A stretch of 39,686 nucleotides of DNA. It comes from a virus. The stretch is taken from IMG/VR virus record IMGVR_UViG_3300028597_000039, positions 1 to 39,686 of that record; one strand, given 5' to 3'. Shown here one piece after another: positions 1-39,686 of the stretch; positions within the stretch are counted from its first letter, which is position 1, and each line of letters begins with the position of its first letter. Both the position numbers and the translations under genes were made by a program. The notes under the pieces were generated by a model. The model was not told where the DNA came from, did not search any database, and was given only the letters and a program-made list of their open reading frames with translations.

Positions 1-378
1 GGCGCGGGCCTTCCAAGCTTCTTGCGCTATCTGGAGCTTTCCTTTGCGCAAGACCGGCGTAGTCCTCCACCACTTTTCAAATTCCTCAGCGTCATTCAAA
101 TCCGCTGCCGCCCCGGCGCCGCCACCAGAATGGTCGGGCGATAGCGGGGCTGTGCGAGTGTTCCAGTCGTCGGCAGCCCTTGCGGTTACCTTTTCTGGGC
201 TTTCGGTGCACCATCCGTTTTTATCGTGGCTGCTCCCAATTGATTTCTGGCAGCCGCATTTCTTGCAGCGGACAACGGCGGTGAAGTTGTAGCCGTATCG
301 CTCATCGCCACCGCCAGTAGTCGATGTGTGAACGTCTTGGTTTCCGCAGAGCGGGCACGGCAGTAATTTACTCGTCAT
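1..378 (-). CDS. Lar-like zinc-ribbon protein, 3' end cut by window edge
   Basis: The 126 visible codons start at ATG 378 and run off the left edge with no stop. The N-terminus LLPCPLCG (Cys8, Cys11) followed by RCKKCGC (Cys38, Cys41) gives a four-cysteine zinc ribbon, and DWNTR follows at about residue 70. This arrangement is typical of the Lar/restriction-alleviation-like family of phage proteins. Lar of the Rac prophage modulates type I restriction, but most phage members are untested, so function here is inferred. The end visible here, EAWKARA, is charged and probably helical. The gene overlaps the upstream coiled-coil gene by 11 nt and is the last gene of the leftward arm before the edge. 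Confidence 0.7.
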   Translation of the reverse strand, partial: MTSKLLPCPLCGNQDVHTSTTGGGDERYGYNFTAVVRCKKCGCQKSIGSSHDKNGWCTESPEKVTARAADDWNTRTAPLSPDHSGGGAGAAADLNDAEEFEKWWRTTPVLRKGKLQIAQEAWKARA

Positions 379-847
379 GGCTTGCGGCCTCTGGATTGGG
401 GGTGAGGGCGGCGTCGATTTCTGGATATTCGGGTCTTTCAGGTGGGTATGCCGGTGAAGCCATAGCCTGATCAATCGCGGCGCGCAGATCCTCGCTGTAG
501 TTCTCGCCGATCACCCGCTCGAATGGTTTGTCCATCCAATGGCCGACGATTTCCAAAGAGATACTGCTATCGCCAGTGTCTGCGATTGGGTGGCTGCCAT
601 GCCGGACATCCCAAAAATTCTGCTCCAGCGCATCAAGACGGTCCTTGTCTTTCTGAAGCTCCGCATTCCGCAGCTCGGCGTCCGCAAGGCGCTTTGTCAC
701 TTTGTCGCGCTGCATTCTGGCAGTTGCCTTCATGTCTTTTTCGGCGTTGCGATCCGCTGTCATGGTCGCCAGCTCTTCCCGCAAAGCAGCGAGCTTTCGT
801 TCTGCGTCTTCGTAGCGTTCTTTGTACTCTTGTCCGATAGAAATCAT
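368..847 (-). CDS. Coiled-coil early protein, 159 aa
   Basis: No specific function is recognised. Residues 1-75 are almost entirely charged heptad-like sequence (for example YEDAERKLAALREELATM), predicting a long coiled coil. A compact C-terminal part contains GHWMDKPFERVIGENYSEDL and ends in a Pro/Glu-rich tail. Similar coiled-coil plus short-domain proteins are common among early genes of Pseudomonas and enterobacterial phages, usually annotated as hypothetical. It lies between the DUF551-like gene and the Lar-like gene in the same transcription unit. The start at 847 gives the full coiled coil. Confidence 0.7.
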   Translation of the reverse strand: MISIGQEYKERYEDAERKLAALREELATMTADRNAEKDMKATARMQRDKVTKRLADAELRNAELQKDKDRLDALEQNFWDVRHGSHPIADTGDSSISLEIVGHWMDKPFERVIGENYSEDLRAAIDQAMASPAYPPERPEYPEIDAALTPNPEAASHDE

Positions 848-860
848 TCCAAAATCTCCC

Positions 861-1118
861 TCATTCGATAATCGGTGCGGTGGTTGGCTCGGCTGGCATC
901 AGTTGCCAGTGGGTTGGAATCCAGACCGAAGGCCGTCCGCTGGATTCCTGCCAGTGGGGCTGTCGCCCTTCTTCGGTCTTGGCGTAGGCATTGCGGCCAT
1001 AGGTGAGTTCGCCGACGTATCCGGGCTTTCTGGCGATCACCCGTATCCGTTGCGCATACTTCGGCGCATTGACATCAATGGGTGGCAGCCGTTCGTTGCA
1101 ATCGATCCAGGTATTCAC
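861..1118 (-). CDS. DUF551-like protein, 85 aa
   Basis: The N-terminus MNTWIDCNERLPP, an internal strand RIRVIARKPG and the C-terminal THWQLMPAEP match the layout of the DUF551 family (a tryptophan/Cys/Glu-Arg-Leu-Pro opening and a closing THW-x-PxP motif). These are small phage and prophage proteins of unknown role. Its ATG at 1118 overlaps the stop of the preceding small membrane gene by 4 nt (ATGA), showing translational coupling. Family assignment is by motif reading only. Confidence 0.7.
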   Translation of the reverse strand: MNTWIDCNERLPPIDVNAPKYAQRIRVIARKPGYVGELTYGRNAYAKTEEGRQPHWQESSGRPSVWIPTHWQLMPAEPTTAPIIE

Positions 1119-1225
1119 TCTTCAATCTCCCCACGCTTCGCCCGACAAACCAGGCAGCAGATGACGATAGTTATTCCAACTCCGACTAGCGGCCAGCAGG
1201 CGGCTAGGTAGATAATCTTGTTCAT
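1115..1225 (-). CDS. Small single-pass membrane protein, 36 aa
   Basis: The 36-residue product has one hydrophobic helix (about residues 5-27, LAACWPLVGVGITIVICCLV) followed by a basic and acidic tail CRAKRGEIEE, suggesting an N-out/C-in inner-membrane peptide. I chose ATG 1225 because it overlaps the upstream stop by 3 nt. No family is recognised. It is one of several tiny membrane peptides in this leftward operon, a class often tied to host takeover or superinfection effects; that role is inference only. Confidence 0.6.
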   Translation of the reverse strand: MNKIIYLAACWPLVGVGITIVICCLVCRAKRGEIEE

Positions 1226-1416
1226 CACCGCGATTCCAATGTCAGAGTCCACGCCTCTTTTGTTGCTTTCTCTGATCGCCCAACACATCGCGCTAGATCC
1301 CAGCTTTTGCTGCATTGATCCGGCAAGAATTCAAACCAATTCCATTCGCCGTCTTTGTCCTGAGCCAAGTATTTAGCCCATTCCGGTGCGTCAGCCCAGT
1401 CTGGCTTATTGCTCAT
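1225..1416 (-). CDS. Hypothetical early protein, 63 aa
   Basis: A short acidic, tryptophan-rich protein (WADAPEWAKYLAQDKDGEWNWF) with one later Cys pair. The pattern of a W-rich strand around DKDGEW is often seen in small phage proteins of unknown function. It is packed between a zinc-ribbon gene (1 nt gap) and the small membrane gene (overlapping stop/start). No function is assigned. Confidence 0.6.
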   Translation of the reverse strand: MSNKPDWADAPEWAKYLAQDKDGEWNWFEFLPDQCSKSWDLARCVGRSEKATKEAWTLTLESR

Positions 1417-1417
1417 T

Positions 1418-1591
1418 TCAGTCTTCCTCCGATCCGTTCGATTTGTACGGCGCTTTGCAGTTCGGACACTCCCCGTCAGGCCGGTAGTCGTCTTGCGTGT
1501 TCAGGCGCTGGCAGTTGTGGCAGCGCATGAGCGGTGATTGGTCGCCGGGGACTGGGGGCGAGCCGATGTATATGTGGTTGAGCGGCTTCAT
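1418..1591 (-). CDS. Small zinc-ribbon protein, 57 aa
   Basis: The translated product has two CxxC knuckles, RCHNCQ (Cys24, Cys27) and ECPNCK (Cys42, Cys45), about 15 residues apart, so a single zinc ribbon is expected. The ATG at 1591 overlaps the stop of the upstream gene as ATGA. An acidic C-terminus (SEED) closes it. Function is unknown; small zinc ribbons like this often bind nucleic acid or a protein partner. Confidence 0.6.
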   Translation of the reverse strand: MKPLNHIYIGSPPVPGDQSPLMRCHNCQRLNTQDDYRPDGECPNCKAPYKSNGSEED

Positions 1592-1851
1592 GGCTTTGGC
1601 TCAATCGCGAATTCGCGGAAGTCTTCTCTGCCTGTTTCGGTATGCTCAAGGTTCCCGCGCTGATTGGTATGGAAAGCCCCCTTTGGAAGGAATCGGCGAG
1701 GGAAAACGTCGTGCCATTTACCGATACTTGGATCGCATGCGGCACAGAGTTTGCGGCCATTGCATGGATTCCCTTTGTCGTCGCGGAACCAGTAGCCGCT
1801 GGTTGATGTGTTATCGCAGCATCCACACTCCTCACATTGAAACAAGCTCAT
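1588..1851 (-). CDS. Cys-rich zinc-binding protein, 87 aa
   Basis: Cysteines at residues 6, 9, 11, 12, 30, 36 and 39 (CEECGCC, then LCAACD) form a probable zinc site. The remainder is polar and includes HDVFPRRFLP and an acidic/basic C-terminus. ATG 1851 overlaps the stop of the 25-aa membrane gene (ATGA). It is one of four Cys-rich or zinc-ribbon genes within 2 kb of this operon. Family not recognised. Confidence 0.6.
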   Translation of the reverse strand: MSLFQCEECGCCDNTSTSGYWFRDDKGNPCNGRKLCAACDPSIGKWHDVFPRRFLPKGAFHTNQRGNLEHTETGREDFREFAIEPKP

Positions 1852-1925
1852 CCGAACATCCTCAATTTCGCCATCACACACAGCAGCGCAATCGCAGCCG
1901 CTGACCAGAACAAAGACTTACCCAT
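1848..1925 (-). CDS. Tiny membrane peptide, 25 aa
   Basis: ATG 1925 opens a 25-codon frame whose core FWSAAAIALLCVMA is hydrophobic with Lys3 before it and KLR after it, consistent with a single membrane-spanning helix. It overlaps the upstream stop by 8 nt and the downstream start by 4 nt, the same coupling seen across the operon. Short length makes this a moderate call. Confidence 0.45.
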   Translation of the reverse strand: MGKSLFWSAAAIALLCVMAKLRMFG

Positions 1926-2064
1926 GGTGAACCTCGGCGTGCCAGATGCCGTCTATACGCATTGGAGAGCGATTCCACGGGATGACTTGTCCAAGCTCAA
2001 ACCCCATCGCATAAAGCGCATCAGCGATACCGGCAAAGCTGCTGGCGATGATTGGGATGTTCAT
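1918..2064 (-). CDS. Hypothetical early protein, 48 aa
   Basis: ATG 2064 overlaps the stop of the 119-aa gene as ATGA and has GGGAG about 8 nt upstream. The product starts MNIPIIASSFAGIADALYAM and ends in WHAEVHHG; a Ser-Ala-rich helix is followed by a short strand region. No family recognised. The tight coupling on both sides supports it as a real gene. Confidence 0.5.
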   Translation of the reverse strand: MNIPIIASSFAGIADALYAMGFELGQVIPWNRSPMRIDGIWHAEVHHG

Positions 2065-2420
2065 TTCAGCGGCTCCCACAGGGACTTCAGGTATTCATAG
2101 CGTGGTTCAAGGTAGGCCAAGATCAGCGGAACATCTTCCTCGGTGATGACCTTGATTTCAGATGCAACAAAGCGGCCTTTACGTTGTTGCATATGGAAGA
2201 ATTCTGCATAAAAGCCTTCTGGCGCCTCGCCTTCTTCATAGCCGTCCTTGTCGTGCTCCTTGATGTCGAAGCGGAAAAGAAGATTGTAATCAAGATCGGC
2301 ATCACCCATCTCATCGAGAAATTCCTTGAATGTCGCGTACGAGAAAACGCACTCATTGGAGTAGTAGTTCCCGAGGTTGCAGTAGTACGCATGCTTCACA
2401 GCAAGATCTTTCAGGTTCAT
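2061..2420 (-). CDS. Acidic hypothetical protein, 119 aa
   Basis: The product is strongly acidic and aromatic (stretches such as FLDEMGDADLDYN and DKDGYEEGEAPEG). Acidic early phage proteins of this size are sometimes nucleic-acid mimics or inhibitors of host enzymes, but nothing here proves that. AAGGGG upstream of ATG 2420 serves as ribosome site. It follows a 31-aa membrane peptide with 1 nt between them. Confidence 0.7.
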   Translation of the reverse strand: MNLKDLAVKHAYYCNLGNYYSNECVFSYATFKEFLDEMGDADLDYNLLFRFDIKEHDKDGYEEGEAPEGFYAEFFHMQQRKGRFVASEIKVITEEDVPLILAYLEPRYEYLKSLWEPLK

Positions 2421-2421
2421 T

Positions 2422-2517
2422 TCAAATTACCCCTTCAACGTAGAGAGCGATGACCGCCGCCGTGACGTGCGCGGCGATCAGCAGGTGGGCGGTTAGGTTA
2501 AGCGTTAACCGGAGCAT
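2422..2517 (-). CDS. Tiny membrane peptide, 31 aa
   Basis: The 31-residue frame from ATG 2517 reads MLRLTLNLTAHLLIAAHVTA and continues hydrophobic to a stop at 2422, a probable single transmembrane helix. It overlaps the upstream 101-aa gene by 20 nt. The ribosome site is weak, so initiation would depend on coupling. Similar short peptides occur in Pseudomonas phages. Confidence 0.45.
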   Translation of the reverse strand: MLRLTLNLTAHLLIAAHVTAAVIALYVEGVI

Positions 2518-2803
2518 CGTGGCCGATCGCTTTGAGCTTGCTCAGGCGGTCCAGCAGGATGTTGACGCGGACTTGACTCTCTGCACGCTCTGACTGAATC
2601 GCGTCTTCGATCGCCTGAACCTGAAGCGGAGTGGTATCGATTTCTGGAACATCGATCTCCTGCTCAATCTTTCCGAGAAGAACATAGTCAGACGGTCGAT
2701 TACCGATTGACTTGGACATGTCGAAGTCATTCACGGAGACGCGGCCCCGACTGAATTCGCCGATATGTTTGCAGATGTACAGCGTGAAAGTTTGCACAGC
2801 CAT
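2498..2803 (-). CDS. Hypothetical early protein, 101 aa
   Basis: ATG 2803 is chosen because GAGGAAAGACCA precedes it, a leader motif shared with several other genes in this phage. Residues 1-50 are mixed strand/helix (FTLYICKHIGEFSRGRVSVN); residues 60-95 form a charged helix (QAIEDAIQSERAESQVRVNI). Function not recognised. It is followed immediately by overlapping small genes. Confidence 0.65.
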   Translation of the reverse strand: MAVQTFTLYICKHIGEFSRGRVSVNDFDMSKSIGNRPSDYVLLGKIEQEIDVPEIDTTPLQVQAIEDAIQSERAESQVRVNILLDRLSKLKAIGHDAPVNA

Positions 2804-2817
2804 TGGTCTTTCCTCGT

Positions 2818-2958
2818 TTATCGGAACTGAATCGGGCAATACGCCCCGTGGTCGCCAAGCATGTAGTACTGCTCGATTACAAAGTGTGGTTCGACGAAGC
2901 GCACATAACCTGCCGACATGTCGACCGTGGTGAGTCCTTTCATCAGTCGGCGGTTCAT
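2818..2958 (-). CDS. Hypothetical early protein, 46 aa
   Basis: ATG 2958 overlaps the preceding 21-aa frame's stop (ATGA) and has the GGACGAAGACCA leader. The product (start MNRRLMKGLTTVDMSAGYVR, end GAYCPIQFR) has no recognised family. It ends 14 nt before the next gene start. Confidence 0.5.
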   Translation of the reverse strand: MNRRLMKGLTTVDMSAGYVRFVEPHFVIEQYYMLGDHGAYCPIQFR

Positions 2959-3020
2959 TGGTCTTCGTCCTGTTGCTCGATGCCAAGAATCCAGTCGATA
3001 AACGCTAGTAGGTAAATCAT
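2955..3020 (-). CDS. Possible 21-aa membrane peptide
   Basis: ATG 3020 opens MIYLLAFIDWILGIEQQDED and stops with ATGA overlap onto the next gene. GAGG lies upstream. The hydrophobic N-terminal half and acidic end resemble a membrane-anchored micro-peptide; it may equally be only a coupling leader for the following gene. Confidence 0.3.
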   Translation of the reverse strand: MIYLLAFIDWILGIEQQDEDQ

Positions 3021-3040
3021 GGGCTTGGCCTCAGGTTGGT

Positions 3041-3232
3041 TTACTGCTCTGTTCGAATCTCAGACCTTGGCGTCCAGCCCGTAGGCATCTTCACCAAGCA
3101 TCCGACCCCCATTGCGTAGCGCGTTGTCCTGTCGGTCTGATAGCCGAACCATGCGCAACCGGTCCAGTTACTCGCTGCCGAGAGCGCAAGAGCGCTCACG
3201 ACCGCGATGCCGATCCAGACCTTAAGCTTCAA
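3041..3232 (-). CDS. Small membrane or secreted protein, 63 aa
   Basis: Residues 1-22 (MKLKVWIGIAVVSALALSAA) form a basic start plus hydrophobic helix typical of a signal peptide or N-terminal anchor. The remainder has two cysteines (TGCAWFG and VGCLVKM) that could pair if exported. ATG 3232 lies inside the end of the TerB-like gene (11 nt overlap). Similar proteins with a GVGCLVKMP-type motif occur in Pseudomonas phages, without assigned function. Confidence 0.6.
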   Translation of the reverse strand: MKLKVWIGIAVVSALALSAASNWTGCAWFGYQTDRTTRYAMGVGCLVKMPTGWTPRSEIRTEQ

Positions 3233-3659
3233 GACCGAAGTCTTTGACGCGCAGGCCGAGCTGGTTGCCGATTTCCACCAGCACTTTCAGTTCGTCCGGG
3301 CTGATGTTGCCGTCGCCTTCTGCCACGGTGAGCATGTTGACGAAGACTTCTTCGGCGTCGAGTGGGTTGTTCTTGATGTCGGCGATCTCACGCATGATGT
3401 TCATGCGGCCGAGACGGAAGCCGGCCTGAAGCTGCTCAGTGAACTGGTTCACGGTTGCGGTGATTTCAGGGCCGAAGTGCTCCAGTGCCTTGTTGGCGCG
3501 GATCTGGATATCGATCTGGGCCGCTTCGTTCTTGCTGATCTCGCCGTCTGCCGCAGCTACCAGCAGGCAGCCACCGACGATGGCTTGCATCAGATCACGA
3601 TTTTCCAGCTTCTTGACTGCACGCTTAGCGGTGAAAAGCTTTTTGCCGAAACCGAACAT
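3222..3659 (-). CDS. TerB-like protein, first gene of leftward operon
   Basis: The 145-aa product begins MFGFGKKLFTAKRAVKKLEN and carries two acidic TerB-like repeats, AAADGEISKNEAAQ (about residues 36-49) and TVAEGDGNISPDELKVL (about 110-126), the D/E-G-x-I-S-x-x-E signature of the tellurite-resistance TerB fold. In bacteria TerB domains are tied to membrane-associated stress and phage-defence complexes; the role of phage-borne copies is unknown. ATG 3659 is preferred over longer frames because AAGGAA lies 8 nt upstream and the predicted leftward promoter lies further upstream. Being first in the operon, it should be among the earliest proteins made. Confidence 0.75.
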   Translation of the reverse strand: MFGFGKKLFTAKRAVKKLENRDLMQAIVGGCLLVAAADGEISKNEAAQIDIQIRANKALEHFGPEITATVNQFTEQLQAGFRLGRMNIMREIADIKNNPLDAEEVFVNMLTVAEGDGNISPDELKVLVEIGNQLGLRVKDFGLEA

Positions 3660-3711
3660 ATTTGTATTCCTTATGGTCTGTGGTTGGCCGAGTCGTTGTG
3701 ACTTGGTGAGA

Positions 3712-3743
3712 CGAACTATAGGTTCGCTCCCGCAGATCGTCAA
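3712..3743 (-). promoter_or_regulatory. Leftward early promoter with operator-like palindrome
   Basis: Read leftward, -35 TTGACG (3743-3738) and -10 TATAGT (3720-3715) are separated by exactly 17 bp, close to the sigma70 consensus. The -10 lies inside a short palindrome CGAAC-N5-GTTCG (3712-3716 and 3722-3726), a plausible operator for the adjacent Cro-like protein. It would drive the TerB-like gene and the whole leftward arm. Confidence 0.75.
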
Positions 3744-3787
3744 GCAGATTATTTCTGTTTTTCTCGGATAAAATTACTAGCAAGGAC

Positions 3788-3816
3788 TTGATATGGATTC
3801 CGCTAGCGCCTACAGT
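3788..3816 (+). promoter_or_regulatory. Rightward early promoter
   Basis: TTGATA (3788-3793), 17 bp spacer, TACAGT (3811-3816). Start of transcription is expected near 3823, about 24 nt before the Cro-like ATG. An inverted repeat AGTTG/CAACT (3814-3818, 3825-3829) overlaps the -10 and start site and could be an operator. It faces away from the leftward promoter, with 44 AT-rich bases between the two -35 boxes. Confidence 0.7.
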
Positions 3817-3846
3817 TGCTCCCACAACTTGGCATTAGGAGTAACC

Positions 3847-4047
3847 ATGAACATCAAGAAAAGCATCCGCGTAGCACTGGCTCAGAAAGAGATGACGCAG
3901 GAAGGCCTAGCAAAGCTTGTAGGAATGACGGCATCGAACATGAGCCTGCTGCTCAATCGTGAATCGATCCCAACCTCCCGCCTGTCTCAGATCGCAACCG
4001 CCCTGGATATGAAGGTCGTTGATCTGCTGAAGCTCGGGGAGGACTGA
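3847..4047 (+). CDS. Cro-like helix-turn-helix repressor, 66 aa
   Basis: The short protein is an XRE-type DNA-binding domain: MTQEGLAKLVGMTASNMSLL (about residues 16-35) forms the helix-turn-helix and SRLSQIATALDMKVVDLL completes the five-helix bundle. At 66 aa there is no oligomerisation or autocleavage domain, so it resembles Cro rather than CI. ATG 3847 has AGGAG six bases upstream; a longer frame from 3793 would begin inside the promoter. It sits directly downstream of the divergent promoters and probably represses one or both. No partner repressor gene is visible in the window. Confidence 0.85.
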   Translation: MNIKKSIRVALAQKEMTQEGLAKLVGMTASNMSLLLNRESIPTSRLSQIATALDMKVVDLLKLGED

Positions 4048-4049
4048 TC

Positions 4050-4199
4050 ATGCTCGCCAAATATCGCGGTATGTCAGATAGAGAGCGCTGGATCAGATAC
4101 CACCAGATCTGCGCCGAATGGGTTGAACAGCATCAGCCTTTCGATGAGGTCGAGTTCCATAAGTTTGTTCGCGGGCTGACCAAGGATATGGGGCTCTGA
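4050..4199 (+). CDS. Hypothetical protein, 49 aa
   Basis: ATG 4050 follows the Cro-like stop by 2 nt with GGGGAGGA upstream. The product starts MLAKYRGMSDRERWIRYHQI and ends RGLTKDMGL; it is helical and charged. Its stop is followed by one base and then the ATG of the replication gene. No family recognised; its packing suggests a real small gene of the replication operon. Confidence 0.55.
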   Translation: MLAKYRGMSDRERWIRYHQICAEWVEQHQPFDEVEFHKFVRGLTKDMGL

Positions 4200-4200
4200 T

Positions 4201-5004
4201 ATGGCCAAGCCTGACGTGTGGATGCCGCTGTATATCGGCGACTACCTGTCGGACACCATGCACCTGACCACGGAGCAGCACGGCGCGTATCTGCTGCTGA
4301 TCATGGCGTACTGGAAAAACGGCGGGGCTTTGCCAGCAAGTGATGCCCAACTGGCTGCGATCTGCAGAATGCCAGTTGATGCTTGGAGCAATGCTCGGGC
4401 AGTGCTTGAGAATTTCTTCGACACAACACAGGAGGGCAAGTGGACAAGCAAGCGAGTTGAGAAGGAAATGCAGGCTGCAGGTCAGAAGAAGGCTCAGGCC
4501 GTACAGAAAGCGGCTAACGCGGCAGCGGCACGATGGAACAAGATAAGTGTCGATGCTCCAAGCATTCCTCAAGCAATGCCTGAGTATATGCTTGAGGATT
4601 GCCCTTCACCTTCACCTTCACCTATTGAAGATCAAGATCAAAAACACTTGTCGCCTCCGGCTCCGTCTGTGCCAAAACGGGAAAGGAAAGAACCTGCGTT
4701 TGAAAGGATTCTTGAGATCTACAAAGAAGTTTGCGGAGGTGTATTCAAAGGGGCTCATGACATAACCGAAGCCCGAAGAAAGAACATCACAAAATGCTGG
4801 GCAAGATCAGTCAATGGCAAGCTGGTTTTCCAGAGCGGTCAATTTTGGGCGGACTACTTCACTTGGTGTCTTCGCGATCCCCATTGGCGCGGAGAAACAG
4901 GGAAGTGGAAAGCCAGCCTCGAGTTTGTGACCAGGCCAGATTCTGTTGACCGGATAATTGACGAGATGAAGCTAGAGGGAGTTTTTGCTAATGAGCCAGC
5001 GTGA
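4201..5004 (+). CDS. DUF1376 replication protein, probable helicase loader
   Basis: The N-terminus (PDVWMPLYIGDYLSDTMHLT, then EQHGAYLLLIMAYW) is the diagnostic start of the DUF1376 domain (about residues 1-85), found in phage replication initiator or YdaU-like proteins. A low-complexity linker with PSPSPSP follows (about 130-155), then a C-terminal domain (170-260, including WADYFTWCLRDPHWRGETGKW) typical of proteins that sit beside a DnaB-type helicase. It overlaps the helicase start by 14 nt. The likely role is origin recognition and/or loading of the helicase encoded next; which of these is not shown by sequence. Any origin within the gene was not identified. Confidence 0.75.
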   Translation: MAKPDVWMPLYIGDYLSDTMHLTTEQHGAYLLLIMAYWKNGGALPASDAQLAAICRMPVDAWSNARAVLENFFDTTQEGKWTSKRVEKEMQAAGQKKAQAVQKAANAAAARWNKISVDAPSIPQAMPEYMLEDCPSPSPSPIEDQDQKHLSPPAPSVPKRERKEPAFERILEIYKEVCGGVFKGAHDITEARRKNITKCWARSVNGKLVFQSGQFWADYFTWCLRDPHWRGETGKWKASLEFVTRPDSVDRIIDEMKLEGVFANEPA

Positions 5005-6367
5005 CCTTGTATCAACCGAGGCGGAACACGGGGTGCTTGGCGCCCTGATGATCCGGCCTGACCTGTGTGAAGAAGTCGGCGCGTTCTTGAGCGCGTCCGA
5101 TTTCAGTGATAACGACACTGCCATGATGTACACGCTGATCCTATCTACTCACTCGAAAGGGATTAGCCCTGATCCGATCACCCTGTCAGAAGTTTTGGAG
5201 ATCATGCCAAGCGGTGATCAGACGATAATCATGGCTGCGACTATCAGCCGGAATATCCCAAGCGCGGCGAATGCCATCCCATACGCCAAGATCGTGGTTG
5301 AGAGGTCGGTTGCACGGCGCCTGTACATGGCTGGCCAGAGAATCATGGAGTTGGCCTGCAGCAAAGGATCGCTGCCAGCTCAGGTAGCCGAGGCGCAGCA
5401 ATCCCTATTCGATCTATCTGTTAACGAGGATGTGCCGGACGTTCGGCATTATCGTGACATGCTGGAAGGCGTTATCAACGAGATGGATGACCGGCTTAAT
5501 GGTCGTCTCGAGATAGGGCTGGACTTTGGCTTGGCCGACTTGGACGGCATCGTAAAGGGGCTTCGCCCGGGCAACCTTGTAATCATCGCGGGTAAGCCCG
5601 GAACCGGGAAAACCGTTCTCGGCACAAACCTTGCCGACCGAATCTCAAGCAAGGAAGGAAAGTCGTCGCTGATCTTCTCGCTCGAGATGCCCGGGGCGGA
5701 GCTGGTTAAGCGTGCCTTGGCTGCAGCAGGCGGAGTAGACAAGGGATGGATTGATACCGGCGGAAAGTCTACTGATGACCCATGGAATGCGTTCACGGTG
5801 GCGGTCGAGATGCTAAAGCACTCTGATGTTCGAATCTGCGACAAAGGTTCGCTGACATTCAGCAGGATCTGCAACATCGCCAGATTCCAGCATCGCGCCA
5901 AGCCGCTTCATTTGATCGTTGTCGACTATCTGACCCTGATCCGCGCAGACAAGGAAGATCGGTTCGGCACTCGCAGCCAAGAGATTGGATCGTTCACCCG
6001 GGGCTTCAAGGCGCTGGCAAAGGAGTTGAACATTCCGATTGTAGTGCTGGCTCAATTCAACCGGGCCTCCGAGTCTCGTGCTGCAGGTGAATCCAAGCCG
6101 CGCATGTCTGACCTGAGAGATTCTGGCGAGATCGAACAGGATGCCGACATTGTGATCCTTGGCAGTCGTGGTGATGACGAGCGCGGGCGTAGCGGGATTA
6201 CCACTTGGGATGTGGCAAAGGTGCGTCATGCCAGCCCGGGATCTTGTGTCCTGCAGTTCCAAGGGAAATACCAGCGATTCGTCTCTGCAGCTCCTGCAGA
6301 CATGATTGCCTACCAAGAAAGCCAGTCCGCGCCGAAGGCTAAGAAATACACACCGGGATTTGACTAA
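4991..6367 (+). CDS. DnaB-like replicative helicase
   Basis: The 458-aa protein has a DnaB N-terminal domain (about 1-105, starting with STEAEHGVLGALM) and a RecA-like helicase domain with Walker A GKPGTGKT at residues 201-208, the motif FSLEMPGAEL, the Walker B strand LIVVDYLTLI, and the H4-type block LAQFNRASESRA followed by LRDSGEIEQDADIV. These are the standard DnaB motifs in order, and length matches the family. It unwinds DNA 5' to 3' as a hexamer at the phage fork. ATG 4991 is preferred over TTG 4985; GAGGGAG lies upstream and the start overlaps the DUF1376 gene end. No DNA polymerase gene is visible, so host polymerase is probably used. Confidence 0.93.
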   Translation: MSQRDLVSTEAEHGVLGALMIRPDLCEEVGAFLSASDFSDNDTAMMYTLILSTHSKGISPDPITLSEVLEIMPSGDQTIIMAATISRNIPSAANAIPYAKIVVERSVARRLYMAGQRIMELACSKGSLPAQVAEAQQSLFDLSVNEDVPDVRHYRDMLEGVINEMDDRLNGRLEIGLDFGLADLDGIVKGLRPGNLVIIAGKPGTGKTVLGTNLADRISSKEGKSSLIFSLEMPGAELVKRALAAAGGVDKGWIDTGGKSTDDPWNAFTVAVEMLKHSDVRICDKGSLTFSRICNIARFQHRAKPLHLIVVDYLTLIRADKEDRFGTRSQEIGSFTRGFKALAKELNIPIVVLAQFNRASESRAAGESKPRMSDLRDSGEIEQDADIVILGSRGDDERGRSGITTWDVAKVRHASPGSCVLQFQGKYQRFVSAAPADMIAYQESQSAPKAKKYTPGFD

Positions 6368-6378
6368 GGAGAACACCA

Positions 6379-6600
6379 ATGACCGCCATCAACCTCCCCG
6401 GCCAGCATGAGTTGCCGATAGTCGTGGATCACAAGAGATGTTCGATCTTGCGCGATGCCGATATCACGGCATCGGGTTCGACACAGGCTAGGCAGCCCCG
6501 CGACGTCCAGATCGCCAAGCTGCTCCGCCAGTACGAAGAAAGGCCCACATCAGAAACCTGGAGCAGGATACAAAGGCTTGCATCGGAGATACTGAAATGA
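6379..6600 (+). CDS. Hypothetical protein, 73 aa
   Basis: Starts 11 nt after the helicase with AGGAG upstream. The first half is polar; residues 40-73 (QIAKLLRQYEERPTSETWSR) form a charged helix. It overlaps the following gene by 4 nt. No family recognised. Confidence 0.65.
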   Translation: MTAINLPGQHELPIVVDHKRCSILRDADITASGSTQARQPRDVQIAKLLRQYEERPTSETWSRIQRLASEILK

Positions 6601-6890
6601 CCAAGAGCTTTGCTGATGTACTAGCCAGCGTTACCAGAAATCAGCAGCGCGATAAGTCGTCATGGGTTGAGAGTCTGCGAGCTAAGGGAGTGTGCGCAGC
6701 TCATCCCGATGATGGGTGGGTTAATCGCGAGAAGCGTGAAGTTGTTTTGCAATACCCAGATTTCAATGACGGCATAACTCTTGGTGGAGTTGTCGCGCTT
6801 GGGAGCAAGGATCAATGGCGGATTGTGCGCATTGATTCAAAACGGAAGTCACCATTCGGCATAACCTATTGGAAGTTTTCGGAGATTTGA
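6597..6890 (+). CDS. Hypothetical protein, 97 aa
   Basis: ATGA overlap with the previous stop. N-terminal helix (SFADVLASVTRNQQRDKSSW), then a C-terminal beta-rich stretch (ITLGGVVALGSKDQWRIVRI) ending YWKFSEI, which looks like a small barrel or SH3-type fold. Function not recognised. Confidence 0.65.
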   Translation: MTKSFADVLASVTRNQQRDKSSWVESLRAKGVCAAHPDDGWVNREKREVVLQYPDFNDGITLGGVVALGSKDQWRIVRIDSKRKSPFGITYWKFSEI

Positions 6891-6892
6891 CC

Positions 6893-7531
6893 ATGACCAA
6901 CGCAATCGAACAGAGCAAGCGCGAGATGTACTCAGCACTCGAAATCGTGAAAGTGATGACGGCTAGCGGTACGCCGCCGTCAGTTTGCATTGAGCTTTTC
7001 GAGGCAAGGCTCGAAGCCCACATCGAACTCCTGCGCCAAGACCTCTCAGCCCTGCACGAAACAGCGCGCAAGCGGTTTGAGGATATTCAGAGCTTGGAGG
7101 CGGTGAACAAGGATCTGATCGAGCAGCTCTCCAGCATGACCGAGCGCCGAGATTATTTCAGGAATCAGGTGCAGGCGGCTAATCACGCCTGCAAGGCGCG
7201 ACAGGATCAATCTGCGACACCGACACAGGATTCAGGAGATCGCGCCTCATGCGAGACGCTGGACGGCAAGACGGAGGCAATTCTCGGTGCGGTTGTCGAT
7301 GTTCGGCAGATTGTCAGCGATTGGGCCGTATACGGGTACAAGGCCAAGAAGCAGATGAAGAAGCTGGCCTATGCCATCAACAACAATCCAGAGCTGCACG
7401 CGGCCATGCTGCAGTTCGAGAAGGGAGACGGGTACACCACCTGGTTCCTCAACAACACCGCCTGCATGCACAGCTTCCACCCTGCCTTCCCGAGCGGCGA
7501 GCAATGCGTATTCTGCGGGGTGGGGAAATGA
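6893..7531 (+). CDS. Coiled-coil protein with C-terminal Cys/His motif, 212 aa
   Basis: ATG 6893 has GGAG nine bases upstream. Residues 30-100 are a long coiled coil (ARLEAHIELLRQDLSALHET). The extreme C-terminus has Cys and His residues in NTACMHSFHPAFPSGEQCVF plus CGVGK, suggesting a small zinc site. Proteins with this tail recur in Pseudomonas phage early regions. It overlaps the next gene (ATGA). Role unknown. Confidence 0.65.
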   Translation: MTNAIEQSKREMYSALEIVKVMTASGTPPSVCIELFEARLEAHIELLRQDLSALHETARKRFEDIQSLEAVNKDLIEQLSSMTERRDYFRNQVQAANHACKARQDQSATPTQDSGDRASCETLDGKTEAILGAVVDVRQIVSDWAVYGYKAKKQMKKLAYAINNNPELHAAMLQFEKGDGYTTWFLNNTACMHSFHPAFPSGEQCVFCGVGK

Positions 7532-7860
7532 CAAAGAATCAGGAAGCAATTCTCGCCGAGTTGCGAAAGATTGGCCGAAAAAACCTCTTCCGATATCAGG
7601 TTAAATCGCCGTATCTGTTTGGTCTTGACTGTGAAAAAGTGCGAGCAGGCGATGAGTCCTGCGTATTTGGGATGGGTGGTTTGAGCTGGTTTGTTTCTGC
7701 GCGGCTTGGTCTGTCGACCCCATATGTCCTGAGCGCATTTAAGGCGCTGGAGAAGAAAGGAATGGTCATCCGCGAAACTCGGAATCCGACTTACAAGCGC
7801 CCGCTATATTGGTGGCCTGTCGGTCTGGCTGCTGAGCTTGCAAAAGAGCTAGATGCGTGA
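7528..7860 (+). CDS. Probable winged-helix protein, 110 aa
   Basis: The arrangement of helices and hairpin, with LSWFVSARLGLSTPYVLSAF then KALEKKGMVIRETRNP, is that of a winged-helix DNA-binding domain in which LSTPYVLSAFKALEKKG is the recognition segment. It ends with YWWPVG and a charged helix. It may be a regulator of the rightward operon. The assignment rests on pattern only. Start ATG 7528 overlaps the preceding stop; a longer frame in the same register has no better signal. Confidence 0.55.
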   Translation: MTKNQEAILAELRKIGRKNLFRYQVKSPYLFGLDCEKVRAGDESCVFGMGGLSWFVSARLGLSTPYVLSAFKALEKKGMVIRETRNPTYKRPLYWWPVGLAAELAKELDA

Positions 7861-7988
7861 AACGCAACTGGACAATCCACGTCGCCGGTTACGCGCCGTT
7901 TCCCATGATCTCGATGGACGGCGCGATAACCCACGACCAAGCACTACGCGAGGCGCGGCTAGTATGGCCGGCCTGCACAATCAGCTGA
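7857..7988 (+). CDS. Small conserved protein with GTG start, 43 aa
   Basis: GTG 7857 overlaps the previous stop as GTGA. The product starts MKRNWTIHVAGYAPFPMISM and ends with EARLVWPACTIS. The combination WTIHVAGYAPFPM plus a helix ending in EAR-x-xWP is, to my recollection, a recurring small protein of Pseudomonas phages. Function unknown. Confidence 0.6.
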   Translation: MKRNWTIHVAGYAPFPMISMDGAITHDQALREARLVWPACTIS

Positions 7989-7998
7989 GGGAAGACCA

Positions 7999-8271
7999 AT
8001 GAGTAATGAGAAAATTCGTGAAAACTTCGAGGCGTGGGCAATTACACAGGGATCTTCTGTAAAGCGCTGCGACCCCGACGACCCGAACAAAATCATTTAC
8101 ATGTACGTCGAGACTCAGGCGATGTGGCTTGCTTGGCATGCATCTCGCGCAGCTATCGAGGTGGAACTGCCTGACTGGTTCGATCCCTATGGCGGATCGG
8201 GCGAGCAAGCCTATTGGCGCATAGAGGTTGACCGCGCCATCGAAGAAGCTGGCCTGAGGATTAAGCCATGA
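7999..8271 (+). CDS. Hypothetical protein, 90 aa (tandem paralogue 1)
   Basis: The start is preceded by GAGGGAAGACCA. The N-terminal half contains FEAWAITQGSS and MWLAWHASRAAIEVELPDW; the C-terminus is VDRAIEEAGLRIKP. The next gene has the same ending pattern (a VELP strand, a Trp-containing segment and A-I-E-x-AGL-x-P), so the two look like diverged tandem copies. Similar proteins are common in Pseudomonas phages and lack a known role. Confidence 0.65.
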   Translation: MSNEKIRENFEAWAITQGSSVKRCDPDDPNKIIYMYVETQAMWLAWHASRAAIEVELPDWFDPYGGSGEQAYWRIEVDRAIEEAGLRIKP

Positions 8272-8540
8272 ACCGAGAAGCCTTCGAACGGTCCTACGCG
8301 GAAGCCCACGACCTCCCCCTAGAAACATTCTCCCAGTATCGGATGGGCGACACGTACAGGCTGCCGGGGATTGCGAGTCACTGGAGAACCTGGCAGATGG
8401 CGCTGGAGTCGGTTGTTGTTGAGTTGCCTGGTAAGATATCGAATGCTGCTCCATACGCATGTTATGAGGGCGGATGGAATGACATGCACGATGAATCAAA
8501 AGATGCAATCGAGGCCGCTGGCCTGAAGGTGGCGCCATGA
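8268..8540 (+). CDS. Hypothetical protein, 90 aa (tandem paralogue 2)
   Basis: Identical in length to its upstream neighbour and ends DAIEAAGLKVAP versus RAIEEAGLRIKP there; both share a WxxW-type segment followed by a VELP strand. ATG 8268 overlaps the upstream stop (ATGA). No function recognised. Confidence 0.65.
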   Translation: MNREAFERSYAEAHDLPLETFSQYRMGDTYRLPGIASHWRTWQMALESVVVELPGKISNAAPYACYEGGWNDMHDESKDAIEAAGLKVAP

Positions 8541-8713
8541 TTATCTGCTACTTCATGATTTCGATGTTCGTCGCTGGGATGTTCGCCGGATCCATGGTTG
8601 AGAGCAAAACTAGGCCTGAATTTATCGAGGCCTTGATTCTCATCCTGCTGGCGGTCTTCTGGCCATTCATGGCTTACGTCAGCATCAAAGAATACTTTGG
8701 CGTGAAGTCATGA
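8537..8713 (+). CDS. Small two-helix membrane protein, 58 aa
   Basis: ATG 8537 overlaps the previous stop and the frame ends overlapping NinG. Two hydrophobic stretches (about residues 1-20, IICYFMISMFVAGMFAG, and 31-50, ALILILLAVFWPFMAYVSI) are separated by the polar loop VESKTRPEF, predicting a hairpin in the inner membrane. Unknown role. Confidence 0.6.
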   Translation: MIICYFMISMFVAGMFAGSMVESKTRPEFIEALILILLAVFWPFMAYVSIKEYFGVKS

Positions 8714-9306
8714 TCGCCAAGAAGCCGCGCACAAGGAAGTGCAAATCCTGCCGAGAGCCCTTCACCCCCTCTCGCCCCCTCCAGTCAGCCTGTTGCGTTC
8801 AATGCGCCATAGCGCTGACAAGTGCGGCGAAGGAGAAAGCGCGTAAGGCCAAGGAGGCTGTAGAGAGGAAGGAGCATCGAGAGGCGAAGGAAAGGGTGAA
8901 GACTCGCAGCGATCACATGCGCGAAGCTCAACAGGCTTTCAACGAGTTCATTCGTTGGCGTGACAGGCTTCAGCCATGCATCAGTTGCGATTCCACGCCC
9001 AGCGATGAAGGCCTGATAACAGGGAGCCGCTGGGATGCTGGTCACTATAGATCTGTTGGTGCGTGCCCAGCGCTCAGGTTCGAGCCATTGAACACTAACC
9101 GGCAATGCGTCAGGTGTAATCGAGACCTATCAGGCAATGCGGTAGAATATCGAATTCGCCTGATTCGCCGCATAGGCCAAGACAAGGTTGACTGGCTAGA
9201 AGGCCCGCACGAACCAAAGCGCTACACCATCGAAGACCTGAAGGCCATCAAGGCTGAGTACAGGGCGAAAGTCCGAGAGCTGAAGAGGGAGCATGATGAT
9301 CGGTAA
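8710..9306 (+). CDS. ninG: NinG/Rap-family recombination nuclease
   Basis: The 198-aa product opens with a zinc knuckle RKCKSCREPF and a second CVQC pair, continues with a highly charged helix (residues 40-75), and has the NinG core with CISC, the HY pair in DAGHYRSVGACPALRFEPLN and QCVRCNRDLSGN, ending in a basic helix. This is the family of lambda NinG (Rap), which cuts Holliday junctions and assists exonuclease/annealing-protein recombination. It therefore probably cooperates with the ERF and exonuclease on the opposite arm. Length is close to lambda NinG (about 200 aa). Confidence 0.88.
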   Translation: MIAKKPRTRKCKSCREPFTPSRPLQSACCVQCAIALTSAAKEKARKAKEAVERKEHREAKERVKTRSDHMREAQQAFNEFIRWRDRLQPCISCDSTPSDEGLITGSRWDAGHYRSVGACPALRFEPLNTNRQCVRCNRDLSGNAVEYRIRLIRRIGQDKVDWLEGPHEPKRYTIEDLKAIKAEYRAKVRELKREHDDR

Positions 9307-9508
9307 AGCGTTCTGCTCGATTGGCCTTCACCGGTACACGCACGTTAGCGAAGAGTGGATCTACACCTGCAAGCTTGAATACTCTGCTGTAGGGTTTCAA
9401 TATTTCTACAAAATATGCCGGTGCGGATATCGAAAGGAAATTGAGCGTGAATCTGTAGGGCGACTTCCATTCGTAGCGGCTCCTGTGTACTCTTACACCA
9501 CTCCTTAG
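9293..9508 (+). CDS. Small Cys/His protein, 71 aa
   Basis: Features FCSIGLHRY, YTCKLEYS and ICRCGYRKEIE: a C-x5-H and C-x-C arrangement resembling small zinc-binding phage proteins of the DUF1660 type. ATG 9293 or 9296 are both possible; AGAGGGA lies just upstream. It is the last gene before the 479-nt noncoding stretch. Confidence 0.55.
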   Translation: MMIGKAFCSIGLHRYTHVSEEWIYTCKLEYSAVGFQYFYKICRCGYRKEIERESVGRLPFVAAPVYSYTTP

Positions 9509-9575
9509 CGTATTGGTCACGTCCTCGGAGTGGTTGGTAAACGATTGGCGTCCGTAAGGCGCCGCTTTCGTCTTT

Positions 9576-9749
9576 ATCGGTGTAACGCTTAGGTATTGAA
9601 ACAGCGGCAACGTACAGCACCCGGAACAGGTCACGCCACTAGCCATGGCTAAAGGACAAAGAAGAAGGGTGGCACGGAGTTTCTGCAAATTCGCTCGGAT
9701 GGCACCCGGACTGAAAATGCTAGAGCCGCCCATAAGCGTTACAACCGAT
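9576..9749 (+). ncRNA. Candidate structured RNA domain with 16/17-bp long-range stem
   Basis: No convincing gene lies between 9509 and 9987. Within it, ATCGGTGTAACGCTTA (9576-9591) pairs with TAAGCGTTACAACCGAT (9733-9749) with a single bulged base. Properly nested inside are GCGGC/GCCGC (9604-9608, 9725-9729), GCCAC/GTGGC (9635-9639, 9669-9673) and the palindrome TAGCCATGGCTA (9640-9651). GCACCCGGA occurs twice (9617-9625, 9702-9710). A separate hairpin GGCG/CGCC lies at 9547-9563. Nested complementarity over 170 nt in an otherwise gene-dense phage suggests a folded RNA. Known identity not recognised. Confidence 0.5.
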
Positions 9750-9759
9750 GCAGATGAAT

Positions 9760-9873
9760 GCGCAGGCTGATGCGCAGCATAGAAGCGAGGGGAGAAACCG
9801 TGCAAGCAGACCCCTAATGCCGCACGAAGTCGGAGATCAGCGCCGACCATCAGCATCAACGAACACCAACGCC
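9760..9873 (+). ncRNA. Conserved RNA element, copy A
   Basis: In order: hairpin GCGCA-GGCTGA-TGCGC (9760-9775); a possible H-type pseudoknot from GGGG/CCCC (9789-9792, 9811-9814) interleaved with CGTGC/GCACG (9799-9803, 9822-9826); hairpin GTCGG-AGATCAGCG-CCGAC (9829-9847); and a tail AACACCAACGCC (9862-9873). The two hairpins and tail recur at 16105-16228 with compensatory changes. It lies about 46 nt upstream of the intrinsic terminator, so it may form the 3' portion of a terminated RNA. No Rfam family is claimed. Confidence 0.55.
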
Positions 9874-9919
9874 AAAACCGATAAGCCTCTCAACGATGCT
9901 CAAATCTTCGGTGCAGTAC

Positions 9920-9951
9920 AAAAGCCCTTTCCTAGTGATGGGGCTTTTTTT
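9920..9951 (+). terminator. Rho-independent terminator of rightward early operon
   Basis: Stem AAAAGCCC (9920-9927) and GGGCTTTT (9941-9948) with a 13-nt loop, followed by a T-run to 9951. It separates the early operon and the noncoding stretch from the late genes; late transcription must read through it or start downstream. Confidence 0.85.
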
Positions 9952-9987
9952 ATGCCAGAATGAAACATCACTAACGAGGAAAGACCA

Positions 9988-10104
9988 ATGGCCACATACC
10001 TTTTCGTTCTTGCGATGTGCGCAGCCGCTGCTGGGCAACCTGTAGCCGCATGCGTTACCTCGCTGGTTGCGATATATCTTTACACTCGCCCAAAAACAAA
10101 CTGA
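9988..10104 (+). CDS. Small membrane peptide, 38 aa
   Basis: Preceded by GAGGAAAGACCA, the same leader as the 101-aa leftward gene; 20 nt around the two starts are identical. The product MATYLFVLAMCAAAAGQPVA and the following 18 residues are hydrophobic with a TRPKTN tail, so one membrane helix or hairpin is expected. First gene after the terminator. Confidence 0.55.
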   Translation: MATYLFVLAMCAAAAGQPVAACVTSLVAIYLYTRPKTN

Positions 10105-10113
10105 GGATCCACC

Positions 10114-10221
10114 ATGGCCGCCACAAAGAAGAAGCCAGCATCCAAGAAGAATGAGCCGAAGAAGGCCGGATTCTTTCCTAAGGTGAAGTCGACCAAGAAG
10201 AATGGTCTCGGAAGCTACTGA
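10114..10221 (+). CDS. Lysine-rich small basic protein, 35 aa
   Basis: About one residue in three is lysine (MAATKKKPASKKNEPKKAGF and so on), with no hydrophobic core, consistent with a disordered nucleic-acid or membrane-binding peptide. ATG 10114 is 9 nt after the previous stop with GGATCC upstream as a weak ribosome site, and its stop overlaps the next ATG. Function unknown. Confidence 0.55.
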   Translation: MAATKKKPASKKNEPKKAGFFPKVKSTKKNGLGSY

Positions 10222-10595
10222 TGACCATCGAACTCGGCTTGTGCCTGATCTTCATGATCGCCGCCCTCCCGGTGTCGAAGAGCGTGGCCGCGCACTATGC
10301 CTTGTTCGCCATGGTCAACTTCATGATGCTGGGCGCCGGTACTGCTGATACATCCCTGCTCGCCATGATGTTCGCCACGCTGCTTGTGGGGGACATCCTC
10401 CTGATCCTGGCAGGTGGGCGCATGATCCTTCTGGTCAGCGCCGCCGCCTCAATCGCCCTCTGCATCGAATCAATCGCTAACATGGATTGGCTGCTTAGCC
10501 GAGTCACCTACCTGTCAGCCGCCGTCAACACGGCCATCGCCGCAAGTTTGGCTAAGGAGTTCTCTCTATGGATGCGTGGAAGGTATGGGCGCTGA
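10221..10595 (+). CDS. Multi-pass membrane protein, 124 aa
   Basis: About four hydrophobic segments: IELGLCLIFMIAALPV, YALFAMVNFMMLGAG, SLLAMMFATLLVGDILLILAG and MILLVSAAASIALCIESIA, with a short amphipathic C-terminus (FSLWMRGRYGR). It sits upstream of two overlapping membrane/coiled-coil genes and the terminase. It could be a second holin or a superinfection-exclusion protein; neither can be decided from sequence. Confidence 0.65.
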   Translation: MTIELGLCLIFMIAALPVSKSVAAHYALFAMVNFMMLGAGTADTSLLAMMFATLLVGDILLILAGGRMILLVSAAASIALCIESIANMDWLLSRVTYLSAAVNTAIAASLAKEFSLWMRGRYGR

Positions 10596-10747
10596 TACTA
10601 ATCGTTGCATTCATCCTGCTAGTGTCCTTGCACATCAGGGATGGTTCAAAAATCAAGAGGTTTCAGAATGAGCGAGTCGACGCATATCCTAGAAGAACTA
10701 CGGTCGCTGAGAGTTGCGCACGTCGACCTGATGACGAGGATGTCTGA
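10568..10747 (+). CDS. Single-pass membrane protein, 59 aa, overlapping next gene
   Basis: ATG 10568 lies inside the end of the previous gene. A single hydrophobic helix (VWALILIVAFILLVSL, residues 6-21) is followed by a basic then acidic tail. Its last 80 nt overlap the next gene in a different frame. This architecture recalls overlapping spanin-type or small holin-partner pairs but no lipobox is present. The length of the overlap makes either frame's expression uncertain. Confidence 0.5.
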   Translation: MDAWKVWALILIVAFILLVSLHIRDGSKIKRFQNERVDAYPRRTTVAESCARRPDDEDV

Positions 10748-10982
10748 CGTGTGCGGAGAGGTAAGGACGCTTGTGTCTGAGCTACGTCATACCCAGACCA
10801 GCTTCGACTCCATGAGCAACCGGGTGGCCGAGGTAGATCGCCAGATCCGCACCATCCAGCTTGAGAACGCCACCAACAAGCCCATACTCGACATCGCAAA
10901 CTCCATGTACCGCAGCCAGTGGATGACCATCATCGGCGCTATCGGCGCAGTGATCGGGTCCAACTGGACGAAGTTGTTCTGA
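10668..10982 (+). CDS. Coiled-coil protein with C-terminal membrane anchor (XhlA-like), 104 aa
   Basis: ATG 10668 is preceded by AAGAGG. Residues 5-75 are heptad-rich (RTLVSELRHTQTSFDSMSNR), followed by a hydrophobic tail WMTIIGAIGAVIGSNW near the C-terminus. A soluble coiled coil with a tail anchor is the layout of XhlA-family proteins, which act with holins in Bacillus phages. Here the position next to the terminase, not the lysis cassette, makes a lysis role only tentative. Confidence 0.55.
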   Translation: MSESTHILEELRSLRVAHVDLMTRMSDVCGEVRTLVSELRHTQTSFDSMSNRVAEVDRQIRTIQLENATNKPILDIANSMYRSQWMTIIGAIGAVIGSNWTKLF

Positions 10983-11518
10983 TGAGCACTCCAAAGCAGC
11001 CAGACTGGGAAACCATCGAATCCGCATACCGGGTAGGGTCTCTGTCTGTCCGCGCCATTGCTGAGCAGAACGACATTACTGATGGGGCCATACGCAAGCG
11101 CGCCAAGAAAGAAGGCTGGGCCCGTGATCTAACAGCAAAGGTCAAACAGGCGACTAGCGAGAAGCTGGTACGCGCCCCGGTACGCACAGACGGTACGCAC
11201 AGCAAGATGCGTACTGATGATGAGATTGTTGAGGAAGCGTCTGATGCAGCGGCATCAGTAGTCATATCTCACAGGATTGGGTTAGCAAGATGGCGATCGA
11301 TCGCGGACAAGCTCTGTGATGCGCTGACCGATCTTGATGTAGTGGAGGGGAACATCGGCGACTTCTCGCGCGCATTGAACGCCGGGGTTGATGCACAACT
11401 CAAGGTGATCAAGGGTGAGCGTCAGTCCTACAACCTTGACGACGACCAATCGCCTGATGGGCCAGCCACAATCATCACCCGGGTAGAGCGAGTAATCATT
11501 GATGCTCCAAAGCACTGA
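10982..11518 (+). CDS. terS: Terminase small subunit
   Basis: Residues 14-45 contain a terminase-small-type helix-turn-helix (LSVRAIAEQNDITDGAIRKR then AKKEGW), used to recognise the packaging start site. A central helical region (about 85-150) would mediate ring assembly, and a C-terminal tail (ATIITRVERVIID) would contact the large subunit. Start ATG 10982 overlaps the previous stop by one base. Located directly upstream of the large subunit. By analogy with P22 it would start headful packaging, but no pac site was identified. Confidence 0.8.
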   Translation: MSTPKQPDWETIESAYRVGSLSVRAIAEQNDITDGAIRKRAKKEGWARDLTAKVKQATSEKLVRAPVRTDGTHSKMRTDDEIVEEASDAAASVVISHRIGLARWRSIADKLCDALTDLDVVEGNIGDFSRALNAGVDAQLKVIKGERQSYNLDDDQSPDGPATIITRVERVIIDAPKH

Positions 11519-12755
11519 TACAGGCGCGACTCTCCAGATCAATACTCCGCGCTGGGCTGTGCCGGTTGTAAGCGGTGCTGCTCGTTACAAGGGCGCACAC
11601 GGCGGGCGTGGATCGGGCAAGTCCCATCTGTTCGGCGAACACCTGATTGAACTCTGCTCCATCCAGAAGATCGACGCGGTATGCGTGCGTGAGATCCAGA
11701 AGTCTCTCAACCAGTCCGTCAAGAAGCTGCTCGAGAACAAGATCGTGGATCTCGGCGTCCAGCACCTGTTCGAAGTCCAGCGCGACCAGATCCTGTCAGC
11801 CAGTGGTGGGCGGATAATCTTCCAAGGCATGCAGAACCACACCGCCGAGTCGATCAAGTCCCTAGAGGGCTATGACATCGCATGGGTGGAAGAGGCGCAG
11901 ACGCTGAGTCAGCACAGTCTTGACCTGTTGCGCCCGACAATCCGTAAGCCTGGAAGCGAGCTGTGGTTCACTTGGAACCCGCGTAACGCCACTGACCCTG
12001 TGGATGCCCTGCTTCGAAGCGACGACCCGCCACCAAACGCGATCATTATCCCGGTGAACTATGAGGACAACCCATGGTTTCCTGATGTCCTGCGCGACGA
12101 GATGGAGTACGACAAGAAGCGCGACCCGGAGAAGTTCCAGCACATCTGGCGCGGGGCATACCTGAAGAACAGCGAGGCCCGGGTATTCAAGAACTGGAAG
12201 GTTGAAGAGTTCGAAGCGCCTTCTGATGCCGTGCACAGGCAGGGGGCTGACTGGGGCTTCGCAACAGACCCGACAACACTGATCCGTTGCCATATCATCG
12301 GGCGCACGCTCTACATCGACCATGAGGCCTACAGGGTCGGATGCGAGATCACTGATACGCCTGCGTTGTTCATGACTGTGCCTGATTCGGAGAAGTGGCC
12401 AATCACCGCCGACAACGCGCGGCCCGAGACCATCAGCCATATGCGCAAGAACGGGTTCCCCAAGATCATGCCCGCGGTCAAGGGTGCAAAGTCAGTGGAA
12501 GAAGGCGTGGCGTGGCTTCAGTCGTTCGATATCGTCGTGCACCCGCGCTGCATCCACACCATCGACGAACTGACCCACTACAGCTACAAGATCGACAAGC
12601 TCACCAGCATTGTGCTGCCTGAGCTTGGGGACAAGGACAACCATGTAATCGACGCATTGCGTTATGCTTGCGAGGGTGCTAGGCGTGCGGCGAATGTTGC
12701 CAAGCCTATTGATGCCATGCCAAATCCAACCGCCAGCCACTGGAACAGGAAATAG
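11502..12755 (+). CDS. terL: Terminase large subunit
   Basis: The 417-aa protein has an N-terminal ATPase with Walker A GGRGSGKS (residues 34-41) and Walker B YDIAWVEEA (124-132, acidic pair 130-131), plus the WFTWNPRN coupling motif. The C-terminal RNase H-like nuclease contributes Asp250 (GADWGFATDPT), Asp304 (TADNARPET) and Asp384 (DNHVIDALRY). This is the PBSX-like/Terminase_3 type of motor that fills the procapsid and cuts DNA. ATG 11502 is used rather than TTG 11499; it overlaps the small-subunit gene by 17 nt. Confidence 0.93.
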   Translation: MLQSTDTGATLQINTPRWAVPVVSGAARYKGAHGGRGSGKSHLFGEHLIELCSIQKIDAVCVREIQKSLNQSVKKLLENKIVDLGVQHLFEVQRDQILSASGGRIIFQGMQNHTAESIKSLEGYDIAWVEEAQTLSQHSLDLLRPTIRKPGSELWFTWNPRNATDPVDALLRSDDPPPNAIIIPVNYEDNPWFPDVLRDEMEYDKKRDPEKFQHIWRGAYLKNSEARVFKNWKVEEFEAPSDAVHRQGADWGFATDPTTLIRCHIIGRTLYIDHEAYRVGCEITDTPALFMTVPDSEKWPITADNARPETISHMRKNGFPKIMPAVKGAKSVEEGVAWLQSFDIVVHPRCIHTIDELTHYSYKIDKLTSIVLPELGDKDNHVIDALRYACEGARRAANVAKPIDAMPNPTASHWNRK

Positions 12756-12757
12756 TA

Positions 12758-14836
12758 ATGTCAATCACGAAAGAGCAACGGCTGGCGAATATCCACCAGG
12801 AAGCAATGGCCGAGTTCGACAACATTCAGTCGGCGGTGCGGGACGAGCGCTTGCAGGCATTGCAAGACCGCCGCTTCTATTCGATTGCCGGGGCTCAGTG
12901 GGAAGGCCCGCTGGGTGATCAGTTCGAGAACCGCCCGAAGTTCGAGGTGAACAAGATCCACCTGGCGGTAATCCGGATCATCTCCGAGTACCGGAACAAC
13001 CGAATCACCGTTGACTTCGTGAGCAAGGATGGCAGCGAGAACGACAAGCTGGCCAGCACCTGCGACGGGCTGTATCGGGCGGATGAACAGGCAAGTACCG
13101 CCGATGAGGCCTACGACAACGCCTTCGAAGAGGCTGTCGGTGGTGGGTTCGGTGCTTGGCGTCTGCGTGCTGAGTACGAGGACGACGAAGATCCAGAGGA
13201 CGAACGGCAGCGGATCTGCATCGAGCCAATCTTTGACGCCGATAGCTGCGTGTTCTTCGACCTGAACGCCAAGCGCCAGGATAAGGCAGACGCCCGGACC
13301 TGCTTCGTCCTGACTGCGATGTCGCCTAGCGCCTACAAGGATGAATGGGGCGATGACCCGGCATCGTGGCCAAAGATCGTCCATCAAACCGAGTTCGACT
13401 GGTGCACGCCTGACGTGGTGTTCATCGCTGAGTATTACAAAGTAGAGGATAAGAAGGAGAAGGCGCAGATCTGGCGCGACCTCGACGGCGAAGAGAAGGT
13501 ATATCGGCAGTCTGACTTCGACGAAGACGAAGAGCTGCTGGATATGCTGACTGCCGTGGGCAGCAAGTTGGTACGCGAGAAGCCAATCAAGGTCCGCCGC
13601 GTGCGCAAGTACATCATGTCTGGCGGGAAGGTGCTGGACGATTGCGGCTATATCGCCGGGAAGTGCATCCCAATCGTACCGATGTACGGCAAGCGCTGGT
13701 TTGTGGACAACGTAGAGCGCTGCATGGGGCATGTGAGGTTAGCCAAGGACGCTCAACGCCTGAAGAACATGCAACTGTCCAAGCTGGGCGAGATCAGCGC
13801 GCTCGGCTCGGTCGAGAAGCCTATCTTCGATCCTGAGCAGATGGCCGGCCACACGTTGATGTGGGAGCAGGACAACATCAAGAACTACCCGTTCCTGTTG
13901 GCCAACTCCATCACTGACGCCAATGGCCAGAAGATGCCCGCCGGGCCAATCGGCTACACCAAGGCCCCCGAGATCCCGCCAGCACTGGCAGCGCTCCTAC
14001 AGATCACCGAGACAGACATCCAAGACCTGCTTGGCAATCCGCAGGCGGGCGAGCAGATCCGCTCCAACATCTCTGAGAAGGCCGTAGAGCTGGCGCAGAA
14101 CAGTCTAGGGATGCAGACATTCATTTACCTGAGCAACATGGCCAAGGCTATGAAGCGCTCTGGCGAGATCTGGCTGTCCATGGCCAAGGATGTGTTGGTC
14201 GAGGAAGGCCGCAAGATGAAGACCGTTTCGCCTCAGGGTGATATCGGCAGCGTTGAGCTGATGAAGCCAGTCATGGGCGAGAGCGGCAAGGAGATGGAGA
14301 ACGATCTGTCTCAGGCCAAGTTCGATGTCGCAGTGGAAGTAGGCCCATCGTCAAACAGCAAGAAGGCTGCGACCATCCGACAGATCATCGAGATGATGAA
14401 GATCGCGACTGATCCTGAAACGCTTCAGGTTCTCGGCGCCATGGCGATGATGAACATGGAAGGAGAAGGGGTTGAGGATGCCGCGTCGTTCTTCCGCAAG
14501 AAGCTGGTGGGCATGGGCGTGATCGAGCCGACCGAGGAAGAAGCCGCCGAACTCCAGGCTCAAGCAGCGAATGCGCAGCCCGACCCGAATACCTTATACT
14601 TGCAGGCAGCGGCGGAAGAGGCTTCAGCTAAGGCAGTCAAGGCGAGGGCCGACACTATCAACACCATTGCTGGCGCCAAGAAGACCGAAGTCGAGACGCT
14701 GAAGATCGCGCAAGAGATCGATGCCAGCCAGCAAGACCAAGCATTCGCCCTAATCGACAAGTTCGAACAGGGCATGCAGCCGCAACAATCAGATGTAACC
14801 GTAGTCGCGGTAGATCCAAACGCGCCGCGACCATAA
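12758..14836 (+). CDS. P22-like portal protein
   Basis: 692 aa, close to P22 gp1 (725 aa). Typical features are the N-terminal helix EQRLANIHQEAMAEFDNIQS, the RRFYSIAGAQWEGP and NRITVDF segments, acidic insertions (ESDEDDED-like at about 130 and 245), the stem and wing region around residues 300-450, and a long C-terminal helical barrel-like segment (about 590-680) rich in Ala/Glu/Gln. It forms the dodecameric DNA gate at one capsid vertex, binding terminase and later the gp4-like protein. AGGAAA precedes ATG 12758. Confidence 0.92.
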   Translation: MSITKEQRLANIHQEAMAEFDNIQSAVRDERLQALQDRRFYSIAGAQWEGPLGDQFENRPKFEVNKIHLAVIRIISEYRNNRITVDFVSKDGSENDKLASTCDGLYRADEQASTADEAYDNAFEEAVGGGFGAWRLRAEYEDDEDPEDERQRICIEPIFDADSCVFFDLNAKRQDKADARTCFVLTAMSPSAYKDEWGDDPASWPKIVHQTEFDWCTPDVVFIAEYYKVEDKKEKAQIWRDLDGEEKVYRQSDFDEDEELLDMLTAVGSKLVREKPIKVRRVRKYIMSGGKVLDDCGYIAGKCIPIVPMYGKRWFVDNVERCMGHVRLAKDAQRLKNMQLSKLGEISALGSVEKPIFDPEQMAGHTLMWEQDNIKNYPFLLANSITDANGQKMPAGPIGYTKAPEIPPALAALLQITETDIQDLLGNPQAGEQIRSNISEKAVELAQNSLGMQTFIYLSNMAKAMKRSGEIWLSMAKDVLVEEGRKMKTVSPQGDIGSVELMKPVMGESGKEMENDLSQAKFDVAVEVGPSSNSKKAATIRQIIEMMKIATDPETLQVLGAMAMMNMEGEGVEDAASFFRKKLVGMGVIEPTEEEAAELQAQAANAQPDPNTLYLQAAAEEASAKAVKARADTINTIAGAKKTEVETLKIAQEIDASQQDQAFALIDKFEQGMQPQQSDVTVVAVDPNAPRP

Positions 14837-14847
14837 AGGTGGATAAC

Positions 14848-15147
14848 ATGAAGGTTGTCGAGTTCAAGCAGAGAGATGATCCCCATGCATCAGGTGAGGC
14901 AATATGCACTCACTGCAAACATGAGTGGATCGCTGTGGCGCCGATTGGTGATGTCAACCTTGAATGCCCTTCGTGTTCATCGCACCGAGGCGTATTCAAA
15001 TATCCTTTCGGTGCGCCGGAAGGGTCTGAATGCTTTCAGTGTCATTGCGGATCTCAGGATTTCTTTATCTATCGGCAAGTTGGCCGCGCCAGTGGCGCTA
15101 CTTACTGCCGGGGATGTGGTTCTGAAGCGACTGGATGGTTTGAATAA
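14848..15147 (+). CDS. Zinc-ribbon protein in the head gene cluster, 99 aa
   Basis: Four CxxC-type pairs (ICTHCK, ECPSCS, CFQCHCG, YCRGCG) suggest two zinc ribbons. The start at ATG 14848 is preferred over GTG 14839 because AAAGGTGG lies upstream. A zinc-ribbon gene between portal and scaffold is not part of the P22 core; its role in this position is unknown. It could be a non-structural protein carried in the late operon. Confidence 0.65.
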   Translation: MKVVEFKQRDDPHASGEAICTHCKHEWIAVAPIGDVNLECPSCSSHRGVFKYPFGAPEGSECFQCHCGSQDFFIYRQVGRASGATYCRGCGSEATGWFE

Positions 15148-15192
15148 TTGGTTCCCGCCCCGCCATTGAGTGGGCGAGCAATGGAGTTTCGA

Positions 15193-16059
15193 ATGTCTGA
15201 CCAACTGCATGATGACCAAGTAGCAGAGACCGAGCAGGAAGAAGAGCTGCGCGAGGAGGAGACCACCGAATCCGAAGAGGAGGAATCCTCCGAGGAAGAA
15301 GAGGATGACGGCGTTATCGTAACCATCGGCGACGAGAAGCCACCGGTCGAGGACGAAGAAGAGAAGATCGCGCCTAAGTGGGTGAAGGATCTTCGCAAGC
15401 AGACCAAGGAGCAGGCCAAGCGCATTCGTGAGCTGGAGCAGGAGGCGGCGGCTAAGGCTGCGCCGGCTTCGAAGGTTCCTGAGCTGGGTCCAAAGCCAAC
15501 CCTTGAAGACTGTGACTGGGATGCCGAGGACTTCGAAACCAAGCTGACCGCTTGGCACGAACGCAAGCGCCAGGTGGAGCAGGAAGCCGCCAAGGCCAAT
15601 GAGCAGGCCGAGAACCAGAAGAAGGAATGGCAAGGCCGTCTCGACACCTACGCAAAGGCCAAGACTGATCTTAAGGTGCGCGACTTCGACGACGCCGAAA
15701 GCACTGTGCTCAGCACGCTCAGCGTCACCCAGCAAGGCATCATCGTTCAGGGCGCCGACAACTCTGCACTGGTCGTCTACGCTCTTGGCAAGAATCCGGC
15801 AAAGGCTAAAGAGCTGGCCGGCATCACTGACGCGGTTAAATTCGCCTTCGCCATCGCGAAACTGGAGACTCAATTGAAAGTACAAGCCAAGAGCAAGAGT
15901 GCACCACCACCAGAGGGCAAAGTGCGCAATGGTTCCGCCCCGATATCGGGCTCGGTCGACTCCAATCTGGAGCGCCTGCGTGCCGAAGCCGAGAAGACCG
16001 GTGATATGTCGAAGGTTGCAGCGTATAAGCGTGCGCAGCGCGAGAAGCAGAAAGCCTGA
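15193..16059 (+). CDS. Scaffolding protein
   Basis: 288 aa, comparable to P22 gp8 (303 aa). The N-terminal 60 residues are extremely acidic (EEESSEEEEDDG), the middle is helical coiled coil (about 90-150), and the C-terminus is basic (SKVAAYKRAQREKQKA), as expected for a coat-binding helix-turn-helix. It would assemble with the coat protein into a procapsid and leave on maturation. GGAG precedes ATG 15193; ATG 15181 is the alternative. Confidence 0.82.
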   Translation: MSDQLHDDQVAETEQEEELREEETTESEEEESSEEEEDDGVIVTIGDEKPPVEDEEEKIAPKWVKDLRKQTKEQAKRIRELEQEAAAKAAPASKVPELGPKPTLEDCDWDAEDFETKLTAWHERKRQVEQEAAKANEQAENQKKEWQGRLDTYAKAKTDLKVRDFDDAESTVLSTLSVTQQGIIVQGADNSALVVYALGKNPAKAKELAGITDAVKFAFAIAKLETQLKVQAKSKSAPPPEGKVRNGSAPISGSVDSNLERLRAEAEKTGDMSKVAAYKRAQREKQKA

Positions 16060-16060
16060 T

Positions 16061-16089
16061 TTGATAATTAGTCAATAGGGCCGTATGCT
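16061..16089 (+). promoter_or_regulatory. Putative coat-gene promoter
   Basis: TTGATA (16061-16066), 17-bp spacer, TATGCT (16084-16089). Transcription would begin near 16096, only about 9 nt before the RNA element at 16105. It lies right after the scaffold stop and 245 nt before the coat ATG, giving the coat gene its own leader. Confidence 0.55.
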
Positions 16090-16104
16090 TGATGTGGGTG
16101 AATT

Positions 16105-16228
16105 GCGCGGGTTGACGCGCTTCTAGCAGGGTATCTCGGAGCAACTCGTTCGAATCGAGTGTTAGCTGTCAAGGATCTAGCCGAGAACGCCGGGGATCAA
16201 CGCCGGCCACCCACGCAACACCAATGCC
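16105..16228 (+). ncRNA. Conserved RNA element, copy B, in coat-gene leader
   Basis: Hairpin GCGCG-GGTTGA-CGCGC (16105-16120); a closed domain TCTCGG/CCGAGA (bounded at about 16134-16186) holding a T-arm-like hairpin ACTCG-TTCGAAT-CGAGT (16144-16160); hairpin GCCGG-GGATCAACG-CCGGC (16189-16207); tail AACACCAATGCC (16217-16228). Both outer hairpins match copy A with paired substitutions. It occupies the 5' part of the coat leader, so a translational or stability role for the most abundant virion protein is plausible. Confidence 0.6.
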
Positions 16229-16333
16229 TCGCCAGCAAGCCGGCAGCGCAACATCAATGCCCCCATCCAGCTTTATGGATGAGTTAAGACGGCGCACTTC
16301 GCGCACTAATTTCTCATTCATAAGGTGACTTAC

Positions 16334-17602
16334 ATGTCTAGTTTCTCCAAAGAAGAGCGCGTAGCGTTCGAAGACATCCTCGAAGGTTTCGACGATCAAC
16401 TGGTGCTGTCGCGCAACGTGCGCAAGTACACCACCGACCAGCGCAGTATGGAGCGTTCGAATGACACCATCTGGCGTCCGATGCCGTACATCGCGAACAC
16501 CTTCGCCGGTGCTGACCAGACCGCCAACTTCCAGATCAACACCCAGTTGTCCGTGCCGTCCTCGATCAGCAACCGTCGTGTTGCCCCGTGGATCCTGACC
16601 GACCTGGAGCTGCGCGACCAATTGCAAGAAGGCCGCCTCGGCGAAGCTGCCAAGCAGAAGCTGGCCAGCGACATCAACGTCGCTCTGATGAATACCGCGT
16701 CCAGCCAAGGCACCTTGGTCGTCAAGCGCACCGTGGCCGCCTCGGGCTTCGATGACGTTGCCCAGTGCGATGCCATCTTCAACGAGCAGGGCGTTCCGTC
16801 CTACGACCGCTATCTGGCGCTGTCAACCCGTGATTACAACGGCATGGCGAACAACCTGCAGGTCGCTTCCCGTTCGTTCGGCAACGGCAAGTCCGACAAG
16901 GCATACGAAAACGCATTCGTCGGCCCGGTCGCATCGTTCAACACCTACAAGCTGGACTATGCCAATCGCTTGGCAGCAGCTGCTGGCGGTGGCGGTCTGA
17001 CCGTATCCACTCTGGTGGGCGCGGCCAACTACTGGGTTCCGAAGGCTACTTCGGTCGCAGTGACCGGCGAATCCAGCAACGTGGACAACCGCTTCCAGAC
17101 CATCACCGTTTCCAGCACCACCAACGTGGTCGCAGGTGATGCTTTCACCATTGCTGGCGTGAACGCTGTTCATCATATCACCAAGGGCGACACTGGTCAG
17201 CTCAAGACCTTCCGCGTGATCGCTGTGAACTCCGGCACCACCATGACCATCAGCCCGCCGATCATCTCGAACCAAGGCGGTTCGGATGCTGAAGCCCAGT
17301 ACCAGAACGTAACCGTGACCCCGTCGGCCACCGCCGCTATCGTGTTCCTGAACACCGTTGCCGCTAACATCAACTGCTTCTGGCATCGTGATGCGATGGA
17401 GATCCTGCCGGGCCGTATCGCGACCCCAGCGGATGCTGGCGTGGCAGTAATGCGCGGCACCACCGATCAGGGCCTTGAGCTGGTGATGCAGAAGTTCGCC
17501 GACATCAACACCGGCAACATCAAGTACCGGATGGATACCTTGTTCGGCACCGTGATGCTTCAGCCTGAGATGTCCGGGATCATGCTCTTCAGCCAGTCCT
17601 AA
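16334..17602 (+). CDS. Major capsid (coat) protein, P22 type
   Basis: 422 aa versus 430 for P22 gp5. The N-terminal helix (SSFSKEERVAFEDILEGFDD), the WRPMPYIANTFAGAD segment and the inserted Ig-like I-domain (about residues 230-320, with TITVSSTTNVVAGDAFTIAG) fit the P22 coat family. It forms the T=7 shell. ATG 16334 follows AAGGTG; GTG 16325 is less likely. The GC-ending codon bias is the strongest in the window, as expected for a highly expressed gene. Confidence 0.92.
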   Translation: MSSFSKEERVAFEDILEGFDDQLVLSRNVRKYTTDQRSMERSNDTIWRPMPYIANTFAGADQTANFQINTQLSVPSSISNRRVAPWILTDLELRDQLQEGRLGEAAKQKLASDINVALMNTASSQGTLVVKRTVAASGFDDVAQCDAIFNEQGVPSYDRYLALSTRDYNGMANNLQVASRSFGNGKSDKAYENAFVGPVASFNTYKLDYANRLAAAAGGGGLTVSTLVGAANYWVPKATSVAVTGESSNVDNRFQTITVSSTTNVVAGDAFTIAGVNAVHHITKGDTGQLKTFRVIAVNSGTTMTISPPIISNQGGSDAEAQYQNVTVTPSATAAIVFLNTVAANINCFWHRDAMEILPGRIATPADAGVAVMRGTTDQGLELVMQKFADINTGNIKYRMDTLFGTVMLQPEMSGIMLFSQS

Positions 17603-17617
17603 TCTGGCGACCGAATC

Positions 17618-17639
17618 AGCGGGGCTTAGCGGCCCCGCT
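17618..17639 (+). terminator. GC-rich hairpin after coat gene (weak terminator)
   Basis: AGCGGGGC (17618-17625) pairs perfectly with GCCCCGCT (17632-17639) over a 6-nt loop, 16 nt after the coat stop. Only a short CTTCC follows, so termination would be partial; it may set the coat-to-downstream ratio or protect mRNA ends. Confidence 0.55.
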
Positions 17640-17665
17640 CTTCCAATTGAATTGAGGGTTTCATC

Positions 17666-18271
17666 ATGGCTTCCAGCATCATCTACCCGTACGGCTCCGC
17701 TCAAGGCGTTGTCGTTCCCGCGACCGAAAGCATCGTCATCAACACCAAGGATCAGGCGCAGATATTCCAGGTCAACGTCTCGGCGAACCAGCCTGCTATC
17801 GCGTCTCTGTTGGGCACCGTAGTCAACGGTACTACCACGTTCGGCCCGTTCACCAACGCTACCACCGTGAACGTCGTTGGCGGCGCCGGTAACACCCTGT
17901 ACGCGGTCGGCGTTGCACCGGCTGTTATCGAGACCAAGGCAAGTCAAATCCAGGGCGATCCGGTCGCGGTCAACGTAACCGGCGCAGTGTCTGCTGCCGC
18001 CATCCAAGGTGGACTGGTCACCTCGACCACTGCTGCCGCTGTAGCTGGCACCGTGCCGACTGGCGCAGTGATGGAGGCCGCCGTGCAGTGGGCAATCGGT
18101 GATTCTGTTGACTGGTCGGTAATCGCCACTGGCGCGAACGCCTTCACCGTGACGGCTGCCGCATCGGGTCACACTCTGGTCGGCTCTGGCGTTGTGGCTA
18201 CTGTGACATCGGGCCTGTTCCGCACCCGCAAGACCGCAGTGGACACCTTCATCACGTACCGCTTGTCCTGA
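17666..18271 (+). CDS. Probable head decoration/structural protein, 201 aa (paralogue 1)
   Basis: Beta-rich, Ala/Val/Thr-rich sequence without charge clusters (start MASSIIYPYGSAQGVVVPAT, end GLFRTRKTAVDTFITYRLS). It shares LLGTV, TFGPF and the FRTRKTA-x2-TF-x-TYR ending with the next gene, showing a tandem duplication. Position right after the coat gene and flanking hairpins suggest a highly expressed capsid accessory or decoration protein. Not part of P22's core set. Confidence 0.65.
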   Translation: MASSIIYPYGSAQGVVVPATESIVINTKDQAQIFQVNVSANQPAIASLLGTVVNGTTTFGPFTNATTVNVVGGAGNTLYAVGVAPAVIETKASQIQGDPVAVNVTGAVSAAAIQGGLVTSTTAAAVAGTVPTGAVMEAAVQWAIGDSVDWSVIATGANAFTVTAAASGHTLVGSGVVATVTSGLFRTRKTAVDTFITYRLS

Positions 18272-18278
18272 TGTAACT

Positions 18279-18298
18279 GGGGCGGGTAGCACCGCCCC
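18279..18298 (+). terminator. Short GC-rich hairpin between paralogues
   Basis: GGGGCGG (18279-18285) pairs with CCGCCCC (18292-18298) over a 6-nt loop. No T-run follows (ATTCAAGGAG, the next ribosome site). It more likely acts as an mRNA processing or stability element or a weak attenuator than a full terminator. Confidence 0.45.
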
Positions 18299-18315
18299 AT
18301 TCAAGGAGCTAGTCA

Positions 18316-18897
18316 ATGCCAAATCTCGTCATGGCTAGATCAAGCGCAAGGATTTCCGTCCCGGACGCGCAAAGCATCACAGTCTTTACCCAAGATTCTG
18401 CCGATGTGTCGAAGGACGTGTCGGGCGTTGTGACACTGCTCGGAACTGTGACTGGTGGGCAGCAGACCTTTGGCCCATTCGCTGGTGGCGCGACTATCAT
18501 CATCGCTGCTGGCGCTTATCTGGTCATGTATGGGATCGGCACTACTCCGGTATTGCGCGAAACCATCCATTACATTATCCAGCGGTCTCCGATTGCATTG
18601 GATACGGCTCAGGCGATCCCTGTGCGGGCTCTGGTCAATGGCGTGATCACATCCAACTCGCTGCTGGGCATCACCTGCACGCTTCCAACTGGGGCTGCTC
18701 TGGACGCCATCAGTGATTTCAGGATGGATGATGCGTTCGAATGGTGTGTCATCGCTGCCGGCCTATTTGGATTCACTGTCGGCGCATCGGCAGGGCATAC
18801 TATCGTGGGCGCGGCAGGCGTTGGATCTGGCACATCTGGCTACTTCAGAACGCGCAAGACCGCCACAAACACGTTTGTAACCTACAGGGTCAGTTGA
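18316..18897 (+). CDS. Probable head decoration/structural protein, 193 aa (paralogue 2)
   Basis: Diverged copy of the preceding protein: matching LLGTVTGGQQTFGPFAGGAT and the terminal FRTRKTATNTFVTYRVS. It contains two cysteines absent from paralogue 1. AAGGAG lies upstream of ATG 18316. The two copies may form a heteromeric shell decoration or occupy different capsid sites; not testable here. Confidence 0.65.
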   Translation: MPNLVMARSSARISVPDAQSITVFTQDSADVSKDVSGVVTLLGTVTGGQQTFGPFAGGATIIIAAGAYLVMYGIGTTPVLRETIHYIIQRSPIALDTAQAIPVRALVNGVITSNSLLGITCTLPTGAALDAISDFRMDDAFEWCVIAAGLFGFTVGASAGHTIVGAAGVGSGTSGYFRTRKTATNTFVTYRVS

Positions 18898-18898
18898 T

Positions 18899-19198
18899 AT
18901 GAGCTTTCCAACAATCGTTTACAAATGCCCTGGCGATCATCATCGCGCAGGCGGCACCTATTCCTACCGTGGCGCTGAAGACTCCGAGGCGTTCGGTAAG
19001 CTTCTGTCTGAAGGCTGGTTCGCCACGCTTCCGGAGGCTATTGAGGGGAAGGCTGCCGAGGCTGAAGACAACGCCGCTCCGAGTCGTGGAGAGCTTGAGG
19101 CGAAGGCTACCGAACTGGGCATCAGCTTCGACGGGCGCACCACTGACAAGCGCTTGGGAGAGAAGATCGATCTGGCCATTGCTGAGAGCGAGGGTTAA
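18899..19198 (+). CDS. Small head-region protein with HeH/LEM-like C-terminus, 99 aa
   Basis: The N-terminal part (IVYKCPGDHHRAGGTYSYRG) resembles small phage head-associated domains. The C-terminal 35 residues (SRGELEAKATELGISFDGRT then KRLGEKIDLAIAES) match the helix-extended-loop-helix fold seen in many phage structural proteins. Role inferred only from position between decoration genes and the gp4-like gene. Confidence 0.6.
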   Translation: MSFPTIVYKCPGDHHRAGGTYSYRGAEDSEAFGKLLSEGWFATLPEAIEGKAAEAEDNAAPSRGELEAKATELGISFDGRTTDKRLGEKIDLAIAESEG

Positions 19199-19201
19199 GC
19201 C

Positions 19202-19693
19202 ATGAGCTGGACGAAGCGAGAATTGATCGAGCAGGGGTTCAACGAGATCGGTTTGGCCGGCTACATCTTCGATCTGTCTCCTGAACAGCTACAGACTGCG
19301 CTTCGTCAGCTTGACTCCATGATGGCCATGTGGGCGTCGAAGGGTATTCAGCTTGGCTATCCGGTGCCCGTTCACCCCAACGACAGCCAGCTTGATCAAG
19401 ACTCCTTCGTCCCGCTGACGGCGAATGAGGCGGTCTACTTGAATATCGGGGTGCGCATTGCTCCGGGGTTCGGCAAGGCTGCACCACAAGAGACGCGCGC
19501 ACTGGCCAAGATGGCCTATGACACCCTGCTGATCCAAGCTGCAACCCCACGCGAAAGGCAGATGCCCGAAACAATGCCGCGCGGCGCCGGTCAGAAGCCT
19601 TGGCGCACTATCGATAACCCATTCGTATCACCTCCAGATGAAAACCCATTGGTGGCTGAATCAAATGGCCAACTCACATTCATAGGCGACTGA
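19202..19693 (+). CDS. P22 gp4-like tail accessory factor
   Basis: 163 aa, close to P22 gp4 (166 aa). The start WTKRELIEQGFNEIGLAGYI followed by LSPEQLQTALRQLDSMMAMW is the characteristic helical bundle; the C-terminal MPRGAGQKPWR is also shared by the family. In P22, gp4 is the first protein to bind the portal after packaging and seals the DNA. Its order before the gp10-like gene supports the call. Confidence 0.88.
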   Translation: MSWTKRELIEQGFNEIGLAGYIFDLSPEQLQTALRQLDSMMAMWASKGIQLGYPVPVHPNDSQLDQDSFVPLTANEAVYLNIGVRIAPGFGKAAPQETRALAKMAYDTLLIQAATPRERQMPETMPRGAGQKPWRTIDNPFVSPPDENPLVAESNGQLTFIGD

Positions 19694-19695
19694 TT

Positions 19696-20157
19696 ATGGC
19701 CATTGAAAGATTGATGCTGCTCGACACCGTAAGCGCAGGGTTGTATCTCGCGGCGAACGAAAACAGCCAGGATTACCGGATATCTGTTGCTGAGCTTCTT
19801 GAGTTCATGCAGGCGGCTATTTTCCCCGATACCGGGTTTTTGCGGCCACTCACCACGCAATACGCCTCGCCATCATCGACCGGGTTCAACATTGCAATAA
19901 ATGCCCTGACTGGGCAGAGCGTGCATTTGATCCTGACGCCGACCACTGGCTTTGCTACGGGTGCGATCACACTGCCGATCAGCTCAAGTCTGGTTGATAA
20001 GCAAGAGGTTGTGGTCAATTGCACGCAGCAGGTGACCGCGCTTACTGTCACTGGCAACGGGGCGGGCGTGACCGGTGCCCCATCTTCGCTTGGCGCGGAT
20101 GACTTCTTCCGACTGAAGTATGACCTTCTGACCAACGCCTGGTATCGAATCGGCTAA
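19696..20157 (+). CDS. Hypothetical virion protein, 153 aa
   Basis: N-terminal strand/helix (MAIERLMLLDTVSAGLYLAA), then a Thr/Gly/Val-rich beta domain ending DDFFRLKYDLLTNAWYRIG, which resembles a small domain repeated in phage tail-associated proteins that end in W-Y/H-R. Located between gp4-like and gp10-like genes, where P22 has none. Probably a tail-hub or decoration accessory protein; low certainty. Confidence 0.55.
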   Translation: MAIERLMLLDTVSAGLYLAANENSQDYRISVAELLEFMQAAIFPDTGFLRPLTTQYASPSSTGFNIAINALTGQSVHLILTPTTGFATGAITLPISSSLVDKQEVVVNCTQQVTALTVTGNGAGVTGAPSSLGADDFFRLKYDLLTNAWYRIG

Positions 20158-20169
20158 CTGGAGAACTAT

Positions 20170-20472
20170 ATGAGTATCAACGCACCGTTTAACCCGCGTC
20201 GCGGCTCCAATCAGCCTGTTACCGCTGCCGCTGCTTCGGCCTCGATCACGCTTGATGCTGTGGCGAAGTCTGTTCGCATCGTGAATGTTGATTTGACCAA
20301 CATCGCCCACATCCGTATCGGCACTGGCGCGCAGACTGCGACAACTGCCGACCTCCCAGTGCGCCCGAACAGCGAGATCATCGTGTCAAAGGGTGATGGC
20401 GAGAATACCTTGGCCTACATTTCGGCAGCCGGCGCGGCGCTCCATGTGCAGACTGGCGAAGGCGGCATCTAA
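20170..20472 (+). CDS. Hypothetical virion protein, 100 aa
   Basis: Short beta-rich protein (ASASITLDAVAKSVRIVNVD then NIAHIRIGTGAQTATTADLP). The fold looks like a small jelly-roll or Ig-like module common in phage virion accessory proteins. GGAG precedes its ATG; its stop overlaps the gp10-like start (TAATG). Confidence 0.55.
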   Translation: MSINAPFNPRRGSNQPVTAAAASASITLDAVAKSVRIVNVDLTNIAHIRIGTGAQTATTADLPVRPNSEIIVSKGDGENTLAYISAAGAALHVQTGEGGI

Positions 20473-21875
20473 TGACACAAATCGCCATTTTGTCGGGGAT
20501 CTATACTGACACCGCCGCAGATTGGCGAACTTCCTATCCAGTAAATTTGACGCCTGTGCCAAAGGATGAGGGTATCTCGAAAGGATACCTGCGCCCGGCG
20601 GAAGGTATCGTCCAGCAAGGCACCGGTCCCGGCATTGACCGTGGCGGCATCAACTGGAAGGGCACGCACTACCGGGTGATGGGCACCAAGCTCATCAGCA
20701 TCTCATCGCTTGGCGTAGTCACTGAAATCGGCGATGTCGGCGGCACCGGCCAAGTGTCGTTTGACTACTCATTTGAACGGCTGGCGATCGCGTCAAGTGG
20801 CAGTCTTTACTATCTGACCGGCACGACTCTGGCCCAGGTAACCGACGCAGATCTAGGCGCCGCGCTCGATGTGATCTGGGTGGACGGCTACTTCATGACA
20901 ACGGACGGTGAGTTCATTGTCGTGACTGACCTGGATGACCCGTTTGCCATTAACCCGCTGAAGTACGGCAGCTCAGAGGCTGACCCTGACCCCATCGTCG
21001 CGCTGGTCAAACTTCAGAACGAGCCCTATGCGCTGAACAGGTACACCATCGAGGTCTTCGACAACGTCGGCGGCGATCTATTCCCATTCCAGCGGATCGA
21101 GAGTGCGCAGATTCAGAAGGGTGTTATTGGTACGCATGCATGCTGCGAGTTCGCAGACACCATCGCGTTCATGGGCAGCGGGCGCAATGAGGCGCCAGCC
21201 ATCTACCTCGGAGTAAACAGCGTTGCTACGAAGATCTCGACCCGCGAGGTTGACCAGATCCTACTGGAGTACACAGAGGCGGAGTTGGCCCTATCAGTGC
21301 TTGAGTCTCGCATTGACAAGGGCCACCAGCACCTCTGGGTAAGCCTGCCTGACCGCACACTAGTCTATGACCTATCCGGCTCCGCAGCAGTCCAGCAGCC
21401 TCTGTGGTTCGTCCTGACAAGCGGGCTTGATGGGTTCGAGCAGTACCGGGCAAAGAATCTGGTGTGGGTGTTCGACAAGTGGATGTGCGCAGACCCGACT
21501 AGCACGAAATTCGGATATCTGGATTCCAGCCTATCGACGCAGTTCGGCGATAAGGCACGGTGGGAGTTCGGCACGACCATTGTTTACAACGGGGGCAATG
21601 GCGCGATCTTTCACCAGCTTGAACTGGTGTGCCTGACTGGCCGTGTGGCATTCGGGATTGACCCGACTATCAGCACGTCATACTCAATCGACGGCGAGAC
21701 GTGGAGTCAGGAAAAGTTCATAAGCATCGGCACAATCGGGAACAGGACGAAGCGAATCGTTTGGTTTCAGCAGGGGCTCATGCGGAACTGGCGGATCCAG
21801 CGGTTCAAGGGGAACAGTGACTCGCACATCGCCATTGCCAGACTGGAGGCTCTACTAGAGCCTTTGGTGCACTGA
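20472..21875 (+). CDS. P22 gp10-like tail accessory / DNA stabilization protein
   Basis: 467 aa versus 472 for P22 gp10. The protein is beta-propeller-like with repeated strands; marker segments include YPVNLTPVPKDEGISKGYLR near the start, VDGYFMTTDGEFIVVTDLDD in the middle and HLWVSLPDRTLVYDL later. gp10 forms the hexameric ring below gp4 to which tailspikes attach. Synteny with the gp4-like gene before and the needle-position gene after supports the call. Confidence 0.9.
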   Translation: MTQIAILSGIYTDTAADWRTSYPVNLTPVPKDEGISKGYLRPAEGIVQQGTGPGIDRGGINWKGTHYRVMGTKLISISSLGVVTEIGDVGGTGQVSFDYSFERLAIASSGSLYYLTGTTLAQVTDADLGAALDVIWVDGYFMTTDGEFIVVTDLDDPFAINPLKYGSSEADPDPIVALVKLQNEPYALNRYTIEVFDNVGGDLFPFQRIESAQIQKGVIGTHACCEFADTIAFMGSGRNEAPAIYLGVNSVATKISTREVDQILLEYTEAELALSVLESRIDKGHQHLWVSLPDRTLVYDLSGSAAVQQPLWFVLTSGLDGFEQYRAKNLVWVFDKWMCADPTSTKFGYLDSSLSTQFGDKARWEFGTTIVYNGGNGAIFHQLELVCLTGRVAFGIDPTISTSYSIDGETWSQEKFISIGTIGNRTKRIVWFQQGLMRNWRIQRFKGNSDSHIAIARLEALLEPLVH

Positions 21876-21876
21876 C

Positions 21877-23196
21877 ATGGCAGAGACTATCGCGCCAATC
21901 ACGCGGGATCAGCTCGCAAGCTTTCTCGGTAACAACGACCTGATCCGTCGTTTCGAGAAGCTGTTCCAGATCGCTGGCAATACAACGCCGATTAACATTG
22001 AGATCATATTCAGGCTCATTGAAGAGCTGTCGATTGCGATAGGCGGGGTGGATGGCAAGGCCAATCAGTCGCTTAGCTCAATTGTCGATCTGGCCCGGCT
22101 TTTGGAGACTGACGCAGGGACAGCGATTGCCATCGCCAACCAGGTCAGCGACTCACTTCACGCGCTATCCCGATCAATCGAGGTGGCATCGACCAATCCG
22201 CAGTTCCAGTTCCCGCGGACCTTCTCTGTTGACTACATCGATTGGGATCAGACGCCATCTGTTGTCGCGCAGACCGCCCGGATGGAGTGGAACACTGCAG
22301 ATGACACGCTGAACCTTCACCACAGTGACGGTGTGACTCAGCAGATGGGGCAGGAGCTTTACGGGCGGATCTTGAACAATACCGGCGTGACCATCCCCAA
22401 CGGGTCGTGCCTTGGGATCAACCCGACCACCAACTCCTATGTCCTGTTCATCGCAGACGGGACGTTATCGCCGATCACCATCGTCGGCGTGACCACTCAG
22501 GACATTCCGGACGGCACTCAGGGCCGGATCACGGTATGGGGCCGCGTAAGGGACATCGACACGACGGGCACGCCGTTTGGCGAGGTATGGACTGCCGGGC
22601 AGGTTCTGTACGTCTCCACGACGGTTGCCGGGGGCTTCACGAACGTTAAGCCGACCGCGCCGAACCTGAGCCTGCCGATTGCTCAAGTCATCTCGGTCAA
22701 TGCCAGCACGGGCCAGATCGCGGTTCGCCCGACAGTTGAGCAGCAGTTGTTTTACGGGCAGTTCGCCAAGACCACGGATCAGGTTCCATCAGCAGTCAAC
22801 ACGGCAGACGCGCTGACATGGGATAGCTCGCTCATCGGTAACGGGGTCACCATCGGCGGCACCACGTCGCAGATCATCGTGGCCAATGCCGGCCTGTACA
22901 AATTCAGCGTATCGCTTCAGTTGACATCAAGCAGCGCCAGCGTCAAGAACGTGTGGATTTGGTTCCGTAAAAATGGGGTTGACGTTGCAAGTAGCTCTAT
23001 GATTACGTCGCTCGATAGCGCGACAGCAATCCGGACGCCATCAAGGGACTTGTTCTTCTCTCTGGCCGCTGGTGACTACATTGAAATTATGTTCGCCTCA
23101 GATAGTACAGCGATGACTGTAGACAACATCGCGGCGACTGCATTCGCCCCGGCAGCCCCGGCAGCCCTACTCAGCGTGAACCAGGAGCAACAGTAA
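21877..23196 (+). CDS. Needle-position tail protein with TNF/C1q-like C-terminal domain
   Basis: 439 aa. The first 100 residues are helical (RRFEKLFQIAGNTTPINIEI and so on), then a beta region (about 120-280), and the C-terminal 150 residues (DQVPSAVNTADALTWDSSLI to DYIEIMFASDSTAMTVDNIA) look like a C1q/TNF-like jelly roll, as in the knob of the Sf6 tail needle. It occupies the P22 gp26 locus between gp10 and gp14. Because it is about twice the length of gp26 and lacks an obvious long coiled coil, it may be a tail tip or fibre protein instead of a true needle. Confidence 0.6.
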   Translation: MAETIAPITRDQLASFLGNNDLIRRFEKLFQIAGNTTPINIEIIFRLIEELSIAIGGVDGKANQSLSSIVDLARLLETDAGTAIAIANQVSDSLHALSRSIEVASTNPQFQFPRTFSVDYIDWDQTPSVVAQTARMEWNTADDTLNLHHSDGVTQQMGQELYGRILNNTGVTIPNGSCLGINPTTNSYVLFIADGTLSPITIVGVTTQDIPDGTQGRITVWGRVRDIDTTGTPFGEVWTAGQVLYVSTTVAGGFTNVKPTAPNLSLPIAQVISVNASTGQIAVRPTVEQQLFYGQFAKTTDQVPSAVNTADALTWDSSLIGNGVTIGGTTSQIIVANAGLYKFSVSLQLTSSSASVKNVWIWFRKNGVDVASSSMITSLDSATAIRTPSRDLFFSLAAGDYIEIMFASDSTAMTVDNIAATAFAPAAPAALLSVNQEQQ

Positions 23197-23531
23197 TGAC
23201 CGTTACCGTCAAGACAATCATCCCGTCAAAGCAGGCGGAAGGCGCGCAGACCACTCAATACACCGCAGTGAACTGCAAGACTGTTATTGATAAGTTCACC
23301 GTGACCAATACGACTGCCGGAAACGTGGCATTCAGTATTAATCTGGTGACATCTGCTGGTGCTGCCGGTGCTGGGAACCGGGTAATGGGGCCGCGTTCAA
23401 TTGCCCCGAATGAAACCTACGCTTGCCCGGAAGCAATTGGTCAAGTTCTTGAGCCGGGGGATTTCATTTCAACTCTGGCCGGCGCAGCAACATCCCTGAC
23501 TATCCGTGCATCAGGCAGAGAAATCGTGTAG
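23196..23531 (+). CDS. Hypothetical tail-associated protein, 111 aa
   Basis: TAATG overlap with the previous gene. Beta-rich sequence (TVIDKFTVTNTTAGNVAFSI, then EPGDFISTLAGAATSLTIRA) typical of small phage virion proteins with a jelly-roll-like fold. Possibly a partner of the preceding protein. A 79-nt gap follows. Confidence 0.55.
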   Translation: MTVTVKTIIPSKQAEGAQTTQYTAVNCKTVIDKFTVTNTTAGNVAFSINLVTSAGAAGAGNRVMGPRSIAPNETYACPEAIGQVLEPGDFISTLAGAATSLTIRASGREIV

Positions 23532-23610
23532 GGAATTAGATACACTGGCAACAATCAGCTGAGATATCAGAGCGCCCAGCGGCTCAGGAACCCCATTTGG
23601 GAGAGCCCCT

Positions 23611-24072
23611 GTGCATATCACAGCAATGCCAATCGACGATGTTGGACTAATCGCGATGACTATTCGTCATCCGCGCATATGGCCAAGTGTGTCCGATGAT
23701 GGCTCTGGATCTCCTGACCAGTTCACCCCTACGGTTTCTGAGTCGATCACCTATCTCGGCATGTTTGAGTCCGGTCAATTCCTCGGCCTATTCATGCTGC
23801 ACCCGCATAACTCGATTTGCTGGGAAGTGCACACCTGCCTACTTCCGGCTGCATGGGGTAAGACCGCCAATCTATGCGCGGCGCTTTGCGTCGAATGGAT
23901 ATTCGATAACACCAAGTGTCGGCGCCTCATCACGAATGTTCCAGCGGGCAATAGCTTGGCCAAACGCCTAGCCTCATCCGTCGGCATGCAAGTCTTTGGA
24001 ACTAACCCCAAGAGCTTCCTGAAAAACGGCGTTGCTCTTGATCAAATCATGCTGGGAATCAGCAAGGAGTAA
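23611..24072 (+). CDS. P22 gp14-like (DUF2824/GNAT-fold) protein
   Basis: 153 aa with an N-acetyltransferase-like layout: SITYLGMFESGQFLGLFMLH, CWEVHTCLLPAAWGK, a helix ALCVEWIFDNTKCRRL, and ITNVPAGNSLAKRLASSVGM. The position between the needle-position gene and the gp7-like gene is exactly that of P22 gene 14, whose product is linked to head assembly and is similar to DUF2824, a GNAT-clan family. It starts at GTG 23611; ATG 23626 is an alternative. An enzymatic role is not assumed. Confidence 0.65.
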   Translation: MHITAMPIDDVGLIAMTIRHPRIWPSVSDDGSGSPDQFTPTVSESITYLGMFESGQFLGLFMLHPHNSICWEVHTCLLPAAWGKTANLCAALCVEWIFDNTKCRRLITNVPAGNSLAKRLASSVGMQVFGTNPKSFLKNGVALDQIMLGISKE

Positions 24073-24074
24073 CC

Positions 24075-24716
24075 ATGCCAGCAGCAGCAGTAGTTGCCGG
24101 AGCGGCGGTAGTCGGATCCGCAGTTAGCTCAAGAAACAGCGCCAAGGCAGCAGGCAAGGCTGCTGATGCTCAATCAGAGGCTTCGGCTGCTGGAATCGAA
24201 GAGCAGCGCCGACAGTTCGATAAAATGGTCGAGCTTCTTTCGCCATATACCAAGGCAGGCACCGGATCTCTTGCGGCCCAACAGAACATCCTCGGTCTTG
24301 GCGGGGCGGCGGCTCAGCAGGCGGCAATCTCTGGCATTGAGCAGTCTCCATACTTCCAGTCAGTCGCCCAGCAGGGCGAGAACGCGATCCTTCAAAATGC
24401 GTCTGCTACTGGCGGACTGCGCGGCGGGAACACTCAAGGAGCGCTAGCACAGTTCCGGCCTCAGTTGCTGAATCAGCTTGTGCAGCAGCAGTACCAGAAC
24501 CTTGGCGGGATCACCGCGCTTGGACAGAATTCCGCTGCGCAACAAGGAAACGCGGGCATGCAGTCAGCTAACAGCATCGGGAATCTTCTACAGCAAGGCG
24601 GCGCCGCACAGGCTGGCGGCTATCTCGGTCAGGCAAATGCTCAGAACCAACTGATAGGCAATCTTACGAGCCTTGGCGGGCTCGGCCTTGGCGCATACAA
24701 CGCGGGGTTATTCTAA
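24075..24716 (+). CDS. P22 gp7-like DNA ejection protein
   Basis: 213 aa versus 229 for P22 gp7. N-terminal Ala-rich segment (AAAVVAGAAVVGSAVSSRNS), then Gln/Ala/Gly-rich repeats (GAAAQQAAISGIEQSPYFQS; NQLVQQQYQNLGGITALGQN) and a hydrophobic Gly-rich end (LGGLGLGAYNAGLF). This composition is typical of internal virion proteins injected with the genome that help build a trans-envelope conduit. AAGGAG precedes ATG 24075. Confidence 0.82.
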   Translation: MPAAAVVAGAAVVGSAVSSRNSAKAAGKAADAQSEASAAGIEEQRRQFDKMVELLSPYTKAGTGSLAAQQNILGLGGAAAQQAAISGIEQSPYFQSVAQQGENAILQNASATGGLRGGNTQGALAQFRPQLLNQLVQQQYQNLGGITALGQNSAAQQGNAGMQSANSIGNLLQQGGAAQAGGYLGQANAQNQLIGNLTSLGGLGLGAYNAGLF

Positions 24717-25999
24717 TGGCCGGTCCATACGACTACACAATTCAGCAGCCAGACATTGCCGGTTCTCTATTGGGTGGCCTACAGGCCGGATCGCAGATTG
24801 GCGCACAGCAAGCCGCACAGCAGAAACATCAGCAATATGCTGATGATCTACAGGGCTATCTGCAAAACCCGACTGCCCGCGCCGCCTCAGCAATGATGGC
24901 CAAATACCCGGAGTCTCAGAAGGCACTGGCTGCCAGCTTTGACATCTATGACAAGGGGCAGAAAGAAGACATCTTCAAGGCCGGTACGCAGGCATACAGC
25001 GCCATCCAGAATGGCAGGCCTGAGATCGCCATGAATATTCTTGACGATCGGATCAAGGCTGCCGAGAACTCGGGGCAAGATACTGCCGACCTGATAAGCC
25101 TTAAGGAATCGCTACAGCGTGACCCGAATGGCGCTGGCGCTGGTCTGGCTCTGACGATGTCGGCCCTGAATCCAGATGGTTGGAGCAAGATCGCCAGCGA
25201 GCAGCGAGCAGCAGAGAAGGCACCGGCTGAGCTGTCACTTGCCGAATCGAAGGCAGGCAAGGCGGCGGTTGATGCCAAGTTTGCAGAGTCCAAAGCCGTG
25301 CAGGATCTGACTAAGGGCGGCTGGGAGATCAACAAGCTGGCGAATGATATTGGGATTTCCAAGCTGAACTCGCAGATTGCCGCGATGAATGCCGCCACAT
25401 CCCGAGAAGGTAACGACCTGAAGAGACAGGAGCTTGGTCTTAAGCTCCAGGAAAAGATCACCAAGAGAGATGACGCTGTTCGAGAAAAAGCATCGAAAAT
25501 TCAAAGTGTTCGTTCAACTATCGACAATAGCGTAGGAACTATTGACCGAATCCTGAAGAACCCGGCGTTGAATTCTGTGCTTGGTGCCGTGGAGGGCTCT
25601 CCTTTGTATCCGGCGACGTTGATCGGCTCGCTTCCTTTCACCGCATCGGCGGATGATCGAGCCGATGCTGAGGCAGACATCGAAACTCTGAAATCACAAA
25701 CCTTCCTTAACAAGCTTCAAGAGATGAAAGAGGCGTCAACTACTGGCGCATCTGGTCTTGGTGGATTGACCGAAAAGGAAGGTGACAAACTCGTAAACAG
25801 CGTCCAAAGCTTAAGGACCAAGCAGAGCGAAAAGCAATTCAGAGAAAACATGACCGAAGTCCAAAGACTTCTTCTGAAGAACCGTAAAAATCTGGCTGAT
25901 AAATATGGAGTGCCAGACATTACGCCGGATACGCCGAATGTTGAGCCGGGGGCTGACGAAATTAATTCGCTGGTCGACAAATATACGAGGCCACAGTAA
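24716..25999 (+). CDS. P22 gp20-like DNA ejection protein
   Basis: 427 aa versus 471 for P22 gp20; predominantly helical. Early segment DIAGSLLGGLQAGSQIGAQQ is followed by long amphipathic helices (for example SQIAAMNAATSREGNDLKRQ and KITKRDDAVREKASKIQSVR) and a C-terminal EINSLVDKYTRPQ tail that is common to phage ejection proteins. It is packaged in the head and injected with DNA. Overlaps the gp7-like stop (TAATGG). Confidence 0.8.
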   Translation: MAGPYDYTIQQPDIAGSLLGGLQAGSQIGAQQAAQQKHQQYADDLQGYLQNPTARAASAMMAKYPESQKALAASFDIYDKGQKEDIFKAGTQAYSAIQNGRPEIAMNILDDRIKAAENSGQDTADLISLKESLQRDPNGAGAGLALTMSALNPDGWSKIASEQRAAEKAPAELSLAESKAGKAAVDAKFAESKAVQDLTKGGWEINKLANDIGISKLNSQIAAMNAATSREGNDLKRQELGLKLQEKITKRDDAVREKASKIQSVRSTIDNSVGTIDRILKNPALNSVLGAVEGSPLYPATLIGSLPFTASADDRADAEADIETLKSQTFLNKLQEMKEASTTGASGLGGLTEKEGDKLVNSVQSLRTKQSEKQFRENMTEVQRLLLKNRKNLADKYGVPDITPDTPNVEPGADEINSLVDKYTRPQ

Positions 26000-27876
26000 T
26001 GGCGACTTTACAGCAGCTTGAGACTGCGCTCGTAAATGCTGACAAAGCAGGAGATCAGGACGCAGCGCGAAAGCTTGCAGCGGTCATCCAGCGCGCCCGC
26101 CAAGACCCCGCCAACCAGATTCCTGACATCGATGTTCAGGAGACCATCCAGCGGCCAGCCGAGACCACCATTGGCCAAGATATTTACGGCGCTGGTGAAA
26201 CTGCTTTGGCGCTCGGCACTGGCGCCACTGGTGGGTCTATCGGCATGATCGGCGGGACTCTGAAGGGTCTGGCCGAACAGCTTTTATCTGGCAACTTCGG
26301 CACTCGTGAGGCTGCTGACGCGGTAGAGCAGGCCGCGACCGAAGGCGCACAGGCCCTGACCTATGCGCCGCGCACTCAGTCTGGTCAAGAGCAGACGCAG
26401 GCCGCTGGCGAAACTCTTGCCCCATTGGCCGCTATAGCTCCGATGACTGCTGAACTTGGCGCCATTGCTCAAGGTGCGCGCGCGGCGGCTCCTGCTGCTC
26501 GTGCAGCTATTGGAGAAGTCGCAGCACCAATTCAGCGCGGCGCACGGCAGATCACTGAAGCCATCCGTCCAGCTTCCGCTGAAGCTCAGATTGGCGCCCG
26601 TAGTGGTGGCGCAGCGGCAGTTGAGGCTGGAGCATTGCGTCAGGCCAAGGCCGAAGAATTGCCGGTGCCTATCAAGCTCACAGAGGGCCAGAAGTCCCGC
26701 GAGTTTGGGCAGCAGCGTTTCGAGCGCGAGACCGCCAAAGATCCTGAGATGGGCGAACCGATCCGCCAACGCTTCGAAGAACAAAACGCAAAGCTGCAAC
26801 AGAATTTCGATTCCTTCATTGACGAGACTGGTGCCCAAGCTGGCGACCTCCGGGGCGCTGGGCTAGCAGTTGACAAGGCCCTGAGAAGCCGCGCCGCCGC
26901 CGACAAGAACAAGATCCGAACTCTATACAAAGAAGCGGAGAAGTCCGGCGAGATGGAATCTCCGGTGACGCTCGACAGCCTCGTGAAGCATATCGATGAA
27001 AGCGGGCCGGAAGCTGAAGTGGCAAACGTGCTAAAAGCGGCCAAGGCCAAGGCGATTCAGCTTGGCGTTGCGACGGAAGCAGAGAATGGACAGCTCATTC
27101 CTAAGCCGGTTTCCCTGAAGAACGCCGAACTGTTCCGCCGTTCGATCAATGCCGCGACCAACGCAGAGCCGACCAACATCCGCCAAGCTTCGATCATGAA
27201 AGGCTTGGTAGATGATGCGACCGAGGGTGTCGGCGGGGAGGCTTATCGAAAGGCCAGAGGCGCGCGTGAGAGGTTCGCCAAGGATTACGAAAATGTCAGC
27301 CTAGTGAAGAACCTGATCGGCCAGAAGCGCGGCAGCAACGACCGGGCGATTGCCCTGGAGGATGTGGTACGTCGTTCGGTAATCGAGCCGAGTACTTCGC
27401 TGGATGACGTTCGGCAGATTCGGCGCCTACTTCAGACCGAAGGCCCAAGCGGCCAGCAGGCGTGGAAGGAGCTTCAGGGCGCGACCTTGAACTACATCAA
27501 GGAAGAGGCGTTGAAGAATGTCGCCCGTGACCAGCAAGGTAACGCGATCATCTCGCCTGCCCAGCTTGATCGCGCAATTCAGAAGCTCGACAAGAACGGG
27601 AAGCTGGATTTCGTTTTCGGCAAGAAGGGCGCCGAGATGCTGCGCACGGTCAACGACGTGGCCAAGGATGTTCTAGTGGCGCCTCCGGGGGCCGTGAACA
27701 CCAGTAACACCGCCAGCGTTCTGGCTGGCCTGATGGATATAGCCATCTCTGGGACTTCAGGTGTGCCCGCCCCGATCATGACCAGTCTCAGGCTTGCAAC
27801 CAAGAGCATCAAAGATGCAAAAACCCGCGCTCGCGTCCGTAAGGCTCTCGGCGTAACCAAGAAGGAATCCGAGTAA
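25999..27876 (+). CDS. P22 gp16-like DNA ejection protein
   Basis: 625 aa versus 609 for P22 gp16. The N-terminus is a short helical repeat (QQLETALVNADKAGDQDAAR) followed by TTIGQDIYGAGETALALGTG and a glycine-rich hydrophobic segment, then a long Ala/Glu/Lys-rich helical body. Lacks obvious transglycosylase catalytic motifs. In P22, gp16 is needed for DNA entry through the inner membrane. Third of three ejection genes in P22 order. Confidence 0.8.
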   Translation: MATLQQLETALVNADKAGDQDAARKLAAVIQRARQDPANQIPDIDVQETIQRPAETTIGQDIYGAGETALALGTGATGGSIGMIGGTLKGLAEQLLSGNFGTREAADAVEQAATEGAQALTYAPRTQSGQEQTQAAGETLAPLAAIAPMTAELGAIAQGARAAAPAARAAIGEVAAPIQRGARQITEAIRPASAEAQIGARSGGAAAVEAGALRQAKAEELPVPIKLTEGQKSREFGQQRFERETAKDPEMGEPIRQRFEEQNAKLQQNFDSFIDETGAQAGDLRGAGLAVDKALRSRAAADKNKIRTLYKEAEKSGEMESPVTLDSLVKHIDESGPEAEVANVLKAAKAKAIQLGVATEAENGQLIPKPVSLKNAELFRRSINAATNAEPTNIRQASIMKGLVDDATEGVGGEAYRKARGARERFAKDYENVSLVKNLIGQKRGSNDRAIALEDVVRRSVIEPSTSLDDVRQIRRLLQTEGPSGQQAWKELQGATLNYIKEEALKNVARDQQGNAIISPAQLDRAIQKLDKNGKLDFVFGKKGAEMLRTVNDVAKDVLVAPPGAVNTSNTASVLAGLMDIAISGTSGVPAPIMTSLRLATKSIKDAKTRARVRKALGVTKKESE

Positions 27877-29108
27877 TGGCAAGCGTTCAAGTGGTGTCGC
27901 CGTTTGAGATATTCACCGACGTTGACGGGAATCCGCTGGAGGATGGGTTTGTCTATATCGGGCAGGCTGGGGTTGATCCGATTGCGAACCCGGTTTCGAC
28001 GTTCTTCGACAGCGCGCTGACTGTTCCAGCGCCTCAGCCGATCCGGACGAAGGGGGGATATGCTTCGAATGCCGGGGTTCCTTCCCGGGTGTTCATTGCT
28101 CAGAACGCCTATTCGACGCTAGTCAAGAACAAGAACAGCTTCCAGATCCTGCTGTCCCTGACATCGCCTCCGGCGTTCTTGGTTGGCCCGGCGTCGTCAA
28201 CTGACAATGAACTGCCCCTATTCAGTGGAACATCTGGAAACGCACTCAAGGGTACGGGGACGATTGTCACGGCTCAGGGACGGGCGCTTCTCGATGACGA
28301 CACGGCAGCAGCCCAGCGGACAACGCTCGGATCGACTACGGTTGGCGACGCTGTGTTTGTCGCAGCGAACGCAGCCGCGGCTCGCACTGCGATTGGGGCC
28401 GTAATCGGCACGGACGTTCAAGCCCAAGACGCCGACCTTCAGGCGCTGGCGGACAACTCAACGAGCGGCCTTCTGGCTCGAACTGGAGCTGGAACAGCAG
28501 CGGCCCGAACATTGACCGGCACCGCTAACAAAGTGACCGTGACGAATGGTGACGGCGTTTCTGGCAACCCGACGCTGACACTGCCCGATTCGCTTACTCT
28601 CGTTACTCCGACCGTGACGGGGCTTCTTGACTGCACTGGTGGTCAAATCAAGTTCCCTGCTACCCAGATCCCATCAGCAGACGCAAACACCCTCGACGAC
28701 TACGAAAAGGGCACATGGACAATGGGGATTACGTTCGCGACCCCCGGAGATCTTGTCGTTGTCTACAGCTCGCAAAGCGGACGCTATACGAAGATCGGGC
28801 GCGCACACATGTACGAGGGCACGGTGACTACAACCACGTTCACGTATACGACCGCCACCGGCACCCTGCGGGTAAGTGGCCTTCCGTTTGCCCCTGCGAG
28901 CGGCGTACCGGTCGTGTCCCTTGGCCGTTGGACCGGGGTAGTCTCCGCAGTGGCTACGCCTCAGATTGTCGCTCAGGTAAACGGGACCAACGTACAGTTT
29001 GAAGTCATGAACGTATCTGCCGGTACAACCGCTTCACTGACACAGGCGAACGCTGCGAGCGGTGTTCAGAAAAGCATATTTCTCAGCGGCCAATACGCCA
29101 CCGCTTAA
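27876..29108 (+). CDS. Tail fibre with P22 tailspike-type head-binding domain (1 of 3)
   Basis: 410 aa. Residues 1-95 are a P22 gp9-like head-binding domain: PFEIFTDVDGNPLEDGFVYI, then VSTFFDSALTVPAPQPIRTK, GGYASNAG and YSTLVKNKN. A linker with AARTAIGAVIGTDVQAQDAD repeat-like motifs follows. The C-terminal 150 residues (ANTLDDYEKGTWTMGI, then SGRYTKIGRAHMYEG) match a domain common at the ends of many tail fibres. No beta-helix is evident, so it may be a non-enzymatic adhesin attached to the same portal-tail site as the other two. Confidence 0.82.
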   Translation: MASVQVVSPFEIFTDVDGNPLEDGFVYIGQAGVDPIANPVSTFFDSALTVPAPQPIRTKGGYASNAGVPSRVFIAQNAYSTLVKNKNSFQILLSLTSPPAFLVGPASSTDNELPLFSGTSGNALKGTGTIVTAQGRALLDDDTAAAQRTTLGSTTVGDAVFVAANAAAARTAIGAVIGTDVQAQDADLQALADNSTSGLLARTGAGTAAARTLTGTANKVTVTNGDGVSGNPTLTLPDSLTLVTPTVTGLLDCTGGQIKFPATQIPSADANTLDDYEKGTWTMGITFATPGDLVVVYSSQSGRYTKIGRAHMYEGTVTTTTFTYTTATGTLRVSGLPFAPASGVPVVSLGRWTGVVSAVATPQIVAQVNGTNVQFEVMNVSAGTTASLTQANAASGVQKSIFLSGQYATA

Positions 29109-29118
29109 GGAGCTACCA

Positions 29119-29394
29119 ATGATTTATAGAAAAACTGTTTTGGATCAGCCAGAACTACATCGCTCCGGCCTCCTTCAGATCCGCCTGGCCCTCCTGCTCG
29201 TCGAGGATGACGTTGAGCTGTCTTGCAACTGGCATCGAACCGCCATCGAACTTGATGGTGACGCCCAGCAGCAGATGGACTTCGTGAACGCCCACCTTGC
29301 AGTGATGGAGCCGCCAATGCCTCCGCTGCCGCAGGAAGAAATCGACTTCATCAAGGAATGCCACGAACTGCTGAAAAGTCGGTTTCCTGCATAA
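29119..29394 (+). CDS. Hypothetical protein between tailspikes, 91 aa
   Basis: ATG 29119 has AAGGAG upstream. The product (IYRKTVLDQPELHRSGLLQI then LLLVEDDVELSCNWHRTAIE, ending in an acidic helix EEIDFIKECHELLKSRF) resembles small proteins that sit next to tail fibre genes and may act as assembly chaperones. No direct evidence of that role. Confidence 0.55.
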   Translation: MIYRKTVLDQPELHRSGLLQIRLALLLVEDDVELSCNWHRTAIELDGDAQQQMDFVNAHLAVMEPPMPPLPQEEIDFIKECHELLKSRFPA

Positions 29395-29416
29395 CCACTA
29401 AGAAGGAAAACGAATA

Positions 29417-31405
29417 ATGTCTATCGTGATGCAGATCAACCCGTTTGACTTCTTTGTTGATGGCAGCGGGAATGCGCTCGATGCCGGGTACATCTATATC
29501 GGTGAGCCTAATCTTGACCCCCGGCAATATCCAGTCGAGATCTTTTATGACGAGGCTCTGACGATTGCCGCTGCTCAGCCATTGCGGACATCGAATGGCT
29601 ACGTGTATCGGGCAGGCACGCCAGCATTTCTGTACATAAATGGCAACTACAGTGTGATGGTTCAGGACAAGAATCATGTACAGGTGTTTTACGTTGCTGA
29701 CGCCCTGCTGATCGGTAATGGTTCTGCTGTGTCCAAGGCCGAACTCGCTGCCGACAATGGCGCGGAACTGGTCGGCTACAAGGCACCGGGCACGAACACC
29801 GTAAAGCGTGACGTGTACAAGAAAATCCAGAAAGAGATCGAACTTGGCGATTATCTGTCTGGAGGCCTTGACGATACCGTTCAGTTCAAGAACCTGGCGG
29901 CTGATATCCCGAACAAGACCACTAGCCGCTTGATCACTATCGGCGGCCTGCAATCCAGCTTCAGTGGTACTACGCCTCGGGTCATTGTGCGCGCGGGGGA
30001 CTACGCGATCTCTGATTCGATCAACTGGCCATCCTATCTGAACCTGGAAGGTGAAGAGTGTCTGATCACACAGAACGGTGGCGTGACGAAGGATATCTTC
30101 ACTGGCGTTGCTTATCTGTGGACGATTCAAGGCTTCAATATGGCTGGTGGCCGAAATGCGATCAGCTTCAGCAACAACAACATCAACTCAACGATGGTCG
30201 AGATCAGCAATTGCGACATTCAGCTTATGGATGGGTTCGCCATCAACACGTTCGCGACCGGGACTGATGGTGGTGGCAATGCGTGGTCTCACCTGTCTGC
30301 CGAGGTCAACATCCACAAGGTTCGGATGCTGTCGAACAAGCAGGCGATTAACAACTGCTGCGATCATATGACGATCAGCAACTGCTGGATTCAGCCAGAC
30401 AAGGTTAACTTGACGGCATCAACTGCATCGATCATCAACAGGGGTACGTCGGCAACCGATCCTCATGCGCTTACCCGCATGCACATCCGTGATTGCTTTA
30501 TGATCCCCAACGTCGGGACAGAGGGCGTGGATCGAGTGAATAACGTCCGCTGGATCGATAACTATGGCAGTTTCAAGGCGAGTGATACCAGATTCGGCGG
30601 TGAAGGCGGTGGGATGCAGATCGTCGCGCATCTCGGTGCGCCGGACACGCTTTTCCCATGGAACAGCACTGAGGTTGTGTTTGTCGGGTGCATGCTCTTT
30701 GCCGGGCCTGACAACCGGACTGACTCTTGCGTCATGGCGATTCAGGGTCAGGTGCCGAATCGGTTCACTATTGATAACTGCACCGGTCCACTCGGCAAGC
30801 CACTGATCGCAAACCTGTCGTCTACCGACTTCCCGACTTACTTCGCGAACTTCGAAGCGGCCAGCGGGAGAAAGGCTATCGAGTACTTCAAAATCGATAT
30901 CCAGAGCGATATCTACGACCTCAACGCTTACACGCCTCTGCGTCCGATCATCCCTTCAGGGCTGGCCCCGTATACCATCAAAGGGCGAAGCACCAAGATC
31001 AGGAAGGCCAACCAATCCATCCCGACTGGTCTTGGGCTGGCGAACCCGGTCTCATTCGATACGATCGTAGAGGACAATTTGTTTGCATGGGATATCGCCA
31101 ACCCAACTCGGCTGACCATGAAAAACGGCTGCTCGAAAATGGAGATCAACGCAAGCGTTGTCATGGCTAGCGATGGTGCGGCTAAAACCATATCGGTAGA
31201 TCTGGTTGATTCTGGCGGAACTACCGTTGACAGCATTACAGCCCAGCGCGCCGCTAGCGCCGAGGCCGATAGGATGAAGGTCGTATTCAAGCCTAGTGGC
31301 CCTCCAGGTTCTTTCTGGACGCTCCGCATTCGCCATAACGCAGCAGGCCCACTCAACATGCTGGATTGCCAAGTCGACATGGCACCCACTGACCACATTG
31401 TTTAA
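29417..31405 (+). CDS. Tailspike with head-binding domain and beta-helix (2 of 3)
   Basis: 662 aa, close to P22 gp9 (667 aa). Residues 5-95 form the head-binding domain (INPFDFFVDGSGNALDAGYI, EIFYDEALTIAAAQPLRTSN, GYVYRAG, MVQDKNH). Residues 170-480 have short beta repeats such as TMVEISNCDIQLMDG and HMTISNCWIQPD characteristic of a right-handed parallel beta-helix of tailspikes, often with polysaccharide-depolymerising or deacetylating activity. The C-terminal part (530-662) is a beta-sandwich-like domain. Catalytic residues were not identified. Confidence 0.85.
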   Translation: MSIVMQINPFDFFVDGSGNALDAGYIYIGEPNLDPRQYPVEIFYDEALTIAAAQPLRTSNGYVYRAGTPAFLYINGNYSVMVQDKNHVQVFYVADALLIGNGSAVSKAELAADNGAELVGYKAPGTNTVKRDVYKKIQKEIELGDYLSGGLDDTVQFKNLAADIPNKTTSRLITIGGLQSSFSGTTPRVIVRAGDYAISDSINWPSYLNLEGEECLITQNGGVTKDIFTGVAYLWTIQGFNMAGGRNAISFSNNNINSTMVEISNCDIQLMDGFAINTFATGTDGGGNAWSHLSAEVNIHKVRMLSNKQAINNCCDHMTISNCWIQPDKVNLTASTASIINRGTSATDPHALTRMHIRDCFMIPNVGTEGVDRVNNVRWIDNYGSFKASDTRFGGEGGGMQIVAHLGAPDTLFPWNSTEVVFVGCMLFAGPDNRTDSCVMAIQGQVPNRFTIDNCTGPLGKPLIANLSSTDFPTYFANFEAASGRKAIEYFKIDIQSDIYDLNAYTPLRPIIPSGLAPYTIKGRSTKIRKANQSIPTGLGLANPVSFDTIVEDNLFAWDIANPTRLTMKNGCSKMEINASVVMASDGAAKTISVDLVDSGGTTVDSITAQRAASAEADRMKVVFKPSGPPGSFWTLRIRHNAAGPLNMLDCQVDMAPTDHIV

Positions 31406-31414
31406 GGAGGCGTG

Positions 31415-31627
31415 ATGACCTTGATCCCTCAATGGAAGAAATTCTGGCGACGGTACAGCACTTGGCTGGCGCTGGCGATTCCAATCCTTGGCGGTCTGCG
31501 CGAGGCTCTCCCTGAGCTTCGCGAGGTCATCCCCTTGGACGTCTACAAATACCTGTCTGGAGGCCTAGGGTTCGCCGTAGTGATCGCCATGCAGATCAAA
31601 CAGAACTCGGTTTCAGGGAGAGACTAA
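31415..31627 (+). CDS. Probable holin, 70 aa
   Basis: ATG 31415 with AAGGAGG upstream. N-terminal amphipathic basic helix (PQWKKFWRRYSTW), a hydrophobic segment (LALAIPILGG), a short acidic loop (EALPELREVIPLD), and a second hydrophobic segment (YLSGGLGFAVVIAMQI). This is the pattern of small Pseudomonas phage holins in which W-RRYS precedes the first membrane helix. It would open the inner membrane for the muralytic protein encoded at 33915. It lies between two tailspike genes rather than beside the endolysin, which is unusual. Confidence 0.7.
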   Translation: MTLIPQWKKFWRRYSTWLALAIPILGGLREALPELREVIPLDVYKYLSGGLGFAVVIAMQIKQNSVSGRD

Positions 31628-31628
31628 T

Positions 31629-33635
31629 ATGGCTGGCACTCAGGTTTTACCACCATTCCCAATTTTCACAGACATCGATGGGAGCCCTCTAGATGATGGG
31701 TTGATTCATGTCGGCCAAGCTCCGGAAGGGGCAATCCCATCATTGTTTTGGGATCGAGAGTTAACAGTCCCAACGACTTCACCGATACAGACTATTGATG
31801 GTTACCCATCAAATGCTGGTGTTCGATCTCGATTTTATTCGAGCGAGCCAACCTACTCGATTACCGTAGTAAACAAGCACGGGACTGTGGTTTATCAGTC
31901 TCCAAGCTACTCAAGCTCAGTTGAATGGTCGCGATCCACACTGACGTCTTCGATAAATACTTCTAGCGAGATGCTTAATGCTCAGCTCGTAAACATATGG
32001 GAGTTTGCAGATCAGGCGATAGGCTATTCGCCTGGCGGCGATCCTAGCGCATGGAACTGGGCTCCGGCCTTTAATTCAGCGGCATTGCTGGGCACTCCGG
32101 TATTCGTTCCGGCTGGTGGGTATTTTTTTAGCAGCACGGTAACTGCAAAGACAGCCGGTGGTGGGTTTATCTGCGCCGGAATTGACGCAGTTAACTTTTC
32201 CATTGACGGCACATTTTCCGGCGACTCGGTGTTCGAGCTCGGGGATAGCTCGGCGGCCAATACCACACATACTCTGGTGTTCCGTGGCGCCAGATTCAAT
32301 CTGGGCGGGACAACAAAACAGGCGGTTACCTGCTATGGACTTCGAGACGGGTCTGTCGTTGAAGATATCTTCATCGGGAATTTTGGCTCAACTGCATTCA
32401 AGACCAACAAGGCAGGCGGCGGAACTGGCGCAGCGACAGGCTTGATGAATGAAGGCTGCACCATTCAGAACATTCATGCGATCAGCTCACCAACAGCCGT
32501 GAATGGGCCTATTTTCCAGTTAGACGGACTATTTGAAACCACCGTGTCTGAGTGCAAGGCATTAGGCTATACGCTGGCCGCGAACGATGCGCAGGGGTTC
32601 TCCATAGGTCGCGATACTGAATCAAGGGGCGTGCTTCTTGACCAGTCATCAGCAGCCAACATGGTCAACTTCGGGGGGAGTACCAACACCAACAAAGGTA
32701 TCGTCTATGGTGAGTGGGCTCGTGATTGCTGGGACAGTCATATAACCCTTGAGAATATCGACGGCGTTGGCGTTGAATACCACGGCGGTAACGCCTCGGG
32801 TAACTTGCTCCCACTGAACTGCCGGTCACGGGATATTCGCCCATTCTTCAGCGCGACTCTCGGCAAGATAAATCCTCTATATAAGTTCCGTACCTGCAAC
32901 TCCTGCCAGGCTACAGGGATCAACCACTACTCGACGGTCAAGGCAAACGTTCAGGTCACAGCTGAGAACGGCATCAATAACTATGCCGAGCTGGATATCA
33001 ACGCAGAGCCATCAGCGGTTCTTGGGACCATTGTTGTATTTGATGTCGGCGCCCTGACATCCAACGTTGTCGCTGGTCGAGCATCTGGAGTTAGCCTGCG
33101 CAAGAGCTTCCTGTTCACGCCGGATGAGCAGCATTACCAAGTTCTGGCGAATCAGGCTTATATCCAGACTGATCAGTTCTGGACTAGTTTCAACGCGGGC
33201 CTTCCGGGGAAAATGCGATTCCGTGACGCGGCACTGGCGACGCTTTTCGAATTCGATGGGACCAATAGCAGAAACCGCGCAGTCAAGCCATTTCATGCTC
33301 AAGGCGGACAGGTAATCACTACCCAATCCGTAAGCGGTGGCGGGGGTGCTTCTAGCTACACGCCGAACATGACTAATGCTGAATATCACAACGTAACATT
33401 CAGTAATGCGACATCCTTTGCTGTAAATGCTCCGACCAGCCTAGTGGAGTCGGCTAGATTGATGATGCGAGTTACCAACGGCAACGGAGCGACAGACATT
33501 ACCCCGACATTTAATGCTGTGTTCAAGGGTGCCCCGAGCGCATTACTCCCATTCGGGCAGGTCGCGTATTATGAGTTTGTAGCGGTCGCCAACAACTCGC
33601 TTGTCTATGTCACCCATCGAATCAACGTCGGGTGA
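31629..33635 (+). CDS. Tailspike with head-binding domain and beta-helix (3 of 3)
   Basis: 668 aa. The N-terminal domain (PPFPIFTDIDGSPLDDGLIH, SLFWDRELTVPTTSPIQTID, GYPSNAG, YSITVVNKHG) is again P22 gp9-like but diverged from the other two. From residue 125 a pectate-lyase-superfamily entry (WNWAPAFNSAALLGTPVFVP) leads into a beta-helix (to about 470). The C-terminal region has strands GGGGASSYTPNMTNAEYHNV and ends with VYVTHRINVG. Its first half uses visibly more A/T-ending codons than the coat or portal genes, hinting at a separate acquisition. Confidence 0.83.
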   Translation: MAGTQVLPPFPIFTDIDGSPLDDGLIHVGQAPEGAIPSLFWDRELTVPTTSPIQTIDGYPSNAGVRSRFYSSEPTYSITVVNKHGTVVYQSPSYSSSVEWSRSTLTSSINTSSEMLNAQLVNIWEFADQAIGYSPGGDPSAWNWAPAFNSAALLGTPVFVPAGGYFFSSTVTAKTAGGGFICAGIDAVNFSIDGTFSGDSVFELGDSSAANTTHTLVFRGARFNLGGTTKQAVTCYGLRDGSVVEDIFIGNFGSTAFKTNKAGGGTGAATGLMNEGCTIQNIHAISSPTAVNGPIFQLDGLFETTVSECKALGYTLAANDAQGFSIGRDTESRGVLLDQSSAANMVNFGGSTNTNKGIVYGEWARDCWDSHITLENIDGVGVEYHGGNASGNLLPLNCRSRDIRPFFSATLGKINPLYKFRTCNSCQATGINHYSTVKANVQVTAENGINNYAELDINAEPSAVLGTIVVFDVGALTSNVVAGRASGVSLRKSFLFTPDEQHYQVLANQAYIQTDQFWTSFNAGLPGKMRFRDAALATLFEFDGTNSRNRAVKPFHAQGGQVITTQSVSGGGGASSYTPNMTNAEYHNVTFSNATSFAVNAPTSLVESARLMMRVTNGNGATDITPTFNAVFKGAPSALLPFGQVAYYEFVAVANNSLVYVTHRINVG

Positions 33636-33660
33636 TTCTAAAACACTGGAGGAAATACAG

Positions 33661-33915
33661 ATGGCGCTTAAAAAAACAGTCGAATTCAAAGGGCTGACCG
33701 TTACGGATGCATACAACCGGGTTTCAGCGCTGACAATCCTGCCGGGGAATACTCGGATGGAGTTCGGCGTGTTCGCCATGGCAAATCCAGAATCTGCACC
33801 GTTTTTCTCCTTTAGCGAAGAGGCGGCATATGACCTTGATGGCGACAACCCAATACGCCAGGCATATGAACATCTGAAGACACTTGATCGCTTCCAGGGC
33901 GCGGAGGACTTCTGA
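33661..33915 (+). CDS. Hypothetical protein, 84 aa
   Basis: ATG 33661 has TGGAGGA upstream, favoured over the earlier in-frame ATG 33601, which lies inside the tailspike end. The protein (ALKKTVEFKGLTVTDAYNRV, then EFGVFAMANPESAPFFSFSE) is beta-rich then acidic-helical. It resembles small phage proteins next to tail genes. Function unknown. Stop overlaps the next ATG by one base. Confidence 0.6.
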   Translation: MALKKTVEFKGLTVTDAYNRVSALTILPGNTRMEFGVFAMANPESAPFFSFSEEAAYDLDGDNPIRQAYEHLKTLDRFQGAEDF

Positions 33916-34337
33916 TGGCTACCACGCCGCGTGGAATTCGCAACAACAACCCTGGCAACATCGACTGGAACAAGTCGAACAAGTGGACTGGGCAGCTACC
34001 GCACATCACGGCTATCGAGCCGCGCTTCTCTCGGTTTGATACGCCAGAGAACGGCATCCGCGCGCTGGGCAAGCTGTTGCAGACCTATCAGCGCAAGTAT
34101 GGCCTGAAGACTGTTGCGCAGATCATCAATCGATGGGCGCCCAGTACCGAGAACAACACCGCAGCGTATGTGCGATCCGTTGAGAGGCAGACTGGAACTG
34201 AGCCAGGGGCAGAAGTCGATATGAAAGACCCGAAGGTTCTGCGCGGCTTCACGGTGGCGATCATCATGCATGAGAACGGCGGCAACCCGTATCCGCCGGA
34301 AGTCATTGATGAAGGCGTGCGGAGGGCTTTGGTATGA
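33915..34337 (+). CDS. Muralytic protein, probable endolysin (P5-like family)
   Basis: 140 aa. The block RGIRNNNPGNI near the N-terminus, then FSRFDTPENGIRALGKLLQT and TVAQIINRWAPSTENNTAAY, defines a family often labelled 'structural protein P5' that occupies the endolysin position in Pseudomonas phages. It precedes the spanins directly. Catalytic residues were not identified and direct lytic activity is inferred from position and family. Start ATG 33915 overlaps the previous stop; the stop overlaps the i-spanin start. Confidence 0.65.
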   Translation: MATTPRGIRNNNPGNIDWNKSNKWTGQLPHITAIEPRFSRFDTPENGIRALGKLLQTYQRKYGLKTVAQIINRWAPSTENNTAAYVRSVERQTGTEPGAEVDMKDPKVLRGFTVAIIMHENGGNPYPPEVIDEGVRRALV

Positions 34338-34579
34338 CCACCCTATCCATCATCGCCCTGGTGATCGCCGGAATTACCGGGATGTTCATCGGGCACCCCT
34401 TGAGCAAGTCTGTAGGCCGCCGAGAAGGCGCGCAGCAGGCCGCTCAGGAACAAGAGATAACCCAAGCCAAAGAAGTGGTCAAAGCCGTTCAGGAGCGTGC
34501 GCATGTCGAAGCTGAAGTATCTTCTCTTGCTGATGCTGAGCTTGATGCTCGGCTGCAAAAGCATGACCGTTTACATTGA
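34334..34579 (+). CDS. Inner-membrane spanin (Rz-like)
   Basis: 81 aa. N-terminal transmembrane helix (LSIIALVIAGITGMFIGHPL, residues 4-23) followed by a periplasmic charged coiled coil (RREGAQQAAQEQEITQAKEV and on). It overlaps the endolysin stop (ATGA) and contains the start of the o-spanin gene in another frame, the classical Rz/Rz1 nested arrangement. It acts at the last lysis step by joining inner and outer membranes. Confidence 0.82.
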   Translation: MTTLSIIALVIAGITGMFIGHPLSKSVGRREGAQQAAQEQEITQAKEVVKAVQERAHVEAEVSSLADAELDARLQKHDRLH

Positions 34580-34715
34580 TTCAAGCTGTATGTGGGTCAA
34601 GCCAATCACGACGACGACGGAAGAGAGGAAGGCTATGACGCGACAGACCAAGGAGGAGATCGCCGCGCATAACGATTTATGGGATCTTAAATGCGGGGTT
34701 CAAGCGGATAAATGA
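34503..34715 (+). CDS. Outer-membrane spanin lipoprotein (Rz1-like)
   Basis: 70 aa. Signal sequence with lipobox LMLGC: Cys18 is the predicted lipidation site after MSKLKYLLLLMLSL. The mature part has MWVKPI and a C-terminal HNDLWDLKC motif seen in Pseudomonas phage o-spanins. The start is ATG 34503 with AGGAG upstream; GTG 34497 is an alternative. Seventy-seven nt overlap the i-spanin gene in a different frame; the 3' end overlaps the convergent HNH gene by 16 nt. Confidence 0.82.
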   Translation: MSKLKYLLLLMLSLMLGCKSMTVYIDSSCMWVKPITTTTEERKAMTRQTKEEIAAHNDLWDLKCGVQADK

Positions 34716-35227
34716 TATGCGAATTCCCCATGCTGTAATTCTGCTGCTTTGCAGTATGCGGCATGGGCTTCCTCCCCAGATCTGAATGTACCCAAAGATT
34801 TGGTCTTTCCATTTATTTTGATGAATGCCCTCCAGTGGTTCCACTTCTTATAGAATGTGCACCCTTTAAATCCAGAAGACCCATATGCTTTTCTGTTCGA
34901 CCCGTTTTGTCCATTAGTCGCAATTCGTAGATTCCCCCAACGGTTATTGGCTTTCATCCCGTCTTTATGATCTATCTGATCTGACGGCCACTCCCCAGTC
35001 ATTAAGAGCCACGCAACACGGTGAGCCCTAAGGTCAACGCGTATGCCGTCAACCTCAATCGCTAGCTTTATGTATCCCTCTACATGGAGAGAGCCAGCTA
35101 TTGTATCTCGGTACCTATTATTTATTTGCTTCGCGAGCCATGGGCGGTCTTTCCATATCAATTCTCCGGTATCAGGGCTATAACGCAATGCTGAATTGAT
35201 CTGATCAAAGCTTGGGATAGGTTTCAT
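34700..35227 (-). CDS. HNH endonuclease with AP2-like C-terminal domain
   Basis: 175 aa from ATG 35227. The HNH core is AHRVAWLLMTGEWPSDQIDH followed by KDGMKANNRWGNLRIATNGQ (His-Asn-His/Asn set), then the linker NGSNRKAYGSSGFKG and an AP2-like DNA-binding segment WRAFIKINGKTKSLGTFRSG. This is the layout of free-standing phage HNH homing endonucleases. It is convergent with the lysis genes, lies at the far end of the leftward arm and has a weak ribosome site (GGGTGAAAG), consistent with a mobile gene inserted between arm ends. Confidence 0.88.
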   Translation of the reverse strand: MKPIPSFDQINSALRYSPDTGELIWKDRPWLAKQINNRYRDTIAGSLHVEGYIKLAIEVDGIRVDLRAHRVAWLLMTGEWPSDQIDHKDGMKANNRWGNLRIATNGQNGSNRKAYGSSGFKGCTFYKKWNHWRAFIKINGKTKSLGTFRSGEEAHAAYCKAAELQHGEFAYHLSA

Positions 35228-35240
35228 TCTTTCACCCAAA

Positions 35241-35304
35241 GAAAAAGTCAGTGCGCTCAACCGGGTCGTAGAGGCCGCAGAGGCCACCGGTAAAACGCAC
35301 TGAC
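35241..35304 (-). terminator. Long hairpin with U-tract upstream of HNH gene
   Basis: GTCAGTGCG (35247-35255) pairs perfectly with CGCACTGAC (35296-35304); nested inside are ACCGG/CCGGT (35260-35264, 35287-35291). On the leftward strand the stem is followed by TTTTT (35246-35242), as in an intrinsic terminator; on the rightward strand ATTTTG follows, so it may work in both directions and also stop late transcription. Only about 14 nt separate it from the HNH ATG. Confidence 0.6.
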
Positions 35305-35367
35305 ATTTTGTTTCTGCTGTTTAGCGGCTACGACCCCGCAAGAGGAATCATAGCCGGTTGCTGGCGA

Positions 35368-35478
35368 TTAATCCACGATCTGAGCGAAGAAGTATCGCTC
35401 GCCATTGCCCTTGAGAACGAACCACTTGTCACTGGTCAGCATGGTCATGAGCTGGCGAAATTTGTATTGACGGATCAT
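35368..35478 (-). CDS. Small hypothetical protein, 36 aa
   Basis: ATG 35478 overlaps the previous stop (ATGA). The product (MIRQYKFRQLMTMLTSDKWF ... RYFFAQIVD) is basic and strand-rich. Last recognisable gene of the leftward arm before the hairpin and HNH gene. Confidence 0.45.
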   Translation of the reverse strand: MIRQYKFRQLMTMLTSDKWFVLKGNGERYFFAQIVD

Positions 35479-35543
35479 CTCCACGGCCCTCGATAGATGT
35501 GCTGAAGAATGAACAGCGCTGCGGGGATGGCTAGGATTAGCAT
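35475..35543 (-). CDS. Tiny membrane peptide, 22 aa
   Basis: ATG 35543 opens a 22-codon frame, hydrophobic (LILAIPAALFILQHIY) with a basic end GPWR, coupled to both neighbours by overlapping start/stop codons. Length limits certainty. Confidence 0.4.
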   Translation of the reverse strand: MLILAIPAALFILQHIYRGPWR

Positions 35544-35749
35544 GGCTTAGTCCTCCGATCCCGCGCCTCTTCCAGCGCCTTGATGACTTCCTCGATCCCC
35601 TCTGCTACCGCAGGAGGCTTGTTGCCCATGCACCGCTTCAGGCTTTCAATCGCAGGAGCAAGAGTGATATTCCCGGTCATGTTGGCGAGGAATTCTCGGG
35701 CGAACATGACGCCTTGGCGTTTCCCGTAGGAGTCTGTGCGAGGGGTCAT
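35537..35749 (-). CDS. Hypothetical protein, 70 aa
   Basis: Mostly helical (REFLANMTGNITLAPAIESL, then AVAEGIEEVIKALEEARDRR). ATG 35749 overlaps the previous stop (ATGA). No recognised family. Confidence 0.55.
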   Translation of the reverse strand: MTPRTDSYGKRQGVMFAREFLANMTGNITLAPAIESLKRCMGNKPPAVAEGIEEVIKALEEARDRRTKPC

Positions 35750-36057
35750 TGGGATTCCCCTTTGGCCTTGGCGATGGCTTTACGAGCAATGCACCAAGCG
35801 CATTCTGAAAGACCGTCATCAATGCAGTCGTGATAGGTTGGCGCCATATCGTTGATGACCATTTCCAGCGCCTCAAGCAGGCATGGCGCAGCGGCGATCA
35901 GTCGAGCATCATCCTCAAGCCAAACGCCGACATCTTTAGGGGAGCAGCATCCGCACCCGCTTTCGGTTACTGGATCTCCATCCGCATCAAGAATAGAAAA
36001 ACCATCTTCCCACTTTGCCTTCTTGTAGCTCCACGGAGCCTGTGATTTCTTACTCAT
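35746..36057 (-). CDS. Hypothetical protein, 103 aa
   Basis: Contains a Cys-rich motif SGCGCCSPKD, the phrase DARLIAAAPCLLEALEMVIN common to a widespread phage family, and ECAWCIARKAIAK near the C-terminus. GAGGGAAGACCA precedes ATG 36057. Function unknown; a metal site is possible. Confidence 0.65.
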   Translation of the reverse strand: MSKKSQAPWSYKKAKWEDGFSILDADGDPVTESGCGCCSPKDVGVWLEDDARLIAAAPCLLEALEMVINDMAPTYHDCIDDGLSECAWCIARKAIAKAKGESQ

Positions 36058-36079
36058 TGGTCTTCCCTCGGTCTGGTGG

Positions 36080-36619
36080 TTATTCGGGGACTATTTCAAA
36101 CTTGCGGTAGCCGGCCTTATAGAGAGCGAGGCAGTCAATGGCTGTCGTCGCGCTGCCGGGATAAGGGCATTCGTTAACCATCTCCTGAACGGCCTTCTCG
36201 CGCTGCTCGGCGGCGATCTGCTCGGGAGTGCGGATAGGGCGGAAGTAGACATCGGCATCGCACCGCTTGAATAACTCGCGGTTGACCGCTCCGGCAGTCT
36301 CCCCCGTCATGACTACGTAGTCGTCGGAGAAGATGATTTTTACCGGTCGCCAGTTGTATCCGTCATTGGTGGTAATCTCGCACACGGTTCCAACTGGAGG
36401 CAGGCCGGTGCCACTCCAAGCTGCTGGACGCTCAATCAATGGTTTGTGGGATGGCTCGCCAGCACCAGAACTCCAGTATCTAGCGTCACAACCTTCATCT
36501 TGGTAGCTGTAGCTGTAGCCGAAGCCACCATCTATTTTGTACCAGCAGACGCGGGTTATACTTACAACAGCAACATGCGTTGCACCTTCCGGCGCCTTAC
36601 TCCAATCAATCTGTTCCAT
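36080..36619 (-). CDS. Hypothetical protein, 179 aa
   Basis: Opens MEQIDWSKAPEGATHVAVVS and contains a tryptophan/tyrosine-rich segment (VCWYKIDGGFGYSYSY), a small barrel-like part (LPPVGTVCEITTNDGYNWRP), then RPIRTPEQIAAEQREKAVQE and a C-terminal helix. Similar modular proteins with a W-S/T-K-A-P-EGATH start are common in Pseudomonas and enteric phages. Function unknown. Confidence 0.7.
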   Translation of the reverse strand: MEQIDWSKAPEGATHVAVVSITRVCWYKIDGGFGYSYSYQDEGCDARYWSSGAGEPSHKPLIERPAAWSGTGLPPVGTVCEITTNDGYNWRPVKIIFSDDYVVMTGETAGAVNRELFKRCDADVYFRPIRTPEQIAAEQREKAVQEMVNECPYPGSATTAIDCLALYKAGYRKFEIVPE

Positions 36620-36639
36620 GGTCTATTCCTCGGTGTTGG

Positions 36640-36858
36640 TCAGGCGTCTTTCGACGCTTTGTGTTGAGCGATGGATTCCATCAGTCGCGCTCTGTTTGCT
36701 TCGCTGCTGAGTAGGTATTCAGTTGTTCCTGATGGCTTGCGCTGGTCTTTGGCTATGGCCTTGTCGATCTGCTTCTTGAGCCAGTCCATTCCCAGCAAGT
36801 CTTTAAAGGCAGACCAACGCTCATCGCTGAGCCGGATGTTTCGTGATGGTGTCCGCAT
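36640..36858 (-). CDS. Small helical protein, possible DNA-binding regulator, 72 aa
   Basis: Starts MRTPSRNIRLSDERWSAFKD with a short strand then two helices (LGMDWLKKQIDKAIAKDQRK), which could form a ribbon-helix-helix-like or small helical repressor. AGGAGG precedes ATG 36858. A strong promoter with two 12-bp direct repeats lies directly upstream, consistent with autoregulation. The fold assignment is tentative. Confidence 0.6.
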   Translation of the reverse strand: MRTPSRNIRLSDERWSAFKDLLGMDWLKKQIDKAIAKDQRKPSGTTEYLLSSEANRARLMESIAQHKASKDA

Positions 36859-36881
36859 GATTCCTCCTGTCTTGAGATTTA

Positions 36882-36910
36882 AATGTACCTACCAATGTAC
36901 CTACCGTCAA
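36882..36910 (-). promoter_or_regulatory. Promoter containing two tandem 12-bp operator-like repeats
   Basis: On the leftward strand: -35 TTGACG (36910-36905), 17-bp spacer, -10 TACATT (36887-36882). The whole spacer and -10 are covered by two perfect direct repeats of GGTAGGTACATT (36905-36894 and 36893-36882). This spacing and duplication suggest a two-site operator. It is the start of a new leftward transcript after the NinB terminator. Confidence 0.7.
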
Positions 36911-36915
36911 GAGAT

Positions 36916-36940
36916 AAAAAAGCCCAGCATCGCCGGGCTT
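36916..36940 (-). terminator. Intrinsic terminator after NinB gene
   Basis: Leftward, AAGCCC (36940-36935) pairs with GGGCTT (36925-36920) followed by a run of T's (36921-36916). It closes the recombination block 5 nt after the ninB stop and lies just upstream of the new promoter. Confidence 0.8.
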
Positions 36941-36944
36941 GGGT

Positions 36945-37403
36945 TTAGGCTCCGTCTCCGAAGTCGATCTTCATCTTCATGTACTCGCTATCCTCGGGGT
37001 GAGGCAGATAGATGCCGTGCTCGGTCGCCCAAACGTCGATGCAGGTCATGAAGGCGTACATCTCGCCCTTGTCTAGCTTGCTGGTGCTGCGCAGCTCGTA
37101 GCGGATCGAGGTTTCGCCGGTCTTTAGGTTCACCTCCTGAACCGTCTCTTCACCCAAGAAGGTAAGTTTCAAGTTGCGCTTCATGTTATCCGCATCCATC
37201 GGCCTGCCAGTGGAGAAGGTTGTCTTCCCCATTGTCACGAAGAACTGCGCCGCGCACTCACACCATTTGTGGAAGAGGGCGTTTTGCGGGAGGCTCCGCC
37301 CTGCTCCAGTTATCGACACGTTGCAGGGGAAGCCCTTCTTTCTAATGGCTGCCTGAAGCTCTGACAGGTCGCTGATCTGGTTCAGGCGGATCTTCTCGGC
37401 CAT
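36945..37403 (-). CDS. ninB: NinB-family recombination protein
   Basis: 152 aa. Signature RSLPQNALFHKWCECAAQFF (about residues 36-55), preceded by GFPCNVSITGAGRS, and the C-terminal block LDKGEMYAFMTCIDVWATEH followed by GIYLPHPED are characteristic of NinB (Orf of lambda), which binds ssDNA and can replace RecFOR functions. It follows the exonuclease by one nucleotide, so the three recombination genes form one transcript. Confidence 0.9.
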   Translation of the reverse strand: MAEKIRLNQISDLSELQAAIRKKGFPCNVSITGAGRSLPQNALFHKWCECAAQFFVTMGKTTFSTGRPMDADNMKRNLKLTFLGEETVQEVNLKTGETSIRYELRSTSKLDKGEMYAFMTCIDVWATEHGIYLPHPEDSEYMKMKIDFGDGA

Positions 37404-37404
37404 G

Positions 37405-38022
37405 TCAGATCCCCAGAACGCGATTCATTCGATCCTCAAGGATCTCGTAGAAGGTCTTGACCCGCTCATCCATCTTTCGGATCAGTGCCTCATCCCGGTA
37501 CATTCGCTTGATGAACAGCGGCATGCCGGGCCAGTAGCTGATGAAGTCGATCCACTCGCGGCTGCTAATCCACAGCCCTGACTGGCACTGAGTCACATGC
37601 TCCTTTGGAACTTCACCAGCCAAGATCACGCCGACCTGGAACTTCGGAAGCTTCGTCTTTATCTCGATGAGCCCGTCATCGCCGACAAGACCATCAGGCG
37701 AATATCCCATGCCATGCTGAAGGATTATCCCTGCCGACGTCACAGAGACACCCTCAATGGCTTCGTAAAGGCCATTGGCAATAACCTCCTGCTCATGTCC
37801 GCGGATAGTCGCCTTCGTTTGGAATGGGATCTCTGCGGCTTCGCCGGTAATCCGTTCGCCAATAAGCTGATCCATGTAGGTGTAGGCGGCGACACCGAAT
37901 CCACCTTGACCCTTCCCGCTTACCAGAAGACAATCAAGTTCGGATGCCGTTGCAATGCCAAGCCGCGCTTGAAGCCATTCAGGCGAGCCTTGCTCCATCG
38001 TCAGAACGATAGGGCCGCTCAT
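37405..38022 (-). CDS. YqaJ/lambda-type exonuclease
   Basis: 205 aa. Motifs are SPEWLQARLGIATASELDCL (residues 12-31), a helix with the TYMDQLIGERITGE segment, YSPDGLVGDDGLIEIKTK (about 125-142; the D and E-x-K metal ligands of the PD-(D/E)XK fold), and CQSGLWISSREWIDFISYWP. This is the viral recombinase exonuclease family that resects 5' ends to feed an annealing protein. ATG 38022 overlaps the ERF stop. Confidence 0.9.
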   Translation of the reverse strand: MSGPIVLTMEQGSPEWLQARLGIATASELDCLLVSGKGQGGFGVAAYTYMDQLIGERITGEAAEIPFQTKATIRGHEQEVIANGLYEAIEGVSVTSAGIILQHGMGYSPDGLVGDDGLIEIKTKLPKFQVGVILAGEVPKEHVTQCQSGLWISSREWIDFISYWPGMPLFIKRMYRDEALIRKMDERVKTFYEILEDRMNRVLGI

Positions 38023-38756
38023 TGCTGTTTTGCCGCGTTGGAGATCGAGTTGTTCAGGCCGGCAATCACGCCGTCGAAGTTGACCTTCGGAACCTGACCG
38101 GATGTCGCATACATCTTCTCGAATCCGGACTTTGTCCGCTCGCTGCACTTGGCCAGCAAGGCATCGATCTGCTTAGCCTGAAGAGCGGTCACCATTTGCT
38201 CTGGCGCTGAGCCGACGCCGTCATCGTCGCTTGCGTCGCCGGTCGTGATGTTCAGAAGGGCGCACATCACGTAGCGCTTGCCGTAGGTGGTCGATGATCC
38301 AACAGCCTGCACAGCATTGCGGCCTGATCCGATATCCACTGGGAGCAGAAGAGTGGTTTGCTCGCGGTGCCCGGCGCTGTGCATCAGGATGCCGGTGACA
38401 TGGATGCCATTCGCCTGATTGTCGACCTTGAACGAAACCGCGAAGCCGTGGCGCTGCATGATCGGCTTGAGTACACGGTTGATGTCGTCAAGGGTGGCGT
38501 AGGTGTTCTTGGTGTGGGAGTTCTGCGCGCCTTCTCCGACGGTTGGGATCTCGCACTGCATCTTGGCCATCGCGGCGTTGAACTCTGTCTCAGCCGTTTT
38601 AGACTGCATGCGCTCGCTTAGCTGGATCAGGCGTTCTAGCTTGTCAATATCGACAGTTGGATCTGCGGCGGCGCGCTGGATAAAGTCCAGCATCGCGCCT
38701 TCCTTGGTCGTCGGCACAGATAGTTGATGCTCTTGACGCTCAATCAATTCGCCCAT
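38019..38756 (-). CDS. erf: ERF-family ssDNA annealing protein
   Basis: 245 aa. The central block FNAAMAKMQCEIPTVGEGAQ, then NTYATLDDINRVLKPIMQRH, GFAVSFKV and AVGSSTTYGKRYVMCALLNI, matches ERF, the P22 essential recombination function. It forms rings on ssDNA and anneals complementary strands, working with the adjacent exonuclease. ATG 38756 has GAGGAAAG upstream and is preceded by an unusually large hairpin leader. Confidence 0.9.
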   Translation of the reverse strand: MGELIERQEHQLSVPTTKEGAMLDFIQRAAADPTVDIDKLERLIQLSERMQSKTAETEFNAAMAKMQCEIPTVGEGAQNSHTKNTYATLDDINRVLKPIMQRHGFAVSFKVDNQANGIHVTGILMHSAGHREQTTLLLPVDIGSGRNAVQAVGSSTTYGKRYVMCALLNITTGDASDDDGVGSAPEQMVTALQAKQIDALLAKCSERTKSGFEKMYATSGQVPKVNFDGVIAGLNNSISNAAKQQ

Positions 38757-38776
38757 TTCACTTTCCTCGAAGCAAT

Positions 38777-38875
38777 AAAAAACCGCTCTGCACATCCTTG
38801 GTGAGACTGGCTTCCAAGATCTGACCAAGCCGGGAAGCAAGGATCAAGGAGCCAACAAGGATGTGCACAACGGTT
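38777..38875 (-). ncRNA. Structured leader with U-tract upstream of erf
   Basis: Nested complementary arms: AACCG/CGGTT (38781-38785, 38871-38875), TGCACATCCTTG/CAAGGATGTGCA (38789-38800, 38856-38867, 12 bp perfect) and GCTTCC/GGAAGC (38810-38815, 38833-38838). Read leftward, the outer stem ends in TTTTTT (38782-38777), 21 nt before the erf ATG. It can act as an attenuator or release a short stable RNA. The full gap 38757-38941 has no gene. Confidence 0.6.
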
Positions 38876-38941
38876 TCGGTTCCCGGCTATTGGTCTGATT
38901 TGTCTAGCGGTCTCACGCGCATCAACACGGCGAACTGTAGT

Positions 38942-39274
38942 TCACTGCGCCTCTTCAGGCAACTCATTTGTTATTGGTCGCTCGGCCCTGCGCCGCCCAT
39001 CTGGAAGCGACCGGACGAGAACCTCTGTTGAGTACCTAGGACCCTTCTTGCGGCGCAGTCCGACCTGATGCAATTCGCCCTGGAGCATCTTGTGAACGTC
39101 ATCCGGATAGCAGAACCCGATCCTGATCGGTGCCATCCCCTGGATCTTCTTGAGTTCTGCGGCGCGCATCAGGAGCGACGTGAGTTCGCCCACTGACACA
39201 GAACAGAACTTCCGCCCGGTCTGCTGCGCCATCTGGACATCGGCGTTCAGCGCGTCTAGATCGATGTTTTTCAT
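38942..39274 (-). CDS. Hypothetical protein, 110 aa
   Basis: ATG 39274 overlaps the previous stop. Helical N-terminal half (IDLDALNADVQMAQQTGRKF, then SVGELTSLLMRAAELKKIQG), middle PIRIGFCYPDDVHKMLQGEL and a basic C-terminal part RRKKGPRYSTEVLVRSLPDG. Possibly nucleic-acid binding. No family recognised. Confidence 0.6.
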   Translation of the reverse strand: MKNIDLDALNADVQMAQQTGRKFCSVSVGELTSLLMRAAELKKIQGMAPIRIGFCYPDDVHKMLQGELHQVGLRRKKGPRYSTEVLVRSLPDGRRRAERPITNELPEEAQ

Positions 39275-39447
39275 CTCCGTTCCTCCCGTTGAATACGCTT
39301 CAGCAAAGCCCGCTGCCGCTGAATGGCCCGAACTCCCCGCCCGCAGATCCTCGCGAGTTCCGGAGTCGAGAGATTCCCGGCCAAGATCATATTGTTCTGC
39401 TCGGTCGTGAACCGTGCGGCCTGCATGATTTCTGCGTATGCGCTCAT
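39271..39447 (-). CDS. Small helix-turn-helix protein, 58 aa
   Basis: Translated from ATG 39447, it contains LSTPELARICGRGVRAIQRQ (about residues 27-46), a helix-turn-helix-like pattern, with a basic C-terminus. GAGGAA lies upstream and the start overlaps the preceding stop. It may regulate the recombination block. Function inferred from fold pattern only. Confidence 0.5.
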   Translation of the reverse strand: MSAYAEIMQAARFTTEQNNMILAGNLSTPELARICGRGVRAIQRQRALLKRIQREERR

Positions 39448-39638
39448 TTGGTTTCCTCATTCCGCTCGATAACTACGCCATCTTTCCCGTAGAACAGATC
39501 AGAAACGAACTCAGGGTGCTTGAACAGGACATTGCAATCACAGAGCATCCGATGCGTGTTCCAACTGCAGTTGTTGTGGTGATATTCCGGCTCAACCGAT
39601 TCTGTGATCTGCCAGCCGCGTGGAAAGTCGACGCTCAT
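39444..39638 (-). CDS. Hypothetical protein, 64 aa
   Basis: ATG 39638 has AAGGAG seven bases upstream. Product (MSVDFPRGWQITESVEPEYH then Cys/His-containing CSWNTHRMLCDCNV) has C and H residues that could bind a metal. An upstream in-frame GTG at 39677 lies inside the suspect terminal repeat and is not used. Its stop overlaps the next start. Confidence 0.6.
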   Translation of the reverse strand: MSVDFPRGWQITESVEPEYHHNNCSWNTHRMLCDCNVLFKHPEFVSDLFYGKDGVVIERNEETK

Positions 39639-39686
39639 TGATTCAGCTCCTTGACCTTGTCGAGGCTGGCAGATCACAGAATCGGT
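39595..39686. repeat. Perfect 23-bp inverted repeat at right edge
   Basis: The last 23 bases (39664-39686) are the exact reverse complement of 39595-39617, with a 46-nt spacer, and the match stops exactly at the window end. The inner arm encodes GWQITESV of the 64-aa protein. A fold-back join at a contig end is the simplest reading. Confidence 0.85.
39635..39663 (-). CDS. 3' end of an upstream gene (partial)
   Basis: In the frame that ends with TGA at 39637-39635 (ATGA overlap with the 64-aa gene) the last codons read DKVKELNQ, a plausible helical C-terminus. This would be the tail of the next gene upstream, possibly the Lar-like gene entering at position 378. The frame meets a TGA inside the terminal repeat (39676-39674). 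Confidence 0.4.

Follow-up and report, generated by a model that had tools for sequence, protein, structure and literature searches.

Evidence that two structured elements in a viral genome belong to an apparently undescribed phage non-coding RNA family with a constant frame and a swappable middle

Two noncoding segments in the window, that is, the whole 39,686-nucleotide stretch of viral DNA analysed, share two hairpins in the same order, and the question raised by this locus is what kind of element they represent and what it does. The hairpins, loops, tails and two compensated base pairs of the original prediction are all present where it had placed them, and local alignment of copy A with copy B gives a score of 28, whereas 500 shuffles average 11 and reach at most 21. 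Overlooked at that stage were a helix (P1) that closes the whole element in both copies, the mutual complementarity of the loops of hairpins 1 and 2 (H1 and H2), and an Rfam abiF RNA that begins three bases past the copy A tail. The features are as follows.

9747–9857, plus strand: copy A, whole element
9747–9756 with 9848–9857, plus strand: P1 of copy A, 10 positions with one A.A mismatch, followed by the linker AAT to H1
9760–9775, plus strand: H1 of copy A, GCGCA-GGCTGA-TGCGC
9776–9828, plus strand: variable middle of copy A
9829–9847, plus strand: H2 of copy A, GTCGG-AGATCAGCG-CCGAC, directly abutting the 3' strand of P1
9766–9770 (GCTGA) with 9837–9841 (TCAGC), plus strand: kissing pairs between the H1 and H2 loops of copy A, GCUGA/UCAGC in RNA
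9858–9876, plus strand: linker from copy A to the abiF RNA, containing AACACCAACGCC (9862–9873)
9877–9913, plus strand: abiF RNA (Rfam RF03085), its core AAGCCTCTCAACGATGCTCAAATC matching the Rfam consensus letter for letter
9920–9951, plus strand: terminator-like hairpin with T run, AAAAGCCC...GGGCTTTTTTT (RNAfold)
16061–16089, plus strand: promoter-like TTGATA-N17-TATGCT just 5' of copy B
16094–16214, plus strand: copy B, whole element
16094–16100 with 16208–16214, plus strand: P1 of copy B, 7 of 7 paired, followed by the linker AATT to H1
16105–16120, plus strand: H1 of copy B, GCGCG-GGTTGA-CGCGC
16121–16188, plus strand: variable middle of copy B
16144–16160, plus strand: T-arm-like hairpin within this middle, ACTCG-TTCGAAT-CGAGT
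16189–16207, plus strand: H2 of copy B, GCCGG-GGATCAACG-CCGGC
16111–16115 (GTTGA) with 16197–16201 (TCAAC), plus strand: kissing pairs of copy B, GUUGA/UCAAC in RNA
16217–16228, plus strand: tail of copy B, AACACCAATGCC, with a further tail copy, AACATCAATGCC, at 16250–16261

A covariance model (R1) was built from 21 sequences, and searching with such a model, as had been proposed, recovered the fold of copies A and B from roughly 100 viral contigs as well as from phages P1, P7, D3, PAJU2, HK629, HK633 and others. Copy A scores 76.5 bits (E 2.2e-15) and copy B 63.0 bits (E 4.4e-12), values that are not independent because both copies are among the 21 source sequences. The family fold, as read from the aligned sequences, comprises P1 (typically 7–10 bp), the linker AAT, H1 with a 6-nt loop, the variable middle, and H2 with a 9-nt loop stacked on P1; P1, H1, H2, the loop-loop pairing and a variable middle define the family and are present in copies A and B. 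All seven P1 pairs covary. In the alignment 99.2% of cells are paired, with double changes in 16 of 22 pairs as against 6.9 in shuffles; none of 500 shuffles was equally good, and slid controls fall to 27–45%. When matches were chosen on loop sequence alone, P1 was paired in 85.7%, compared with 59.3% with shuffled partners, and a scan for the fold with the loops left free returned the same loops together with compensated variants. The selected RNA structure that had been proposed from two sequences is thus borne out by covariation and homologues, and copies A and B are almost certainly members of a widespread phage non-coding RNA family. Imperfect pairs comprise 31 G.U but only 5 A.C, which points to RNA of this strand.

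The possible pseudoknot proposed for copy A proved to be a real pairing of a different kind, namely the H1/H2 loop-loop helix, which is found in both copies alike; the loop letters recorded as variable, [C/T] and [A/G], form a single kissing pair in which the change on one side is compensated on the other. All five kissing pairs are kept in about 101 of 106 members, one of them via a G.U, in the R1 alignment, which itself contains no kissing pairs. Besides copy B, five unusual loop variants retain the pairing, one of them minus its end pair; the variants include L238, L149 (ACTGA/TCAGT), L155 (GTCGA/TCGAC) and L128 (GGTGA/CCACC, 4 of 5 pairs) as well as copy B. No true element with the mismatched C.A combination emerged when it was scanned for, and L379, encountered in that scan, is a further GTTGA/TCAAC member.

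The five-base-pair loop pairing would bend the frame into a tRNA-like elbow, with the middle at the place of the anticodon arm. The element resembles tRNA in its 7-bp closing stem, short linker, 5-bp arm, second 5-bp arm abutting the closing stem and loop-loop elbow, so that the frame parallels acceptor plus T arm, with pairing of D loop to T loop; T-arms in some middles and tRNA gene neighbours extend the parallel. It differs from tRNA in having no anticodon arm, a second loop of 9 rather than 7 nt, Watson-Crick kissing and no conserved CCA. Sequences past P1 vary and hold no conserved NCCA, and "tRNA-like" therefore refers to topology only. Neither ARAGORN nor the Rfam tRNA model recognises copies A and B as tRNA or tmRNA, and ARAGORN found no tRNA or tmRNA in the window.

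The original prediction recognised no known family in these elements, and in Rfam 15 there is no family match to copies A and B, only chance-level matches falling on the element itself. Across the element loci, that of P7 included, Rfam returned only tRNA, STnc100 and IS1222_FSE. Megablast of the region against phages returned nothing, and no description of the family was found in the literature searched. C4 antisense RNA of P1/P7 and other Rfam families gave no match to the element above cut-off. RydB of E. coli (RF00118) has one hairpin nearly identical to H2 (GCCGGAGATAAGCGCCGG) and a possible upstream loop partner, CTTATC, but is chromosomal and lacks H1, a comparable P1 and the middle; its model scores only 13.7 bits against a cut-off of 50, and R1 reaches 13.1 bits (E 0.094) at rydB of K-12, the matches spanning 17–18 nt. 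Skipping-rope RNA (RF02924), whose name suggests a stem with a long variable loop, had no match in six element-carrying genomes, where the positive control gave no match either. A self-cleaving ribozyme, to which CTGATG in H1 bears a hammerhead-like resemblance, was rejected, as by eye the GAAA and cleavage parts, like copy B, are at odds with one and no Rfam ribozyme matched. An RNA family with this constant frame and swappable middle is thus apparently undescribed so far.

The middle is where members differ. Its length ranges from 31 to 153 nt in the set examined, and 91 middles fall into 75 clusters. Middles are swapped inside conserved sites, such that 17 elements with one flank type have 14 different middles and those with another 9 of 9, and one middle recurs under different P1s. 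The T-arm-like hairpin remarked on in copy B is a perfect T-arm, and T-arms occur in 5 of 91 middles (0.015 expected), once together with a D-arm; the L150 middle, a tRNA remnant, reaches the Rfam tRNA cut-off and is the only Rfam match inside an element. A constant frame around a fast-changing, swappable core is the signature expected of an arms race.

The role originally suggested for the two copies, a regulatory one that both would play in the late switch, is not upheld, as both sites are patchy among relatives; of the overall interpretation, the structure, homologues, covariation and absence of an Rfam family stand, and a late-switch role within the phage group does not. Among the coat-gene relatives searched, an element precedes the coat gene only in the window, L031 and L036, and no element occupies the copy A site in relatives with 10 kb of upstream sequence (L032, L035, L036). 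Elsewhere the element's sites are early operons that run leftward (Erwinia phage 59, PAE2, PS-1), the interval from Q or NinG to the lysis genes (PAJU2, HK629, HK633, AH02), or tRNA regions (P7, D3, Bas80, CU10EC, T751), and family matches, partial ones counted, occur in 1355 of 5426 complete E. coli genomes (about a quarter). The varied settings and patchy sites therefore argue for mobile cargo and not one fixed switch. A tRNA lies within 500 nt of 21 of 109 elements, on the same strand in all 21 (about 9 expected at random), and in L182 abuts the element. Elements are co-directional with conserved neighbouring genes in 59 cases and opposite in 10; PAJU2 carries one copy per strand. No constant partner protein adjoins the element, the most frequent family occurring at 8 of 90. 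For 15 of 91 copies a terminator follows within 110 nt, where about 1 would be expected. The predicted start of the promoter-like sequence before copy B coincides with the 5' strand of P1, and such a sequence also precedes the element in L031 and L036. Most of the approximately 90 characterised copies have no promoter immediately upstream, and maturation from longer transcripts is therefore assumed.

A clue to function lies behind copy A. AbiF is a HEPN toxin and a presumed ancestor of Cas13. Its RNA antitoxin, AbiFr, belongs to type III-like systems (reviewed in PMC12737573), and in C. difficile the abiF ncRNA RCd22 neutralises AbiF in trans by direct binding (PMC12373285). Positions 9877–9913 score 47.4 bits with the RF03085 covariance model (cut-off 37) over its full length, 1–37; copies A and B are not themselves abiF RNA. 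Unlike known abiF systems, this RNA stands after a frame RNA and has no abiF gene behind it, the window record giving no match to Abi_2 (PF07751). Linkers resembling 9858–9876 also lie 5' of abiF RNA in L006, L011, L013 and L025. The predicted terminator, which a simple scan missed because of its 13-nt loop, would end a transcript of copy A plus abiF RNA. An AbiF-like protein adjoins 2 of 25 viral as against 58 of 92 genomic abiF cores, an Abi_2 gene is present in 2 of 28 viral records with a core, and a tRNA lies directly 5' of the core in 8 of 27 viral and 0 of 116 genomic cases. abiF RNAs of this orphan kind, frequently found immediately 3' of a tRNA, are typical of phages; they also occur in T7-Ah, LittleE and S-SZBM1. 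A frame RNA is paired with one in two genomes only, the window and L020, and a divergent abiF RNA behind the AH02 element is unsupported by Rfam. How an orphan abiF RNA would work may be modelled on pseudo-ToxI of phage PhiTE, likewise a phage RNA that lacks a toxin gene and can silence a host RNA-antitoxin suicide system (PMC3475682); ToxI, by contrast, has an unrelated sequence and fold, being a 36-nt pseudoknot repeat for ToxN. An anti-AbiF role of 9877–9913 is reasonably likely. The position of copy A directly 5' of a toxin-silencing RNA hints that frame RNAs, too, may help phages to defeat host defences.

The best explanation overall, put forward tentatively, is that the elements are trans-acting phage decoy or antitoxin-like RNAs. 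Judged from sequence, the frame RNA probably acts in trans; a counter-defence role as decoy or antitoxin-like RNA is possible but not to be presumed. The element's transcript would be shared with adjacent genes or with tRNA arrays, or would start at a promoter of its own, as for copy B; trimming would then leave a stable RNA whose action is in trans rather than on the mRNA it came from. Stability, and recognition in the manner of a tRNA, would be due to the constant frame, and specificity to the middle that is exchanged. Its likeliest job would be as a binder or decoy of host proteins that handle RNA, above all toxins directed at RNA and anticodon nucleases. Copy A and the abiF RNA would together make up one short terminated unit in the window, whose abiF part would neutralise host AbiF.

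Many copies lie in early-left or late operon leaders, positions that also suit a cis-acting element whose nascent RNA would bind RNA polymerase to pass early or late operon terminators, the middle being filler. Leftward early leaders and sites ahead of late or lysis genes are indeed common positions, and the downstream terminators, the co-direction with neighbouring genes and the presence of a copy on either strand of PAJU2 fit as well. The put RNA of HK022 antiterminates via the zinc-binding domain of the RNA polymerase beta' subunit. Like the family it is a structured phage RNA in operon leaders; unlike it, put is about 70 nt long, with two stem-loops and no variable middle (PMC9378689). HK022 lacks the H1 motif and has no true member (best R1 match 20.5 bits, E 0.11). 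The element is, moreover, carried by phages having their own N or Q and lies within tRNA regions as well, and a filler should shrink or vanish, yet in the set examined no middle is shorter than 31 nt and the clusters number 75. We consider an antitermination element unlikely. A base-pairing sRNA, with the frame as stabilising or chaperone-binding body and the middle as seed for host or phage mRNAs, would be compatible with the terminators and hypervariable middles, and prophage sRNAs with a conserved frame and changing seed are known, such as the Pas sRNAs of E. coli prophages (PMC13192938), which are likened to the element by related setting and not by sequence, there being no evidence of kinship. 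Some middles, however, fold as parts of a tRNA (T-arm, D-arm) and are not open seeds, and unrelated phages and hosts use the same frame, leaving this reading improbable too. That the element is a processing or stability module, like an upstream tRNA whose trimming sets the 5' end of a cargo RNA, is quite unlikely: the abiF RNA behind copy A and the coat mRNA behind copy B are candidate cargoes, a true tRNA takes the element's place at the tRNA-preceded viral abiF loci (compare the window and L020), the 19-nt gap from P1 of copy A to the abiF motif resembles that from tRNA end to abiF core (mostly 12–20 nt, up to 105 nt), and a tRNA abuts the L182 element, but a recognised cargo RNA is lacking behind most copies and the hypervariable middle is left unexplained. 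Folded single-stranded DNA, for example an attC-like recombination site, would account for middles exchanged between near-identical flanks, but is very improbable given the excess of G.U, which RNA tolerates, the co-direction of elements with genes and tRNAs, and the fact that homologous recombination via the conserved H1/H2 arms explains swapping without a recombinase.

The orphan abiF RNA leads to a concrete prediction, namely that phages carry toxin-free antitoxin RNAs against AbiF. More broadly, and more doubtfully, gammaproteobacterial phages might have an RNA weapon platform in common, in which a tRNA-like frame accepts exchangeable payloads, has spread through phage genomes in the company of tRNAs and of orphan antitoxin RNAs, and with each payload counters a different host RNA-targeting defence. 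Such a platform, if true, would be the RNA counterpart of anti-defence protein islands. The presence of the family in the well-studied P1, P7, D3, HK629, HK633 and PAJU2 makes it directly testable in model phages.

The two copies of the element described in the original prediction are present in the sequence, and their local similarity score of 28 exceeds the maximum of 21 reached in 500 shuffles. The window belongs to a P22-like phage with P22 portal and coat families, NinG and a DnaB-like helicase, and its coat protein is 57–67% identical to those of the closest annotated phages, Pseudomonas phage PfAn1 among them. The features considered here are as follows.

9747–9857 (+): copy A, enclosed by helix P1 GATGCAGATG/CATCAGCATC (by folding)
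9877–9913: abiF RNA (Rfam RF03085), directly behind copy A
16094–16214 (+): copy B, before the coat gene, enclosed by helix P1 GTGGGTG/CACCCAC (by folding)
Both copies: hairpin H1, 5 bp with a 6-nt loop
Both copies: hairpin H2, 5 bp with a 9-nt loop, adjoining the 3' strand of P1

Folding places a linker AAT(T), H1, a variable middle and H2, in that order, within P1, and the loops of H1 and H2 can pair with each other, copy A having GCTGA opposite TCAGC and copy B GTTGA opposite TCAAC. The pseudoknot suspected in copy A is in fact this loop–loop pairing, which exists in both copies and is compensated between them. The element has the topology of a tRNA: a closing stem of 7 bp and a short linker lead to one 5-bp arm, a second such arm adjoins the closing stem after the middle, and there is an elbow contact, but the variable middle takes the place of the anticodon arm; this is resemblance, not kinship. 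In the RydB sRNA of E. coli K-12 (L396:414–481) a hairpin is almost identical to H2, with a possible loop partner upstream of it (CTTATC/GATAAG).

Covariation, first read from the two copies, is also present among homologues. In 43 distinct sequences 99.2% of cells are paired, double changes occur at 16 of the 22 pairs, none of 500 shuffles equalled the observed pairing and sliding the partners destroyed it; these rows were chosen partly for pairing, kissing pairs included, and four other tests are fairer. Among 102 hits selected by loop letters only, P1 pairing was 85.7% against 59.3% with shuffled partners, and 73 had a perfect seven-pair P1. A scan by fold only, with the loops free, recovered the usual loops and new compensated ones, its control, 1.6 Mb of shuffled sequence, giving 5 hits. 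In the alignment to R1, a covariance model of the family that omits the kissing pairs, all five of these were kept in about 101 of 106 members, most of which had been fetched with fixed loops, so that the loop variants are the informative part. Wherever the H1 loop is full but changed, the H2 loop changes to match, save for one end pair lost in L128; the L238 variant was fetched by a matched pattern, whereas the variant copies of L149, L155 and L128 were not. A scan for a C·A kissing mismatch found no true element with that combination, and one of its hits (L379) turned out to be another member with GTTGA/TCAAC loops, its middle being 153 nt long. G·U outnumbers A·C among element pairs (31 versus 5), which indicates that the working molecule is most simply RNA of the element strand.

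The search for homologues found further members by covariance model, scoring 40–81 bits, in phages P1, P7, D3, PAJU2, HK629, HK633, AH02, PS-1, PAE2, Jeremy, Bas80, CU10EC and T751, and none of the Rfam 15 families matches the element. A loop-based pattern scan found it in at least 120 viral contigs; 143 phage records were matched by the copy-A query and 240 by a consensus query, partial matches included. Each genome that was searched in full has one or two copies, and matches are also present in one quarter of complete E. coli genomes and in many phage-plasmid-like records. The element is not described in the openly licensed literature searched, and an earlier account elsewhere is possible.

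The middle of the element is a cassette. There are 91 distinct middles in 75 clusters, and groups with near-identical upstream flank and P1 carry differing middles (17 members in 14 clusters, 9 in 9, 6 in 5, and twice 4 in 4); conversely, the same middle lies beneath different P1s in L155, L169 and L369, in L123 and L181, and in L020 and L175. The T-arm-like hairpin noted in copy B proved to be a perfect tRNA T-arm, and five middles, that of copy B included, have such an arm where 0.015 would be expected. Another of the five, in the element at L150:3946–4054, is what remains of a tRNA, keeping the D-arm as well as the T-arm but lacking the anticodon arm (Rfam tRNA, 34.2 bits, over the cut-off).

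The RNA behind copy A matches the abiF family, whose known ncRNA serves as an antitoxin, neutralising the HEPN toxin AbiF in trans (PMC12373285; structure and Cas13 origin are reviewed in PMC12737573). The window record contains no Abi_2 gene. Among the matches listed, an AbiF-like protein lies within 1.5 kb of the abiF core in 2 of 25 viral versus 58 of 92 bacterial contigs, and a tRNA ends 12–105 nt before the core at 8 of 27 viral versus 0 of 116 bacterial loci, the bacterial set being mostly Bacteroidales and the AbiF profile having been built by iteration from two proteins. Further phages without Abi_2 carry such orphan RNAs: those of the T7-like phage T7-Ah, of mycobacteriophage LittleE and of cyanophage S-SZBM1 score over the cut-off, and that of Arthrobacter phage Mimi is weaker; one in cyanophage S-CREM1 was noted earlier, without the antitoxin-mimic reading (PMC9964418). 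By analogy with pseudo-ToxI (PMC3475682), antitoxin mimicry would be the natural interpretation of these phage RNAs. In the window and L020 the element occupies the position that a tRNA holds before the abiF RNA of those other phages. In two contigs (L018, L022) tRNA-Met is followed by a degenerate abiF-like hairpin and then, close behind it, by the abiF core, so that two abiF motifs stand in a phage array, as they do in RCd22.

Conserved neighbouring genes are co-directional with the element in 59 cases and opposite in 10, and no constant protein-family neighbour was found. A tRNA lies within 500 nt of 21 of 109 elements, always on the same strand, against about 9 expected (some contigs are near-duplicates); the spacing is 5–7 nt in L137, L148 and L165, and in L182 the tRNA abuts the element. 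A terminator follows 15 of 91 elements (about 1 expected), and a promoter-like sequence that would put the RNA start at P1 is found only in coat-site copies (B, L031, L036). At the coat site the element is patchy: other close relatives lack it or are predicted to fold differently there. In L032, L034 and L037 different, apparently structured RNAs lie about 150–250 nt before the coat gene, with a covarying closing helix in the latter two, as if RNA cargo were exchanged at this site.

The coat leader 3' of copy B (16229–16336; CGCCA..CGGCAG..CCATCC..GGATGAG..GCAC..GTGC..CTCAT) also precedes the coat gene of L031, L032, L034–L037 and L040, and partly L074 and L077; it is another conserved and probably structured RNA, and has no Rfam hit. 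A linker, AACACCAA[C/T]GCC or CAACCA[A/G]CGCC, recurs between RNA modules, even without the element (window 9862–9873, 16217–16228 and 16250–16261; L006, L011, L013, L025), and may mark where RNAs are processed or where modules are exchanged. In Klebsiella phage T751 (L372) the element lies with an STnc100 sRNA in 3.3 kb without annotated genes (1894–5231), which tRNA-Met follows and which may harbour further unnamed RNAs; CU10EC (L371) has a comparable 2-kb gap.

The element may be a base-pairing sRNA or a processing module. A role in antitermination would account for its operon-leader positions but gives no account of the variable middle. The comparisons establish a selected, phage-borne family acting as RNA, with a constant frame and an exchangeable core. 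Its hypervariability, tRNA pieces, tRNA and abiF company, missing partner gene and patchiness would all be explained if the element were a trans-acting decoy or antitoxin-like RNA.
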